Shown piece after piece: positions 1 through 64,000 of a stretch of 64,000 nucleotides of DNA. The position numbers and the translations under genes were made by a program. Location of the stretch: positions 3,715,001-3,779,000 of the forward strand of contig NZ_CP150918.1 in assembly GCF_039908635.1 (NCBI RefSeq), in the 5' to 3' direction. Each line of letters begins with the position of its first letter. Within the stretch, counting starts at the first letter, position 1. This DNA comes from Pseudomonas purpurea (GTDB lineage Bacteria > Pseudomonadota > Gammaproteobacteria > Pseudomonadales > Pseudomonadaceae). The notes beneath the pieces were generated by a model. The model saw nothing but the letters and a program-made list of their open reading frames with translations, did no database searches and had not been told where the DNA came from.

Positions 1-109
1 TGAGAGCGCCAGTGACGGATTCGATTACTGCGTCCAGCGCACGGCCAGCAGCGGCTTTCGGGATATCAGCGGATGCAGCGATAGCATCAATCAGTTCCGA
101 CTTGTTCAC
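1..109 (-). CDS. hupB: DNA-binding protein HU-beta, N-terminal part (runs off the window edge)
   Basis: Reverse-strand reading from a GTG start at 109-107 gives a protein beginning (M)[19 protein letters not shown], the classic N-terminus of HU. HU is a small histone-like nucleoid protein that binds and bends DNA as a dimer. About 36 of roughly 90 residues are visible; the rest lies beyond base 1. A purine-rich ribosome site (AAGGGGA) lies a few bases before the GTG. It follows lon on the same strand, the order usual in gammaproteobacteria (clpX-lon-hupB), but has its own promoter. Confidence 0.95.
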
Positions 110-202
110 TCTAAGTCCCCTTATATCTATTTGAGATGATTCTAAGTTTTTTGGTGAAAGCAAAAACGAGTGCTGAATGGCCTACAGACACTTAAGAGCC
201 GC

Positions 203-232
203 TTTATAACAAGGGCTCTAAAAAGCTGTCAA
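203..232 (-). promoter_or_regulatory. sigma-70 promoter of hupB
   Basis: On the minus strand a perfect -35 box TTGACA (232-227) is followed after 17-18 bases by TTATAA/TATAAA (209-203). This predicts a start near 197 and a leader of about 90 bases before the hupB GTG. It lies in the 147-base gap between lon and hupB. The spacing and boxes are read directly; activity is inferred. Confidence 0.7.
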
Positions 233-256
233 GGAAGCCCCCCAGGCTAATACGTA

Positions 257-2655
257 CTAATGCGTGCTAATTCTTTCCTTAGAGTCAGACTCGCGTTTTT
301 CATCCTTTGCAACTATCTCGGGAGCCACATCCGGCAAGGGCTCCGGCGCGTATTGCAGCGCAATTTGCAGGACCTCGTCAATCCATTTAACGGGTTTAAT
401 CTGAAGATCCTGTTTGATGTTGTCAGGAATTTCCTTCAGATCACGAACGTTCTCTTCAGGAATGATCACGGTCTTGATCCCACCGCGGTGAGCCGCCAAC
501 AGTTTCTCCTTCAAACCGCCGATTGCCAGCACCTGGCCACGCAGGGTGATTTCCCCCGTCATGGCGACATCCGCACGCACCGGAATCCCGGTCAAGGCAG
601 ACACCAACGCCGTACACATGCCTACACCCGCACTAGGGCCGTCTTTAGGCGTAGCACCCTCAGGCATGTGGATGTGCGTGTCGCGCTTCTCATGGAAGTC
701 CAGAGGGATGCCCAGGCTCTTCGCCCGACTGCGCACAACGGTCAACGCAGCCGTGATCGACTCGACCATCACATCACCCAGGGAGCCGGTCTTGATCAAT
801 TGACCTTTGCCTGGCACCACGGCCGCCTCGATGGTCAGCAACTCACCGCCCACCTGCGTCCAGGCAAGGCCGGTCACTTGACCCACCTGATCCTGCTGCT
901 CGGCCAGGCCATAGCGGAATTTGCGCACACCCAGGAAGTGTTCCAGCATCTCGGCCGTGACTTTCACCGAAAAGCGTTTTTCCATCGCATGCTCTTTGAC
1001 CGTCTTGCGGCAGACCTTGGCAATCTGGCGCTCAAGCCCACGCACACCGGCTTCGCGGGTGTAGTAACGAATGATGTCGCGAATCGCTTCAGCATCAAAC
1101 TCCAGCTCGCCTTTCTTCAAGCCATTGGCCTGAATCTGCTTGGGAGAGAGGTACTTGACCGCGATATTGATCTTCTCGTCCTCGGTGTAGCCCGGCAGGC
1201 GAATCACTTCCATCCGGTCAAGCAGCGCCGCAGGAATGTTCATCGAGTTCGAGGTGCACAGGAACATCACATCAGACAGATCGTAGTCGACTTCCAGGTA
1301 GTGGTCGTTGAAGTTGTGGTTCTGCTCCGGATCGAGCACTTCCAGCAACGCTGACGCCGGGTCACCCCGCATGTCGCTGCCCATCTTGTCGATTTCATCC
1401 AGCAGGAACAGCGGGTTGCGCACACCCACTTTTGTCATCTTTTGAATCAATCTTCCCGGCATCGAACCGATGTAAGTCCGGCGATGGCCACGAATTTCAG
1501 CTTCATCACGCACACCACCGAGGGCCATGCGAACAAATTTGCGGTTGGTGGCATGAGCAATCGACTCAGCCAGGGAGGTTTTACCCACCCCAGGAGGACC
1601 TACCAGGCACAACACCGGGCCACGAATTTTCTTCACGCGCTTTTGCACGGCGAGGTATTCGAGGATGCGCTCTTTGACTTCTTCCAGACCATAGTGGTCG
1701 GCGTCGAGAATGTCTTCTGCGCGCGCAAGATCCAGGCGAACCTTGCTTTGGGCCTTCCACGGCACCTGGACCAGCCAGTCGAGGTAGGAGCGAACCACGG
1801 TCGCTTCGGCGGACATCGGCGACATCTGCTTGAGCTTGTTCAGCTCTGCCTGTGCCTTGGTCAACGCGTCTTTGGGCAGGGCCCCGCCGCATCGATACGC
1901 TTTTTCAGCTCTTCAATTTCGTTGTGGCCTTCGTCGCTGTCGCCGAGCTCTTTCTGAATGGCCTTCATCTGCTCATTCAGGTAGTACTCGCGCTGGCTGC
2001 GCTCCATTTGCTTTTTGACGCGGCCACGAATGCGTTTTTCGACTTGCAGCAGATCGATCTCCGCGTCCAGCAATGCCAGAACGTGCTCGACCCGGGCCGA
2101 TAAATCGATGATTTCGAGGATTTCCTGCTTCTGCTCGATCTTCAGCGCCATGTGCGCAGCCATGGTATCGACCAGGCGGCTTGGCTCATCGATGCTATTG
2201 AGCGATGACAGGACTTCAGCCGGAACCTTCTTGCCCAGCTGAACGTATTGTTCAAATTGAGACAGCAAGCTGCGGACAAACACTTCCGACTCGCGCTCGG
2301 GAGCGTCGACTTCGTCAATCAGCGAAACCTCGGCACGGCAATGGCCGTCGACTTCGCTAAAACGCTCGACCGCGCCACGCTGCTCGCCTTCAACCAGCAC
2401 TTTGACCGTGCCGTCAGGCAGCTTGAGCAGCTGCAGAACCGTTGCGATAGTACCTACACGATAAAGTGCGTCTTCACCGGGATCGTCGTCAGCAGGATTT
2501 CTCTGGGCCAGCAGAAGGATCTGCTTGTCGCCCGTCATCGCGGCCTCGAGGGCTTCGATAGATTTCTCGCGCCCCACGAACAGCGGGATAACCATGTGCG
2601 GATAAACCACAACATCACGCAATGGCAGGAGAGGCAATTCGATGGTTGTCTTCAT
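257..2655 (-). CDS. lon: ATP-dependent protease Lon (reading frame broken by 2 extra bases)
   Basis: Lon degrades misfolded and regulatory proteins in the cytoplasm. The N-terminal frame (2655 to about 1880) holds the LON substrate-binding domain ([20 protein letters not shown]) and coiled region. The second frame holds the AAA+ module (Walker A GPPGVGKT near residue 352, Walker [11 protein letters not shown]) and the protease domain with catalytic Ser in [10 protein letters not shown] (about 674) and Lys in GLKEKLLAA (about 717). The frames meet at plus-strand GGGCCCC, 1879-1885. Removing two bases gives [16 protein letters not shown], a seamless join matching the family, and a 798-aa protein, the normal Pseudomonas length. 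The break is therefore probably a sequence error; as written, the product would stop at 264 aa. A sigma-32-like promoter lies upstream. Confidence 0.93.
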
Positions 2656-2713
2656 GATTTCGCCTCTACGGCGGCCATAAGGCCGTAAACAGATGGAAGT
2701 AAGCTTGAAACCA

Positions 2714-2742
2714 AGATGGGGGCTGTCTTCAAAAAAAACAAG
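2714..2742 (-). promoter_or_regulatory. Heat-shock (sigma-32) promoter of lon
   Basis: On the minus strand, CTTGTTT (2742-2736) is followed 14 bases later by CCCCATCT (2721-2714). The E. coli sigma-32 consensus is CTTGAAA, 13-15 bases, CCCCATNT, so the -10 box is perfect and the spacing is right. A start near 2706 would give a leader of about 50 bases before the lon ATG at 2655. Heat-shock control of lon is established in E. coli. Confidence 0.7.
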
Positions 2743-2764
2743 CTACTTGAAGGCAGTAAAAACA

Positions 2765-2784
2765 AAGGGGCCCGAAGGCCCCTT
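2765..2784 (-). terminator. Rho-independent terminator after clpX
   Basis: Arms AAGGGGCC (2765-2772) and GGCCCCTT (2777-2784) around CGAA (TTCG on the minus strand), followed on the minus strand by a T-rich run (TTTGTTTTTAC). This is a strong terminator separating clpX from lon, which has its own promoter just downstream. Confidence 0.85.
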
Positions 2785-2806
2785 CTTTAATCCAGCAGTG
2801 AGACGC

Positions 2807-4090
2807 TTACGCGTCTGGCGCTGCCTTGGCAGCCGGCTCACTGTTTTCGTAGATATACAGTGGCTTGGACTTGCCTTCTATAACGCTTTCATCGATCACT
2901 ACTTTACTCACCTCGGACTGCGAGGGGATTTCATACATAGTGTCGAGCAGTACGCCTTCGAGAATCGAGCGCAATCCACGGGCACCGGTTTTACGTTCCA
3001 GTGCGCGTTTGGCGACCGACTTCAACGCATCGGCCCGGAATTCCAGGTCAACACCTTCCATCTCGAACAGCTTGGCATACTGTTTGGTCAGAGCATTTTT
3101 TGGCTCGGTGAGAATCTGCATCAATGCAGCCTCATCCAGCTCGTCCAGCGTCGCCAGCACTGGCAGACGGCCAACGAATTCCGGGATCAGACCGAACTTG
3201 ACCAGATCGTCAGGCTCGACTTCACGCAGGGACTCACCCACCTTCTTGCCTTCTTCCTTGCTGCGAACTTCTGCATTGAAGCCGATGCCGCCACGGGTGG
3301 AACGGTTTTGAATCACCTTTTCCAGACCGGAGAACGCACCGCCGCAGATGAACAGGATGTTACGCGTGTCAACCTGAAGGAATTCCTGCTGCGGATGCTT
3401 GCGACCACCTTGAGGCGGAACGGAAGCGACCGTGCCTTCGATCAACTTGAGCAGGGCCTGCTGCACGCCTTCACCCGACACATCACGGGTGATCGACGGG
3501 TTGTCAGATTTGCGCGAAATCTTGTCGATTTCATCGATGTAGACGATGCCCATTTGAGCTTTTTCTACGTCGTAGTCGCACTTCTGCAGCAGTTTCTGAA
3601 TGATGTTTTCCACATCCTCGCCCACGTAACCCGCCTCGGTGAGGGTGGTCGCGTCAGCGATGGTGAACGGCACATTCAGCAAACGAGCCAGTGTTTCGGC
3701 AAGCAGGGTTTTACCCGAGCCTGTCGGGCCGATCAGCAAAATGTTGCTTTTGCCGAGTTCGACATCGTCATTCTTTTTGTCACGCTGGTTGAGGCGCTTG
3801 TAGTGGTTGTACACCGCTACGGCCAAAACCTTTTTCGCGCGCTCCTGACCAATCACGTACTGATCAAGAATGCCGCTGATTTCTTTAGGCGAAGGCAGTT
3901 TATGCGCGCTGCTTTCGGCCTGTGCTTCCTGCACCTCCTCGCGGATGATGTCATTGCACAGGTCGACGCACTCGTCGCAGATAAAGACCGAGGGGCCGGC
4001 AATCAATTTGCGTACTTCATGCTGGCTTTTGCCACAGAAGGAGCAATAAAGCAGCTTGCCGTTGTCCTCGCCGTTGCGGGTGTCAGTCAT
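2807..4090 (-). CDS. clpX: ATP-dependent Clp protease ATP-binding subunit ClpX
   Basis: Hexameric AAA+ unfoldase that feeds tagged proteins into ClpP. The 427-aa protein starts at the ATG giving [20 protein letters not shown]; an upstream in-frame extension of 11 residues is not conserved. Visible parts: N-terminal C4 zinc finger (CSFCGK and CDECVDLC), Walker A GPTGSGKT, pore loop [10 protein letters not shown], Walker [11 protein letters not shown], the RKH loop (GGRKHPQ) and the ClpP-docking IGF tripeptide (GGIGFNAEV). All key elements are present and the frame is intact. It lies downstream of clpP on the same strand, the usual clpPX order, with a hairpin in the gap. Confidence 0.98.
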
Positions 4091-4138
4091 TGAATCGATC
4101 CAAATCCGATAGGCTTGCAACACAAGATGAAGGCAATT

Positions 4139-4158
4139 GCGGGCTTTTTCAAGCCCGC
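4139..4158 (-). terminator. Hairpin between clpP and clpX
   Basis: Arms GCGGGCTT and AAGCCCGC around TTTC. On the minus strand it is followed by AATTGCC rather than a T run, so it may only attenuate or process the clpP-clpX transcript. Confidence 0.45.
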
Positions 4159-4196
4159 TGGTGGCCAGTTAAACCAACCACCTGCATTTGAGCTGC

Positions 4197-4840
4197 TTAG
4201 GCAGGCATTTGACGCTTGTTGATCACAGAGTCGATCAGGCCGTATTCGGCTGCACGCTCGGCGCTCATGAAGTTGTCACGCTCGGTATCGCGCTCGATGG
4301 TTTCGAGGCTTTGACCGGTGTGATGAGCCAGCAGCGAGTTCAAACGCGAACGGATGTGGAGGATTTCCTTGGCATGGATGTCGATGTCCGACGCCTGACC
4401 CTGGAAACCGCCCAACGGCTGGTGAATCATCATGCGCGAGTTTGGCAGGCAGAAACGCTTGCCTGCAGCGCCGCCGGCGAGCAGGAAGGCGCCCATGCTG
4501 CAGGGCCCTGACCAATACACGTGGTGGAAACGTCAGGTTTGATGAACTGCATGGTGTCGTAGATCGACATGCCCGCTGTCACCGAACCGCCTGGCGAGTT
4601 GATGTAAAGATGGATGTCCTTGTCCGGATTTTCCGCTTCAAGGAACAGCAGTTGCGCCGCAACCAGGTTGGCCATGTAGTCTTCTACCGGCCCAACCAGG
4701 AAGATCACCCGCTCCTTGAGGAGGCGCGAGTAGATGTCATAGGCACGTTCGCCACGGGCGGACTGCTCGATAACCATCGGGACCAGACCACCTGCGGCCT
4801 GGATGTCAGAGCTCTGCTGATAATAAGAATTGCGGGACAT
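4197..4840 (-). CDS. clpP: ATP-dependent Clp protease proteolytic subunit ClpP (reading frame broken by 2 extra bases)
   Basis: Serine protease that forms the barrel used by ClpX and ClpA. The first frame runs from [18 protein letters not shown] to VSTTCIGQ; the second resumes at [16 protein letters not shown] and ends INKRQMPA. The join lies at plus-strand GGGCCC, 4503-4508. Deleting two bases gives GQACSMGAF, the family's active-site segment in which the Ser is the nucleophile, and a 213-aa protein, the expected length. The catalytic His (MMIHQPLGG) and Asp (ERDTERDNF) are present. As written the gene would lose its active site, yet clpX and tig next to it are perfect, so a sequence error is the likelier reading. 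Confidence 0.93.
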
Positions 4841-4879
4841 GTCTCGCAGTCACTCCCAAATAGTTATGTCTTGAATACG

Positions 4880-4907
4880 CATAAGCCAGCACGAAGGCTG
4901 GCTTATG
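4880..4907 (-). terminator. Hairpin between tig and clpP
   Basis: Perfect 11-bp arms CATAAGCCAGC and GCTGGCTTATG with a 6-base loop, directly after tig. There is no clear T run on the minus strand, so partial termination or mRNA processing between tig and clpP is as likely as full termination. Confidence 0.5.
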
Positions 4908-4932
4908 GTGTGTGCTTCTAACGCAAAAACGA

Positions 4933-6243
4933 TCAGTCGGCTTGTGGAGCTTCTACCGGCTTGACTGCTTCTTCGTAAGAGACCGATTTGTCGGTCACGC
5001 TAGCTTTCTGCAGAACAGTATCCACAACTTGCTCTTCCAGCACAACCGAACGGACTTCGTTCAGTTGCTGGTCGTTCTTGTAGTACCAGGCCACGACTTG
5101 CTCAGGCTCTTGATAAGCGGAAGCCATTTCCTGGATCATCTCGCGAACGCGGTTTTCGTCAGGCTTGAGGTCATACTGCTTGACCACTTCAGCCACGACC
5201 AGACCCAGCACAACGCGACGCTTGGCTTGTTCTTCGAACAGCTCGGCCGGCAGTTGATCAGGCTTGATGTTGCCACCGAACTGCTGAACAGCCTGAACGC
5301 GCAGACGGTTCACTTCGTTCTCGAGCAGAGCCTTAGGCACTTCGATCGGGTTGGCGGCCAGCAGACCGTCCATTACCTGATTCTTGACCTTGGATTTGAT
5401 CGCCTGACGCAGCTCGCGCTCCATGTTCTTACGAACTTCGGTGCGGAAACCGTCGATGCCAGACTCTTTGATACCGAACTGAGCGAAGAATTCTTCGGTC
5501 AATTCAGGCAGTTTCGGCTCGGAAACAGTGTTCACGGTCACGGTGAACTCTGCTGCCTTGCTAGCCAGATCCAGGTTCTGATAATTCTCTGGGAAGGTCA
5601 GGCTCAAAACGCGCTCTTCGCCCGCCTTAGCACCCACCAGGCCTTCTTCGAAACCTGGGATCATGCGGCCAGAACCCAGAACCAACTGAGTACCCTTGGC
5701 GGAACCGCCAGCGAATACTTCACCGTCAACCTTGCCAACGAAATCGATGCTCAGTTGGTCGTCGTTTTGGGCAGCGCGGTCGACTGCTTCATAACGAACG
5801 TTCTGCTTGCGCAGGATTTCCAGCATTTTGTCCAGATCGGCATCGGCTACGTCAGCGCTCAGGCGCTCGACAGCGATGGATTCGAAACCGGCAACCGTGA
5901 ACTCAGGGAACACTTCGAAGGTTGCGATGAATTCCAGATCCTTGCCCTTCTCCAGGACTTTAGGCTCTACCGAAGGCGCGCCAGCCGGGTTCAGCTTTTG
6001 CTCGGCAACCGCTTCGTAGAAAGAAGCCTGGATCACATCACCTACAGCTTCTTGACGCGCATCAGCTTCGTAACGCTGACGGATCACGCTCATTGGCACT
6101 TTGCCAGGACGGAAGCCTGCAATTTTGGCCTTTTGGGCAGTCTGCTGCAGACGCTTGTTGACTTGAGTCTCAATGCGCTCAGCTGGCACGGTGATGCTCA
6201 TGCGGCGCTCAAGAGCAGAAGTATTTTCAACAGAAACTTGCAT
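4933..6243 (-). CDS. tig: Trigger factor, ribosome-associated chaperone
   Basis: Trigger factor binds the ribosome exit tunnel and shields nascent chains; its middle FKBP-like domain is a peptidyl-prolyl isomerase. The 436-aa protein starts [15 protein letters not shown]; an upstream in-frame 21-residue extension lacks conservation, and AGGAAT precedes the chosen ATG. The ribosome-binding signature GFRPGKVP is at about residue 44. The central domain has the FKBP-like [19 protein letters not shown] and [17 protein letters not shown] segments. The C-terminal arms are full length. It heads the tig-clpP-clpX block. Confidence 0.97.
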
Positions 6244-6598
6244 GGATATTCCTCGTTGCACAGACGTTAGCCGGCCGTTTCCGACCCCAGAATCAAGGGC
6301 ATGCATTCTAGTGGGTCAAACTCAAGAAGTCACCCTACTGAAAACGGGTAAAAAAGCAGCAGGCAATTTATTGGCGGGAACAAGCGGTTGCGCCTCGCCA
6401 TGGGAGCAAATACAGCGAATCACGCCAGGGCTCTGCGCCACCCCTTCTATATAAGGAAGGAACCAGCAGTCATCTCCCTGACTGCCGATCTCAAAAAGAG
6501 ACCGACGGGCAAATCGGGTATCATCGAGATCGACGAACCGAACACCCTACCAGCACAAAAACTGCAGCCATGCCAAAAACACGGCTTTCTGAAACGAA
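6244..6598. other. Intergenic region between the tRNA-Leu terminator and tig
   Basis: 355 bases with no supportable gene. It should hold the tig promoter (minus strand), but I see no box set good enough to place it. The open frames here lack start sites and similarity. Confidence 0.5.
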
Positions 6599-6631
6599 AA
6601 CGGCGCAGACCCTTTCAGGTACTGCGCCGTT
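6599..6631 (-). terminator. Terminator after tRNA-Leu
   Basis: Arms AACGGCGCAG (6599-6608) and CTGCGCCGTT (6622-6631), followed on the minus strand by TTCGTTTC. It ends the three-tRNA transcript. Confidence 0.75.
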
Positions 6632-6656
6632 ATCTGCTATTAACTAGCTACTTAAT

Positions 6657-6741
6657 TGGTGCGGACGGAGAGACTCGAACTCTCACACCTTGCGGCGCTG
6701 GAACCTAAATCCAGTGTGTCTACCAATTCCACCACATCCGC
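6657..6741 (-). tRNA. tRNA-Leu (anticodon UAG)
   Basis: The reverse strand folds into an 85-nt class II tRNA with acceptor GCGGATG, anticodon loop TTTAGGT (anticodon TAG), a long variable arm, T-loop GTTCGAGTC and an encoded 3' CCA (TGG at 6657-6659). Confidence 0.96.
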
Positions 6742-6760
6742 GTATCAAGCTTTTAAAGCA

Positions 6761-6789
6761 AAGGCGCCAGATTATTAATCTGGCGCCTT
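6761..6789 (-). terminator. Hairpin between tRNA-His and tRNA-Leu
   Basis: Arms AAGGCGCCAG (6761-6770) and CTGGCGCCTT (6780-6789) with an AT-rich loop that can extend the stem. T-rich bases follow on the minus strand. It could end part of the tRNA transcript or mark a processing site. Confidence 0.6.
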
Positions 6790-6797
6790 TCTAAATA

Positions 6798-6873
6798 TGG
6801 GGTGGACGAAGGGGATCGAACCCTCGACAACGGGAGTCACAATCCCGTGCTCTACCAACTGAGCTACGCCCAC
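6798..6873 (-). tRNA. tRNA-His (anticodon GUG)
   Basis: A 76-nt cloverleaf with D-arm GCTCAGTTGGTAGAGC, anticodon loop TTGTGAC (anticodon GTG), T-loop GTTCGATCC and encoded CCA. Discriminator C73 and a G at -1 (position 6874) are the special tRNA-His identity features. Confidence 0.96.
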
Positions 6874-6913
6874 CATATTGCCATGTTGCGTTACTTGTGC
6901 CAAAGCTGCCTAA

Positions 6914-6990
6914 TGGCGCACCCGGCAGGACTCGAACCTGCGACCATCCGCTTAGAAGGCGGATGCTCTATCCAGCTGAGCTACGGGCGC
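6914..6990 (-). tRNA. tRNA-Arg (anticodon UCU)
   Basis: A 77-nt cloverleaf with acceptor GCGCCCG, D-arm GCTCAGCTGGATAGAGC, anticodon loop CTTCTAA (anticodon TCT), T-loop GTTCGAGTC and encoded CCA. It is the first tRNA of the three-gene minus-strand cluster. Confidence 0.96.
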
Positions 6991-7111
6991 CTTGTTAATC
7001 TGTATTCTTGGACGATTACAAACTAAGTGCTTTCAGTCTCACCGAATTAGACATCAACTCTGCTCGACCTTCTTAACCAGTGCTAGGCTGTGCCCGACAA
7101 GTGCGACGAAT

Positions 7112-7138
7112 GTTATAGGTGAGTCTGAAGGTCGTCAA
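7112..7138 (-). promoter_or_regulatory. Probable promoter of the tRNA Arg-His-Leu cluster
   Basis: On the minus strand TTGACG (7138-7133) is followed 15 bases later by TATAAC (7117-7112). A discriminator containing CGTCGC follows, as in stringently controlled stable-RNA promoters. The spacing is slightly short, so the assignment is moderate. Confidence 0.5.
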
Positions 7139-7270
7139 CTCTTTTTTGAAAAAAATTCATTTAATTAAAGGGGTTAGGGGATTTTGCAGACCAAGCGCCT
7201 TTGACCTCACGCCCTGACATGCGAGAATGCGTTCTCTTTTCTTCCCCCTCTCGATGGTTAATCACGCGCA

Positions 7271-8125
7271 ATGACTGCACAACTAATCGACGGCAAATCG
7301 ATCGCCGCCAGCCTGCGCCAGCAGATCGCCAAACGAGTCACCGAGCGCCGCCAGCAAGGCCTGCGCACGCCCGGCCTCGCAGTGATCCTGGTCGGCAGCG
7401 ATCCCGCCTCTCAGGTTTATGTCTCGCACAAGCGTAAAGACTGTGAAGAGGTCGGCTTTCTTTCCCAAGCCTATGACCTGCCCTCCAACACGACTCAACA
7501 AGCCCTGACCGACCTGATCGATCGTCTGAATGACGACCCGAACATCGACGGCGTGCTGCTTCAGCTTCCTTTACCTGAACACCTGGATGCATCGAAGCTG
7601 CTGGAGCGCATTCGCCCGGATAAAGACGTGGATGGTTTCCATCCTTATAACGTCGGTCGCCTGGCACAACGCATTCCTTTACTGCGCCCATGCACACCTA
7701 AAGGCATCATGACCTTGCTGGAAAGCACAGGTGCCGACCTTTACGGGATGGATGCAGTGGTAGTCGGCGCCTCGAACATCGTCGGTCGCCCAATGGCGAT
7801 GGAATTGTTGCTGGCCGGCTGCACCGTCACCGTCACCCACCGCTTCACCAAGGACCTCGCCGGCCACGTCGGCCGCGCCGACCTGGTGGTCGTGGCCGCC
7901 GGCAAGCCGGGCCTGGTCAAAGGTGAGTGGATCAAGGAAGGCGCCATCGTCATCGACGTCGGCATCAACCGCCAGGAAGATGGCAAGCTGGTCGGTGACG
8001 TGGTGTATGAAACCGCCCTGCCCCGCGCTGGCTGGATCACGCCGGTACCTGGCGGCGTTGGCCCGATGACTCGCGCCTGCCTGCTGGAAAACACGCTCTA
8101 CGCGGCCGAAACCCTGCACGACTGA
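7271..8125 (+). CDS. folD: Bifunctional methylenetetrahydrofolate dehydrogenase / methenyltetrahydrofolate cyclohydrolase
   Basis: FolD interconverts 5,10-methylene-, methenyl- and 10-formyl-tetrahydrofolate, supplying one-carbon units for purines and fMet-tRNA. The 284-aa protein has normal length. It shows the catalytic segment [16 protein letters not shown] with the active-site Lys, the substrate motif [25 protein letters not shown], and the Rossmann NADP site [14 protein letters not shown]. The C-terminal signature [18 protein letters not shown] is complete. A strong terminator follows 30 bases after the stop. Confidence 0.98.
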
Positions 8126-8152
8126 GTTCGAGCCTGCCGATGCGTGAACAAG

Positions 8153-8173
8153 AACCCCGCCAATGGCGGGGTT
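8153..8173 (+). terminator. Terminator of folD
   Basis: Arms AACCCCGCC (8153-8161) and GGCGGGGTT (8165-8173) with loop AAT, then TTTTATT: a textbook rho-independent terminator. The rest of the gap up to 8455 holds no gene I can support; it includes two GGTACC sites 11 bases apart and an AT-rich stretch where the pbpG promoter should lie. Confidence 0.9.
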
Positions 8174-8455
8174 TTTTATTCCGGCCGGAATCATTCTGCT
8201 CCAGATATCCAGCCCGCCATGAAATACCTCGAGATGCACAACAGCCTGCCAGGCACCATTTCCAGCCCTTCATATGCCAGCGCACATCACGTCATGAATT
8301 GGTACCAAATGGGTACCGGATTAAATTTTCTTCATCTAAAGCCCCGGCGCAGCGGGCGTATAGCGCTTTTCTGGCACATACTCATAAAATGTAACGCTTT
8401 AACTAGAAAAACCCGTTGCAAAACGGCATACCCATACTTTAGCGAGTCCGCCCGC

Positions 8456-9394
8456 GTGAAAATCCGCCTATCTATCCTGAGCCTTTTTTTTGCACTTACA
8501 GGCCCTCTTGTCACGCCAACCGCTGACGCACGTGAAACCACCGCTGCCCCCCGAGATTCCTCACAACTGCGTATCGCTTCCGGCAGCGCGATGCTCGTGG
8601 ATTTGCAAACCAACAAAGTCATCTATTCCAGCAACCCGGACGCTATTGTTCCGATTGCCTCCGTCACCAAACTGATGACCGGGCTGATCGTGGTTGAGGC
8701 CCGGCAGAACATGGACGAATATATCTCCGTCTCGATCAAAGACACCCCGGAAATGAAAGGCGTGTTCTCCCGCGTCAAACTCAATAGCGAGTTGCCGCGC
8801 AAGGAAATGCTGCTGATTGCCCTGATGTCCTCTGAAAACCGCGCCGCCGCGAGCCTGGCGCACCATTATCCGGGCGGGTATGCCGCGTTTATTGTCGCGA
8901 TGAACGCCAAGGCCAAGGCGCTGGGTATGACCAGCACCCATTACGTCGAACCGACCGGCCTGTCGATCCACAACGTTTCCACGGCTCGCGACCTCAGCAA
9001 ACTGCTGGTCGCAGCACGCAAGTACCCGATACTCAGCGAGTTGAGCACCACCAAGGAAAAGACCGTCGCGTTTCGCAAACCCAACTACACCCTGGGCTTT
9101 CACAACACCGACCATTTGGTGAACAAGGACAACTGGGACATCAAGCTGACCAAGACGGGCTTCACCAACCAGGCCGGCCATTGCCTGGTACTGGTCACGA
9201 GCATGGGCAACCGCCCGGTTTCGCTGGTGATTCTTGATGCCTTTGGCAAGTACACCCACTTCGCCGACGCCACCCGCATTCGCAAGTGGGTCGAAACGGG
9301 CAAAAGCAGCGACGTTCCGAGTGCCGCGCTGCGCTACAAGGCGGAGAAAAACCTGAAAGAGCGCCAGAGTGGCGTCGCAGCAACCGCCAAGTAG
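8456..9394 (+). CDS. pbpG: D-alanyl-D-alanine endopeptidase, penicillin-binding protein 7
   Basis: Low-molecular-mass PBP of the S11 peptidase family that cuts D-Ala-meso-DAP cross-links in peptidoglycan in the periplasm. I place the start at GTG 8456, giving [16 protein letters not shown] as a signal peptide with cleavage after TADA; the open frame extends upstream to 8144 but that part has no family resemblance. The 312-aa product has all three penicillin-binding motifs: SVTK (Ser about 69), SEN (about 126) and KTG ([10 protein letters not shown], about 234). Its original terminator has been split by the MITE described at 9427-9706. Confidence 0.93.
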
Positions 9395-9426
9395 AAAACA
9401 CACATAGCAAAACGGCGCCCACGGGC

Positions 9427-9706
9427 AAATGCCGATCAGTTAAGAAAACTCAGCGTCTGAATGCTCTGTTCTGATCCGAAATCTACCCCTCACCCCAACC
9501 CCCTCCCCAAAGGGGCAAGGGGAAAGGGAGCAGATCTCCATGCCTTTCAAAACCTGAGTTCGACTCGGACTTTCAGGTCGATGTCACTCGAATGAACACC
9601 GCCGTCAGTTCCATCGCCCCTTTGGGGAGAGGGTTAGGGTGGTTCTCAAGCCTGGCAAACAGCCTGAAGCATTCCTCGTAGAAGTGACGTTAACTGATCG
9701 GCATTA
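9427..9706. mobile_element. Non-autonomous IS4-like MITE inserted in a bidirectional terminator
   Basis: A 280-bp element without coding capacity. Its ends are perfect 16-bp inverted repeats, AATGCCGATCAGTTAA (9428-9443) and TTAACTGATCGGCATT (9690-9705). It is flanked by a 10-bp direct repeat GCCCACGGGC (9417-9426 and 9707-9716), the expected target duplication. The end sequence resembles the ends of IS4-group elements as I remember them. Excising the element and one target copy restores a perfect hairpin with arms AACGGCGCCC and GGGCGCCGTT followed by seven Ts. That would be a shared terminator for the converging pbpG and C39-like lipoprotein genes. The element carries a second nested inverted repeat. 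Confidence 0.8.
9486..9642. repeat. Nested C-rich inverted repeat inside the MITE
   Basis: A C-rich arm (9486-9516, containing CCCTCCCCAAAGGGGC) and its imperfect inverse (9616-9642, containing GCCCCTTTGGGGAGAGGG) face each other about 100 bases apart. A related CCCTCTCCCC/GGGGAGAGGG hairpin occurs at 26359-26381. The motif looks like a dispersed Pseudomonas intergenic repeat carried within the element. Confidence 0.65.
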
Positions 9707-9737
9707 GCCCACGGGCGCCGTTTTTTTGTTGGCGCGA

Positions 9738-10412
9738 TCAGTGGGCGCTCAAGGCCTTGGTCGCTCGCGCCGCGGCCTGCTCCTGTCCGACCTGGGCCAG
9801 GTCGCTGGCAGCTTTCAGCCAGCGCTGCTGGTCGACCTTCGCCGGAATCTGGGTCGGCCCCTGGATCAGCACCGCCCAGCCACCCGCGCTGTTGAACGCC
9901 GACTCGAACGAGCTGAAGCTCATCAACAACCGGCGATCCATCCCGGCGCGCAGCAAGACCGTCTTCTTGGTTCGGTTGTACCCCGCCAGGATGGCGTAGC
10001 GCGGCTGCGACCAGAAGGCTGAGCCCTCGGTAAAGCGCACCAACACCGGGTAACCGGCCGCCACCTGGGTCAGAAGCGCGGGAAGATTGCTGTCCAGCGG
10101 GTAGACAACCATGCCGTACTCACGGGCCAGCTTCTGCATATTTTGCTGCAACTGCGCTTCAGCCCCCGGCAAATGCAACGGCTTGTCGAGCAGCCCCGGT
10201 GTAATCACGATGCCTTGCTGAGACAGCAGGCTGGCCAGGGTCTGCGGGCCACTTTGATAGGCTTCGCCACGGTAGAACGGTACGCCGTTGAGTTCGACAC
10301 GCTCAGGCAGGCGCTGAATTTCCGGCTGCACACTCCCGGCGCAACCGGCCAGGCTCAGGACACAGGCAGCGGCCAACAGGGCAAAGCGAAATCGGGGAAA
10401 TAGCGGCACCAT
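9738..10412 (-). CDS. Lipoprotein with a degenerate C39-peptidase-like domain
   Basis: A 224-aa predicted lipoprotein: MVPLFPRFRFALLAAACVL is a signal peptide and LSLAGC the lipobox, so it should be anchored in the outer membrane. I chose this Met over an upstream one because the signal peptide starts here. The body resembles papain-like C39 domains (VPFYRGEAYQSGPQTLASLL). However, the position of the catalytic Cys in the usual QCGP is Ser (QSGP), and the later HYA-type His motif reads RYAILAGYN. The protein therefore probably lacks protease activity and may bind peptides or act structurally. Function is unknown. It converges on pbpG across the MITE. Confidence 0.75.
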   Translation of the reverse strand: MVPLFPRFRFALLAAACVLSLAGCAGSVQPEIQRLPERVELNGVPFYRGEAYQSGPQTLASLLSQQGIVITPGLLDKPLHLPGAEAQLQQNMQKLAREYGMVVYPLDSNLPALLTQVAAGYPVLVRFTEGSAFWSQPRYAILAGYNRTKKTVLLRAGMDRRLLMSFSSFESAFNSAGGWAVLIQGPTQIPAKVDQQRWLKAASDLAQVGQEQAAARATKALSAH

Positions 10413-10634
10413 CGTCACTCTCTTGTTCAGATGCCAGGCAAACAGTCTCCTGGCTTGGCCGTCGATCATAGGACGGGGCGACGCCGGGGTATAGCCTTAA
10501 GCGGCAGTTGCCTGCATTCGATAGAGCGAACGGGTTGGTGACTCTCGACTATCGGTCAATTGCCTGAAACACACCAACGACTAGACTGTTCATTGCAGAG
10601 TGTGTGCCCGATGCAGGGCAAAGAGGAGGCACTG

Positions 10635-10805
10635 ATGAGCCTGACCATGATAATCCTGATGCTGATCGGTGGCTGGCTGGCCGTGGCCGCAGCCATGCTG
10701 TGGGGCGTGTTGCGTATCACCCGCCGCCACCATCACTCGTCTATCCCGGCGATGAAACCCGCAGACGCTGAAAAGCCAGATGCACACCACGTTACCGCGC
10801 ACTGA
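10635..10805 (+). CDS. Small single-span membrane protein, unknown function
   Basis: 56 residues starting MSLTMIILMLIGGWLAVAAA. A near-perfect AGGAGG lies 5 bases before this ATG, which decides the start over an upstream ATG at 10611. One hydrophobic helix (about 3-25) is followed by a basic, His-rich tail (RITRRHHHSS) and a hydrophilic C-terminus ending HHVTAH. It stands alone and is followed by a bidirectional terminator. I do not recognise the family. Confidence 0.7.
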   Translation: MSLTMIILMLIGGWLAVAAAMLWGVLRITRRHHHSSIPAMKPADAEKPDAHHVTAH

Positions 10806-10839
10806 TTGACTGCCCAGGCAGTACTTCCCGAGATAACAA

Positions 10840-10879
10840 AAACGGTCGCCGGCACTCCTTCGAGCAGCGGCGACCGTTT
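10840..10879. terminator. Bidirectional terminator between the small membrane protein and terC
   Basis: Arms AAACGGTCGCCG (10840-10851) and CGGCGACCGTTT (10868-10879), with A-rich bases before and T-rich bases after, suiting both converging genes. Confidence 0.85.
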
Positions 10880-10896
10880 GTTTGTTACCTGACCCT

Positions 10897-11646
10897 TCAA
10901 GCCTCGGCAGCAATGCGCTTCTGTTTGGCTCGACGCGACAGAATGTTCAACCCTTCAATCGTTGCCGAGAACGCCATCGCCGCGTAGACGTAACCTTTCG
11001 GTACGTGGGCGCCGAAGCCTTCGGCGATCAGCGTCATGCCGATCATGATCAGGAAGCCCAGCGCCAACATCACCACGGTCGGGTTGTCATTGATGAACCT
11101 GGCCAGAGGCTCGGCCGCCAGCAACATCACCAGCACCGATACCAGCACCGCGATGACCATGATCGGCAAGTGTTCGGTCATACCGACGGCGGTAATGATG
11201 CTGTCGATGGAGAACACCAGGTCGAGCAGCAAAATCTGGCCAATCGCGGCGGCAAAACCCAGGGACACACCGGAGCTTTGCGACTTCGGGTCTTCCGGTG
11301 CCGGGTCCATGCTGTGATGGATCTCGGTCGTGGCTTTCCACAACAGGAACAGGCCACCGGCAATCAGGATCATGTCTTTCCAGGAGAAGGCATGATCGAA
11401 CAGTTCAATAACCGGCTCGGTCAGTTGCACGATGAATGCGATGGTGCTCAACAGGCCCAGACGCAGGATCAACGCCATGCTGATACCAATCCGGCGCGCC
11501 TTGGCCCGGTGTTGCTCAGGCAATTTGTTGGTCAGGATCGAGATAAAGATCAGGTTATCAATGCCCAGCACGATTTCCATGACGATCAAGGTCGCCAGGG
11601 CGACCCAGGCAGTGGGGCTTGCAGCAAGTTGTACGAGATAGTCCAT
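10897..11646 (-). CDS. TerC family integral membrane protein
   Basis: A 249-aa protein with about seven hydrophobic segments and the family's acidic membrane motifs: [15 protein letters not shown] near the N-terminus and [17 protein letters not shown] in the middle. TerC-family proteins have been linked to tellurite resistance and to manganese export that helps metallate secreted enzymes. Which role applies here cannot be told from sequence. It is followed by a terminator and stands as a single gene; a small lipoprotein gene on the same strand lies 27 bases upstream and might be cotranscribed. Confidence 0.9.
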
Positions 11647-11673
11647 AGGTCAGTCCTGACTCCGTGTAAAAAA

Positions 11674-11913
11674 TTAGATTTCCTGCGCCGACGACGGCTT
11701 CTTCTCGCTGTCGTCATCCGCTTTTTCCTTGCTGCCCGTGGCATCGCTCAACGCCTGCTCCGCAGCTTTGTGGGTATCGTCGATGGCTTGCTTGGCGCTT
11801 TCGGCCGCCTTGCCCATCAATTGCTGGGCGCTTTTTTCAGCCTGGTCGCAACCGGTGATCAACACGGCAGAGACCACCAGCGCAACGGCGGCGGCAAGGG
11901 ACTGGAGTTTCAT
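11674..11913 (-). CDS. Small Ala/Lys-rich lipoprotein
   Basis: 79 aa starting MKLQSLAAAVALVVSAVLITGC, a signal peptide with lipobox LITGC. The mature part is a charged, probably helical repeat-like segment (AEKSAQQLMGKAAESAKQA) resembling small osmotically induced or stress lipoproteins, with an acidic, Ser/Lys-rich tail. An upstream in-frame Met would bury the signal peptide and was not used. Function unknown; it lies just upstream of terC on the same strand. Confidence 0.75.
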   Translation of the reverse strand: MKLQSLAAAVALVVSAVLITGCDQAEKSAQQLMGKAAESAKQAIDDTHKAAEQALSDATGSKEKADDDSEKKPSSAQEI

Positions 11914-12046
11914 GTGCTTTCCTCGATAGAACGGACTTGGCCAGATGATGGCCCGTCGATAGCGAGGCATTCTAAGGAGATGAATACTTCAGGAAAATTC
12001 GTATTTTTAACGGATATACTTCGGTTTTTACGAATCGGCACTGCTC

Positions 12047-12946
12047 ATGCTCAATTATCGGCAACTGCATTACTTCTGGGTCGTGGCCAAGACAGGCAGC
12101 ATCGTGCGGGCCTGTGAGCAACTGAACCTTACGCCACAGACCATCAGCGGGCAGATCAGCCTGCTGGAACAGACCTACGGCGTCGAACTGTTCAGGCGTG
12201 TCGGGCGCCAACTGGAATTGACCGAGGCCGGGCGCCAGGCCCTGCCCTACGCCGAGCAGATGTTTCAACTGGGCGGTGAACTGGAGGCCTTGCTGCGCAC
12301 CCAGCCCGATGAACAGCAGGTAGTGTTCAGAGTCGGCGTTGCCGATGTGGTGCCCAAATCCATTGTCTATCGATTGCTCGCCCCGACCATGGAGTTAAGC
12401 GAACCGCTGCGCATCACCTGCCGCGAAGACAAACTCGAGCGCCTGTTAGCCGACCTGGCCATTCAGCGCCTGGACCTGGTGATCTCCGACAGCCCGATGC
12501 CCTCGCACCTGGACATCAAGGGCTACAGCCAGAAACTGGGCGAATGCGGCATCAGTTTTTTTGCGACCCGCGAGTTGGCGCAACGCTACGCAAGTGATTT
12601 CCCCCACTGCCTGCACGGCGCACCGCTGCTGATTCCCGGCCAGGAAACCGTGGTGCGCAACCGCTTGCAGCGCTGGTTCGCCGAACAGCAGATTCAACCG
12701 CGAATCGTCGGCGAGTTCGATGACAGCGCACTGATGCAGGCTTTCGGCCAATCCGGCAGCGGGATCTTCATCGGCCCCAGCGTGATTGCCGATGAGGTGA
12801 TAAGCCAGTACGGCGTCGAACTGATTGGCCAGACCGACGCCGTGACCGAGTCGTTCTACGCCATTTCAGTAGAACGCAAGGTCAAACACCCCGGTATCGT
12901 GGCGATTACCGAAGGTGCCCGACGCGAGCTGTTCACGGCACAGTAA
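12047..12946 (+). CDS. nhaR: LysR-type regulator, NhaR-like
   Basis: 299 aa. The N-terminal winged helix (MLNYRQLHYFWVVAKTGSIV, then LNLTPQTISGQISLLEQ) is very close to NhaR, the sodium-responsive activator of nhaA in E. coli. A LysR substrate-binding domain follows (about 90-295). No nhaA lies next to it, so it must act at a distance or on another target. The downstream gene is convergent, and its stop codon and this gene's stop both lie inside the same terminator hairpin. Confidence 0.85.
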   Translation: MLNYRQLHYFWVVAKTGSIVRACEQLNLTPQTISGQISLLEQTYGVELFRRVGRQLELTEAGRQALPYAEQMFQLGGELEALLRTQPDEQQVVFRVGVADVVPKSIVYRLLAPTMELSEPLRITCREDKLERLLADLAIQRLDLVISDSPMPSHLDIKGYSQKLGECGISFFATRELAQRYASDFPHCLHGAPLLIPGQETVVRNRLQRWFAEQQIQPRIVGEFDDSALMQAFGQSGSGIFIGPSVIADEVISQYGVELIGQTDAVTESFYAISVERKVKHPGIVAITEGARRELFTAQ

Positions 12947-12976
12947 AACCTCAGGCGCAGGCAGCCTGAGGTTTTA
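12944..12976. terminator. Shared terminator overlapping the stop codons of nhaR and the MFS gene
   Basis: Arms TAAAACCTCAGGC (12944-12956) and GCCTGAGGTTTTA (12964-12976), loop of 7. The TAA of nhaR is the first three bases of the stem, and the MFS gene's last codons run through it on the other strand. Confidence 0.85.
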
Positions 12977-14105
12977 CCTTCATCAACAGCAACGCCAGCA
13001 GGATCGACACGCCAATGAACAACGCAGCCGCAAAACCGAGGCTGCCCAGCCCAAGCGTGTCGATCACATGCCCGCCGACCATCGCCCCCAGCCCGATACC
13101 CAGGTTGGCCCCCGCGATGTTCAGGGATGCCGCGAAGGCCGGTGCCTGAGGCGCGGCCTTCATCAAACGCACGTGGCTGACCAGGAACAACGCCGCCTGC
13201 GTCACACCCCAAATGCCCATGGCCGCCGCCAGCCCAAGGGTCGAATGGATGCTCGGCACCAGCGCCACCATCCCGCCGATCATGAACCCACAGAACACCA
13301 TCGACGCAATCAACGGATGCCGGTCGACCATGCGCCCGCCCAGCGAATTACCGATCAACCCGACAGCGCCAAAGCCCATCAGGCACCAGCCGACCACGGT
13401 GCCGTTGAAACCGGCCAGGCGCTCAAGGATGTCGGCCAGGTAGGTGTAAGCGGTAAACATCCCGCTGAAGACCAAGATCGACAACAGCACATGCCCCTGC
13501 ATCAACGGGCTGCGCAGAATCTTGAACTGCGAGCGGAAACTGACCTGCTGCTTATGCAGGTCGGTTTTGGGCAAGTACATAAACAGCAGCAACGCCTTGG
13601 CGAACGCGATCACCGCCAGGATGCCAAAGGCACTGCGCCAGCCGAACGCATCGGAAATCAGCGTCCCCACCGGAATTCCGAACACCGTGGCACAGACAAT
13701 CCCGAAACCGATCTTGGCGATTGCGCGTCCGGCGTAGTCCGGCCCGACAATGCCCACCGCCGTCTCACTGGCCAGCGCCCAGAACACCGGCAAGCCCAGC
13801 GCCGGAATCAGCCGCGCCAGCGCCATCACACCGATGTTCGGCGCCAGCGCCGCCAGGGTGTTGGCCAGGCCGAACATGATCAGCACGCTGATAAACAGCC
13901 GCCGACGCTCAAAACGCGCGCAGTACGCGGTCAGGAACGGCCCGAATGCGGCCACCGTGAACGCAAACAGGGTCACCAGCAACCCCGCCTGGGACACGCT
14001 GACGTCCAGGTCGCGGGCAATCGAGGGCAACAGGCCGACGATGATGAACTCTGTGGTCAGCACGGTAAAACCGGCGGCTGACAACAACAGGATGGGCAAC
14101 AGCAT
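12951..14105 (-). CDS. MFS transporter, DHA1 drug-efflux type
   Basis: 384 aa, twelve predicted membrane spans. The start is the ATG at 14105 (MLLPILLLSAAGFTVLTTEF). The TEFIIVGLLPSIARDLDVS segment after the first helix and the loop 2-3 region (YCARFERRRLF) place it with AraJ/YdhP-like sugar or drug exporters. Substrate unknown. It converges on nhaR and shares its terminator. A 319-base gap separates it from sstT. Confidence 0.85.
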   Translation of the reverse strand: MLLPILLLSAAGFTVLTTEFIIVGLLPSIARDLDVSVSQAGLLVTLFAFTVAAFGPFLTAYCARFERRRLFISVLIMFGLANTLAALAPNIGVMALARLIPALGLPVFWALASETAVGIVGPDYAGRAIAKIGFGIVCATVFGIPVGTLISDAFGWRSAFGILAVIAFAKALLLFMYLPKTDLHKQQVSFRSQFKILRSPLMQGHVLLSILVFSGMFTAYTYLADILERLAGFNGTVVGWCLMGFGAVGLIGNSLGGRMVDRHPLIASMVFCGFMIGGMVALVPSIHSTLGLAAAMGIWGVTQAALFLVSHVRLMKAAPQAPAFAASLNIAGANLGIGLGAMVGGHVIDTLGLGSLGFAAALFIGVSILLALLLMKVKPQAACA

Positions 14106-14424
14106 GCACAACTCCAGAAAACGACGACACCAGCGATAGCCCGAGGGCTCACTGGAGATGAAAAAAGAGGATGGCGGATGTTAACAGAATGTGTCCGACG
14201 GCGCTGGCGCGAAGACCGTTTATCGTCTGGAATCTTGCGGCGGCAGATCGTCACAGAGCTGAAGGATCAAGCCTGCGCTGTGCTAAAGTCCGCGCCCGCG
14301 AACGCTCCACCGTGTTTATCGGCCTCGCCGATGACGTAATGCGCTCTTGCTCAGCCAACCTGCCCGCGTATTGCCGGTTGAGCCTTCGGATTCACAGCAC
14401 CTTAAAAAAAACAGAGATACCGCT
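14106..14424. other. Intergenic region between divergent MFS gene and sstT
   Basis: 319 bases holding the promoters of both divergent genes. I find no convincing gene, RNA or operator; short open frames here have no ribosome site and no protein-like composition. AGAGAT precedes the sstT ATG. Confidence 0.5.
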
Positions 14425-15657
14425 ATGACTGCTGTCCCCCTTTCTTTTTTTCAGAGACTCAAGCGCACCAGCCTGGTGACGCAGATCCTCATCGGGCTGA
14501 TCGCAGGGATTGCGCTGGCACTACTGGCGCCCGAGGTGGCGAAGTCCACAGCGTTTATCGGCAAGGTGTTCGTCTCGGCGCTCAAAGCGGTCGCGCCGAT
14601 CCTGGTGTTCGTGCTGGTCATGGCGTCGATTGCCAATCACCGGCATGGCCAGGAAACCCACATTCGGCCGATCCTGTTTCTCTACCTGCTGGGCACCTTC
14701 GGCGCTGCCGTGGTCGCGGTGGGCGCCAGCATGCTGTTCCCGTCCGTTCTGGTGCTGAGCACCCATGACGTGGCGATCACTGCCCCCGGCGGCATCGCCG
14801 AAGTCCTGCAAAACCTGCTGCTCAGCGTGGTGGAAAACCCGGTGACCGCACTGATGAACGCCAATTTCATCGGCATTCTGGCCTGGGCCATCGGCATGGG
14901 CATCGCTATCCGTCACGCCGGCGAGACCACTCGCACCGTGCTGGGCGATCTGTCCAATGGCGTCACGCTGATCGTGCGGATGATCATCCGCTTCGCGCCG
15001 CTGGGGATCTTCGGCCTGGTGGCGTCGACCCTCGCCACCTCAGGTTTCGGTGCCTTGATCGGCTACCTGCACCTGCTGGCGGTACTGATCGGCTGCATGT
15101 TGTTCGTGGCGTTCGTGATGAACCCGCTCATCGTGTTCTGGAAGCTGCGCCGCAACCCTTTCCCGCTGGTGCTCATCTGCTTGCGCGAGAGCGGCATCAC
15201 CGCGTTTTTCACCCGCAGTTCGGCGGCGAACATTCCGGTCAACCTGGAGTTGAGCAAACGCCTGGGCCTGCATGAAGACACCTACTCGGTGTCGATCCCG
15301 CTGGGCGCGACCATCAACATGGCTGGTGCGGCCATCACCATCACCGTGCTGACACTCGCCGCCGTGCACACACTGGGCATCGCCGTGGACCTGCCGACCG
15401 CCGTGCTGCTGAGCATCGTCGCTGCCATTTGTGCCTGCGGCGCCTCGGGCGTGGCTGGCGGCTCGCTGCTGTTGATTCCGCTGGCGTGCAGCCTGTTCGG
15501 GATCCCGAGCGAGATCGCCATGCAGGTGGTCGCGGTCGGCTTCATCATCGGTGTGCTGCAGGACTCGGCCGAAACCGCCCTGAACTCCTCCACCGATGTG
15601 CTGTTCACTGCCGCCGCGTGCCTGGCCCAGGAAGAACAGACCCAGCCCGCCGCGTAA
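14425..15657 (+). CDS. sstT: Serine/threonine transporter SstT (Na+ symporter)
   Basis: 410 aa, start [20 protein letters not shown]; upstream in-frame sequence is not conserved. It is a dicarboxylate/amino acid:cation symporter (DAACS family) with many membrane spans. Typical SstT segments are [20 protein letters not shown], the Ser-rich re-entrant loop [13 protein letters not shown] and the substrate/sodium motif [20 protein letters not shown]. It takes up L-serine and L-threonine with Na+. Single-gene unit with its own terminator. Confidence 0.95.
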
Positions 15658-15671
15658 AAGCAACGCGCATG

Positions 15672-15708
15672 AAAAAGCCCGCCAAGGTCATGCCTTGGCG
15701 GGCTTTTT
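15672..15708. terminator. Bidirectional terminator after sstT
   Basis: 16-bp arms AAAAAGCCCGCCAAGG and CCTTGGCGGGCTTTTT with a 5-base loop and T run; serves both sstT and the converging DUF1993 gene. Confidence 0.92.
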
Positions 15709-15722
15709 TGCATCCGGCGGGT

Positions 15723-16232
15723 TTAGAACGCGCCCATGTAATCGCGCTTGCCGACTTCCACACCGTTGTGACGCAGCAGTGCGTAAGTGGTGGTGACGTG
15801 GAAGAAGAACTGCGGCAGGCCGTAGGTCAGCAGGTAAGCCTGGCCGGTGAAGCGCTTCTCTTTTGGTGTGCCCTGACGGGTGATGATCTCGATGCCTTCC
15901 TTGCCGTCGATCTGCTCGGGCTTGATGCCGTCGATGAACGACAGGACCTTGGCGATCAACGCTTGCAGCTCGGCGAAGGTGGTTTCGGTGTCGTCGTACT
16001 TCGGCAGTTCGACTTCAGCCAGGCGCGCCGAAACGCCCTTGGCGAAATCGACGGCGATCTGTACCTGGCGCACCAGCGGGAACATGTCCGGGTACAGGCG
16101 CGCTTGCAGGAACGCGTTCGGGTCGATGTTTTTCGCCGTGGCGTGGGCTTCAGCCTTGTTCAGGACATCGCTCAGGGCATTGAGCATTTGCTTGAAAACC
16201 GGGACGGATGCGGCGTACAGGGAAATAGTCAT
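15723..16232 (-). CDS. DUF1993 family protein
   Basis: 169 aa, full length for DUF1993: MTISLYAASVPVFKQML at the N-terminus, ARLYPDMFPLVRQVQIAVDF in the middle and FFFHVTTTYALLRHNGV near the end. The fold is a helical bundle of the DinB/YfiT type. The His residues of this group could bind metal, but no activity is established. Monocistronic. Confidence 0.85.
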   Translation of the reverse strand: MTISLYAASVPVFKQMLNALSDVLNKAEAHATAKNIDPNAFLQARLYPDMFPLVRQVQIAVDFAKGVSARLAEVELPKYDDTETTFAELQALIAKVLSFIDGIKPEQIDGKEGIEIITRQGTPKEKRFTGQAYLLTYGLPQFFFHVTTTYALLRHNGVEVGKRDYMGAF

Positions 16233-16368
16233 GGCAGTCTCGCAGGATCATGAAGCAGTGATGGGAGTGAAGCGTGGCGCGATTATAGCCATGCCAGCGG
16301 CGCGTTGCGGCTTGTCTTTTATCCGGCAAGGATTAGGCTAGGCGGCTTCACTGCATAGGGAGCGCACG

Positions 16369-17025
16369 ATGAGCACTGAGCAAGAGACGTCCACTGATGA
16401 ATTGCGGCTGAGCAGCACCGAGCTGCGCATTCTCGGCTCGCTGATCGAGAAGCAGGCCACCAGCCCGGAAACCTATCCGCTGACCCTCAATGCGCTGGTG
16501 ATCGCCTGCAACCAGAAGACCAGCCGCGAACCGGTGATGAACCTCAGCCAGGGCCAAGTCGGCCAGAGCCTGCGCGCGCTTGAGGGCCGCGGGTTCACGC
16601 GACTGGTCATGGGCAGTCGTGCCGACCGCTGGGAGCATCGGCTCGACAAGGCTCTGGAATTGGTGCCCGCCCAGGTGATTCTGGCCGGCCTGCTGTTTTT
16701 GCGCGGCCCGCAGACCGTCAACGAACTGTTGACCCGCAGCGGTCGCATGCACGACTTCGAAGATGCCGAGCAGGTCGTCCACCAACTGGAACGCCTGATT
16801 GCCCGAGGCCTGGCGCTGCTGCTGCCCCGTCAGTCCGGCCAGCGCGAAGACCGCTACCTGCATGCGCTGGGTGATCCGGCGGACATCGAGGCCATTCTCG
16901 CCGCCCGCCAGAACCCGGTGGAGCGCAGCGCAGGCAACGGCGTCTCAGTGGAGCGCATCGAAGAACTCGAAGCCCGCATCGCCGCTCTGGAAGAGCGCCT
17001 GGCGCACCTCGAGTCACCACGCTGA
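16369..17025 (+). CDS. yceH: UPF0502 (DUF480) winged-helix protein, YceH-like
   Basis: 218 aa. Two winged-helix repeats are visible: [30 protein letters not shown] is the hallmark N-terminus of DUF480, and [21 protein letters not shown] the second unit. A short coiled coil ([20 protein letters not shown]) ends the protein. The family is conserved in proteobacteria; DNA binding is likely but its target is unknown. Converges with the shikimate-dehydrogenase-like gene 24 bases away. Confidence 0.9.
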
Positions 17026-17049
17026 TCGTGCGTGGCCACGCAATCGCGA

Positions 17050-17868
17050 TCAACCGCGAGCGAAGGCCACCGCTTGCTGGAACTGCTCTTCGCTGGGACG
17101 CACGCCGGTGTACAACACAAATTGTTCCAGGGCTTGCAGCGCGATGACCTCCAGACCGGTGATCACCTGCTTGCCTTCGGCGCGAGCGTGCTGGATCAGC
17201 GGGGTTTCAGAGGGGATCGCTACCACATCGAAGATGATCCTGGCCGCCGCGATGGCGTCGGCCTCGAAGGCCAACTGATCCGCGTGCGGGCCGCCGGTCA
17301 TGCCGATCGGGGTGACGTTGATCAGCATCTGCGGGCGCTGGCTGCCCAGTTCGGCCTGCCAGACATAACCCAGTGAGCCTGCCAGTGCGCGCCCGGCGCG
17401 CTCGTTGCGGGCGACGATCAAACCATTGTGGTAGCCGCCATCGCGCAAGGCACTGGCCACGGCTTTGGCCATTCCTCCGCTGCCGAGCAGCGCGAAGGTG
17501 CTGTCCTGCGGCACGGCGTGGCTTTTCAGCAACTGCTCAATGGCCAGGTAGTCGGTGTTGTAGGCCTTGAGATGGCCATCGGTGTTGACGATGGTGTTGA
17601 TCGACTGAATGGCCCGCGCCGAAGGATCGAGCTCATCCACCAGGGCAATGCAGGCCTCCTTGAAGGGCATCGACACTCCACACCCGCGAATGCCCAGGGC
17701 TCGAATTCCGCCGACGGCACCGGGCAGGTCCTGACTGCTGAAGGCCTTGTAATAGAAGTTCAGGCCCAGTTGTTCATACAAATGATTGTGGAAACGCAAA
17801 CCGAAATTCCCGGGGCGCCCCGACAGCGACATGCACAGTTGGGTGTCTTTGTTCGGGTTCATCAGCAT
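17050..17868 (-). CDS. Shikimate dehydrogenase-like protein (HI0607/SdhL type)
   Basis: 272 aa. The start MLMNPNKDTQLCMSLSGRPG was chosen because AGGAG sits 6 bases before this ATG; two neighbouring ATGs fit less well. The N-terminal substrate domain has GVSMPFKEAC with the catalytic-type Lys and AYNTDYLAIEQLL with the Asp partner. The C-terminal Rossmann domain has ALLGSGGMAKAVASAL. The opening is typical of the SdhL class, which is much slower on shikimate than AroE. The true substrate is unknown and this is not the housekeeping aroE. Confidence 0.85.
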   Translation of the reverse strand: MLMNPNKDTQLCMSLSGRPGNFGLRFHNHLYEQLGLNFYYKAFSSQDLPGAVGGIRALGIRGCGVSMPFKEACIALVDELDPSARAIQSINTIVNTDGHLKAYNTDYLAIEQLLKSHAVPQDSTFALLGSGGMAKAVASALRDGGYHNGLIVARNERAGRALAGSLGYVWQAELGSQRPQMLINVTPIGMTGGPHADQLAFEADAIAAARIIFDVVAIPSETPLIQHARAEGKQVITGLEVIALQALEQFVLYTGVRPSEEQFQQAVAFARG

Positions 17869-18115
17869 GCTCATCTCCTGCAAATTGCACTTTCGGATGG
17901 ACGGGGTTAGCCAGGCCACCGGGTTCTGTTCGATCATTAGTCGCTGTAAGCCCGGGGTTTCAAGGGCACGGTATGGAAACCGGTACAAACCTTACACAAT
18001 ATTTACTCAGGCGCGTCGCAGAATATCCGGAAGTCGCGGTCTGAGAGTTATCCCCTCGATAATCCTTGTGCCTATTGCAGGCTCAAGCGCGGGGGCGAAA
18101 AACCGAGGAACTATC

Positions 18116-18466
18116 ATGATCCGTAAACTACCCACAATAGCCTTGCTCATCGGCGCACTCGCTGTCGCAGGGCAGGCAGAGGCCCACGGCGGCGGTTGGG
18201 GTGGCCCGGCTGTCTTTGGTGCGGTTGTCGGTGCAGCGATCGTGGGCTCGGCTATCGCCGGCTCGCAGCGACCGGTCTATGTGGAGCAACCGGTCTACGT
18301 CCAACCGCAACCGGTGTATGTGCAGCAACCACCACCGGTCTACTACCAGCCACAACCGGTTTACATACAACAACCGGTCTATTACCGCCCGGCGCCGGTC
18401 TACTACGGTCCACCCCGTGGTTACTACGGCCCTCCCCACGGTTACTACGGTGGTCCGCGCTGGTAA
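18116..18466 (+). CDS. Secreted PVY-repeat protein
   Basis: 116 aa. MIRKLPTIALLIGALAVAG is a signal peptide (cleavage after AEA). A short Gly/Ala hydrophobic stretch (FGAVVGAAIVGSAIAGS) follows, resembling a glycine zipper. The remainder is built from repeats of PVYVQQP/PVYYxP, ending in Gly-Tyr-Pro units (PRGYYGPPHGYYGGP). Low-complexity Pro/Tyr proteins of this kind are found in the envelope of pseudomonads; function unknown. A strong terminator follows. Confidence 0.8.
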   Translation: MIRKLPTIALLIGALAVAGQAEAHGGGWGGPAVFGAVVGAAIVGSAIAGSQRPVYVEQPVYVQPQPVYVQQPPPVYYQPQPVYIQQPVYYRPAPVYYGPPRGYYGPPHGYYGGPRW

Positions 18467-18484
18467 TCGCCGTACGCTTTATCC

Positions 18485-18514
18485 AACAGGCCCCGCCTTG
18501 AAACGGGGCCTGTT
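18485..18514 (+). terminator. Terminator after the PVY-repeat gene
   Basis: Arms AACAGGCCCCG (18485-18495) and CGGGGCCTGTT (18504-18514), then TTTGTTT. Confidence 0.9.
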
Positions 18515-18714
18515 TTTGTTTCTGCACGCGCGCCATGTCTGAATAAATCTTGCCAAGGTCGCAGCGAAGACAGTGACTGCGGTTAAATCCGGCATGATTG
18601 ATCCGACGAATGCCCCAACGTCTGTCATATTTGTGTCATGACCCATCAGCAAGCTCTGAAAGGTCCGCCATAACCGTTTCATAACAATGGTTCATAACAA
18701 CAAGGACGAGCCTT

Positions 18715-18909
18715 ATGCCCACGCAAAACCCGCACCGCATTGTCGGCCTCAGCACCTGCGACAAGGTCTACAGCGCCCTGACCGAACTCAAGCACCTGGA
18801 AGGTCACCGCAGTGCCAAGTTGCTCTCGCTGCTGGCTGAGAACCTGGTGCGCAAAGGCCTGCTGACCGATCAGGAAGTGGTCCACATGCTCGATCTGGTG
18901 GTCGACTGA
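18715..18909 (+). CDS. Small conserved-looking cytosolic protein, unknown function
   Basis: 64 aa, MPTQNPHRIVGLSTCDKVYS; two predicted helices (KVYSALTELKHLEGHRSAKLL and the C-terminal half). ACGAGCC precedes the ATG. Composition is protein-like and there is no competing frame. I do not recognise the family. Confidence 0.6.
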   Translation: MPTQNPHRIVGLSTCDKVYSALTELKHLEGHRSAKLLSLLAENLVRKGLLTDQEVVHMLDLVVD

Positions 18910-19024
18910 CCGCGACTTCATCGCAGACCTCGCTAGCGTCAATGTCGACTATCGAGCGCGTTGATTTTCCGTTGATCGTCGAGCCCAGTAAGGTGCCCCC
19001 ATAACCAGTGTTGTGGAGGTTCTT

Positions 19025-19207
19025 ATGCCTACTGTCCAGATCATGTCCGTTATTGGCAGCGCCGTACCCGCCTCCCTGAGAGAGCTGGGATTGCTCGCCT
19101 GTTGGTATTTGGTGCGCGACGGCGTGCCGATCAGCGGCCCGCTCACCTCCTTGCCAGCCGCCAAAGCGCTGTCGCAGCGTATCGGCGCCCACCCGTTCGG
19201 CGCCTGA
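19025..19207 (+). CDS. Small protein, unknown function
   Basis: 60 aa starting MPTVQIMSVIGSAVPASLRE, with GGAGG 7 bases before the ATG. The sequence (LACWYLVRDGVPISGPLTSL) looks like a small folded domain with two strands and a helix. No family assigned. Confidence 0.6.
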   Translation: MPTVQIMSVIGSAVPASLRELGLLACWYLVRDGVPISGPLTSLPAAKALSQRIGAHPFGA

Positions 19208-19374
19208 GGCAACGGCACCCGGGGCCGGGTTTCGATGTACAAGGCCCCGCTCGACATAAACAGTGCGGCGACCAGCGGCCGAGTGCGGTGTTTTGTTCAC
19301 CAAGCATAGATCCAGGTCAATAAAGCTCCGCCGGGGCTGCTTTACCCTCGCGACCTTTTGCGACCGACACCACC

Positions 19375-20712
19375 ATGCGCCCTGCCACTCCCGAGCTACT
19401 CGCCCCCGCCGGCACCCTGAAAAACATGCGTTACGCCTTCGCCTACGGCGCCGATGCGGTCTATGCCGGCCCGCCGCGCTATAGCCTGCGGGTGCGCAAC
19501 AACGAATTCGATCACGCCAACCTGGCCCTCGGCATCCGTGAAGCCCAGGCCCAGGGCAAACGCTTTTACGTGGTGGTCAACATCGCGCCGCACAACGCCA
19601 AGCTGCGCACCTTCCTCAAGGACCTGGCGCCCGTGATCGAAATGGCCCCGGACGCGCTGATCATGTCCGACCCCGGCCTGATCATGCTGGTGCGCCGGCA
19701 CTTCCCGCAGATGCCGATCCACCTGTCGGTGCAAGCCAACACCGTGAACTGGGCCAGTGTCGAGTTCTGGCAGCTACAAGGCGTGTGCCGGATCATTCTG
19801 TCGCGCGAACTGTCGCTGGAAGAGATCGCCGAGATCCGTCAGCAAGTGCCCGCCATGGAACTGGAAGTGTTCGTCCACGGCGCCCTGTGCATGGCCTATT
19901 CCGGGCGCTGCCTGTTGTCTGGCTACATGAACAAGCGCGACGCCAATCAGGGCACCTGCACCAACGCTTGCCGCTGGAAGTACTCGGCGCAAACCGCCAC
20001 CGAAAACGCCGTGGGCGAGATCGTCCAGACCTTTGAACCCGAGCCGGTGGAGCCCACGCTGGGCATCGGCACGCCGACCGATCAGGTGTTTCTGTTGCAG
20101 GAAGCCAATCGCCCCGATGAACTGATGCCGGCCTTCGAGGACGAACACGGCACCTACATCATGAACGCCAAGGACCTGCGCGCCGTCCAGCATGTCGGCC
20201 GCCTGACGCAGATGGGCGTGCACTCGCTGAAGATCGAAGGCCGGACCAAATCCCACTTTTATTGCGCCCGTACGACGCAGGTCTATCGTCGGGCGATTGA
20301 TGACGCGGTGGCCGGTCGCGAGTTCGACCGCAGCCTGATGACCGACCTCGAATCCCTGGCTCAACGTGGCTACACCGAAGGGTTTCTGCGCCGGCATGTG
20401 CACGACGAATACCAGAACTACCAGAACGGCAGTTCGGTTTCCGAGCGTCAGCAGTTTGTGGGGGAGTTGACCGGCAAGCGCGTGGATCGGCTGGCCGAGG
20501 TCAAGGTGAAGAACCGCTTTGCCTTGGGCGATCACATGGAGTTGATGACGCCCAAGGGCAATTTCCACTTCGACCTGCACCAGTTGAGCAACCTCAAGGG
20601 CGAGGCCATCGAGGTGGCGCCGGGGGACGGTCACACGGTGTATGTGCCGATCCCGGACGCGATAGACCTGGAGTTCGGGTTGCTGATGCGCGACGTCACC
20701 CGCGCGGGCTGA
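19375..20712 (+). CDS. trhP: tRNA U34 hydroxylase TrhP (U32 peptidase family, YegQ)
   Basis: 445 aa. Starts MRPATPELLAPAGTLKNMRY. The family is annotated as U32 peptidase, but YegQ (TrhP) is known to hydroxylate uridine 34 of tRNAs using prephenate. Visible signatures are ALIMSDPGLIMLVRRHFP, the U32 motif ELEVFVHGALCMAYSGRCLL, and a Cys set (CxxxxxxxC, then GTCTNACRW) that can bind an iron-sulphur cluster. Full length. Its TGA is directly followed, with no spacer, by the stop of the converging chemoreceptor gene. Confidence 0.9.
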   Translation: MRPATPELLAPAGTLKNMRYAFAYGADAVYAGPPRYSLRVRNNEFDHANLALGIREAQAQGKRFYVVVNIAPHNAKLRTFLKDLAPVIEMAPDALIMSDPGLIMLVRRHFPQMPIHLSVQANTVNWASVEFWQLQGVCRIILSRELSLEEIAEIRQQVPAMELEVFVHGALCMAYSGRCLLSGYMNKRDANQGTCTNACRWKYSAQTATENAVGEIVQTFEPEPVEPTLGIGTPTDQVFLLQEANRPDELMPAFEDEHGTYIMNAKDLRAVQHVGRLTQMGVHSLKIEGRTKSHFYCARTTQVYRRAIDDAVAGREFDRSLMTDLESLAQRGYTEGFLRRHVHDEYQNYQNGSSVSERQQFVGELTGKRVDRLAEVKVKNRFALGDHMELMTPKGNFHFDLHQLSNLKGEAIEVAPGDGHTVYVPIPDAIDLEFGLLMRDVTRAG

Positions 20713-22395
20713 TCAGATCCGGAACTGCCCGACCAGTTGACCCAACCGCTGCCCCAGATCCGCCAGGCTGCGCGAGGTCTGGGCGCCGAGTTGGGTTTCG
20801 TCCGCCACGCTGTCCACGGCCACCGCGATCTGATGCACGCTGCGGTTGATCTCTTCGGCCACGGCGGTTTGCTCTTCGGCGGCGCTGGCGATTTGCGCGT
20901 TCATCGAGTTGATGGTGCCAATCAGTTCAGCCATGGTGTCCAGCGATGCCCCGGCTTCGTTGGCCTGGGCCGACGTGCCGTCACCGGCGTCGCTGGAGCG
21001 GCGCATGGCGTCGACCGCCGACTGCGTGCCCGCTTGCAGGCGATCGATCATGCCCTGGATTTCCTGGGTGCTTTGCTGAGTGCGGCTGGCCAGCGCCCGC
21101 ACTTCATCGGCCACCACCGCAAAACCGCGCCCTGCTTCACCGGCACGCGCCGCTTCGATGGCCGCGTTGAGCGCCAGCAGGTTGGTCTGGTCGGCAATCG
21201 AACGAATCACCCCCAGCACACTGACAATCGACGACACGTCTTGCTGCAAGCTGTCCAAAGATGTGCCGCTGTGGCGAATGTCGTCCACCAGGGCGTGGAT
21301 CTGCGAAATGCTGCCCGCCACCACCCGCTTGGCCGCCAGCCCTTCTTCTTCGGTCTGCTGAGCGGCAACCGCGGCGCCTTGTGCGCTTTTCGCCACTTCC
21401 TGGGCAGCCGAAGACATTTCGTTGATCGCTGTGGCGACCTGATCGGTTTCGTGACGCTGACGCTCCATCGCCTGCTCCGAACGATGAGCCTGATCGGAAA
21501 CCTGGCTCACCAGACCGGTCAGTTGCCCGGTCATTTCGGTGATCTGGCGCACCAGACCATGGATCTTGTCGACGAAACGGTTGAACGAGCCGGCCAACTC
21601 GCCGAGTTCGTCCTGGCTGGTGATCGCCAGGCGCCGGGTCAGGTCGCCCTCGCCGGCCGCGATGTCATCGAGGTTGGCCTTCATCAGGTGCAGCGGACGC
21701 AGGATCGTGTTCGCAACCAACATGCCGACCACGGCAATCACCAGCAACACCACCAGCGCGATGCCGATGATGCTCAGCAAGACGCCTTGCATGCGCTCGT
21801 GAACCTTGACCTCGACCTCGGCCACCTGGGCTTCGATGCCGTCCAGGTTGACCACCGTACCGATGACCATGTCCCACTTGGGCAGGTAGTCGGTGTAACC
21901 CAGTTTGGGCACCAGCACCTTGTCGTTACCCGGCAGCGAAGAGCTGTACTGCAGGTAATGGCTGCCGTCCTTGGCCACTTTCACCAGGTCGCGGTTGATG
22001 TACACGCCATTCGGGTCACGGTTGTCCTTGAAGCTCTTGCCCACGCCATCCGGGCTGTTGCCCTTGAACAGGCGCACGGTCTCGGAGTCGTAGCCGAAGA
22101 AGTAGCCGTCCTTGCCGTAGGTGATGCTCGACAGCAACTTGACCACTTGCGCACGCGCCACGGTATCGCCTGGGGCCGCCGCGTCGTAAAGCGGTTTGAC
22201 GCTGCTCATCGCCACTTCGACGTAGCTTTGCAACGTTGCCTTGGCATCGTTCAACAGCCGCTGACGGGTTTCTTCGACTTCCTTGTTCGCCTGCTCTTGC
22301 AGGATGAACACCGTGGTCAGGCTGATGACCAGCGCAAAGAGCAGCACCGGGAGTACCGCGAGGGATAAGACTTTGGCCTTCAGGCTCAGGCGCAT
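20713..22395 (-). CDS. Methyl-accepting chemotaxis protein with single Cache domain
   Basis: 560 aa, start [20 protein letters not shown]. Order: N-terminal membrane helix (8-30), periplasmic sCache_2-type sensor (about 35-190; [37 protein letters not shown]), second membrane helix, HAMP ([15 protein letters not shown]), and cytoplasmic signalling domain with the hairpin tip [20 protein letters not shown]. It reports a small ligand to CheA/CheW and controls flagellar rotation. Ligands of sCache_2 receptors are often small organic acids; the ligand here is unknown. Confidence 0.92.
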
Positions 22396-22507
22396 GCTTT
22401 GTTCTCTCTTGATGTGATTGGCATGGTTAAAGTCGTTAGCGGCCCGTCGGATCAAAAGTTGAGGAATTGCCCGTAAACACGGGGCAACTCCCCTTTTTGG
22501 TGCGCGA

Positions 22508-23827
22508 TTACAGGACCATCGCGGCCACCCAGCCGAACGCCAGCAACGGCAGGTTGTAATGCAGGAACGTCGGGACCACGGTGTCCCAGATATGGTGATG
22601 CTGACCGTCGATGTTCAGGCCGGAGGTCGGACCGAGTGTCGAGTCGGAGGCCGGCGAACCCGCGTCGCCCAGCGCCCCGGCCGTGCCGACGATGCAGACG
22701 ATGGCCAACGGGCTGAACCCCAGTTGCACGCAGAGCGGGACGAAAATCGCCGCGAGGATCGGCACCGTCGAGAACGACGAGCCGATGCCCATGGTCACCA
22801 GCAAACCCACCAGCAGCATCAGCAGCGCGCCGATCCCCTTGCTGTGGCCGATCCACGACGCCGAGGTCTGGACCAGCGTCTGCACTTCGCCCGTGGCTTT
22901 CATCACTTCAGCAAAGCCCGAGGCGGCGATCATGATGAAACCGATCATCGCCATCATCTTCATGCCTTCGGTGAACAGGTCATCGGTCTCACGCCAGCGC
23001 ACCACACCCGACACCGAGAAGATCAGGAACCCGGCCAACGCACCAATGATCATCGAGTCCAGCAGCAACTGAATGATGAAGGCCGCCGAGATGGCCAGGC
23101 CTGCCACCAGCAGGGTCACCGGGTTGTACTGTACCGCGACTTGCTCTACCCGCTCGATTTTGCCCAGGTCGTACACGCGCTTCTTGCGGTAGCTGAACAA
23201 TGCCATCAACAGGCCGAATACCATGCCCAGCGCTGGAATACCCATGGCATGGGTTACATTGACGCCGCTAATATCCACACCACTCTTACTGACATTAGCC
23301 AGCAGAATTTCATTCAGGAAGATGTTCCCGAAACCCACCGGCAAGAACATATAAGGCGTGATCAAACCAAAGGTCATGACGCAGGCAATAAGTCGGCGAT
23401 CAAGTTGCAACTTGGTTAATACATACAGTAGCGGCGGCACCAGTAACGGGATGAACGCAATGTGGATCGGCAGAATATTCTGCGACGCAATCGCCACCAC
23501 CCACAACAACCCGATCAACAGCCATTTGACCTGACCGCCTCCGGCCGCATCCTGACGGTCGACCAGTTGCAGGACCTTGTCCGCCAACGCATGGGCCAGG
23601 CCCGATTTGGCAATGGCCACCGCGAAAGCGCCGAGCAAGGCGTAGGACAACGCAACCGTCGCCCCGCCGCCGAGGCCACTGTTGAAGGCTTTCAAGGTCG
23701 CTTCGATACCCAGGCCACCGGTCAGGCCGCCCACCAGCGCCCCAACGATCAGCGCGATCACCACGTGCACGCGGGACAGGCTGAGGACCAGCATGACGCC
23801 AACCGCGGCAATTACTGCATTAATCAT
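22508..23827 (-). CDS. Na+/H+ antiporter family transporter (NhaC-like)
   Basis: 439 aa, start [20 protein letters not shown] (the longer frame upstream is unconserved). About eleven membrane spans. Typical features are [19 protein letters not shown] in one half and the inverted-repeat partner [19 protein letters not shown], plus the Gly/Ser-rich [19 protein letters not shown] near the C-terminus. The family is annotated as Na+/H+ antiporter but includes amino acid transporters, so the substrate is open. It is transcribed toward the chemoreceptor gene on the same strand, with a 112-base gap. Confidence 0.8.
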
Positions 23828-24011
23828 CGTTACCTCAAAGCACGGCGACGGGGGAAAACCGACGCAAACAGGATGAGTCCGACCGTAGGGCTTCGTGAGC
23901 CGACGGCGGATTGAAGAGAGGGTTTTATTAGAGGGCACGCACTGTGCCGCAGCGGGCCCGGCTTGTCAAAGCGCGAGGTCGCGCGGTGCCCGGTTGTCGC
24001 CTGGCTGTCCG

Positions 24012-24069
24012 TTAATGACGATCAGGCGCTTGTCATTAAAACGAACAACTAAAGGCCTAAATTAATGAC
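24012..24069. promoter_or_regulatory. Three TTAATGAC half-sites in the divergent antiporter/chemoreceptor region
   Basis: TTAATGAC at 24012-24019, its inverse GTCATTAA at 24032-24039 and a third direct copy at 24062-24069. The first two form an 8-bp inverted repeat with a 12-base spacer. They lie in the 353-base gap between two divergent genes, where an operator would be expected. The rest of this gap shows no gene. Regulator unknown. Confidence 0.4.
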
Positions 24070-24180
24070 GGCTATTAATCGTTTCAGCAGCAACTAAGTG
24101 AGTGCGACGAATAAAGAAACCAGCGGCGCGGCCGTTACACTGCAAAAGCCTATGCGTTTATCAAGAATAAGGACTTCCCC

Positions 24181-26328
24181 ATGTCGCTTCGACAACTTTC
24201 CATTCAATGGAAAATCACCTTGCTGGCCGGACTTTGCCTACTCGGCATCGTGACCCTGCTAGTCGGGCTTTCGCTGTACCGCATGGAGCACAACTCCGAG
24301 CTGGTCAAAGCCTCCAGCATGGAAATGCTCACCGAAGCGGCTCAGGCGCGGATCGAAGCCCAGGGCGAAGTCCAGGCGTTGGGGATTCGCCAACAGTTCA
24401 TGGACGCCTATCAATATGGCCACGGTTTCTCGCGCCAGGTGCTGTTCCTGCGCGAACAGGCCGAAAAGCGCTTCCTCGATGCCTTCGACCTGCGTGAAGA
24501 CCTGACCCGCCAGGTCAAGTCGGCCCTGCAAGCCAACCCGGAACTGCTCGGACTGTCGCTGGTGTTTGAAGCCAACGCGCTGGACGGCAAGGACGAACTG
24601 TTCGTCGGCCAGAAAGACCTCGGCAGCAACGACAAGGGCCGCTTTGCGCTCTACTGGTCGCAGCCGACACCCGGCAAGCTGACCTCCATGTCGCTGCCCG
24701 AAAGCGACATGGCCGACACCAGCACCGGCCCCAGCGGCGAGGCGGCCAACGCCTGGTTCACCTGCCCGCGCGTGACCCTCAAGCCGTGCGTGATCGAACC
24801 CTACTTCTATGTGATCGACGGCCAGAACGTGCTGATGACCAGCATCGTGTTCCCGTTGCGGGTCGATGGCAAAGTCATCGCTTCGCTGTCGGTGGACATC
24901 AACCTCAACAGCCTGCAAGCGGTCAGCCAGCAAGCGAGCAAAAAGCTCTACAGCGGCCAGACCAACGTCAGCATTGTCAGCCCGGTCGGCCTGCTCGCCG
25001 GCTACAGCCCGGACGCCAGCAAACTGGCCCAACGCCTTGATGCAGTGGACAAGGCCAGCGGTGCCGAACTGATCCGCATGCTCGCCACCAACAGCCAGAC
25101 CCAGAGCCTGCACAGCCATGGCGAGCTCAAAGTGCTGTCGCCGTTCCAGCCGATTCCCGGCGGCAAATCATGGGGCGTGTTGCTCGACGTGCCGGAAAAA
25201 GTCCTGGTCGGCCCGGCAGAAACCCTGAAAAAAGAACTCGACGAACGCAGCACCACCGGCACCCTGATCGAGCTCGGCCTCGGTTTGCTGGCAGCGGTCA
25301 TTGGCCTGTTGCTGGTCTGGTGGATGGCCCGCAGCGTGACCCGGCCGATCCTCGGCGTGGCGCACATGCTCGAAGACATTGCCAGCGGTGAAGGTGACCT
25401 GACCCGCCGCCTGGCCTACGACAAGCAGGACGAGCTGGGACAACTGGCGGGCTGGTTCAACCGCTTCCTGGACAAGCTGCAACCGATCATTGCCGAGGTC
25501 AAACGCTCGGTACAGGACGCCCGCAGCACAGCGGATCAATCGTCGGCCATCGCCACCCAGACCAGCGCCGGAATGGAGCAGCAATACCGTCAGGTCGATC
25601 AGGTCGCCACGGCGTCTCACGAAATGAGCGCCACCGCGCAAGACGTGGCCCGCAGCGCTGCACAAGCGGCGCAGGCCGCACGTGATGCCGATCAGGCAAC
25701 CCGTCAGGGCCTGACGGTGATTGACCGCACCACCACCAGCATCGACACCCTCGCCGCCGACATGAGCAACGCGATGGTTCAGGTCGAAGGGCTGGCGGCC
25801 AACAGCGAGAAGATCGGTTCGGTACTGGAAGTGATCCGTGCCATCGCCGAGCAGACCAACCTGCTGGCACTCAACGCGGCGATTGAAGCGGCACGCGCCG
25901 GTGAAGCCGGTCGCGGCTTCGCGGTGGTGGCCGATGAAGTGCGCAACCTCGCACGTCGCACCCAGGAATCGGTGGAAGAAACCCGTCAGGTCATCGAGCA
26001 ATTGCAAACCGGCACACAGGAAGTGGTCGGCTCGATGAACAACAGTCATCGTCAGGCCCAGGGCAGCGTCGAGCAGGTCAGCCAGGCCGTCACGGCTTTG
26101 CGCCAGATCGGCGATGCGGTGACGGTGATCACCGACATGAACCTGCAAATCGCCAGTGCCGCCGAGGAACAAAGCGCGGTGGCCGAGGAGATCAACAGCA
26201 ACGTAGCGACCATTCGCGACGTGACTGAATCGCTGTCGGGGCAAGCCAATGAATCGGCGCGGGTGAGTCAGTCGCTCAACAGCCTGGCGAACCAGCAGCA
26301 GAGCCTGATGGATCAGTTCAAGGTTTGA
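24181..26328 (+). CDS. Methyl-accepting chemotaxis protein with large periplasmic sensor
   Basis: 715 aa. N-terminal membrane helix ([19 protein letters not shown]), a periplasmic region of about 330 residues of double-Cache size ([39 protein letters not shown]), second membrane helix ([19 protein letters not shown]), HAMP ([15 protein letters not shown]) and a signalling domain with [20 protein letters not shown]. The sensor contains a Cys pair ([16 protein letters not shown]) that may form a disulphide. The ligand cannot be told. Monocistronic. Confidence 0.92.
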
Positions 26329-26358
26329 TCATGAGTCGGTGGTGAAGCAGAAAACCAG

Positions 26359-26381
26359 CCCTCTCCCCAATGGGGAGAGGG
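26359..26381. terminator. CCCTCTCCCC/GGGGAGAGGG hairpin after the chemoreceptor
   Basis: Perfect 10-bp arms with loop AAT, between two converging genes. It has no T run. The same motif occurs within the MITE at 9486-9642, so it may be a dispersed repeat acting as a terminator. Confidence 0.5.
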
Positions 26382-26395
26382 GTCGAATTCAAGCC

Positions 26396-27710
26396 TCAGC
26401 GCTTCAGCAACTCCACCACAACCTTCAACCCGCCCCACTCACTCGCCTCCAACCGCAACACCCCACCCCACGCCTCGACGATGTCGCGCACGATCCCTAA
26501 CCCGAGGCCATGCCCGTCGGTCTGCTCATCCAGCCGCATGCCACGGCTGAACACCTGATCACGATCCGCCTCGGGAATCCCGGGGCCGTCGTCTTCCACG
26601 GCCAACACAAACCCTTCAGCCGTCTCGACGACGCTTAATCGGACCTCGGCGTCCGCCCATTTACAGGCGTTGTCCAGCAGATTGCCAAGCAGTTCCAGCA
26701 GGTCCTCCCGGTCCCACGGCAAATGCAGCCCGGCAGGCACGGTGAACGACAGGTCCAGGTGATCGCCGTGGATCATGTTCAGGGTCGCGAGCAGCCCCGG
26801 CAGTTCGGCATCGCAATCAAACTGCGCGCCGGGCAAGGCATCGCCCGCCAGCCGTGCACGGTTCAGTTCACGATTGAGCCGCTGTTGCACCTGTTCAAGT
26901 TGTTCGTGGAGGATTTTTCGCAGCTCGGGATGCGCGTCGAGTTTCTCGCTCGACGCCACGCTCAACAGCACCGCCAGTGGCGTTTTCAGCGCATGCCCAA
27001 GATTGCCCAAGGCGTTGCGCGAGCGCTTGAGGCTGTCTTCGGTGTGGGTCAGCAAATGGTTGATCTGTGCCACCAGCGGCTCCAGCTCCAGCGGCACCTG
27101 ATCATCCAGTTGCGAGCGCTGGCCCTGTTGCAATTGGGCGATTTGTTCGCGGGCCCTTTCCAGCGGGCGCAAGGCCCGGCGTACGGTCAGCCGTTGCAGC
27201 AGCAGAATCAGCAGCAAGCCAGCCAGCCCCAACCCCAACCCGACCTGACGCATGCGCTGAAAGCTTTCGCGTACCGGGGTGTAATTCTGGGCGACGCTGA
27301 TGGAGATCGCCTGCCCCAGGCGTCGATAGTCCGAACGCAACACCAGCAGTTGCTGACCTTCCGGCCCCAGTTGCAGGTTGCTGTGCAGGCCGGGGCGATC
27401 GAGCTTGGGCAGGTCCTGATCCCACAATGAGCGGGAGCGCCAATGGCTGTCCTCGAAATCAATACGGAAATAGTGCCCGGAAAATGGCCGCTGATAGGCC
27501 GGCGACAAGCGTCGCTCATCCAGCTGCACGCCTTGCGGCCCACGCACCAGCGCCACCAGCAGGTTTTCGCTGTCGTCGCGCAGGGCCGGCCTCGAGGTAA
27601 CGCTGCAACCCCATTTCGAACAGCCACAGGCTGGTTTGCGCCAGCACCAGGCCGACGACGACCATCACGCTGATCAGGCCCAGGCTCAGACGGCGCTGGA
27701 TCGACCTCAC
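26396..27710 (-). CDS. Two-component sensor histidine kinase (reading frame broken by 1 extra base)
   Basis: Starts at GTG 27710 ([20 protein letters not shown]), overlapping the response regulator's stop by GTGA. The N-terminal helix and short periplasmic start are in one frame; the rest follows after plus-strand GGGCC at 27583-27587. Removing one base gives [17 protein letters not shown] and a 437-aa protein. Downstream: periplasmic sensor (about 30-165), second membrane helix, HAMP, H-box [16 protein letters not shown]-box [12 protein letters not shown]1 [13 protein letters not shown] and G2 [18 protein letters not shown]. It phosphorylates the adjacent regulator. The PepSY-regulator-kinase order recalls the BqsRS/CarSR systems of P. 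aeruginosa, but the signal here is not known. Confidence 0.9.
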
Positions 27711-28375
27711 CGGGCTTGCCCGCCGAACAGGTAACCCTGACCGCGACGGGTTTCGATCACGCTGCGCCCGAGCTTGCGACGCAGGTGATTGACGTGCACT
27801 TCCAGCACATTGGAGTCGCGCTCGGTTTCACCGTCGTAGAGGTGTTCGGCGAGGTGGCTTTTGGAAAGGATCTGCTCGGGGTGCAGCATGAAGTAGCGCA
27901 ACAGGCGAAACTCGGCGGCGGTCAACTGGATGTCGGCGCCATCGCGGGTCACGCACTGGCGCCCCTCATCCAGGTGCAGGCCGGCCGCCTTGAGCGTCGG
28001 CTGGTTGGCCTGGCCGTGGGAACGGCGCAGCAACGCCTGCACCCGCAAGTACAGTTCTTCTGGGTGAAACGGTTTGGTCAGGTAATCGTCGGCGCCGGTC
28101 TTGAGCCCTTCGATGCGCTCGGCCCACGAATCGCGTGCGGTGAGTACCAACACCGGGGTGGCCAGGCCTGCGGCCCGCCATTGGGTCAACACCTCAAGCC
28201 CCGGCAACCCCGGCAAACCGAGGTCGAGGATGATCAGGTCATACGGTTCGCTGCTGCCCTGGTACACCGCATCGCGGCCATCGGCCAACCAATCGACGGC
28301 GTAACCCTGACGGTTGAGGCCGGCCATCAATTCGTCGGCCAGCGGCACATGGTCTTCCACTAAAAGCAGGCGCAT
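27707..28375 (-). CDS. OmpR-family response regulator
   Basis: 222 aa. Receiver domain [20 protein letters not shown] with phospho-acceptor Asp in [14 protein letters not shown] (about 51) and Lys in [13 protein letters not shown], then the winged-helix DNA-binding domain ([47 protein letters not shown]). It follows the second PepSY gene after 3 bases and overlaps the kinase start. It probably activates its own operon. Confidence 0.95.
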
Positions 28376-28378
28376 TGG

Positions 28379-28702
28379 TCAATCTTCCTTGTCTTTCAGT
28401 AATCGGCCGGTACGGGCTTCAAGGTCCAGCTCACGCACCACCCCGTCGGTGGTCAACAGCTCGACTTCGTAAATGTAGACGTCGTGTTTTTCTTCCAACT
28501 CGGCCTCCAGCAGTTTGGCGCCGGGGTAACGGTCCAGGGCCTGTTGCAGCAGTTGTTCGAGCGGCAGAATCACCCCTTGTTGGCGCAGGCGCAGGGCTTC
28601 GTCCTGATCCAGGTCACGGGCGGCCACCACCGAACAAAATGCCAGAAGCAGCAGCGCCAGACGGCTGCTGGCGCGCCGATTTGAAAACAAAAGCACCTTC
28701 AT
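28379..28702 (-). CDS. Periplasmic PepSY-like protein, second of the pair
   Basis: 107 aa; start MKVLLFSNRRASSRLALLLL, signal peptide cut near VVAA. The mature protein follows the PepSY pattern: an N-terminal helix (DQDEALRLRQQGVILPLEQLL), then LLEAELEEKHDVYIYEVELL with the KxxYEV core, then LDLEARTGRLLKDKED. PepSY proteins are periplasmic inhibitors or sensor partners. The ATG overlaps the previous gene's stop by one base (TAATG), so the two are translationally coupled. Confidence 0.85.
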   Translation of the reverse strand: MKVLLFSNRRASSRLALLLLAFCSVVAARDLDQDEALRLRQQGVILPLEQLLQQALDRYPGAKLLEAELEEKHDVYIYEVELLTTDGVVRELDLEARTGRLLKDKED

Positions 28703-29010
28703 TACGTATCCTGATGATCCTTGAGAACCTGCCCATTCACAGCGTCCAATTCCAGGTCCCACTCAATGCCTTGCGGATCGCGCAGTTCGATCTGGTAAAG
28801 GTACTTGCCGAACTTTTCTTCCAGCTCGGTTTCCTGAACGACCGCACCCGGATGTTTGGCCAGGGCCGTGGCGTTGAGCTTTTCGAAGGATTGAATGGTA
28901 CCAGCGTCGCGCAGCCTCAGGGCTTCATCGGGACCCAGATCGCGGGCATGTGCGAGGCTGGCGGTCATGCCGATGACGGCGACGGTGGCCAGGGCAGTCA
29001 GGGTTTTCAT
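28702..29010 (-). CDS. Periplasmic PepSY-like protein, first of the pair
   Basis: 102 aa; start MKTLTALATVAVIGMTASLA, signal peptide cut after AHA. The mature part (RDLGPDEALRLRDAGTIQSF, EEKFGKYLYQIELRDPQG, LELDAVNGQVLKDHQDT) is a paralogue of the next gene. It heads a four-gene operon PepSY-PepSY-regulator-kinase. Such small PepSY proteins are often the most strongly induced target of their two-component system, frequently in response to divalent metals or polymyxin-type stress; that role is inferred. Confidence 0.85.
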   Translation of the reverse strand: MKTLTALATVAVIGMTASLAHARDLGPDEALRLRDAGTIQSFEKLNATALAKHPGAVVQETELEEKFGKYLYQIELRDPQGIEWDLELDAVNGQVLKDHQDT

Positions 29011-29193
29011 CAGGTGTCTCCGTTTTTCTTTATGGCGTTTCAATGGGGGCACCTTAGCGATCTGAACTTAACTGAAACTGAATTGCCATCATCCGTAATA
29101 GCACCACATTGTTGCCGGCCTGCACAAAACCTGTGTGGAAGTACTGCTGCGCAACACGCCTATAATTGCCGCTTGCCAGACATCGAGGCCGGT

Positions 29194-30273
29194 ATGACCG
29201 CTATCCACATCAAGTTCCCCGCACTGACCCTCAAGGCCGGGCCTCGGGCCTTTGCGCGAATCCGCGAGCACGGCTTGAACGCCCTCGATGTGGGCACGCT
29301 GCCGGGCGCCGCCGGTGGCCCCAAAGCGCTGGGGATTCAAGGCCTGGACCTGGCTCTGTTCGGCCAGTGGCTGCCGGACGCGCCACGGGAACGCTCGCTG
29401 ATCGGTGCATCGGTGGGTTCCTGGCGCTTCGCCAGCGCCTGCCTGCCGAATGCCGCCGAAGGCATCCGCCGTTTGGGTGAGCTGTACAACGCCCAGCATT
29501 TCGCCAAGGGCGTGACCATGGCGCAGATCAGCCAGAGCTCGCAGCGCATGCTCGACGACTTGCTCGACGGCCGCGATGCGGCGCTGCTGGACAACCCGTT
29601 GTACCGGCTGAACATCATGATCGTGAAAAGCCATGGCCTGCTGGCCGACGATCATCGCGGGCGACTCGGCCTCGGCCTGTCCTCGGTGATCGCCGACAAC
29701 CTGCGCGGGCGGGCACGGTTGTCGCGGCATTTCGAACGGCTGATCGTGCACGACCCACGCCTGGCGCCGCCGCTCAATGCCCTGAACGACTTTCCTTCGC
29801 GCTTCGTGCCGTTGAACACCGGCAACCTGCGTCAGGCGTTGCTGGCGTCGGGTTCGATTCCGATGGTCATGGAAGGCGTGCGCGATTTGCCGGGGGCCGG
29901 CGCCGGCACCTACCGCGACGGCGGCCTGCTCGACTACCACCTCGACTTGCCTTACAGCGGCGACGATATCGTGCTTTACCCGCACTTCACCGACCGGGTG
30001 ATCCCCGGCTGGTTCGACAAAACCCTGCCGTGGCGACGCGGCAATCCCGGGCGTTTGCAGGACGTTTTGCTGCTGGCGCCGTCCAGGGCTTATTTGGCGC
30101 GCCTGCCCTACGGCAAACTGCCGGACCGTAACGATTTCAAGCGTTTCATGGGCGACGCCCCGAGCCGGCAGAAGTACTGGCGGGCCGCGATGGACGAAAG
30201 CCGTCGCCTGGGCGACGAGTTCCTTGAACTGGCGGCGAACGGTGGATTGGGTGAGCGCTTGCTGACCCTTTAG
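29194..30273 (+). CDS. Patatin-like phospholipase
   Basis: 359 aa beginning MTAIHIKFPALTLKAGPRAF. The open frame extends far upstream across the PepSY genes on the other strand, but the protein-like part starts here. Nucleophile elbow SLIGASVGSWRFASA (GxSxG) and the Asp of the Ser-Asp dyad in YRDGGLLDYHLDLPY are as expected of patatin-like lipid acyl hydrolases. No signal peptide, so probably cytoplasmic or translocated by another route. Monocistronic; substrate unknown. Confidence 0.85.
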   Translation: MTAIHIKFPALTLKAGPRAFARIREHGLNALDVGTLPGAAGGPKALGIQGLDLALFGQWLPDAPRERSLIGASVGSWRFASACLPNAAEGIRRLGELYNAQHFAKGVTMAQISQSSQRMLDDLLDGRDAALLDNPLYRLNIMIVKSHGLLADDHRGRLGLGLSSVIADNLRGRARLSRHFERLIVHDPRLAPPLNALNDFPSRFVPLNTGNLRQALLASGSIPMVMEGVRDLPGAGAGTYRDGGLLDYHLDLPYSGDDIVLYPHFTDRVIPGWFDKTLPWRRGNPGRLQDVLLLAPSRAYLARLPYGKLPDRNDFKRFMGDAPSRQKYWRAAMDESRRLGDEFLELAANGGLGERLLTL

Positions 30274-30367
30274 TCAGTGTTTTCCCGCAGGCGTAAACTC
30301 AAGCTGTTAAACTCGCCGCCTGCCCCGATCGCCGCAGGCGATAGCCACCTGACAGAGCTCAAACACC

Positions 30368-30724
30368 GTGGAAATTTTTAAAGAGTTTACCTTCGAGTCC
30401 GCCCACCGCCTGCCCCACGTCCCGGAAGGTCACAAGTGCGGCCGGTTGCACGGTCACTCGTTCAAAGTGGCGATTCACCTGAGCGGCGACCTCGATCCAC
30501 ACACCGGCTGGATCCGCGACTTCTCGGAGATCAAGGCGATTTTCAAGCCGCTCTACGAGCGCCTCGACCACAACTACCTGAACGATATTCCTGGTCTGGA
30601 AAACCCGACCAGTGAAGTGCTGGCCAAGTGGATCTGGAACGAGTTGAAGCCATTGCTGCCGGAGCTTAGTGCGATTCGGATTCACGAGACGTGCACCAGC
30701 GGGTGCATCTATCACGGCGAGTAA
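30368..30724 (+). CDS. queD: 6-carboxy-5,6,7,8-tetrahydropterin synthase
   Basis: 118 aa from a GTG at 30368 ([20 protein letters not shown]). QueD turns dihydroneopterin triphosphate into 6-carboxytetrahydropterin, the second step of queuosine (7-deazaguanine tRNA base) synthesis. Zinc His residues lie in ESAHRLPH and GRLHGHSF; the catalytic Cys is in [11 protein letters not shown], and the DHNYLND and [11 protein letters not shown] segments complete the family pattern. Normal length. Confidence 0.95.
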
Positions 30725-30737
30725 GCCTGTGATGAAA

Positions 30738-30759
30738 AAACCACCGATTGCGGTGGTTT
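30738..30759 (+). terminator. Terminator of queD
   Basis: Arms AAACCACCG and CGGTGGTTT with loop ATTG, followed by CTTAT. Short T tract but convincing position. Confidence 0.75.
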
Positions 30760-30829
30760 CTTATGCCTGCCACATCGCCCTCGCTCCCGGAACAGTTCAG
30801 CCCTGATCCGGAGCCCGGGCGCCTGCCCC

Positions 30830-30966
30830 ATGCCGTTCCTTATTCGTCTCGCCACACCGCCGGATATCGCGCCAATCGAAGCGATCACCCTCGCAGCCTA
30901 TTCCCCCCTTACATCAAGTGCATCGGCCGCAAACCCTCGTCGATGATCAATGACGACGCCCGATAG
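30830..30966 (+). pseudogene. Remnant of a GNAT acetyltransferase
   Basis: From ATG 30830 the frame reads MPFLIRLATPPDIAPIEAIT, then AAYS, the opening of a GNAT domain. A shift at a run of six C's (30903-30908) is needed to continue as PYIKCIGRKPSSMINDDAR before a stop. This matches the family's usual start (AAYSPYVxRIGRxPxPM) but lacks the remaining 120 or so residues including the acetyl-CoA site. It looks like a decayed, truncated gene beside codB. Confidence 0.6.
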
Positions 30967-31130
30967 TGCGCCAACGCGCACCATAACCGCACCGTTTTTA
31001 CGTCCCCTTGCGGGCAGTTCCCGCTGTTTGACTATAAATAACAGGCAGGTCTCCCCGTCATCACGGCGCCCGCGCGCTTGGCACGGTGACTGCTACGTAC
31101 CTGCGTCACTCATCCAGCAGGGAATGCCCC

Positions 31131-32411
31131 ATGACGCAGAACGATCCTGGCAATGACTATCCTTTGAGCGAAGTCCCGATGCATGCCCGCAAGGGGCTCG
31201 CCTCCACCGCCATGGTGCTGTTGGGCTTCACGTTTTTCACCGCCACCATGTTTGCCGGCGGCAAGTTGGGCATCGCGTTCAGTTTCAGCGAGATGCTCAC
31301 GGTGATCGTGCTCGGCAACCTGCTGCTGGGGGCCTACGCCGCCGCGCTGGGCTACATCGCCTTCAAGAGCGGTTTGAACGCGGTGTTGATGGGTCGGTTC
31401 TGCTTCGGCGAAATCGGCAGCAAACTCAGCGACCTGATTCTGGGTTTCACCCAGATCGGCTGGTACGCCTGGGGCACCGCCACCGCCGCGGTGGTGCTGG
31501 GCAAATACTTCGCGCTGGAGCCAGGCACGGTGCTGGGGCTGATGGTGCTGTTTGGCCTGGTGTTTTGCGCCACGGCGTATGTCGGTTATCGCGGGCTGGA
31601 AATCCTCTCGTACATCGCGGTGCCGGCCATGGCCGTGCTGTTGTTACTGTCGATGTGGGTCGCCACGGTGAAAGTCGGCGGGTTGGAGGGTTTGCTCGCC
31701 GTGGTCCCGACGGCAACCCTGGATTGGTCGACCGCCATTACGTTGGTGTTCGGCACCTTTGTCAGCGGCGCGACCCAAGCCACCAACTGGACGCGTTTTT
31801 CCCGCTCGGCGCGGGTCGCGGTGCTGGCGAGTCTGATCGGTTTTTTCATCGGCAATGGCCTGATGGTGTTGATCGGCGCCTACGGGGCAATCGTCTATCA
31901 GCAGCCGGACGTGGTCGAGGTACTGCTCCTGCAAGGCTTTGCCATGGCGGCGATGGCGATGCTGTTGCTGAACATCTGGAGCACCCAGGACAACACCATC
32001 TACAACTTTGCCGTCGCCGGTTGCAACCTGCTGCGCACCCGTCGGCGCAAAACCGTGACCCTGGCGGGCGCCGTCATCGGTACGTTGCTCGCGCTGCTGG
32101 GCATGTATGACCTGCTGGTGCCGTACCTGATTCTGCTGGGCACGGTGATCCCGCCGATGGGCGGGGTGATCATGGCGGATTTCTTCTTCCGTTATCGTAG
32201 CCACTATCCGCGCCTGGCCGACGCGCAACTGCCGGCGTTCAACTGGCCGGGGCTGAGCGCCTATGGCGTCGGTACCGTGGCGGCATTTCATTCGCCGTGG
32301 GTCGCGCCGCTGGTCGGCATTGCCGCCGCCGCGTTAACGTACATCGTATTGACCGGCCTGCTCGGCGCCCGCACACCGGCACCCGACTCAGGCCCATTAC
32401 AAGACCTATAA
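31131..32411 (+). CDS. codB: Cytosine permease
   Basis: 426 aa, start MTQNDPGNDYPLSEVPMHAR. An NCS1-family transporter with about twelve membrane spans. The hallmark segments are VPMHARKGLASTAMVLLGF, GRFCFGEIGSKLSDLILGF and TQIGWYAWGTATAAV. It imports cytosine, which codA, 13 bases downstream, deaminates to uracil. The 164 bases before it show no purine-type riboswitch that I can recognise. Confidence 0.93.
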   Translation: MTQNDPGNDYPLSEVPMHARKGLASTAMVLLGFTFFTATMFAGGKLGIAFSFSEMLTVIVLGNLLLGAYAAALGYIAFKSGLNAVLMGRFCFGEIGSKLSDLILGFTQIGWYAWGTATAAVVLGKYFALEPGTVLGLMVLFGLVFCATAYVGYRGLEILSYIAVPAMAVLLLLSMWVATVKVGGLEGLLAVVPTATLDWSTAITLVFGTFVSGATQATNWTRFSRSARVAVLASLIGFFIGNGLMVLIGAYGAIVYQQPDVVEVLLLQGFAMAAMAMLLLNIWSTQDNTIYNFAVAGCNLLRTRRRKTVTLAGAVIGTLLALLGMYDLLVPYLILLGTVIPPMGGVIMADFFFRYRSHYPRLADAQLPAFNWPGLSAYGVGTVAAFHSPWVAPLVGIAAAALTYIVLTGLLGARTPAPDSGPLQDL

Positions 32412-32424
32412 AAGGATTTGCCTG

Positions 32425-33678
32425 ATGCACATCATCAACGCCCGCCTGCGCAATCACGAAGGCCTGCATGCGCTGCACCTGGAAAACGGCTTGATCGCCA
32501 GCATCGCCCGCCAGACCGAGGCGCCTACCCTGGGCCCGGAAGACCTGGACGCTGGCGGCAACCTGGTGGTCCCGCCCTTCGTCGAACCGCACATTCACCT
32601 CGACGCCACCCTGACCGCTGGCGAGCCGCGCTGGAACATGAGCGGCACGCTGTTCGAAGGTATTGAATGCTGGGGCGAACGCAAGGCAACCATCACCCAG
32701 GAAGACACCAAGACCCGCGCCAAAAAGACCATTGCCACCCTCGCCGCCCACGGCATCCAGCATGTGCGCACCCACGTCGACGTCACCGATCCCGAGCTGA
32801 CCGCGCTCAAGGCCATGCTTGAGGTGCGCGAGGAAAGCCGTCACCTGATCGACCTGCAAATCGTCGCGTTCCCCCAGGAAGGTATCGAGTCCTACCGCAA
32901 CGGCCGCGAACTGATGACCGAGGCCATTGCCCTAGGCGCCGATGTGGTCGGCGGCATTCCGCATTTCGAGTACACCCGCGACCAAGGGGTCAGCTCGGTG
33001 AAGTTCCTCATGGACCTGGCCGAGCGCACCGGCTGCCTGGTGGACGTGCATTGCGACGAAACCGACGACCCGCACTCGCGCTTTCTCGAAGTGCTGGCCG
33101 AAGAAGCCCGCAGCCGCGACATGGGCGCACGGGTAACCGCCAGCCACACCACGGCGATGGGCTCTTACGACAACGCTTACTGCGCCAAATTGTTTCGTTT
33201 GCTCGGGCACTCGGGGATCAGTTTTGTCTCGTGCCCCACCGAGAGTATTCACTTGCAGGGGCGCTTCGATAACTTCCCGAAACGCCGGGGCGTGACGCGG
33301 GTCAATGAGCTGCTCGAAGCCGGGATGAACGTGTGTTTCGGTCAGGACTCGATCGTCGACCCTTGGTATCCGCTGGGCAACGGCAACATCCTGCGGGTAC
33401 TCGAAGCCGGGCTGCATATCTGCCACATGCTCGGTTATCGCAACCTGCAAAGCGCCCTCGACCTGGTGACCGACAACAGCGCCAAGGCCATGGCCCTGGG
33501 TGATCGTTATGGACTGGAACCGGGGCGTCCGGCCAACCTGCTGATTCTTTCGGCGGACAGCGACTACGAAGTGATTCGCAGCCAGGGCTTGCCGTTGTAT
33601 TCGGTTCGCGCGGGCAAGGTGTTGATGCAACGCCAGATGCCGCAGGTGCAATGGGCCAGCGACGTGCGCTTCGGCTGA
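32425..33678 (+). CDS. codA: Cytosine deaminase
   Basis: 417 aa of the amidohydrolase superfamily: metal ligands in the HxH motif FVEPHIHLDATLTAG, a further His in VDVHCDETDDPHSRF, the active-site segment VTASHTTAMGSYDNAYC and the last Asp in CFGQDSIVDPWYPLGNGN. It converts cytosine to uracil and ammonia for pyrimidine salvage. In an operon with codB. Full length and intact. Confidence 0.95.
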   Translation: MHIINARLRNHEGLHALHLENGLIASIARQTEAPTLGPEDLDAGGNLVVPPFVEPHIHLDATLTAGEPRWNMSGTLFEGIECWGERKATITQEDTKTRAKKTIATLAAHGIQHVRTHVDVTDPELTALKAMLEVREESRHLIDLQIVAFPQEGIESYRNGRELMTEAIALGADVVGGIPHFEYTRDQGVSSVKFLMDLAERTGCLVDVHCDETDDPHSRFLEVLAEEARSRDMGARVTASHTTAMGSYDNAYCAKLFRLLGHSGISFVSCPTESIHLQGRFDNFPKRRGVTRVNELLEAGMNVCFGQDSIVDPWYPLGNGNILRVLEAGLHICHMLGYRNLQSALDLVTDNSAKAMALGDRYGLEPGRPANLLILSADSDYEVIRSQGLPLYSVRAGKVLMQRQMPQVQWASDVRFG

Positions 33679-33812
33679 TCACCCGACAACCGAAACATCT
33701 TGTCTCAGATCCGCGCCACCCAACGTCACCGGGCGTCTGACACCCAGTGCGCAACTTCTTGCGCACCGGTGAGGCGTTACCATCCCCGACACCCCAACCG
33801 TACGAGAGAACA

Positions 33813-34082
33813 ATGAGCCACCTGCCCCCGAAAAACGCTCCCCAGCCTGTTCCCAGTTCTGCCCACTGGTGGTGGGCCACAGGCCTGCTCTCAGGGTCTT
33901 GGCTGGTTGCCATGCTGATCGTCATTGCCACAGAGGATGTCATCTCATTGATCTGGATGGCGCTAACCCCCTGGGTAATCCTGACGACGGCGATTATCGC
34001 CGTGTCGAAAATGGCCGCGGCCAGAGCCATCCGAAAACGAAATGGCCAAGCGGCCGCGGAACAACAGGGACCGACGTCTTAA
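33813..34082 (+). CDS. Small two-helix membrane protein, unknown function
   Basis: 89 aa, MSHLPPKNAPQPVPSSAHWW; GAGAG precedes the ATG. Two hydrophobic segments (ATGLLSGSWLVAMLIVIA and LIWMALTPWVILTTAIIAV) and a basic tail rich in Arg, Lys and Ala. A perfect hairpin without a T run (GTGCGCAA/TTGCGCAC, 33747-33766) lies upstream. No family recognised. Confidence 0.6.
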   Translation: MSHLPPKNAPQPVPSSAHWWWATGLLSGSWLVAMLIVIATEDVISLIWMALTPWVILTTAIIAVSKMAAARAIRKRNGQAAAEQQGPTS

Positions 34083-34103
34083 GCTCGGCCCCTGTTTCCG
34101 GTT

Positions 34104-34532
34104 TCAGCCTGCGACGGCGGCAACGGCGTCGATCTCGAACAACATGCCGTCCAGCGCCAGCCGCGGAACCGGGATCAGCGTGCACGCCGGTTTGGGCGCA
34201 GCGCCCCAGACCTGATGCAGTGCCTTGCCGAAGATTTCCAGACGCTCATGACTGTGGTCGACAATCAACACCGTCAGTTTGGCCACATCGGACACCTCGG
34301 CCCCGGCCGCCGCCAACGCGCACTGCAGATTGCTCAGCGCCTGGCGAACCTGTTCGGCGAAATCGCTGGACAGCTGGCTCTGGGCGTTCTCGCCTCCCTG
34401 ACCGGCAACAAATACCAGCCGTGCGCCCGCCGCCACTTGGGCCAGATGGGAGTAACCGTTGGGCGCGGGGTCGTAGAGGCCCGGCGGGTTCGACAGCTGC
34501 AACGTAGCGCGGTGCGGTTTATCTGTAGGCAT
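34104..34532 (-). CDS. RidA/YjgF/YER057c family protein
   Basis: 142 aa. RidA-like core: YSHLAQVAAGARLVFVAGQG, FAEQVRQALSNLQCALAAAG and the C-terminal FEIDAVAAVAG. The Arg that in true RidA deaminates 2-aminoacrylate (PxRSCVEV) is replaced: here the segment reads KPACTLIPVPRLAL, with Cys in that position. It is therefore probably not a classical enamine deaminase but one of the divergent subfamilies. Follows the cyclase gene by 44 bases and is likely cotranscribed. Confidence 0.85.
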   Translation of the reverse strand: MPTDKPHRATLQLSNPPGLYDPAPNGYSHLAQVAAGARLVFVAGQGGENAQSQLSSDFAEQVRQALSNLQCALAAAGAEVSDVAKLTVLIVDHSHERLEIFGKALHQVWGAAPKPACTLIPVPRLALDGMLFEIDAVAAVAG

Positions 34533-34576
34533 AGCGTTTCTCCGGGGTTGGCAATGATCGAGGGGGTATTGCCCGC

Positions 34577-35575
34577 TTACTTGATGGGCAGCGCCATCGG
34601 GCGGATGGGCGCGGCGTCGGCGCCCCGAAGCTTGAGGGAAGCACCGATAAAAGCGAACTGATAAATCCGGTCGCGGGCCAGTCCTTCAAGGTTGACCAGT
34701 TCCAGAATCGGCGCGCCCTTCATCGCCAGCAGGTAGGTGTGCAGCGGCAAGTAATTGCCTTCCACTTCCGAGGGGAAGGTTTCAAAACTCAGGTTGTCGG
34801 CCCCCACCACCATGGCTTCGCCGTCCTCGATCAGGAACTTCGCCGCGTCCAGGCTCAGGCCCGGCGGGTTGGTCATGTACTTTTGCGCCTGTTCATAGTC
34901 ACGCATGCGGCCCGTACGGATCAGCACCACGTCGCCCTTTTCAAGGGCCACCTTTTGCAGCTTCAGCGCTTCATGCAGGTCCTCGCGGGTCACCCGATAA
35001 CTGTCCGGCAGCATCTCCAGGCCTTTGGCCGCCGCGACGTCGATCAGCACGCCACGGGCAATGATCGGCGGCAGTTTCTCCGCGCCAGTGACGTTCCAGC
35101 CACGGTCTCCCAAGTGTTCATCGGCGCGGAAACCGTTCCAGATTTTGCCGTTCAGGCCAAAGTGGTTCAGTGCGTCGATATGCGTGCCCATGTGGGCATA
35201 CATCGACACCGCTGAACCGCTGTAGCTGACGTGCTGGTTCATCGGTTCACCGACCTGCATCGGGTCGGCGATCACGTTGCCGTGCGGAGTGTGGGTCATC
35301 CACATCTGGTACGGCGGGTCGCCCGCCGCCTGCCAGCTCGGCATGCCGATGAAGTAGTCGACCGCCAGGTCGTAGGCCTGGGCCCCCGTCACGCGGGCCA
35401 TGATCGCGGCGCGCGATTGCGGGGTGATCAGGTTCAGGCGGCCGATTTCATCGGTCGGCCCCCACGGGCTGATGCCGACTTCAGGCGCGGCGTGTGCAGC
35501 GCCAGCGAACACGGACAGCAACGCTGGCAGCGCGGCGTGTCGGGAGATTCGTTTGAATGCGGTGAAAACAGTCAT
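34577..35575 (-). CDS. Secreted cyclase-family (kynurenine formamidase-like) hydrolase
   Basis: 332 aa, start MTVFTAFKRISRHAALPALL; signal peptide cut near AHA, so periplasmic. The cyclase family metal motif HxGTHxD is present as AHMGTHIDALNHFG. Further family segments are LDAAKFLIEDGEAMVVGADN and a C-terminal IYQFAFIGASLKLRGADAAP. Family members hydrolyse amides or cyclise products; the substrate is unknown. Divergent LysR gene 98 bases away probably regulates it. Confidence 0.85.
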   Translation of the reverse strand: MTVFTAFKRISRHAALPALLSVFAGAAHAAPEVGISPWGPTDEIGRLNLITPQSRAAIMARVTGAQAYDLAVDYFIGMPSWQAAGDPPYQMWMTHTPHGNVIADPMQVGEPMNQHVSYSGSAVSMYAHMGTHIDALNHFGLNGKIWNGFRADEHLGDRGWNVTGAEKLPPIIARGVLIDVAAAKGLEMLPDSYRVTREDLHEALKLQKVALEKGDVVLIRTGRMRDYEQAQKYMTNPPGLSLDAAKFLIEDGEAMVVGADNLSFETFPSEVEGNYLPLHTYLLAMKGAPILELVNLEGLARDRIYQFAFIGASLKLRGADAAPIRPMALPIK

Positions 35576-35673
35576 GAGCAGTTCCTTGCCAAGTGAAGGT
35601 GCCATGGTATTAAGTTGCGCTTTATAGATAATCAGCGTTCTGGTTAATACATTTTCAACCTGGAAGAAACTAT

Positions 35674-36564
35674 ATGGATGTACTGATGGCCATGCGCACC
35701 TTTCGCCGGGTGGTCGAGCGCGCCAGTTTCAGCCAGGCCGCCCTGGACCTGCGCCAGTCCACGGCAGCGGTCAGCAAACAGGTACGGCAACTGGAGGAAC
35801 GCCTGGGCAGCCTGCTGATTTTGCGCACCACGCGCCGCATGAGTCTGTCGGAGGCAGGCCAGGCCTATTTCAAGGAATGCTGCCACTTGCTCGACGAGTT
35901 CGATGCCCTGGAGCGCGCCACCCTGGCCGGCGCGAGCGAACCCAGCGGCAACCTGCGGGTCAACGCACCGCTGTCGTTCGGGCTCAAAGTGTTGTCGCCG
36001 GTGCTGGTGAGCTTTATGCAGCGTTACCCGCAACTCAACGTCGAACTGACCCTGGATGACCGGGTGCTGGATGTGGTCAGCGAAGGCTTCGACGTGTCGC
36101 TGCGGATTCGTACCAGCCTGGCTGACTCGTCCTTGATTGCCCGGCGCCTGGGCGACATCGAACAAATCATCTGCGCGGCCCCGACCTACCTCGACAGCCA
36201 TGGCACGCCAAACTGCGCCGAAGACCTCTACCAGCACGAGTGCCTGACGTATCGGCTGACCGACCATCCCTGCGCCTGGCAGCTCGAAGGCCCACACGGC
36301 CAGACGCGGTTGCAAGTGCCGGTGCGCTTCAGCGTCGACAACAGCCTGATGCTCAGCGACATGCTGCTGGCCGGTCTGGGCATCGGCGCCCTGCCCTCGT
36401 TCATCGCCCGACCGCTGCTGGACAGCGGCCAGTTGGTGCGGGTGCTGCCCGAGCACTCGATGTCCCGCCGGGGGATCTATGCGGTGTACGCAAGCAACCG
36501 CCATCTTTCGCACAAGGTCCGGGTGTTTGTCGATTTTCTGGCTGAAGCCCTGGGAGATGAGTGA
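35674..36564 (+). CDS. LysR-type transcriptional regulator
   Basis: 296 aa. Winged helix MDVLMAMRTFRRVVERASFS with the recognition helix STAAVSKQVRQLEERLG, then a periplasmic-binding-protein-like effector domain (LRVNAPLSFGLKVLSPVLV, LSDMLLAGLGIGALPSFIA). Divergent from the cyclase-RidA operon, its most likely target; the 98-base shared gap would hold the operator. Confidence 0.9.
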   Translation: MDVLMAMRTFRRVVERASFSQAALDLRQSTAAVSKQVRQLEERLGSLLILRTTRRMSLSEAGQAYFKECCHLLDEFDALERATLAGASEPSGNLRVNAPLSFGLKVLSPVLVSFMQRYPQLNVELTLDDRVLDVVSEGFDVSLRIRTSLADSSLIARRLGDIEQIICAAPTYLDSHGTPNCAEDLYQHECLTYRLTDHPCAWQLEGPHGQTRLQVPVRFSVDNSLMLSDMLLAGLGIGALPSFIARPLLDSGQLVRVLPEHSMSRRGIYAVYASNRHLSHKVRVFVDFLAEALGDE

Positions 36565-36659
36565 CGCCGGGCGCCGAACCTTGCGGTCGCCGGACGGTCC
36601 CTGATGTGCAAGGATGTTGCCCTGCTCGCAGCCTCCCCCCGAAAGACCAAGGATTGTTC

Positions 36660-37812
36660 ATGACCGCCATCACCCCTCCAGCGCCCGTCATCCCGGGTCG
36701 CCTGGAACAAATGTCGACCCGTATCGCCTTCTTCATCGCCGGTTTCGGCATCGCCGCCTGGGCACCGCTCGTGCCCTACGCCAAGGCCCGGGCCGGGCTC
36801 GATGAAGGCACCCTCGGTTTACTGTTGTTGTGCCTGGGGGTCGGCTCGATTCTGGCCATGCCCATGGCCGGAGTCCTCGCGTCGCGGTTTGGCTGCCGAC
36901 GGGTGCTCAGCGGCGGGACGATCCTGATCTGCCTGGCGCTGCCGTTGCTGGCCACGGTGTCGTCGATTCCGCTGCTGATCGCGGCATTGTTCCTGTTCGG
37001 CGCCGGGCTGGGCACGGTGGACTCGACTGTGAACCTGCAAGCGGTGATCGTCGAACGGGCCAGCGGCAAGAACATGATGTCGGGCTTTCACGGGTTGTTC
37101 AGCCTGGGCGGGATTGTCGGCGCAGCAGGCGTTAGCGCATTGCTGGGCCTGGGCGTGTCGCCGCTGGGTGCAACGCTGGTAGTGATCGTGTTTTTGCTGG
37201 TGTCGTTGTTCAAGGCTGCGCCACACCTGTTGCCGTACGGCAGTGAAAGCGCCGGCCCCGGCGTTCGCCGTCCCCCATGGCGTGGTGTTGCTGATTGGCA
37301 GCCTGTGTTTTGTGGTGTTCCTCGCCGAAGGCGCGGTGCTCGACTGGAGCGCGGTGTTCCTGGCCTCCGAACGCAACCTCGACACCGCGTACGCAGGCCT
37401 CGGTTATGCGGCGTTCGCGCTGACCATGACCGCCGGGCGCCTGACCGGCGATGCCATCGTCCGCCGCCTGGGCGCCACGCGAGTGATTGTGCTGGGCGGG
37501 CTGACCGCTGCGGCCGGCCTGATGCTGGCCACCCTCGCGCCAGCCTGGGAAATGGCACTGGTCGGTTATGCGCTGGTGGGCGCCGGCTGTTCGAACATCG
37601 TGCCGGTGCTCTACACCGCCGTCGGCAAGCAGACCGTCATGCCCGAGAACATCGCCGTGCCGGCCATCACCACCCTGGGTTACGCCGGCATTCTGGCGGG
37701 GCCCGCAGTGATTGGTTTTATCGCCCATGGCAGCAGCTTGAGTGTTGCCTTTGGCTTGATCGCCGTGTTGCTGCTGGCCGTTGCGGCCAGTGGCAAGGTA
37801 TTGAAGGTTTAA
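36660..37812 (+). CDS. MFS transporter, YbjJ-like (reading frame broken by 1 extra base)
   Basis: Starts MTAITPPAPVIPGRLEQMST. The first half (six membrane spans, FFIAGFGIAAWAPLVPYAKA, AGLGTVDSTVNLQAVIVE) is in one frame up to PYGSESAG; the second half (FAVPHGVVLLIGSLCFVVFL, then six spans) is in the next. The shift lies at GGCCCC, 37254-37259. Removing one C gives ESAGPAFAVPHG and a 383-aa protein with twelve spans. NMMSGFHGLFSLGGIVGA is typical of the YbjJ/fucose-permease-like group. Substrate unknown. The 244 bases after it hold nothing I can annotate. Confidence 0.85.
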
Positions 37813-38056
37813 AAGCATCGTCGGATCGCCGCCCAAACCAAGCCTCGCGGCTACAGATTCTGCATCACCCTGTAGAGACTCTGTTCACGGTCAAGCTAAC
37901 GCGCGGGCACGCCGTCGATAAACACCGTGGAGCGTGGCGACAGCCGCGACGTCGGCCTCAAACGCCGACGTTCAAGGAAATATCACTGCCACCAGTGCCG
38001 TTGGGCACCTGGAGCTGCCGCCCCGGCACAAGGCAATATTCCTTGCGTACTCGCTG

Positions 38057-39247
38057 TCAGGTGGTGCGAACGGCGACCACTCGAAACCCCATGAGAGAAA
38101 TCGTTATCTGGACGACCAGGACCAGACACAGCAATACCGCTGCCATTCCCCAGTCACCGCTGTCGGCGATAAACCCCAACGCTGCGATCATGATCGTGGC
38201 GCCCATGTTGCCGACCAACCAGAAAATCGAGGTCGCCGTCCCTGACCTGGACAGACCGGCAGTGTCGGATATCAGTTGCAACAGAAGAGGCAACGGCGAT
38301 AACAGTGCTGCGCCAATCACGACCCCCGCCAGACTCAATACCAACGGGGAGCCAGACGTAAAGAGCAGTACCGTGCCGATCCCCGCCAACAATGAAACCC
38401 CGGACAGGATGCCCCCCACCGTTGCCCCGCTGCGCACCAGAAAGGGCATGAACGTCATGCCTGCAATACCGCCGACCAACATCAGAATGACGATAAACCC
38501 TGAAACCTGTGTTTCGATCCCCTGACGTAACAGGATCGGTTCCAGCCATGTCGTAATGGCGGAGAAATACCCGTTGGTTAAAAAGATCATCAGCAAAACA
38601 GCCGTGAACGGCGCTGTGCGCAATAAATCGACACCCTGCGCGAGTAGACGGCCACCGGTTATTACAGGAACGGAAGTTGTTTGCCCAACGGGGCCATCTC
38701 GCGGGACATAAATGAAGGTCAATAGCGCAATCAGCCCCAGGATCGCGACGTCAATCAACAACGAACTGCTGATGTTCCCCTTCTCCGTCAACGGGACAAT
38801 AATGAACGCGGAACCTATACCCAGGAAAATCACCATACTGAACAGCGTCGTGACACGCGCATGCTCGTCTTCAGAGAACCAGGTGATCATCAACTTGACG
38901 AGCAGCGACATGGTCAATGGTTGAACAAAACCGAACAACAGTTGACCGGCAAGCAGGTATTCATAACGGGGTTGTAACACTCGAATCAATGCCGCCAGCA
39001 ACATGGCGACTGCCGTAATGCGCAAAGATGTTTGCACCGATATCCGGTCAATCAGGCCTCCGCTGGGAAGCGCCAGCGGTAATGCCAGCGCCGTCACGGC
39101 CAAAGACAACGAACCGACCTGCCCATAGCTAATGCCGTAATGGGTGGACACCTGGTCCGTGATGGGCGCAAAGCGCATCCACTCATATTGGGTCAACGCA
39201 AGCATGCCGGAGTAAATACAAAGAATACGGTAACGTACTGGGATCAC
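38057..39247 (-). CDS. MFS exporter, last gene of the 38-46.5 kb operon
   Basis: 396 aa from GTG 39247, which has GGGAG six bases upstream; a longer frame exists but lacks a ribosome site. About twelve spans: MIPVRYRILCIYSGMLALTQ, YGISYGQVGSLSLAVTALAL and PSGGLIDRISVQTSLRI. The loop motif and N-terminus resemble MFS members that move small metabolites (FLVCR/CynX-like). It follows the methyltransferase by 111 bases. Its place at the end of a biosynthetic operon suggests export of the product or self-protection. Confidence 0.8.
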   Translation of the reverse strand: MIPVRYRILCIYSGMLALTQYEWMRFAPITDQVSTHYGISYGQVGSLSLAVTALALPLALPSGGLIDRISVQTSLRITAVAMLLAALIRVLQPRYEYLLAGQLLFGFVQPLTMSLLVKLMITWFSEDEHARVTTLFSMVIFLGIGSAFIIVPLTEKGNISSSLLIDVAILGLIALLTFIYVPRDGPVGQTTSVPVITGGRLLAQGVDLLRTAPFTAVLLMIFLTNGYFSAITTWLEPILLRQGIETQVSGFIVILMLVGGIAGMTFMPFLVRSGATVGGILSGVSLLAGIGTVLLFTSGSPLVLSLAGVVIGAALLSPLPLLLQLISDTAGLSRSGTATSIFWLVGNMGATIMIAALGFIADSGDWGMAAVLLCLVLVVQITISLMGFRVVAVRTT

Positions 39248-39358
39248 GTTAATCTCCCGCGAAAAGACACGAGTGAAGTCCGGGAGCAAGTACCCCCGGA
39301 CCTTGAGTCCACACTGTGCGAAAACAACGCCCCGACAGGGCATTGTTCATCAACCCTG

Positions 39359-40384
39359 TTAATGCTTGATTCCGGTCGCCAGGCTCCAGTCACCGTATTG
39401 CGTTCGGGAAACCGTGATATCGCAGAAACCGGCCATCGTCAGCAGTTCCCTTACTTCGGTTTCTGACAATTGCTGGCCCTGGGTCCAAAGCAGCATGTTC
39501 GCGTTGTAGGCCGCGACATTATGGGGACCGGTCTTATCCGGATTAAAAAACATCTCATGAAGAATGATGCGTCCACCACTGGGCAGTGCGTCAAAACTCT
39601 TTTTGGCCAGGAACAGGCACTTGTCCACCGGCCAATCATGAAAGATATCACTGTAAAGATGCACATCGGCGGCTGGATAGTCAGACGACCAGATATCTCC
39701 TTTATGGGTTTTGATACGCCCCGACATCTGATATTGCTCGACGAAGGTATCGGCGATATCGCAAACATAGGGAAGATCAAATATCACGGCACTCAGGTCA
39801 GGCCACTTCTCCAGCGCGCAAATAGAATGAACACCCGAGCCACCGCCCACATCCAAAAGGCAGGTATACCCGGACAGATCAATCCGTCCTGACCAGGCCC
39901 GAGCCGGACCTTTGCTTTTACTGTGCATTGCTTTAGTGAAAATTTCGCTATGCAATTGATCCTGCGCATTGTTCTCAAACAGGTCCGTCTCACCGAACAA
40001 CCCGGACTGACCACTGAGCATCGACTCTTTGAAGAAGGCATAAGAGAACGCATCTTCCTTATGGCGAGCAGACTGCAAGACGCCACTGAACGAGGTCTCC
40101 GACTTTCGGGTCAGAAACTCTTGCGCCAAAGACGTCAGGCCATAGCAACTCCCACTCTTCTCCAGCAGCCCCTGGCTGGTGCACATCGCAACAAGCGCCT
40201 GTGCGGCCCGAGGCGCCAGTTCCAATGCCAAGCCGATTTCACCCAGCCTCAGCGCTTTTGCTTCAAGCAGATCAAACAGTTTTACTTCATCCGCAAAAAA
40301 CAATGTGTAGGTATTGATAAACCCAAAGTAGATATCAAAGATCTGCTTATCACTGTGGTGTTCTTTGTGCACGGTACTGTCCAT
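39359..40384 (-). CDS. SAM-dependent O-methyltransferase (methyltransferase_2 type)
   Basis: 341 aa. N-terminal winged-helix dimerisation domain (FADEVKLFDLLEAKALRLGE, LAPRAAQALVAMCTSQGLLE), then the SAM fold: glycine motif CLLDVGGGSGVHSICAL (about 175), VIFDLPYV, and the catalytic His in LYSDIFHDWPVDKC. Such enzymes methylate hydroxyls of small secondary metabolites. It is 18 bases downstream of the phosphatase gene and inside the operon. Confidence 0.9.
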   Translation of the reverse strand: MDSTVHKEHHSDKQIFDIYFGFINTYTLFFADEVKLFDLLEAKALRLGEIGLALELAPRAAQALVAMCTSQGLLEKSGSCYGLTSLAQEFLTRKSETSFSGVLQSARHKEDAFSYAFFKESMLSGQSGLFGETDLFENNAQDQLHSEIFTKAMHSKSKGPARAWSGRIDLSGYTCLLDVGGGSGVHSICALEKWPDLSAVIFDLPYVCDIADTFVEQYQMSGRIKTHKGDIWSSDYPAADVHLYSDIFHDWPVDKCLFLAKKSFDALPSGGRIILHEMFFNPDKTGPHNVAAYNANMLLWTQGQQLSETEVRELLTMAGFCDITVSRTQYGDWSLATGIKH

Positions 40385-40402
40385 GTAAATGCCTATTCCG
40401 TT

Positions 40403-41188
40403 TCAAAAGTGCCGTTGAAGACCATCAACAATGCCATGACAATAGAAACCCTGAACGACACGATCAAACGCTTGCCTGGCCTCCCGCGAAGCGTTGCCCA
40501 CCAGGTAACCGTGTGAACTGGCCTTCAACATCTCGATGTCATTACAACTGTCCCCGAAAGAAATGACCCTGGCGGGGGAAATTTCATGTTTCTTGACGAT
40601 GAAATCGACCCCCTGCTTCTTTCCGCAGCCTGGGTGCATGATTGCAACATCATAGACATTCTCAGGGTCGCCAGCGGCGGCGCTGGCATAGGTGATTGAT
40701 GCCTCGAGGCCAACGTGCAAACAGAGTTTATGGATGTGCTCGATGGCCGTTGCTTCATTGCCATCGGCCTTCAAGTAATACCCCCTGATGCGTTTCTGCT
40801 GGAAGGCCTCCGACTGCAGCGTCAACTCGATCCCCTCTCTCTCGAACAGGGCGTTCAGCCTTATGACCCTCTCAGGAAACGCTCCGCCTCCCTGCAACGG
40901 CCAACCTTCATCCTCCTGAACACTGTCCGGGTGGTTCCAGTACAACTCGGTCCCCAGGCTGGTCAATGCAAAGTCCCAGGGAAAGCCGGGGTATCTCTTC
41001 ATCTTGTCCAGCACCACCGTTTGGCTGTTTCCCGTGGCCCAGCCAAATAACAGGTGGTGCTTGCGCTTCAGTTGATTCAAACAGTCTTCAAGTTTTTCTA
41101 TCCCGGCATCCGCCTCTCGGGACGACAAGACCGGCATAAACGTCTCGTCAAAATCAGAAACTATCAACCATGTGTCTTTGCTCGCCAT
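40403..41188 (-). CDS. HAD-superfamily sugar-phosphate phosphatase (sucrose-phosphatase-like)
   Basis: 261 aa. Motif I DFDETFM (nucleophile Asp about 12, acid Asp 14), motif II in LFGWATGNSQ, and motif IV FGDSCNDIEMLKAS. The C2b cap lies between (YYLKADGNEATAIEHIHKL). This is the sucrose-6-phosphate-phosphatase-like class that includes NtdB, which releases kanosamine from kanosamine 6-phosphate; the resemblance points to a (amino)sugar phosphate. It should strip phosphate from a transketolase-derived intermediate. Six bases after the DUF1349 gene. Confidence 0.85.
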   Translation of the reverse strand: MASKDTWLIVSDFDETFMPVLSSREADAGIEKLEDCLNQLKRKHHLLFGWATGNSQTVVLDKMKRYPGFPWDFALTSLGTELYWNHPDSVQEDEGWPLQGGGAFPERVIRLNALFEREGIELTLQSEAFQQKRIRGYYLKADGNEATAIEHIHKLCLHVGLEASITYASAAAGDPENVYDVAIMHPGCGKKQGVDFIVKKHEISPARVISFGDSCNDIEMLKASSHGYLVGNASREARQAFDRVVQGFYCHGIVDGLQRHF

Positions 41189-41194
41189 ACCTGT

Positions 41195-41818
41195 TCACTC
41201 TCTGATGAGTCCCATGGACTGTGAGGATATTTCAATCCGGGAAAACTCCCCGACCGCCCCCTCGGAAAAGGGCGACTGCACACTGAACCCGACGCGAACT
41301 TCATCTGGACAGTTGCTCACATAGAACGCCCGATGAAAAACAACGACACCCTCAGTGCCTCTCAGGTAACACGAAAACACATCCCCACTTCGCGAAACGA
41401 AAAGCCTCACTGGCCCATCGTTGACCTCAATGCCATTGACTTCATCGCTATAGGGCGATGAATGCACCGATACGATTTTCTGACGGCCGCCATACTCCTC
41501 AACACCAAACTTCAGCTTATGCAGCCCGACTTCAATGAAGAGCCCTGCGGCATCAAACTTGGCCAGGCTGAACAACTTGATGTCAGCTCCCAGGGCAAAC
41601 TCTCCTGCCACGGACGTGAGTAAGGTGCCCAGGCTATCCACTGTGTGCAGCCCTGGAATGTTGAACGAGTCGCTACGGGGTTCGCTTTGCATTTTCAAAA
41701 CCGGTTCCACGTAACGGATCTGCGCGCAATGCTCGGCACCGAACACGCGATCACCGATCCTCAGTACGGTGTTCGGGCTTTCCTGCAAAAAAGGCGTGTG
41801 GCCGGCGGTGTCATCCAT
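41195..41818 (-). CDS. DUF1349 concanavalin-like protein
   Basis: 207 aa. The central part follows the DUF1349 pattern of a concanavalin-type beta sandwich: FALGADIKLFSLAKFDAAGL, FIEVGLHKLKFGVEE, VSVHSSPYSDEVNGIEV, PVRLFVSRSGDVFSCYL and VRVGFSVQSPFSEGAVGEFS. The family may bind carbohydrates, but its function is not established. No signal peptide. The ATG overlaps the SDR gene's end by 8 bases, so it is coupled to the pathway. Possible roles are sugar-intermediate isomerase, cyclase or binding protein. Confidence 0.75.
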   Translation of the reverse strand: MDDTAGHTPFLQESPNTVLRIGDRVFGAEHCAQIRYVEPVLKMQSEPRSDSFNIPGLHTVDSLGTLLTSVAGEFALGADIKLFSLAKFDAAGLFIEVGLHKLKFGVEEYGGRQKIVSVHSSPYSDEVNGIEVNDGPVRLFVSRSGDVFSCYLRGTEGVVVFHRAFYVSNCPDEVRVGFSVQSPFSEGAVGEFSRIEISSQSMGLIRE

Positions 41819-42656
41819 AGAGGTTCATTCCGCCATCGACCGACAGGGATTGCGCCGTGATGTCTTCGTTCTCAAGGACCGCCAGACAGAACCGGGCAAT
41901 GTTTTCTGCGGTCTGCGTACGGCCCAACGGGATCAGACCTTCCATACGAGCCCACAAGTCATCCATCGATTCGTTGGGCTCGATGAGGCGGTTCTCCAGG
42001 TACTTCCACATATTGGTTTTTACAATGCCGGGGCAAACGCAGTTGACCCGAATATTGTGAGTGGCCAACTCCAGTGCCAGGGCGCCAGAAAAACCCTGCA
42101 ACCCCGCTTTCGCGGCGCAGTAAGACGATATTCCAGGAAACGCGATTTTTGCGGCAATGGAACTGATGTTCAGGATCGCACCGCCCTTGCCTCTTTGTAT
42201 CAATGCGCGGGCAACTTCACGCGACGTCAGGTAAGGCGCTGTCAGGTTGGTTTGCACGATGGCGTCAAACTCGCCCAGCGATGATTCAACCGTGTTGATC
42301 AGATGGCTGCTGCCAATGGCATTGACCAGCCCGTAAAAGTGTTCCGACTCATGGACAACGCCACCTACGGCCTCTATGACCTGGGCTTCAGACGTTGCGT
42401 CGACCGCTATGGCCTTGACCGAAAGCCCTTGTGCCACAAGATCCGCCGCTAGTTGACGCGCCGCCTGATAACCACTGACATCCTGACTCTGATAGTGGTT
42501 GATTGCATTGGGTGTCCGGTCAGTATCAAAGATGTAGACATGAACATTTTCTTTGGCCAGTACTTCAACAATCGCGGCACCGATACCTCGAGCGCCACCC
42601 ACCACGATCATTGTTTTACCGGACAATTTGCCTTGCGCTCTAGTTCCCTGCGTCAT
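41811..42656 (-). CDS. Short-chain dehydrogenase/reductase
   Basis: 281 aa, classical SDR: cofactor site MIVVGGARGIGAAIVEVLAK, NAG-type motif VNAIGSS, catalytic Ser in LNISSIAAKIAFPG, Tyr and Lys in SSYCAAKAGLQ, and the C-terminal QSLSVDGGMNLYG. Asp after the second strand (IFDTD) favours NAD over NADP. Likely oxidises or reduces a carbonyl on the pathway intermediate. Lies 81 bases after the transketolase gene. Confidence 0.9.
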   Translation of the reverse strand: MTQGTRAQGKLSGKTMIVVGGARGIGAAIVEVLAKENVHVYIFDTDRTPNAINHYQSQDVSGYQAARQLAADLVAQGLSVKAIAVDATSEAQVIEAVGGVVHESEHFYGLVNAIGSSHLINTVESSLGEFDAIVQTNLTAPYLTSREVARALIQRGKGGAILNISSIAAKIAFPGISSYCAAKAGLQGFSGALALELATHNIRVNCVCPGIVKTNMWKYLENRLIEPNESMDDLWARMEGLIPLGRTQTAENIARFCLAVLENEDITAQSLSVDGGMNLYG

Positions 42657-42737
42657 AAACCACTACTCCTGAACCCATAGAAAGCCTGCCGAACCCTGTA
42701 CAGGGTCCAGAACACCAATAAATAGTTGAGACTGCGT

Positions 42738-44540
42738 TTAAACGTGTGAAGTCTGATTAACCAATGCACACGGCGGGTCAGCCAACAATGCGCCAAGTTT
42801 GCGAGGTGCGACGTCGGCCTGGAAAGTCTCGATGGTCGGCCATTCATAGGCATCACTGAAGACTTTACGCACTCGAACCAGCAAACTGGACTCAATGTAT
42901 TCAGCCAAGTTAAAGCGACCGCCGTTATGTTCTACGACAATAATCTCGTCACAGTTGCTCAGCATCTCTTTAGCCAGCTCCAGATCCGGCCGAACGGACA
43001 GGAACCGGATATGCGTGCATCTTTTCGATGTGGCTACCTGAAAGGCTTCATACGCCATCGACTCCGATGACACTATCAATGAACCTGCGGCAAACTCAGG
43101 CTGAAAGATATAAATATCTTTAGACAGTTTCTGGTACTTCTCCCTCAGGGCAAACACTCTTTCCATGGACTGGTCGTACATTAGATACAGACCATTCCCG
43201 CCCTGCGCTTTCTGCCGACTGATACAGGCCAACAGATCGAGAGGGTCTGTAAGCTCGTACACGGTCTCTTCCGTCAGCAAGCTGAACACGGTTGACACAT
43301 ACGTAGCGCCGCCCCACACACCATTTTTCCGAGCGGCAATGACGTGCAAGTTACGACAGGCAATCAAAGCAGAGTGCAGTACATCGATCGCATTGAGGTA
43401 ATACTTGTCATCGGTCAGGACGAACTTCAGTTCGTCATCCGGACAACCCATCGCGGCGGTCAGCAACGCTGACTCGGCCAGGCCGGTGTTGCAATAACCG
43501 GGTAATGACTTCAGGCCAAACCGGGCGGCCAGGTCCGCGGTGAAGACATGAACCGGTACCCCGGACCGAACTTCTTCGATGATCTCGGCCGTCCGACTGC
43601 AACTGGTGGCTTTCCTGAGATCGCTCTTTTGCTGATCGTCGGTTGACGTCATCAGACTCAAATGGCTGGCACGCTTGAAGGAATGAACGCCTTTTTCGGT
43701 ATGGCAGACGATCGCGGTAGACCGATGCTCCTTCTCTGCCTGGCGAATACGCTCACTGATTGCCTGGGTGTCGTGCCCATCCACTTCATAAACATCAGAA
43801 AAGTAGGCAGACAAATACTCCGGCTTCAACCTCCCGGGGAGGGGGTCTATACCTCTGCCATTGTTGTCCACTATCAACGTCAGGTTGTTGACCTGCAGTT
43901 CGCCCACCAGGCGTATCGCCTCGAAAGACACCCCTTCGTTCAACTCACCATCACCCGCCACACAGATGACGCGTGCATCCCGGTTGGCATTCGCCCGACC
44001 CAACGCAATGCCAACCCCCTCACCCAGGCTATGCCGCATGCTATAGGCAAAACCGTAGTGTTTATTGACAACGGCCGGCACCTTATCGTGAACCGCGGCC
44101 AGAAAGGCCAAAGGCATACCGTTAAGCACATGACGATAAGCATAAAACAACGGCGCAATATGCCCCCTGCCAATCACCAGGTTCTGATTGGCCACACCGG
44201 CTTCATTGCAGTGCTCCAATGCGAACAATGCTTCAGCAATGTTCAGTGACGACAAGCAAGATGCCAGGGTTCCGTAACCGGCAATTTCATGAATCCGATC
44301 CAGGCACACGCTTACGTCTGAATAGAAGGGCGTAAATTGCCTGGCAATGGCTACCGCCAGTTCGTTGATCGTCTGGTACTTCGACGATTCGGCGATACCG
44401 ACTTCAACTTCCTCACAGGCACGCACATATTCATCGGCCGTCAGGTACGCCTTGCGTTTATGTAAACATTGGCGAATGTCGTACAACGGTTCCAACAGGC
44501 TGGCAACTGGCTCGAGGTCATAACTGATTAATTGATTCAT
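42738..44540 (-). CDS. Single-chain transketolase-like enzyme
   Basis: 600 aa joining what are often two subunits. The N-terminal TPP domain has IGRGHIAPLFYAYRHVLNG (cofactor His), SLGEGVGIALG and the thiamine diphosphate motif GDGELNEG with a downstream NN (TLIVDNNGRG). The Pyr and C-terminal domains follow (SGVPVHVFTADLAARFG, IDVLHSALIACRNLHVIAA, RFLSVRPDLELAKEML). It is shorter and divergent from housekeeping TktA, suggesting a special ketol transfer or DXS-like reaction in this pathway. Its start overlaps the aminotransferase gene by 23 bases. Confidence 0.88.
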   Translation of the reverse strand: MNQLISYDLEPVASLLEPLYDIRQCLHKRKAYLTADEYVRACEEVEVGIAESSKYQTINELAVAIARQFTPFYSDVSVCLDRIHEIAGYGTLASCLSSLNIAEALFALEHCNEAGVANQNLVIGRGHIAPLFYAYRHVLNGMPLAFLAAVHDKVPAVVNKHYGFAYSMRHSLGEGVGIALGRANANRDARVICVAGDGELNEGVSFEAIRLVGELQVNNLTLIVDNNGRGIDPLPGRLKPEYLSAYFSDVYEVDGHDTQAISERIRQAEKEHRSTAIVCHTEKGVHSFKRASHLSLMTSTDDQQKSDLRKATSCSRTAEIIEEVRSGVPVHVFTADLAARFGLKSLPGYCNTGLAESALLTAAMGCPDDELKFVLTDDKYYLNAIDVLHSALIACRNLHVIAARKNGVWGGATYVSTVFSLLTEETVYELTDPLDLLACISRQKAQGGNGLYLMYDQSMERVFALREKYQKLSKDIYIFQPEFAAGSLIVSSESMAYEAFQVATSKRCTHIRFLSVRPDLELAKEMLSNCDEIIVVEHNGGRFNLAEYIESSLLVRVRKVFSDAYEWPTIETFQADVAPRKLGALLADPPCALVNQTSHV

Positions 44541-45756
44541 TTAACACCTCGAACACGTCACTTAGGGTTTCTTCTGACATGATGTATGCGGGTGCAAGGC
44601 AAGCCCAATCTTCCTCACCTCGAATAATCAACTTCCTTTCAAAGCAGCGCTCTCCCAACTTCTTGCCTGCCGTTTCCCCAAGACTTGAATCCAGGGTTAT
44701 GCCGATCAGTAAACCGTGGGATTCAATCCGGGCGATACGCTCGTTCCCGGCAATTTCTTCACACAACGCCTGGGTCTTTGTGATGAGTTTTTGCACCTGC
44801 CCTGCGGCCTCTATCTGCTCCAGCACGCGCATCGATGCATTGATTGCCGCAATCGAAACCGGGTTACTTGCATAGGTATGCGAGTATGAAAACGGGATCC
44901 AGGGCTCTGGTTTGTCAAACACCGAGGCAATCTTATGGGAGGTCACCATGGCGGATGCCGGGTAATAACCACCGCTGATGCCTTTACCGAGCGCTACGAT
45001 GTCGGCCGAAACCCCAAACTGATGGGTGTTCAAAAACTCGCCGGTGCGAGAAGCACCCGTGACGATTTCATCGGTAATCATCACGATATCGTAACGGTCG
45101 CACAGCTCACGAATACCAACCAGGTAATCGCGGGGCGTTTGCCGCATGCCTTTCAAATGGTTGACGGGTTCGAAAATAATGCAAGCAATCTGCTCTGCGC
45201 CATAGTGAAGAATAATGTTCTCCACATCCGACACGCTGTGCATTTCCAATGCCTGACCTTCGTGAACGACAGGGAATGGCGGATTGATCCGAATGGTGTC
45301 GTAACCACTGCAACGCAGATCCTTGAAGTCGTTCCTGCCGGTAATACTGTGGGCCCCCAAAGTGGCGCCATGATAGGAGTGTTTGCGGCAGATCACTTTC
45401 TTCTTGAATGTATTGCCTTTGCGCTGGTGATACTCCAGGGCCATGGCAATTGACGACTCGATGGCTTCCGAGCCGCTGTTGACATACAACAGGCCCCCAT
45501 CTTCCATCTTGGCGCGCTTGAGCAACAGTTCCGAAGTTTCAAACAGCTCCGACGAGTAGAAGTGATCCTTGGGGTGGAAGGGCAGATCCGCCAACGTCTT
45601 GGAAATATGCTGTTTGATGGGATCGCACGAATACCCGAACGGTACGTTGAACATGCCCGAAATCGCATCCGTGTAGATGCCACCCTGCGCATGAACACTG
45701 ACATCTTTGACAGAGCCGACAATCTGATCTTTCACGCGTGACTGATAGAGAAACAT
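44518..45756 (-). CDS. Class III PLP-dependent aminotransferase
   Basis: 412 aa. Class III landmarks: YVNSGSEAIESSIAMAL, KVICRKHSYHGATLGAHSIT, ACIIFEPVNHLKGM, the DE pair in VMITDEIVTGASRTGEF (about 229) and the PLP Lys in IVALGKGISGGYYPASAM (about 258). The family mostly transfers amino groups to terminal aldehydes or to sugar ketones. It follows the acetyltransferase by 20 bases and overlaps the transketolase start, so the two are probably consecutive steps. Confidence 0.9.
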   Translation of the reverse strand: MFLYQSRVKDQIVGSVKDVSVHAQGGIYTDAISGMFNVPFGYSCDPIKQHISKTLADLPFHPKDHFYSSELFETSELLLKRAKMEDGGLLYVNSGSEAIESSIAMALEYHQRKGNTFKKKVICRKHSYHGATLGAHSITGRNDFKDLRCSGYDTIRINPPFPVVHEGQALEMHSVSDVENIILHYGAEQIACIIFEPVNHLKGMRQTPRDYLVGIRELCDRYDIVMITDEIVTGASRTGEFLNTHQFGVSADIVALGKGISGGYYPASAMVTSHKIASVFDKPEPWIPFSYSHTYASNPVSIAAINASMRVLEQIEAAGQVQKLITKTQALCEEIAGNERIARIESHGLLIGITLDSSLGETAGKKLGERCFERKLIIRGEEDWACLAPAYIMSEETLSDVFEVLNESINQL

Positions 45757-45776
45757 GCCTTTTAGCCTTCTATTAA

Positions 45777-46295
45777 TTAGATCGGATAAACCTGAGCGCC
45801 GGCGCCCAGTACTTTACTGTGTGGCGGCACCGACTTTGCGACGACAGCACCCGCACCAATGATTGAGCCCCTGCCCACGGTAACGCCCGGCAAGATTGTT
45901 GCGCCGCCACCAATCCAGACATCATCTTCAATGACCACTGGCGCACCTGACTCGATATAACGGCGCCGCTGTTCAAGGTCCTTGGCATGGTTAGAGGTGT
46001 AAATACCGACATGGGGCCCGATAAAAACACGGTTCCCGATATTGATTTCAAACGCATCCAGGAAAACCCCATTGGCATTAATGAAGACACCCTCACCAAT
46101 GTTTATGTTCGAACCAAACTCGCAAAACAAACTGCCCCACTGCTCAAATCCCTCCCCCACCGACCCGAACAGGAGTTTATAAAGCGGCTCCCGATCATCA
46201 GGGCTGCTGCTGATGGAGGAACACAAGGCACGCGCTATACGTCTACGGGCAACCAAGGCAGGTTCTGCCGCGTTGAATGTAATGAACTCACGCAT
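45777..46295 (-). CDS. Hexapeptide-repeat acetyltransferase (maltose/NodL type)
   Basis: 172 aa. A short N-terminal helical cap, then left-handed beta-helix repeats: NINIGEGVFINANGVFLDA, IGNRVFIGPHVGIYTSNHA (catalytic His), VVIEDDVWIGGGATILPGV and RGSIIGAGAVVAKSVPP. This is the MAT/NodL/GAT group that O- or N-acetylates sugars with acetyl-CoA. The 50-aa protein gene ends 8 bases upstream; its stop lies in a run of G that is this gene's ribosome site, implying coupled translation. Confidence 0.9.
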   Translation of the reverse strand: MREFITFNAAEPALVARRRIARALCSSISSSPDDREPLYKLLFGSVGEGFEQWGSLFCEFGSNINIGEGVFINANGVFLDAFEINIGNRVFIGPHVGIYTSNHAKDLEQRRRYIESGAPVVIEDDVWIGGGATILPGVTVGRGSIIGAGAVVAKSVPPHSKVLGAGAQVYPI

Positions 46296-46303
46296 ACGCC
46301 CCC

Positions 46304-46456
46304 CTATACGCCACTGTTGTTATAGAGCACGTTAACGCCATGCTGCTCAGCGAAGAAGCACAGGCAGACTAAACAGCCATTACCACTTCCGCGCTTGTAA
46401 CCACCCTCAATAGTTGAAGCCCACACTTCCCCCACAGCCTGATTCCTTTCAGTCAT
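46304..46456 (-). CDS. Small 50-aa protein heading the biosynthetic operon
   Basis: Read directly from the reverse strand: ATG at 46456-46454, TAG at 46306-46304, 50 residues starting MTERNQAVGEVWASTIEGGY and ending VLYNNSGV. A GGGGGTGG ribosome site precedes the ATG by 2-3 bases. It carries a Cys cluster (NGCLVCLCFF) and a Gly/Ser-rich middle (KRGSGNG). I recognise no family. It could be a carrier or scaffold peptide, a precursor peptide, a leader peptide controlling translation of the operon, or a remnant of a larger gene. Tight coupling to the acetyltransferase argues that it is translated. Confidence 0.55.
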   Translation of the reverse strand: MTERNQAVGEVWASTIEGGYKRGSGNGCLVCLCFFAEQHGVNVLYNNSGV

Positions 46457-46682
46457 AACCACCCCCACCCACTATTTAATTTTTAAATCAACTTCAACAC
46501 TCACTACTTGAGCCAGCAAGAATCTAGTCTGCTCTTTAAAAAACACAAGCAACACAAATGACCGTTCGTCGGATTCGATAAACCATCAACATACAACATC
46601 AACACCCGTCAAAAAATAGCGGATCAGATACACTATTTAGAGATCAGACGACCTGCTTTTTACGGACAGCGACACCCCCGCT

Positions 46683-46699
46683 ACTATGTACAACATAGT
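46683..46699. promoter_or_regulatory. 7-bp palindrome near the predicted transcript start
   Basis: ACTATGT and ACATAGT around ACA. It lies just downstream of the predicted start, where it could be an operator or a 5' hairpin. Confidence 0.3.
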
Positions 46700-46744
46700 T
46701 AAAACACACACTTAGCAACCCGTACTTACAGCGCATACAGAATA

Positions 46745-46766
46745 CAACTACCAAATCTGGTAGTTG
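46745..46766 (-). promoter_or_regulatory. lux-box-like palindrome (LuxR/AHL quorum-sensing site)
   Basis: Perfect 9-bp arms CAACTACCA and TGGTAGTTG around AATC. The core ACTACCA-N4-TGGTAGT closely resembles the lux boxes bound by PhzR-, MupR- and PpuR-type regulators of Pseudomonas. It overlaps a possible -35 region for the operon on the minus strand. No luxR or luxI gene is in the window, so the regulator would be encoded elsewhere. Confidence 0.65.
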
Positions 46767-46964
46767 CAAAATCCACCACGCATAAAAGAAAGAAAGAACG
46801 CAGGCGCAATAGTAACTAATCATTACCCACCACGAACAACTCACCGCCAATACACTTAAACTTCAACCCAGACACGCCCGATATTAAATGACAGAATCTT
46901 TACACTTTTTATTCTTCAAACTCCCTGACCTGTAGACTCTCGCCATCAAGTCCGGGAATCTCTG

Positions 46965-47333
46965 GTGACGAAGCGACGCGAACTCACCGAGGCCTCCCGG
47001 GACAGGCGTGCTGAACGCCCCTCCATCACCCACATTGACGCCATCATGACCATGGAAAAACTGGAACACGATTACCCGGGCGATGCCGAGTGGCAGTCGC
47101 TGGTCGCACTGTATGAGCAGGACTATCTAGACGAACACGCGAGAGCGTTGGCCAGGTTGCTGGGCAATCATCTGGACATGGCCGTGATCATTTATGGAAA
47201 ACGCGGGCGAGAGGAAGGGCTGTGGTGGATCGAACAGTCGGTGCCGGCTCTGGATGACTTGAGGCCTGTTGACTGCCTCGTGAAGCCGCATCTGATCAGG
47301 CGCCTGAGGAGTGCGCTGATGCGCATGCCCTGA
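46965..47333 (+). CDS. Small protein with possible ParS/MbcA-type (DUF2384-like) domain
   Basis: 122 aa from GTG 46965 (MTKRRELTEASRDRRAERPS); internal Mets around residue 28-30 are possible starts (MTMEKLEHDYPGDAEW). The C-terminal part, LWWIEQSVPALDDLRPVDCLVKPHLIRRLR, follows the pattern of the toxin-binding domain of Xre/MbcA/ParS antitoxins. There is no neighbouring RES-type toxin and the N-terminal helix-turn-helix is not clear. The call is tentative. Confidence 0.5.
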   Translation: MTKRRELTEASRDRRAERPSITHIDAIMTMEKLEHDYPGDAEWQSLVALYEQDYLDEHARALARLLGNHLDMAVIIYGKRGREEGLWWIEQSVPALDDLRPVDCLVKPHLIRRLRSALMRMP

Positions 47334-47370
47334 GGTTGACCCTCGGTCGGGTAACGGAAAACAGCCTGAC

Positions 47371-47396
47371 GCCCCCGTGACACCTGTCACGGGGGC
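47371..47396. terminator. Bidirectional terminator after tpsA and the ParS-like gene
   Basis: Perfect 11-bp arms GCCCCCGTGAC and GTCACGGGGGC with loop ACCT, between two converging stops. Confidence 0.8.
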
Positions 47397-47406
47397 GCCA
47401 CGGTGC

Positions 47407-50400
47407 TTAGTTCGACTTCTCGTCAATCCCTGCCTGCAATACCTGGGTGTCGTAGTGACCACCCACGCTCAGCGGGCCGAGGTTGAACTTGCGGTCCTTG
47501 GCCGTGGCGGCGTCCGGGGTTTTGGTCAGCCCGTCCTTGGCGCCGGTCACGAGGTTGACCGGTGATTTCGACAGGTGCAGGCCGACATCGGCACGGTAAT
47601 CGCTGCCGCTCAGGGCGGTGCTGTTGACGTTGGAACCGCCGAGGTTGACCGAACCCTCGCTGGAACCGATCCGCGCGCCGGTCAGCTGTGTCCAGCCGCT
47701 CACCTGAAGGTTAACGCCTTGACTGGCGCTGATCCCGGAGGCTTGGCCGACACTGTTCTTGCTGGTGTGGCTGACGTCCAGGTCCAGCGTCGGGGTGTAC
47801 GAGGTCTCGCCGCTCTTGTCGCCGAACAACGCGTTTTGCGTGGCGTCAGCGACCTTGGTGCCCACAGTTTTCTTCTCGCTGGCGGCCTCGTCCTTGGTCG
47901 AGGTCAGGCCGTCCACGCCCTTGTCGACTGCGCTTTCCAACGCACCGCGACCTTTATCGAACGCGTCCTGGGCCTTGGCTTCGACGGTGTCCTTGAGCGG
48001 GCCGGTTTGCTTGGCCAGTTTGGCGACAGCGCCGGGCTGGTTCTTTTCTGCGTTCAAGCGCAGATCGAGGCCCACCTTGACGCTGCTGTCCTTGTCCTGA
48101 CGGCTTTCGACGTTCAGATCGCCACCGACCTGACCGCTGACCTGTTTGGCATCGATGCGCGCACCGGCCAGACGGGTATCTTCGGCGCTGTTCAAGACCA
48201 CACCATCCGCCTGGATACGGCTGTTTTTCTGGGTGGTGGCCTGACGATTGTCGACGTCGATCTTGGCCCGCGCATCGAAGCCATGGCCGTTCTTGGCGCT
48301 GTCTTCGACGTTGCTCGCCGACGGCGTGGAAACGCTGGCGTTCCCCCCGGCGCCCAACGTCAGGCCCCAGTTGTTCACGGCCTGAGTCGACTGCGCGGAC
48401 TCTTGATAAATCCCGCCCTGACGCGCGTCGAGGGTCACGTTCGAGGCGCTCAGCTGAGTGCCTTGCAGGTGCAACGCGTCGGCACCGGTCGCGCCGCTGT
48501 TGAGCTGGACCTTGCCCTGGCTGTGCACATTGCCGCCGCTCAGGTTCTGGTTGTCTTCAGCGACCCGACCGATGTTGAAGTTGGCGCTCAGGCTGCCATT
48601 CTTGCCGGTGCCTTTCTCGGTGCTGCTTTGACCGCCACCGATGTTCAGGCCACCGCCCAGGTTGCTGCCATTGGCCAGATGAGTGCTGCTCGATGCTTGC
48701 AGATCCAGCTTGCCGCCCGCGTTCAGCGACACGTCACCGACCTTGTTCACCACCGTGCCAATCGTGGTGCCTTGCAGCACCTGATCGCCACCGCTGCTGA
48801 GCTGGATCGGCCCCGCGCCCTGAATACCCGCCACGCGGGCCTGGCTGTCCTGAGTCTGGCTGGCCTTGTGGTCAAGCTGGAAACCGGCGCCCAGGTTGAC
48901 GTTGGTGCCGCTGGTGCCGGGGTTGGTGCCGACGGTCAGCGAAGCGTTGCCGCCCAGGCTGGATTGGCTGCTGTCCTGACGGTTGTTGGCTTGATTGAGC
49001 GCCAGGTCACCACCGGTCTTGACCGACACGCCGCCCTGGCCGCCGTTGAACTGGCTGCCCTCGAACTGGCCATCGCCGCGCAGGTTGATGTGCACACCCT
49101 GGCTGGCGACATAGTTGCCGACCACGGCTTTACTGCTCGATTCGCTGGCCTTGCTGCTGCCACCCGCCCCGCTGCCGCGCACGTTCACGTCTTCACCTGT
49201 GGTGGTGTAGACCCGCACGCCGACCTTGGCGTTTGCCGCCTGCTCCGAACTGCTGTGGGTGTCGGCGGCGGCCGTGGCAACCTGGCTGCCCGCCTTGATG
49301 TTCAGCCCGCCATCGGTTGCACGGTATTGGGTGCCCTGGTCCTGCAACTGCCCGACGACCTGCACGTCAACCTGGCCACCGTTGAACTGGCTGACCACAG
49401 CGTTGCTGTTCTGCTCGCTGCGACCCTTGCTTTGGTGCCCGACTTCGAGATCGATACCGACGTTGGCCTGCTCAAGGTTATCCAGCAGCCCTGGCTGTTG
49501 AACCTTGCCCTGCGCTGCGCCTTCGATGGCTTTGGCGACCGGACGGGCAATGCCTTTGTACTCGACGTTGGCGCCGACATCGACCGACCAGCTGCTGTCC
49601 TTGTGGGACGTGCTGTCGGTGTTGTTCGCCGCCAGGTTGTCGACCTTCCCCGCCGTGACGTGCAAACCGGAACCGGCGTTGACCTGCGCGCCCTGAGTGG
49701 TCAGCGTGCCTTTGCCGGCGTTGATCGTCAGTGCACCGCTGCTGTCCACATCCGTGGTACGGGCGGTGGTTTTAGCGCTGCTGTCCTGGCTGCTGGTGTG
49801 GGTGAATTCCACGCCGCTGCCGGCACGATCAAGCCCGCCAGTGAGGTAGAAACCGCCGCCATTGCTGGTGGTGTCCTTGTTGCTCGACTGGCTGTCCTGT
49901 TCGGCCAACAGCGCAACGTTCTGCCCACTCAGACTAGCATCGCCAGCCGTGGCGCTGACCTTGGCGCCCTTGACGGTCAGGTCGCCGCCGGCCGCCAGTG
50001 CCACGTTGGCGCCGCTGAGGCTTGAGCCCTGCTGACGGGTTTCCTGAGTGGTGGCGTTTTCCTGCTTGCCTTCATAGTGAATGCCGGCACGGTACTGGCT
50101 GGCACCCGCCGCGGTTTCCTTGGCGTAGGCATCAAAGCCGCGAGTCTGGGTCGAGGTGCTGTTGTCGACCGTGTTCTGTCCCGAGCTGACCGTGAGGTTA
50201 CCGGTAGCATCGGCGGTGAGGTTGCCGCCCGCCGTGACTTTCGCGCCCACGACGTCAATGTCCTTGGCGCTCTTGAGCTGCAGGTTGCTGTCCGAACTCA
50301 ACTCGCTGCTGACAGTGCTGCTGCCCTTGAGGTTCTGGCGGCTTTCATCCTTGGCGATGCCAAAGAATTTGCTGTCCTTGTCATGGCTGTTGGTGTGGGA

Positions 50401-52165
50401 GCGATCCTGCACGCCATCGACGGTCAACGAACCTTGCTCGCTGATCACACTGGCCTCGGTGCGCCCGCGCACCTGGCTGCCGCTGATGCGCACGTCATCG
50501 GCCCTTGACGATCAGTTTGCCGTCGGCGTTGATCTTGCTGCCCTGGTTGACGGTCTTGCCTTGATCGCCTTCGCCGGTTTTGCCGAAGAAGCCGCCGCCC
50601 ACCAGATCACCGGAGTAACCGCTGGTGGTCTTGCTTTGGGTGCGGCTGGCGCTGGTGACTTCTACCTGTTTGCCGGCGAGCCGGATATCGCCCTTGCTGG
50701 TCAGTTCCGCGCCTTGCGCCTGCAAGGTGGCCGCGCTGTTCAGGTCGATATTTTTCCCGGCTTTCAACTGGCTGGTGACGCTGCGCTGCTCTTCGCTGCT
50801 GTTGTCCCAATCGGCTTTCCACAAGTGCTTGCGGTGCTTGCCCTGGTCGCGCTGGGTACGGGTTTCGGTGGCCGCGCTCAGGCGCAGGTCGTCACCGCTG
50901 TTGACGCGCAAGGTGTCACCGGCCTCAACCTTGGCAGCCTTGAGTTCGGTCTTGGCACCCGACGACAGCTCGGCGTTCTGGCTGGCCACAATCTGGCTGC
51001 CGTGCTGGCGCGAGTTGCTGTCGGTCTGGGTCCGCTCGTAGGTTTCCCAGGTGATGCCGATGGTCTTGTTGTCCCAGCTCTCACGTTTTTCCTGAAGCTT
51101 GCGGCTTTCGACGCTGCTCAAGGTGAGGTTGCGGCTGGCGTCGAGCTTGACGTTGCGGCCCGTGACATCGGCTGCCGCCAGAGTCAGGTCGTTGCCGCTG
51201 TGCAAACCGACATCGCCCTGGCTGCTGCGAACGCCACTGCGCACGGCGTCGAGGCTCTTGGCGACGGCTTCGCCACTGACGTGCAAGTCGCCGGCAGAAC
51301 GAATCTGCACGCCATCACGGCCTTCGACCTGCACCGGCCCGACACGGACACCCGCACCTTCGGCGGTGCTGACGATATTGATACGGCCAGCCTGCATGGC
51401 GCCGAACAGGCTGGCGTCGATGCGTTGATCGTGGGTGTTGCCGAGCACATCGACCGAGCGTACCTGGCCGGTGGCGTAGTCGACCTGGTTACGGCCGACC
51501 GTCAGGTTCAACTGGTCGCTGGCGCTGATGCTGCCCTGGCTGTCGATGCGCGGCGCAATCAGGTTGATGCTGCCTTCGCGGTTTTGCAGGCCCTGGCCTT
51601 GCACCTGCAAACTGCCGTCGGCGCTGCGGGTGTTGAAGGCGTTCAGTTTGCCGTCGTTCAGCTCCGGGCGACCGACCACCAGATTGGCGTTAGGCGTGTT
51701 GATGAAGCTGCCGCCGTTCACCGAAATACCGTTGGGGTTGGCCAGCACGTAATCGGCCTGGCGACCGAAAATTTCCTGGGCACCATTGAGCGCCGAGGCA
51801 TTGCGGCTGATCACTTCGTTGAGGATCACGCTCGCAGCCTGACCCTGGAACTGCGGGTTGGCGGCCAATTGACCCGCCAGTTGCGATTGCCCGGCCTGCA
51901 AGGCGTTGTTCAACACCAGACCCTGACGGTCGACGTTGTAGTCCAGAAACTGGTTGTGGGACAAACCGGCGCCATTGGGCGCAACGATATTGACGACTGG
52001 CACACCGGCCTGGTTCTGCAGTTGAGGCGTACCGCCGGGGCCCGGTGCAACGGTGACGCCAGCGCCGAACGCCAGCGGTAATTGGCTGACCAGAAACAGG
52101 CTGGCGATTGCCCAACGCAGTTTGCCCCGAGGGGAAAGGTGGAACGCAAATGTGTTTCTAGGCAT
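47407..52165 (-). CDS. Two-partner secretion hemagglutinin-type exoprotein TpsA (reading frame broken by 1 extra base)
   Basis: About 1585 aa once repaired. An extended signal peptide (FAFHLSPRGKLRWAIASLFL) leads to the TPS secretion domain with motif ANPNGISVNGGSF (about 143) and NLVVGRPEL. A long beta-helix of hemagglutinin repeats follows (GNLTVSSGQNTV, GGDLTVKGAKVSA, GQNVALLAEQDS). The break is at plus-strand GGCCC, 50500-50504: removing one base joins KLIVK to ADDVRISGSQVRGRT. The protein is exported by the upstream TpsB and likely acts as an adhesin. There is no VENN-type junction or recognisable toxin at the C-terminus (QVLQAGIDEKSN), so it does not look like a CdiA toxin. Confidence 0.88.
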
Positions 52166-52273
52166 GAGAACCTCTCAATAATTTGACTGAATCAATCTGC
52201 GCGTTGGGTCGTACGCCGCGGCTGTCGCGCTCAGGCTCGGCGGCTGTTTCAGGCTGTGAAAAACAGGGGGTGT

Positions 52274-54001
52274 TCATATCTGCAACCCCACACGCATCAA
52301 CCAGGTTTCGGGCTCCTGCTGAAAACCGCTGGGCGTGTTGAGGCTGCGTTGGTAATCGATGTCCACTTGCAGGTTTTTCCAGGCCAGGTTGAGCCCGGTA
52401 CTGGCACCGCTCAGGCGCTGGCTGCGGGCACCGTGGTCGGCCTTGACCCAGCCATTGTCCAGGCCCAGGCGCGGGGTGATTTGCACCGGCAAACCGCTGC
52501 GCAATGGCAAACGCAAGGTGTTGCGCCAGACCGCGCCGCTCGCGCCCGAGGCGCTGTTTTCGCGATAGCCGCGCACGGCAGAATCATCAGTGCCAAGCAG
52601 TTGTTCGATGGCGGGCAAAGGGTCCGGGCTGTACTGCACCGACAACTGACTCTGCCATTGCCAGGCCTGTTGGCCGAACTGGCCATTGCGCCATTGGCTG
52701 AGGCCGGCGCGGTACTTGCGAAATTGCGCCTTGGGCAGGTTGCTCACCTGACGCTGAGCGTCATCGTCGGCTCCCAGCCAACGCAAGCCCTGGGCGTAGT
52801 TGAAGTCCAGGTTCCACACTGCGCTGTTGAGCCAGAACAGGTTCAAGCCCGCTTCGGCCACGGTCAGCGTCGGGCTCTGAACGCCCAGGCGCGCCGTCTC
52901 CAGGTAGCTGTCGACATTCTTGTGGGCCAGTTGCAGGCTGGCGCTCAACTGGTGGCCCTGATCGCGCCACAACACGCGGTCGGCGCGCAGGTTCATCTGG
53001 TCGGTCAAACCGGTGCTGTACAGCGTGCTGCGGCTGAGCTTGAACGGCGCACGGTATTCGGCATGGCTGGCGAACAGGCTGTACGTCCAGTAACCATAAG
53101 GAATGGCGTAATACAGGCTGGCGTTGCGACTGTAGCGCGGGCCTTGGTTGAGGGTGTCGCTGACATTGAGGCTCAGTAAATCGTTGAGCTGCAACGGGCT
53201 GTCCAGGCTGAGGCTGAACGTGTCGCGGTCACGCCCGGTGCTGGCACTGCCCAGGTTGTCCAGGCCAAGGCCCAGCGTCCAGCGTGACACACCGCTGCTA
53301 CGCGAGCGCAGGATGATCTGCGAAGCACCCGGCTCGCTGCCGGGGGCGATATCGGCCGTCAGGTCCAGGGAGCGCAAGCGGTTCAACTGGTCCAGGCCTT
53401 GCTCCAGGTCACGCAGGTTCAGCGGCTTGCCGAGCATGCCGGGAAACGCCCCGCCGAGCGCCACCGGCAGGCTTTGGTCGGCCAGTTCGATAGATTCGAT
53501 GTAGCCTTCGTCGACCCGGATATCCAGCGACTGGCCCGCTGCGGGTGCGCTGGTCAGGTACGGCCGACTGGCGATGTAACCGGCGTCGACGTACAGCGCG
53601 GTGATGGTCGCCAGCAATCGGTTGATCTGGCTGACGCCCATGCACGGTGCAACTTGAGGTTTGAGGCGCTCTTGCAGTTCGCGGCTGTCGAGCAACGTGA
53701 CGCCACCGATGCGCATGCCGCTCAGCGGCCAGCAGCGCTCATCCACAGTGTTGGCCGAGGGCTGTGTCGGGCTGATCGGGGGGGCGCCAAAACTACCGCG
53801 CTGCAATTGCCGGCGACGCTGTTCCAGTTGCAGTTGCAGCAGGTCTTGCTGTTGCTGCTGTTGCTGACGCAGCACTTCCTGACCGGACGCCAAAGGCTCT
53901 GCCGCCTCAAGCGAGGTAATGCTCAGGCTCAGCAGTGCAGCCAACAAGGGTGGCCAGGCGGCGAACAAACGGCGGGCAGCAACGGAAAGCGAAAACGGCA
54001 C
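52274..54001 (-). CDS. Two-partner secretion outer-membrane transporter TpsB (ShlB/FhaC family)
   Basis: 575 aa. Signal peptide (FAAWPPLLAALLSLSITSLE), a Gln/Arg-rich helix (RQQQQQQQDLLQLQLEQRRR), a POTRA domain (MRIGGVTLLDSRELQERLKP, LYVDAGYIASRPYL), then a 16-strand barrel with the conserved VRGYRE motif that occupies the pore and a final aromatic-type strand ending VGLQI. It threads TpsA, encoded 108 bases downstream, through the outer membrane. Intact frame. Confidence 0.92.
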   Translation of the reverse strand: MPFSLSVAARRLFAAWPPLLAALLSLSITSLEAAEPLASGQEVLRQQQQQQQDLLQLQLEQRRRQLQRGSFGAPPISPTQPSANTVDERCWPLSGMRIGGVTLLDSRELQERLKPQVAPCMGVSQINRLLATITALYVDAGYIASRPYLTSAPAAGQSLDIRVDEGYIESIELADQSLPVALGGAFPGMLGKPLNLRDLEQGLDQLNRLRSLDLTADIAPGSEPGASQIILRSRSSGVSRWTLGLGLDNLGSASTGRDRDTFSLSLDSPLQLNDLLSLNVSDTLNQGPRYSRNASLYYAIPYGYWTYSLFASHAEYRAPFKLSRSTLYSTGLTDQMNLRADRVLWRDQGHQLSASLQLAHKNVDSYLETARLGVQSPTLTVAEAGLNLFWLNSAVWNLDFNYAQGLRWLGADDDAQRQVSNLPKAQFRKYRAGLSQWRNGQFGQQAWQWQSQLSVQYSPDPLPAIEQLLGTDDSAVRGYRENSASGASGAVWRNTLRLPLRSGLPVQITPRLGLDNGWVKADHGARSQRLSGASTGLNLAWKNLQVDIDYQRSLNTPSGFQQEPETWLMRVGLQI

Positions 54002-54153
54002 TCAACATCCTTGCGGCAAATACAATGGCCAAATGCCACATCATCAATGAGCGTGATGATCAGACCCTTCCCATTCAATTGCAAGACCCGTCCTACCTAC
54101 TATTTATTTATTAAACTCCCGCCGCGTGCGCCCTACAGCACTTGATCCGCTGT

Positions 54154-57100
54154 TTAACCGTCGGTTTTGGCGCGCCACTGTGCATCGAAACCCGAGCCCT
54201 TGGCGGCGATCAGACGCAGATCGTGGTAGCACTCCGACAACAGCACCCCTGGCACCTCAGACAGCGGCAGCACTTCACCGCCCTGATAAAACGACAGGTC
54301 GAGCAACGCTGCCGCGCGGTTGGTTTCTGGCAGGTAATTGCCGGTGAAACGGATATCGGCCAACAGCCCCAGGCCCGTGAAGTGCTTTTCATAGGTGAAG
54401 AACCAGCCGTCCTCTTCGCTTTCGCCGCGGGTGTAGCCCAACTTCACGGCACGACTGCGCAAGGCAAAGGTCTCGATCAAATGGCCCTGGAAGTCCTCGA
54501 TAGCGGTCAACCCGGCATTGTCCTCGGACACGGTGTAAGTGCCCTTGCCCCACTGCTGGAACAGCGGCGCGATGTCACGCACCAGCAGCTGTTGTTGCCA
54601 GTCAAAAACGGTCTGCGCCGACAGTATGGAGTCATGGACCAAACGCACCCGCGCTTCGGCTGGCAATGTCAGCGAACCACCCTGGGCATCGATCAGTCGC
54701 CCCTCCTCAACGGGACGGAACGTGGCGAGCACTTCGCCCTCCTCGACCTGCGCCCACACCAGGCGCTGTACCAATCGCCCCATGATCGGGTGTTGCTGGA
54801 AGTACAACGACCAATCGGCAAACGTCCACCCGCGCCCGGTGCACATTGCCTCGTACAGCATCTCGGTTTGCTGCTGGACCACCGTGGCGACGGCTTTGGC
54901 GGCGGCGGCAAACACTTGCCTCGACGCCTTCGCCAACTCAGCATCGTCCTCGGGGCGAGGGTCGGGTAACGCGGCGATGACGCTGCCTTCAGGGTTCAAC
55001 AGTTCAACCGTGAAATCGGCCAGCAACCGCGCACTGAAGGTACGCTCGCCGTAGCTGAGTTCCAGCATCCGCGCCTCGTCGAAACCGGCCGTGGGCAACG
55101 TGCGGTCGCCCAATTGCGCCGGCGTCCACTGCTTGCGCCGCGCCAGTGCCCGGGCGTGCACAATGGCTTCGTCCTGCAAACCCCGAGTGGGAAAACGACG
55201 GGCCGTCGCCAGCAATAGCTGAATGGCCGACGGCTGTTCGCTCCAGGCCAGCATGGCGATCAGCGCCTTGCATTGGGAGGTGCGGGTACTGCAAAAGGTT
55301 TTCAGATAACGCGCCACAGGCGCGGCAGCGTACGGGCTCGCACATACCGCCACCGCTGCCAGCAAGCCTTTGCTGGCAATCGCCGTCCCTTGGGGCTGAC
55401 GCGTGTACCTGGGCAGAAAACGCGCCATCAACTCGTGCGGGGTTTTGCCCGACAGCGGCGAATCGGTGTACAGCTGCGGGTAACCCTGCATGTGCTGCTG
55501 CAACCGCTGCGCCTGTGCGGCGGCCAGCGCAGTGGCCTGCTCGGCCGAAATCGGGCGCACATCTTCATCCAGCCAGGCTTGCAGCACAAACTGACCGAAC
55601 GCCTCGCGGCTACGGGCCTCGAACATCACCCCGAAGCGGCGCAACAACGCGTCGGGTTCGGCGGATTTCAGCTTCATCGCCTGCACCAGCATGCCGTGGG
55701 TCGCTTCTACCGGCACCTGCTCTGCCGAATCAGCCCAGTACAGCGGCGGCAAGGTTTCCCACGGGAACCACGCCAAGTCTTTGGGCAGGCCCTTGGCCAA
55801 CGCCTTCGTCGCATCGGCCACCCACTGGTCGCGATCCAGGTACTGTTCCAGGGGCTGGCCGAGGGTTTCCAGGGTATCGAGGAAGGTCGAGCGGACAGCA
55901 TCGGACTTCTCTTTTTTCAGCGCCCACTCGAGCGCCGGAATTGCGGGGGCGTACTCGAGGCGGCCCAGCCATTGCGCGGCCTGGCGCTTGACGTCCGCCT
56001 TGGCGCTCGCCAGCGCATCGACGATGTAGCGCTGCATGTCGGGCAATGTCGCCAGCGCACGCTGGGCATCGTCGCGCGCCTCTGTATTGGCGCCCAACGC
56101 TGCCTCATACAGTTGCGCGATCAACTGCGCAGGCAGTATCGGCAACGCAACCGCCGCCCGGAACAACGCGAACAGGTCAGTGTGGTCCTCGTTCAGCGCA
56201 ATCGCCCGCTCCAGCCACTCGACGTGGTGAGAAAAGTAAGGCCCGACCGCCGCCGCGTCCCAATCAACCGCCAGCGCCCGCCACCAAGTGCTGCAGTTGG
56301 CCAGCAACCCGTTGGTGGGCAGGCCTGCTTCCTTGAGCATCTGTGCCAGCTCCAGCAAGGTCGGCCGGACGCTGATCTCATGCAGGACGTTGAAGCCATC
56401 CACCGCCGGTTGTGTGAGTGTGCCGTCGGGATCGGCCAACGCCACAAAGAACGCCAATACCTTGAACAGGATCACCGGGGTCAGGTCGTCGGTGCAGACG
56501 AAGTCGTCCAGTGCACGGGCCAGAAACGCCCAGTCCGGGTCGTGAGGCAGTGCGTCGACCTGCTCGCAGATCACGCTAGATGACACGAGGTACTGCTCAA
56601 GCTGCGTGAGCAATGACGGCGTATAGGCTGGCGCGGCGCTCTCATCATCAGCCTCTTCGGCCTCGGCCTCATTCAGGTCGCGCCACAGCTGTGCGAGCGC
56701 CTCGGTCAGGACCGGTGTCAGCGTGCTCGACCACTCAATCACCGGGACCGCGCATTCGGCCCGCGCCTGAGCAGCCTCGCGAGCCTGTTGCCGGGCAATG
56801 TCCCACTGCGCGGGCAAACCGCGCACGCTGGTCACTTTATCGGCGAGGGCAATGGCCCGGGCACGGGCGTGCACACCATCGTCCTCCAGCCGATTGGCCA
56901 GCGACCACAACAGCTGCAAGGCATGGCCGCGCTGCTCGGGTTTGGCGGTCTGGGCGATATTCAACAGGGGGTCAATGGCTCCGTTGGCGCAGGTCAGCAC
57001 CAAAGGCTCGGCCACCGGGCGCAGCTGTTTGCTGCTGGAGCAGGCCAGCTCGCACAGCTCCACCGCCAGTGATGCCAAGGCCGATTGATCGAGCCGCTGC

Positions 57101-57786
57101 ATCAGGCTCAACACTTGCAGACGGCCAATCACATCGCCGGTCAGCAGCAGCGGGCACAAGGTTTCGGCGTGGCGCGTGACCCAGGGTGAGTATTCCGGCA
57201 ACCAGGTGATCAGGTGCACGCCGTAATCATCGAAGGACTCGTCACCGTTATCACCGAAGCAGGCGCTCAACAGCGCAGATCCCGGCAACCCGGCTTGCAA
57301 CAACAACGCCTCCATCAGGCTGGCGCTGATGTTCTGATGCATCGCGGCATTCCCGGACACCGGGTCCTGGCGCAGCTCGGCGCTGTGCATCAACAACGCT
57401 TCGGCCCAGTGGGAACCGTCTGCCATGAACAACCGAAAACGGGGATAAAGGTTAGTCGCGCTGGCTTCCAGCACCCGCGCCCAGCGCAGCAACGGCTCGG
57501 GGGCGACGCCTTGCATGTCGTGATACAGCACGGGGCCTTCACTGGAAGCATGGCAATGGTGCCGACCCATCACTTGCAGGTAGCTACCAACCGCGTCGCG
57601 TTGCGCGACTTCTTCGAGAATCCGGTCACTGCCGCCCTCGCGCACATAGGCCAACATGTCGGCGGCCAGGCCAGGACGGCCTTCGGGCAACGCGTCGAGC
57701 GGTGTCAAGCGCGTTTGCAGTCGGCTCATCCAGACCGTGGAAGTGTCTGCGGTCTGACCCAATACCTTGCCAATCCATTTGAGCAT
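54154..57786 (-). CDS. Large DUF4132 (MolR-like) protein
   Basis: 1210 aa, start MLKWIGKVLGQTADTSTVWM. The N-terminal two thirds is helical with HEAT-like repeats (KADVKRQAAQWLGRLEYAPA, AIPALEWALKKEKSDAVRST). The C-terminal third matches the DUF4132 pattern: LVQRLVWAQVEEGEVLATFR, VHDSILSAQTVFDWQQQLLV, LFQQWGKGTYTVSED and GWFFTYEKHF. MolR of E. coli is the best-known member; its molecular role is unclear, and relatives occur beside WGR and AAA proteins. No signal peptide. Stands alone between tpsB and the AhpD-like gene. Confidence 0.75.
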   Translation of the reverse strand: MLKWIGKVLGQTADTSTVWMSRLQTRLTPLDALPEGRPGLAADMLAYVREGGSDRILEEVAQRDAVGSYLQVMGRHHCHASSEGPVLYHDMQGVAPEPLLRWARVLEASATNLYPRFRLFMADGSHWAEALLMHSAELRQDPVSGNAAMHQNISASLMEALLLQAGLPGSALLSACFGDNGDESFDDYGVHLITWLPEYSPWVTRHAETLCPLLLTGDVIGRLQVLSLMQRLDQSALASLAVELCELACSSSKQLRPVAEPLVLTCANGAIDPLLNIAQTAKPEQRGHALQLLWSLANRLEDDGVHARARAIALADKVTSVRGLPAQWDIARQQAREAAQARAECAVPVIEWSSTLTPVLTEALAQLWRDLNEAEAEEADDESAAPAYTPSLLTQLEQYLVSSSVICEQVDALPHDPDWAFLARALDDFVCTDDLTPVILFKVLAFFVALADPDGTLTQPAVDGFNVLHEISVRPTLLELAQMLKEAGLPTNGLLANCSTWWRALAVDWDAAAVGPYFSHHVEWLERAIALNEDHTDLFALFRAAVALPILPAQLIAQLYEAALGANTEARDDAQRALATLPDMQRYIVDALASAKADVKRQAAQWLGRLEYAPAIPALEWALKKEKSDAVRSTFLDTLETLGQPLEQYLDRDQWVADATKALAKGLPKDLAWFPWETLPPLYWADSAEQVPVEATHGMLVQAMKLKSAEPDALLRRFGVMFEARSREAFGQFVLQAWLDEDVRPISAEQATALAAAQAQRLQQHMQGYPQLYTDSPLSGKTPHELMARFLPRYTRQPQGTAIASKGLLAAVAVCASPYAAAPVARYLKTFCSTRTSQCKALIAMLAWSEQPSAIQLLLATARRFPTRGLQDEAIVHARALARRKQWTPAQLGDRTLPTAGFDEARMLELSYGERTFSARLLADFTVELLNPEGSVIAALPDPRPEDDAELAKASRQVFAAAAKAVATVVQQQTEMLYEAMCTGRGWTFADWSLYFQQHPIMGRLVQRLVWAQVEEGEVLATFRPVEEGRLIDAQGGSLTLPAEARVRLVHDSILSAQTVFDWQQQLLVRDIAPLFQQWGKGTYTVSEDNAGLTAIEDFQGHLIETFALRSRAVKLGYTRGESEEDGWFFTYEKHFTGLGLLADIRFTGNYLPETNRAAALLDLSFYQGGEVLPLSEVPGVLLSECYHDLRLIAAKGSGFDAQWRAKTDG

Positions 57787-57896
57787 GCTGCGTCCTGTGT
57801 GCGGGCTGTCTGTTGCGGGCGCGCAGGATATAACACTCCAGCGTTGGCCGGCAGGCATCGCGGATCAAAATACCGCTGCCGGCCACGCCCAATGGC

Positions 57897-58337
57897 TTAC
57901 TCCTTGGGCATTTTACGAAAGCCCACCGCCAGGCGATTCCAGCTGTTGATGGTGGAGATCGCCACGGTCAGGTCGACCATTTCGCTGGCACTGAACTCGG
58001 CGCTCAGTTGTACGTAATCTTCGTCCGGGGCGTGGGTTTCACTCAGCCGCGTGAGGGATTCGGTCCAGGCCAGCGCGGCCCGTTCACGGGGTGTGAAGAA
58101 CGGCGCCTCACGCCAGACCGACACCGCGTACAACCGACGCTCGGTCTCGCCGGCCTTGCGGGCATCGGCAGCGTGCATGTCCACGCAAAAAGCACAGCCG
58201 TTGATCTGCGAGGCGCGCAGCTTGACCAGTTCGATCAGCGACATTTCCAGCGGCAGCTTCGAGACGGCGGTCTCCAGCGCGATCATGGCTTTGAGGGCCT
58301 CCGGGGAGGCGGTGTAGAAATCAACACGAGGTTGCAT
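57897..58337 (-). CDS. AhpD-like carboxymuconolactone decarboxylase family protein
   Basis: 146 aa, start MQPRVDFYTASPEALKAMIA; the longer upstream frame overlaps the next gene and was not used. The CxxC redox pair with following His is in INGCAFCVDMHAADARKAGE, as in AhpD-type peroxidases, and INSWNRLAVGFRKMPKE ends the domain. A small helical, probably trimeric, antioxidant protein. Reducing partner unknown. Confidence 0.9.
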   Translation of the reverse strand: MQPRVDFYTASPEALKAMIALETAVSKLPLEMSLIELVKLRASQINGCAFCVDMHAADARKAGETERRLYAVSVWREAPFFTPRERAALAWTESLTRLSETHAPDEDYVQLSAEFSASEMVDLTVAISTINSWNRLAVGFRKMPKE

Positions 58338-58465
58338 GGCGTGCTCCGTATCAAGTGGGGATGGCGGATACGTTAGCCCCGGCGGCGGATCACACCAATA
58401 GCCAATGTCGACGAAGTTGAGGAAGCCAATCGATCGCAAGCAATGCCAAGCCCTCGGCTCACCCT

Positions 58466-59908
58466 CTAAACGCGTTGACGCAACCACTGCAAAAAGCCCT
58501 TTTTAGGGATGGCTGGCGGCACATCCGCCGTCAGTTTTTGAGCGGTGTGCAGGCGAAAATCCAGCAAGGCCTTCATGGCTTCGCTGATGTCATGCCGGGC
58601 ATCGAGGCAAGGTTTTAGGTATTCCTTTTCGATCCGGTACAAGCTGCAGAAGGTCTTGGCGGTGAAGTCGGCGGGCACCGATTGATCGGAGAGAATCCCG
58701 GCCTCGCCAATCACCTCCCCCGGCCCCATGCGCCCGGCTTCGAACGGGGTGCCGTTGCGGGTCAACGTCACCGACACCACACCGGACTCAATAATGAACA
58801 GGTGATCGCTGACTTCGCCGGACGGCAGGATCATCGTGCCAGCGCGGAAGGTTTGCAGGGTCATGTTCTGGCTGAAGGTTTCTTTCTCTTCCTGACGCAG
58901 GGTGGAAAAAATGCTCGAACTTTCCAGCAAGGCCCGAGGCCGCGACAGGCCCAGAGGTGTGCTGGTCTCGGCACTCGACAACAGGCTGACGCCGCTGGCC
59001 CGCAAATGCCGGAACGCCAGGTCGAACAGCTGATTGCGCACCTCGCGCTTTTGCGCCATGGACGACACAAACCCGATGATTTCGTACTCCACCCCGGTGC
59101 TGCCCGAACTTTTCAAGGACACGCTGGGCGCGGGTTTTCCCAGCAGTGGCCGACAGCCCTGCATGGCACGCTCCAATGCGTCGATCACGGTTTGCGGGCG
59201 CGCATGGGGGCTGACTTGCAGGCTGATGGAAATCCCGTGCATGTCGGTGGGTCGGCTGAAGTTGATGATCTTGGCCTTGGCCGCCAGCGAGTTGGGAATC
59301 ACCGCCATGCTGCCCTGAGCGGTTTGCAGGCGAGTGGCGCGCCAGTCGATGTCAGTGACCCGGCCTTCGGTGCCGTCGATGGAGATCCAGTCATCGAGTT
59401 GATACGGTTTGGTGGTGTTCAGCACGATGCCGGAGAACACATCGCTCAGGGTGCTCTGCAACGCCAGGCCGACGATGATCGCCATCGCGCCGGAGGTCGC
59501 CAGCACGCCTTTGACCGGGAGGTCGAGGACGTACGCCATGGCCGCAATGATCGCGATCAGGAAAATCACCGCACCCAGCAGGTCCTGCAACAATCGCCCG
59601 GTGTGCCCGACTCGCTGCATCATCAGCGTGCCGATCAGCACGGTCAGGGTCCGCGCGCCGAACAGCCACCAACCGATCTGCAAACCGGTGGCCGCCAGGT
59701 GCAGCGGCACGTTCTCTGGCCACGGCGCCGGTTGCATCGGGTTCATGCCTTCGTTGAACAGCAGCACGCTGAACAACGAAAAAATCACCAGCCGCACCGC
59801 CAGTTTCCAGTGGCTGCCACTGAGGCCGATCAAGCGCCACAACACGATGTCGATCACAATCAGCGCCAGGGCGGCGAGCAACGGGTGATTGGTGAGCAAT
59901 GACAGCAT
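58466..59908 (-). CDS. MscS-type mechanosensitive channel with C-terminal cyclic-nucleotide-binding domain
   Basis: 480 aa, start MLSLLTNHPLLAALALIVID (GGAG seven bases upstream; an adjacent ATG adds one Met). Three or four membrane helices, then the MscS core (GVLATSGAMAIIVGLALQST, LDDWISIDGTEGRVTDIDWR, MAVIPNSLAAKAKIINFSRP). A cNMP-binding domain follows (about 340-455; LFIIESGVVSVTLTRNG, MGPGEVIGEAGILSDQSVPA). The fusion suggests gating or clustering controlled by a cyclic nucleotide as well as tension. Confidence 0.9.
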   Translation of the reverse strand: MLSLLTNHPLLAALALIVIDIVLWRLIGLSGSHWKLAVRLVIFSLFSVLLFNEGMNPMQPAPWPENVPLHLAATGLQIGWWLFGARTLTVLIGTLMMQRVGHTGRLLQDLLGAVIFLIAIIAAMAYVLDLPVKGVLATSGAMAIIVGLALQSTLSDVFSGIVLNTTKPYQLDDWISIDGTEGRVTDIDWRATRLQTAQGSMAVIPNSLAAKAKIINFSRPTDMHGISISLQVSPHARPQTVIDALERAMQGCRPLLGKPAPSVSLKSSGSTGVEYEIIGFVSSMAQKREVRNQLFDLAFRHLRASGVSLLSSAETSTPLGLSRPRALLESSSIFSTLRQEEKETFSQNMTLQTFRAGTMILPSGEVSDHLFIIESGVVSVTLTRNGTPFEAGRMGPGEVIGEAGILSDQSVPADFTAKTFCSLYRIEKEYLKPCLDARHDISEAMKALLDFRLHTAQKLTADVPPAIPKKGFLQWLRQRV

Positions 59909-60018
59909 CATGCAACTCCAGCGAAGGCCAATAGCGGGAAGATCGCACACATTGGGCACAGTGTAGGAGTGTTTGATTCTGCGATCTGAATGCACGTTGC
60001 AAAACACCACAAAACCAA

Positions 60019-60108
60019 TGTGGGAGCGGGCTTGCTCGCGAAGGCTGCTTAACATTCAACAGATGGGTTGACTGTTAGTCCGCCTTCGCGAGCAAGCCCG
60101 CTCCCACA
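60019..60108. repeat. REP-type inverted repeat pair
   Basis: Two perfect 27-bp inverse copies (60019-60045 and 60082-60108) with the core GGGAGCGGGCTTGCTCGCG, a REP family dispersed in P. fluorescens and P. putida genomes, facing each other across 36 bases. It lies between the MscS gene and the first YcaC gene and may end transcription. Confidence 0.85.
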
Positions 60109-60128
60109 GGGGGTTATGGGTTGCCTGA

Positions 60129-60755
60129 TTACTTGCTGTTAGTCAGCGAGCTGTAGCTGGTCATCAGGTTGCGGTAGTCCGGAATGTGGTTGGAGAACAG
60201 CGTCCCCAGCCCTTCGATGTCGTTGCGCCAGTCGCGGTGCAACTCGCACGCCAGGCCGAACCAGGTCATCAACTGGGCACCCGAGGACGACATGCGGTCC
60301 CAGGCCGATTGACGGGTCAGTTCGTTGAAGGTGCCGGAAGCATCGGTGACCACAAACACATCAAAGCCTTCGGCCAGGGCCGACAGCGCCGGGAACGCTA
60401 CGCAGACTTCGGTCACGACACCGGCGATGATCAGCTGCTTCTTGCCGGTGGCCTTGATGGCCTTGACGAAGTCTTCGTTGTCCCAGGCATTGATCTGGCC
60501 AGGGCGAGCGATGTACGGCGCGTCCGGGAACAGTGCCTTGAGCTCAGGTACCAGCGGGCCGTTGGGGCCGGTTTCGAAGCTGGTGGTGAGAATGGTCGGC
60601 AGCTTGAAGTACTTGGCCAGATCAGCCAGCGCCAACACGTTGTTCTTGAACTTGTCCGGTTCGATGTCGCGCACCAGCGACAGCAGGCCCGCCTGATGAT
60701 CGACCAACAGAACGGCAGCGTTATCCTTGTCCAGACGTTTGTAAGAGGTAGTCAT
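60129..60755 (-). CDS. ycaC: Isochorismatase-like hydrolase, YcaC family (second copy)
   Basis: 208 aa. Cysteine-hydrolase fold: catalytic Asp in AVLLVDHQAGLLSLVRD, cis-peptide region QINAWDNEDFVKAIKATGKK and nucleophile Cys in IIAGVVTEVCVAFPALSAL. YcaC of E. coli and P. aeruginosa is an octameric hydrolase of unknown substrate. A paralogue lies 57 bases upstream on the same strand; the two are likely one operon with pirin. Confidence 0.9.
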   Translation of the reverse strand: MTTSYKRLDKDNAAVLLVDHQAGLLSLVRDIEPDKFKNNVLALADLAKYFKLPTILTTSFETGPNGPLVPELKALFPDAPYIARPGQINAWDNEDFVKAIKATGKKQLIIAGVVTEVCVAFPALSALAEGFDVFVVTDASGTFNELTRQSAWDRMSSSGAQLMTWFGLACELHRDWRNDIEGLGTLFSNHIPDYRNLMTSYSSLTNSK

Positions 60756-60812
60756 TGCAGTAGTCCTCGCTTCTTGTCGATGCCGAATGGAAGTCGGCGT
60801 GGGGTTGCTCGG

Positions 60813-61496
60813 TTAGCGCTGGGAATCCAGTACTTCGTGTTCGTTCGCCACTTGCTGGGCCTTGAGGTAGCTCTCGATCAGCAATTGATAGTGCGGCATG
60901 GCCTGGGCGTAGACGGCGGCCCATTGCTCGGCGTCCGGGCGATTCCACGAACCTTGCAGCTCAGAGAGCGTAGCCATGATGTCGATTGGCACCACGCCAG
61001 CCTGGGCCAGACGGGCGATTGTCAGATCAGTGGCCAGTTTCGAGTGATTGCCTGAGGCGTCGACCACGGCGAACACTTTGTAGCCTTCATGCACCGCCGC
61101 AATGGACGGAAATGCCAGGCACACGCTGGTCAACGTGCCGGCGATCACCAGGGTTTTCTTGCCGGTGGCTTTGACCGCCGCGTGAAACTCAGGGTTGTCC
61201 CAGGCGTTGATTTCACCTTTGCGCGCCACGTATTGAGCGTGCGGCGCCTCTTGGTGAATCTCCGGAATCAACGGCCCGTTCGGCCCTTGTGGCACGGATG
61301 CGGTGGTGATCACCGGCATCTTCAACAACGTTGCGGCTTTGGCCAGGGCGATGGCATTGGCGCGCAGTTGCGGCACGTCCATGTCCTTGACGATCTGGAA
61401 CAGTCCACTCTGGTGGTCGATCAACAGCAGCGCGCTGTCGTTGGGGTCGATGGTCGGTTTCTGGCCATTGAAGTTGGCCGCATTCGTGGTGCTCAT
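60813..61496 (-). CDS. Isochorismatase-like hydrolase, YcaC family (first copy)
   Basis: 227 aa, [20 protein letters not shown]. Same active-site pattern: Asp in [37 protein letters not shown] and Cys in [19 protein letters not shown]. It has a longer C-terminus than its neighbour and has diverged considerably, so substrates probably differ. Encoded 93 bases after pirin. Confidence 0.9.
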
Positions 61497-61589
61497 GAGC
61501 GTTTCCTCTTTCTTTTAGGCAACAGCCATCCCTGGCCTGTGAACCGGCCTACGCATCCTGTGTAGAGCGGAGTTTTGAACGCGTTTGTG

Positions 61590-62457
61590 TCAGCCGTGCA
61601 TCTGGCCGAACTGCCCCGACTGGAAGTCGGCGAAGGCCTGATGAATTTCCTGCTCGGTGTTCATCACGAACGGACCGTGGCCGACGATCGGTTCGTCAAT
61701 CGGTTCACCGCTGAGCAGCAACACCACGGCGTCGCTATTGGCCTCCAGGCTGAGCTGGTCGCCGTTGCGTTCGAACAGGGCCAACTGACCTTCGCGCACC
61801 ACCTCCAGACCGTTGACCTGAACCGTGCCCCGCAGTACGACCAACGCAGTGTTGCGACCTTCGTGCAGGTCCAGATTCAGCAACTTGCCGGCGTTCAGGC
61901 GAATGTCCCAGACGTCAATCGGGGTGAAGGTCCGCGCAGGCCCCGGTGTGGCCGTCGAACTCACCGGCGATCAGGCGCAGGCTGCCAGCCTTGTCCTCGA
62001 GGGCGATGTTGGGGATGTCGCCATCCAGAATCGTCTGGTAACCGGCATCGGCCATTTTGTCCTTGGCCGGCAGGTTGACCCACAGCTGGACCATTTCCAG
62101 GGTGCCGCCGCTCTTGGCGAACGCTTCGGAGTGAAACTCCTCGTGCAGGATCCCCGAGGCCGCGGTCATCCATTGCACGTCGCCGGGGCCGATCTTGCCG
62201 CCGCTGCCGGTGGAGTCGCGGTGCTCCAGTTCGCCCTTATAAACAATAGTCACGGTTTCAAAACCGCGGTGCGGATGCTGACCAACGCCACGTCGTGCGG
62301 TGGTCGGGGTGAACTCCGCAGGCCCGGCATGGTCGAGCAGCAGGAACGGGCTGATGTGTTTGCCCAGGTTGTCATAGGAGAACAGGGTGCGAACCGGGAA
62401 GCCGTCGCCCACCCAGTGCGCTCTTGGGCTGGTGTAGATACCGATGATGTTTTTCAT
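61590..62457 (-). CDS. Pirin family protein (reading frame broken by 1 extra base)
   Basis: Starts MKNIIGIYTSPRAHWVGDGF. The N-terminal cupin has the pirin metal site RRGVGQHPHRGFETVTIVYK (HxHxxFE region) and VQWMTAASGILHEEFHS. The C-terminal cupin follows after a shift at plus-strand GGCCCC (61939-61944): removing one base joins EFDGHTG to PARTFTPIDVWD, giving 288 aa, the family length. Pirins are iron-binding cupins; some act as quercetin dioxygenases or redox sensors. It heads the pirin-YcaC-YcaC operon opposite a LysR gene. Confidence 0.9.
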
Positions 62458-62565
62458 GGTGCCTCCGAATGTGGGTGAGTCAGAACATGCACACAGCTTA
62501 AATCCGGGACCTTTGGTGCGGTAGACTGCAAAAATCACCCTTAGCGTTCTATTTGGAGAACGATA

Positions 62566-63471
62566 GTGGAAGACCTGAACACCCTCTATTACTTCACCCA
62601 AGTGGTCGAGCACGGTGGTTTCGCGGCGGCCGGGCGGGCGCTGGACATGCCCAAGTCGAAACTCAGCCGACGGATTTCCCAACTGGAAGAACGCCTCGGC
62701 GTGCGGTTGATCCACCGCACCAGCCGCCATTGTTCGCTCACCGAAATCGGCCAGGCGTATTACCAGCGTTGCCTGGCCATGCGCGTGGAAGCCGAAAGCG
62801 CGGCCGAGTTGATCGAGCGCAACCGCTCCGAACCCCAAGGCCTGGTACGCCTGAGTTGCCCGACCGCACTGCTCAATTCCTGGGTCGGGCCGATGCTGGC
62901 CCGCTACATGCTCAAGTACCCGTTGGTGGAGTTGTTCATCGAGAGTACCAACCGGCGGGTCGACCTGATTCACGAAGGGTTCGACATCGCCCTGCGCGTG
63001 CGCTTCCCGCCCTTGGAAAACACCGATCTGGTGATGAAGGTGCTGGGCAACAGCACTCAATGCCTGGTGGGCAGCCCCGATTTTCTGGCGCGCCTGTCGA
63101 CCCCCGCCAGCCCCGCCGACCTCAGCGGTTTGCCGAGCCTGCACTGGGGCGCGGCGCAGCGTGAGTATCAATGGGAACTGTTCGGCCCCGACGCCGCCAG
63201 CGCGGTGATCCGCCACCGTCCGCGCATGGTCACCGACGACCTGATCGCCCTGCGCACTGCCGTGATCGCCGGAATCGGCATCGCCCACCTGCCGAGCGTC
63301 GTGGTCCGTGAAGACGTGGCGGCGGGCACACTGGTGGAGCTGGTGCCCGACTGGCGACCCAAGTGCGGGATCGTGCACGCCATCTTCCCCTCGCGGCGCG
63401 GCCTGCTGCCGTCGGTGCGGACCCTGATCGACTTTTTGGGGGAGGAATTCAGCCGCAGTGATATTGCCTAG
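62566..63471 (+). CDS. LysR-type transcriptional regulator
   Basis: 301 aa from GTG 62566 (MEDLNTLYYFTQVVEHGGFA). Recognition helix MPKSKLSRRISQLEERLG; effector domain with LVRLSCPTALLNSWVGPMLA and TAVIAGIGIAHLPSVVVRED. It is divergent from pirin-ycaC across 108 bases and probably controls that operon; such LysR-pirin pairs recur in pseudomonads. Confidence 0.9.
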   Translation: MEDLNTLYYFTQVVEHGGFAAAGRALDMPKSKLSRRISQLEERLGVRLIHRTSRHCSLTEIGQAYYQRCLAMRVEAESAAELIERNRSEPQGLVRLSCPTALLNSWVGPMLARYMLKYPLVELFIESTNRRVDLIHEGFDIALRVRFPPLENTDLVMKVLGNSTQCLVGSPDFLARLSTPASPADLSGLPSLHWGAAQREYQWELFGPDAASAVIRHRPRMVTDDLIALRTAVIAGIGIAHLPSVVVREDVAAGTLVELVPDWRPKCGIVHAIFPSRRGLLPSVRTLIDFLGEEFSRSDIA

Positions 63472-63521
63472 CGGCCGCTACAAGCCTTGAGCGTCAAACG
63501 GCTGAGCGAGTGAAGCACCGA

Positions 63522-64000
63522 TCAATTGGGCTCCAGGCTGCGACCCAAGCGTGTCATCGCCTGCTGCAGTTCATCGACCGCCGCGTTGAGCAACTGAACA
63601 TCGTCCTGCCAACAGGCGGCTTCCAGTTGTTCGCACCCGGCCAGCAATCGATGGGCCCCGACAATGCGGGCGCCGCCCTTGATCCGGTGCGCCAGGTCAC
63701 TCAGGCCTTTACGGTCATCGCGTCGGTGAAGCTCTCGCAGTTGTTCCAGGTCCAGGGCATTGCTGCTGGCCAGGTCACGCACCAATTGGTTGATCAGCGT
63801 GCGGTCGCTGCCGACAAATTTTTCCAGGCCGCTCAGGTCCATTTCTGCCGAGGCTGGATGTTCATCGTCGATAGGCGACGGGGATGGGTTATCGGCAAAC
63901 CTTGCCCCCAACCAATCGCCCAAATCCTTCAGGCTGATGGGTTTGAACAGGCAATCGTCCATGCCGGCCTCCACACATCGCACCTTTTCCTCGGGTTGGG
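63522..64000 (-). CDS. C-terminus of a hybrid sensor kinase: end of receiver plus HPt domain (runs off the window)
   Basis: The frame is open to the window edge. It begins QPEEKVRCVEAGMDDCLFKP, the end of a receiver domain, and continues to an HPt domain with phospho-accepting His in LSDLAHRIKGGARIVGAHRL. It ends at TGA 63524-63522. The arrangement is that of BvgS/EvgS-like unorthodox kinases, which relay phosphate His-Asp-His-Asp. The sensor part lies beyond base 64000. Confidence 0.88.
   Translation of the reverse strand, partial: QPEEKVRCVEAGMDDCLFKPISLKDLGDWLGARFADNPSPSPIDDEHPASAEMDLSGLEKFVGSDRTLINQLVRDLASSNALDLEQLRELHRRDDRKGLSDLAHRIKGGARIVGAHRLLAGCEQLEAACWQDDVQLLNAAVDELQQAMTRLGRSLEPN

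Follow-up and report, generated by a model that had tools for sequence, protein, structure and literature searches.

What is made by a tightly packed operon of enzymes and an exporter that holds neither NRPS nor PKS? The question is raised by a stretch of 64,000 nucleotides of Pseudomonas purpurea (the window), for which the original prediction proposed one biosynthetic operon of that kind, encoding an undescribed pathway. The single operon without NRPS or PKS was confirmed; the novelty was refuted, since homologous clusters with an assigned product exist as the anisomycin clusters of Streptomyces hygrospinosus and Chromobacterium violaceum. The pathway is a known one in a new host. Anisomycin is a blocker of eukaryotic protein synthesis. 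The best explanation, which together with the pathway proposed below we consider very probably correct, is an anisomycin-type (ani) operon of the order aniI-Q-P-N-M-H-K-L in a Pseudomonas-like host.

Eight uninterrupted ORFs are packed on the minus strand at 38057-46295. Their spacings in transcription order are 20, -23, 81, -8, 6, 18 and 15 bases, so the overlaps of 8 and 23 bases and the gaps of mostly 6-20 bases noted earlier are reproduced; the one gap of 81 bases separates the transketolase-like and SDR genes. Domain searches returned the same types that had been assigned from the letters (MFS, Methyltransf_2, HAD/S6PP, DUF1349, SDR, transketolase-like, class III aminotransferase and hexapeptide acetyltransferase). 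Transcribed first is the aniI-like gene (45777-46295), for a hexapeptide O-acetyltransferase of the maltose-acetyltransferase type (172 aa) with an NHAKD motif and NCBIfam scores below the curated cut-offs. It is followed by the aniQ-like gene (44518-45756), for a class III (PLP) aminotransferase of 412 aa (PF00202, E=3.6e-64) whose ALGKG motif at 255 contains what we take to be the PLP lysine, and by the aniP-like gene (42738-44540), for a ThDP-dependent transketolase/DXPS-like enzyme of 600 aa. Next are genes for an SDR dehydrogenase (aniN-like, 41811-42656; 281 aa; PF00106, E=2e-44; GGARGIG and YCAAK motifs), a DUF1349 protein (aniM-like, 41195-41818; 207 aa; PF07081, E=1.2e-17) and a HAD-IIB phosphatase of the NtdB/sucrose-phosphatase type (aniH-like, 40403-41188; 261 aa; PF05116, E=3.3e-22; DFDET and GDSCND motifs). 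The last two encode a SAM-dependent O-methyltransferase (aniK-like, 39359-40384; 341 aa; PF00891, E=5.5e-35, with a dimerisation domain) and an MFS exporter (aniL-like, 38057-39343; 428 aa; PF07690, E=4.8e-23). The letters M, H and L are provisional, being given by position.

The operon is preceded by a 5′ leader (46296-46940, minus strand). The original prediction had counted nine genes on this strand; eight stand, and the ninth, a 50-codon ORF inside the leader (46307-46456), found no support, the published cluster having eight loci. It was dropped from the operon because it had no homologue (no candidate had three 5-residue words in common with it) and the seven Streptomyces loci described below gave no hit at E up to 1. 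It was also rejected as a peptide precursor, homologues being absent.

The transketolase-like enzyme belongs, by sequence and by fold, with PDB 8k03 (AniP). That entry, titled "transketolase ANIP from Streptomyces hygrospinosus", is an anisomycin enzyme and the solved member of a small separate family. The boundary of the family is sharp among the scored candidates, where E jumps from 4e-63 at the 33rd match to 4e-10 at the 34th, whose domains are those of an ordinary transketolase. The ThDP-enzyme fold and the GDG...N motif are common to our enzyme, 1-deoxy-D-xylulose-5-phosphate synthase and transketolase, but the latter two differ from the AniP family, which stands apart in match E values; it is an enzyme of the AniP type that the operon contains. 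Its closest relative is a 91% identical cluster of 124 member sequences with a name beginning "Pseudomonas prote", and it is 66-70% identical to Chromobacterium proteins, including 66% to one with the cut-off name "Chromobacterium v...". Among sampled genomes it was found in 1 of 298 from the genus, 1 of 369 from the class and 1 of 57 relatives, that one always being this genome; these partly overlapping samples did not pick up the genomes of P. protegens and Chromobacterium whose homologues the protein search shows.

We take the letters I, Q, N and K to denote acetyltransferase, aminotransferase, dehydrogenase and methyltransferase; these meanings and the pathway substrates were reportedly set out by Zheng et al. 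(PNAS 2017). With the letters so understood, an aminotransferase of the AniQ type and a dehydrogenase of the AniN type lie beside AniP, and an acetyltransferase of the AniI type and an O-methyltransferase of the AniK type are present as well. Passages of one paper on C. violaceum ATCC 12472 report anisomycin, deacetylanisomycin and anisomycin propionate, place the ani cluster at CV_2255-CV_2262 and name AniQ, P, N, I and K as its main proteins (PMC8062528). The cluster has eight loci, as here, and AniQ as the second of them (CV_2256) agrees with our gene order. In the passages of a second paper the operon is spelled aniIQPNMHKL in the discussion and aniIQPMNHKL, with N and M swapped, in the results (PMC11019928). 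The domain order in the window fits the first spelling, the Chromobacterium order being that of the paper, the letters I, Q, N and K being used as above, and M, H and L being filled in by position. Glycosylation proteins were not identified in C. violaceum, according to the part of PMC8062528 covered, and such genes are missing from the window too. For two of the eight proteins sequence identity could be added: besides the transketolase, the HAD phosphatase has four matches under the name Chromobacterium at 68-70% identity (68% for one under the full C. violaceum name). The host genus differs.

The comparison with Streptomyces starts from L003, the one useful locus among the best 80 transketolase-matching loci, which include ordinary transketolases. 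Among 392 sampled genomes of its genus, seven have the enzyme; these include the L003 genome, which had determined the choice of genus. The seven loci (L003 and L090-L095), several of which are truncated at a contig end or at the edge of the fetched stretch, all contain the transketolase by selection, at 33-36% identity. By tblastn, homologues of the aminotransferase (33-38% identity) and of the SDR (38-44%) adjoin it in 7/7. The aminotransferase, SDR and transketolase are grouped more than by chance, since the loci were picked by the transketolase alone. The DUF1349 gene is found in four of the loci by tblastn, in L095 as well by blastp, and in all seven when a Streptomyces copy is the query. 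These four genes are common to the operon and to the seven AniP-bearing loci, which count among its closest known systems together with the ani cluster of Streptomyces hygrospinosus var. beijingensis, the source of the AniP in 8k03. Homologues of the O-methyltransferase (24-27% identity) occur in four loci and of the acetyltransferase (35-39%) in three.

The two versions also differ. Gene order in the Streptomyces loci is unlike that of the operon, and the seven yield nothing at E up to 1 for either the HAD-IIB phosphatase or the MFS exporter; the MFS gene that L092 does carry is unmatched by our MFS protein. All seven carry in addition a GT4 glycosyltransferase and an APH-like gene, and four carry a phosphatase of another HAD subfamily (HAD_2 type). 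Queried with the Streptomyces GT, APH, ATP-grasp and HAD_2 proteins, the window gave no match (GT and APH at E up to 1e-3). The low identities to the Streptomyces proteins, the unmatched HAD and MFS proteins, the missing GT and APH genes and the second published spelling of the C. violaceum operon weigh against the anisomycin assignment. The GT and APH genes are not needed for membership in the ani family, because the producer C. violaceum lacks identified glycosylation proteins too, as far as the covered part of its report goes.

The nearest solved relative of the HAD phosphatase is NtdB (structure 3gyg, E=7e-38), presumably an enzyme of the kanosamine pathway. A kanosamine/NTD-type pathway was considered for this reason and rejected, as the remaining genes do not fit it. 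Among 413 candidates there are 34 homologues of the phosphatase at E up to 1e-20, and its 95% cluster has 57 member sequences. In five cases homologues of the phosphatase and the transketolase are on longest contigs of the same size. Three of these contigs are short (19598, 8344 and 24396 bases), placing the two genes close together; the other two, of 5138981 and 4885049 bases, place them merely on the same chromosome. That the phosphatases differ between the Pseudomonas and Streptomyces versions fits a phosphorylated intermediate, as would be expected if the acceptor were glyceraldehyde 3-phosphate. The DUF1349 protein found nothing useful among PDB sequences, its two matches having E about 0.5.

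What the sequence shows is the gene content, the gene order and the family of the key enzyme. In the proposed pathway the ThDP enzyme AniP would join an acyl carbanion derived from 4-hydroxyphenylpyruvate to glyceraldehyde (3-phosphate), and AniQ would aminate the ketone so formed. The NtdB-like AniH may take the phosphate off, after which the SDR AniN would oxidise the terminal alcohol and reduce the cyclic imine, giving the benzylpyrrolidine. AniK would then O-methylate the phenol, AniI acetylate a ring hydroxyl and AniL export the product, which we infer to be anisomycin. AniM, the DUF1349 protein, is given no step in this scheme. Carbon-carbon joining, amination, redox change, dephosphorylation, acetylation, O-methylation and export had all been foreseen, and domain types uphold them. 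One of the two precursors of anisomycin is a three-carbon unit. The other is L-tyrosine, as passages of PMC8062528 state, so the purely sugar-derived skeleton that had been suggested does not hold. Nothing apart from the NtdB-like phosphatase was found for the suggested link to amino-sugars and azabicycles, and an azabicycle or azinomycin-type pathway, considered for its transketolase and aminotransferase, was dropped upon the AniP match.

The strongest rival accepts the operon family and questions the product, which might be a new benzylpyrrolidine congener with another aryl acid, acyl group or stopping point. The low identities to the Streptomyces methyltransferase and transketolase leave room for this, and acetyl, propionyl and deacetyl forms are reported for C. 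violaceum in the passages of PMC8062528. Every step expected for anisomycin is nevertheless encoded, and the transketolase and the HAD phosphatase share 66-70% identity with proteins of Chromobacterium, a genus with a reported producer. We regard a congener as unlikely and anisomycin as the preferred product.

The anisomycin-type operon was probably acquired by gene transfer, as had been proposed from its AT-rich leader. The leader is indeed AT-rich (43.7% GC), and both it and the operon (53.0%) lie below the flanks (63.2% and 63.5%). Five relatives were compared at this place: four from those having both flanks near each other on one contig, and G1111, the best left-flank match. No part of 38057-46295 matches the fetched stretch in any of the five. 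The GC contrast and the absence of the operon from its place in 5/5 relatives are our grounds for transfer. The left-flank MFS gene is widespread (at E up to 1e-100 the flank query has matches in 264 of 398 genomes of the genus sample), in contrast to the transketolase with its 1 of 298. The right flank, a haemagglutinin-like gene, matches 57 of the 398, the best relatives at about 71%, and is present in four of the five relatives, L126 being the exception. In the window this gene is split into two ORFs. What occupies the place of the operon varies: a TonB receptor, FecR and an ECF sigma gene in L123, ORFs similar by eye to these after the MFS gene in L126, and a 1300-aa ORF of a different kind in L122. 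At the left junction a remnant of about 103 bp of a TonB-receptor-type gene (37902-38004) matches L125 and L126 at 84-87% and, over a slightly longer match, L124 and L123 at 80-82%. Overall a stretch within 37895-38029 matches four of the five relatives, with none in L122. The match falls inside a large ORF in L123 and L126, which in L123 is the 810-aa TonB receptor gene.

Lux boxes have the consensus form CT-N12-AG. The leader contains a palindrome that fits this form, CAACTACCA-GATT-TGGTAGTTG (46745-46766), with the core CTACCAGATTTGGTAG at 46748-46763, 9-base arms that are 100% complementary, and a distance of 452 bases from the aniI start. The sequence can also be taken for a terminator-like hairpin, a kind of site no more frequent than in shuffles. 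It occurs at one place in the window and exactly at two places in the genome, the second being 236 bases before a beta-glucosidase-like gene. Besides the box near luxI described next, three places differ from the palindrome by one base on one strand or both. When up to 2 mismatches are allowed, the genome has 8+8 sites, fewer than the 15+14 of the reversed control. The genome has one LuxI-family match and two matches to the autoinducer-binding domain. The luxI and one luxR follow a glycosyltransferase-like gene on the same strand, apparently in a single operon with it, and a one-mismatch box precedes this run by 98 bases. Quorum control of the ani operon by a LuxR-type regulator, through this putative lux-box-like site, is a likely proposal, and would have its counterpart in C. 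violaceum, where passages of PMC11019928 report that CviI/CviR activates the ani operon. Against it stand the comparison with the reversed control, the 452 bases to aniI, the hairpin reading and a promoter scan of 37780-47450 that found no sigma-70-like promoter on the minus strand.

That scan result, the foreign composition of the operon and the split haemagglutinin-like neighbour would also suit a silent or decayed relic without a product. We hold this to be quite improbable, as all eight ORFs are open, six enzymes retain their motifs, and close relatives are kept elsewhere (124 in the 91% transketolase cluster, 57 in the 95% HAD cluster). The pathway first proposed, undescribed and of the amino-sugar or azabicycle kind, has in its favour the transketolase, aminotransferase and sugar-phosphatase domains and a phosphatase like the kanosamine-pathway enzyme NtdB, but is scarcely credible now that the transketolase groups with AniP by sequence and fold and the operon resembles the reported anisomycin operon.

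Titles and opening parts of abstracts on anisomycin with Pseudomonas or P. protegens contain no report of an ani operon in Pseudomonas; subscription literature falls mostly outside this survey, so that a prior description is possible. The passages on anisomycin that were covered include those of PMC8314000, PMC8062528, PMC7277857, PMC11679325, PMC9723690, PMC10847347 and PMC11848910. Among them, one describes anisomycin annotated by mass spectrometry, with its producer unnamed, in static communities with many Pseudomonas metabolites (PMC9723690), and another gives anisomycin as a library match in three Antarctic strains (PMC7277857).

A wider proposal, to which we give an even chance, is that anisomycin is an unrecognised weapon, against fungi and protists, of a Pseudomonas group to which this strain and relatives bearing the name P. 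protegens belong, and that they make it by a Gram-negative route. The route would skip the glycosylation of Streptomyces, GT and APH both being absent and an NtdB-like phosphatase replacing the HAD of another subfamily. The operon would have entered a variable locus and come under the resident LuxR/LuxI system, as it has under CviI/CviR in Chromobacterium. A cluster without NRPS or PKS can seem undescribed and yet be known. Setting the Gram-negative version beside that of Streptomyces would directly test what purpose the glycosylation of an intermediate serves in the latter. If P. protegens-type Pseudomonas do make anisomycin, other metabolites may have received the credit for some of their antifungal and antiprotist activity, which would have to be borne in mind for biocontrol strains with the operon.

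The lux-box-like palindrome (46745-46766) is not the only perfect inverted repeat in the AT-rich leader of the ani operon: another, with arms ACTATGT / ACATAGT and a spacer of 3 bases, occupies 46683-46699, between that palindrome and aniI, the first gene of the operon. This repeat is a possible second operator. The core of the lux-box-like palindrome recurs without mismatch at just one further place in the same genome (L108, 4049-4064); 236 bases downstream of this copy begins a beta-glucosidase-like gene on the minus strand (1611-3812), which may be co-regulated. A lux-box-like site is also found 98 bases upstream of consecutive glycosyltransferase-like, LuxR and LuxI genes on one strand (L107, 4510-7303; approximately 2.6765-2.6793 Mb on C1 of this genome).

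Among the seven Streptomyces loci carrying a homologue of the transketolase-like AniP, an Exo_endo_phos-like gene recurs in four (L094, 1597-2421, with PF03372, and homologues in L090, L091 and L092).

Directly adjoining the ani operon on the right is a minus-strand haemagglutinin/TPS-domain gene (PF05860, PF13332) that looks broken, since its two halves form separate ORFs (47407-50493 and 50495-52165) that do not share a reading frame. Between the operon and the MFS gene of the left flank lies a short remnant of a TonB-receptor-type gene (within 37895-38029), with matching sequence in the relatives' loci L123, L124, L125 and L126. The first 9 kb of the window (1-9000) have a GC content of 53-57%, versus 58-65% at 13 to 38 kb, and may be another acquired segment. 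The operon's locus seems variable, because the relatives compared (L122-L126) hold other cargo at the equivalent place, in L122 a 1300-aa ORF.
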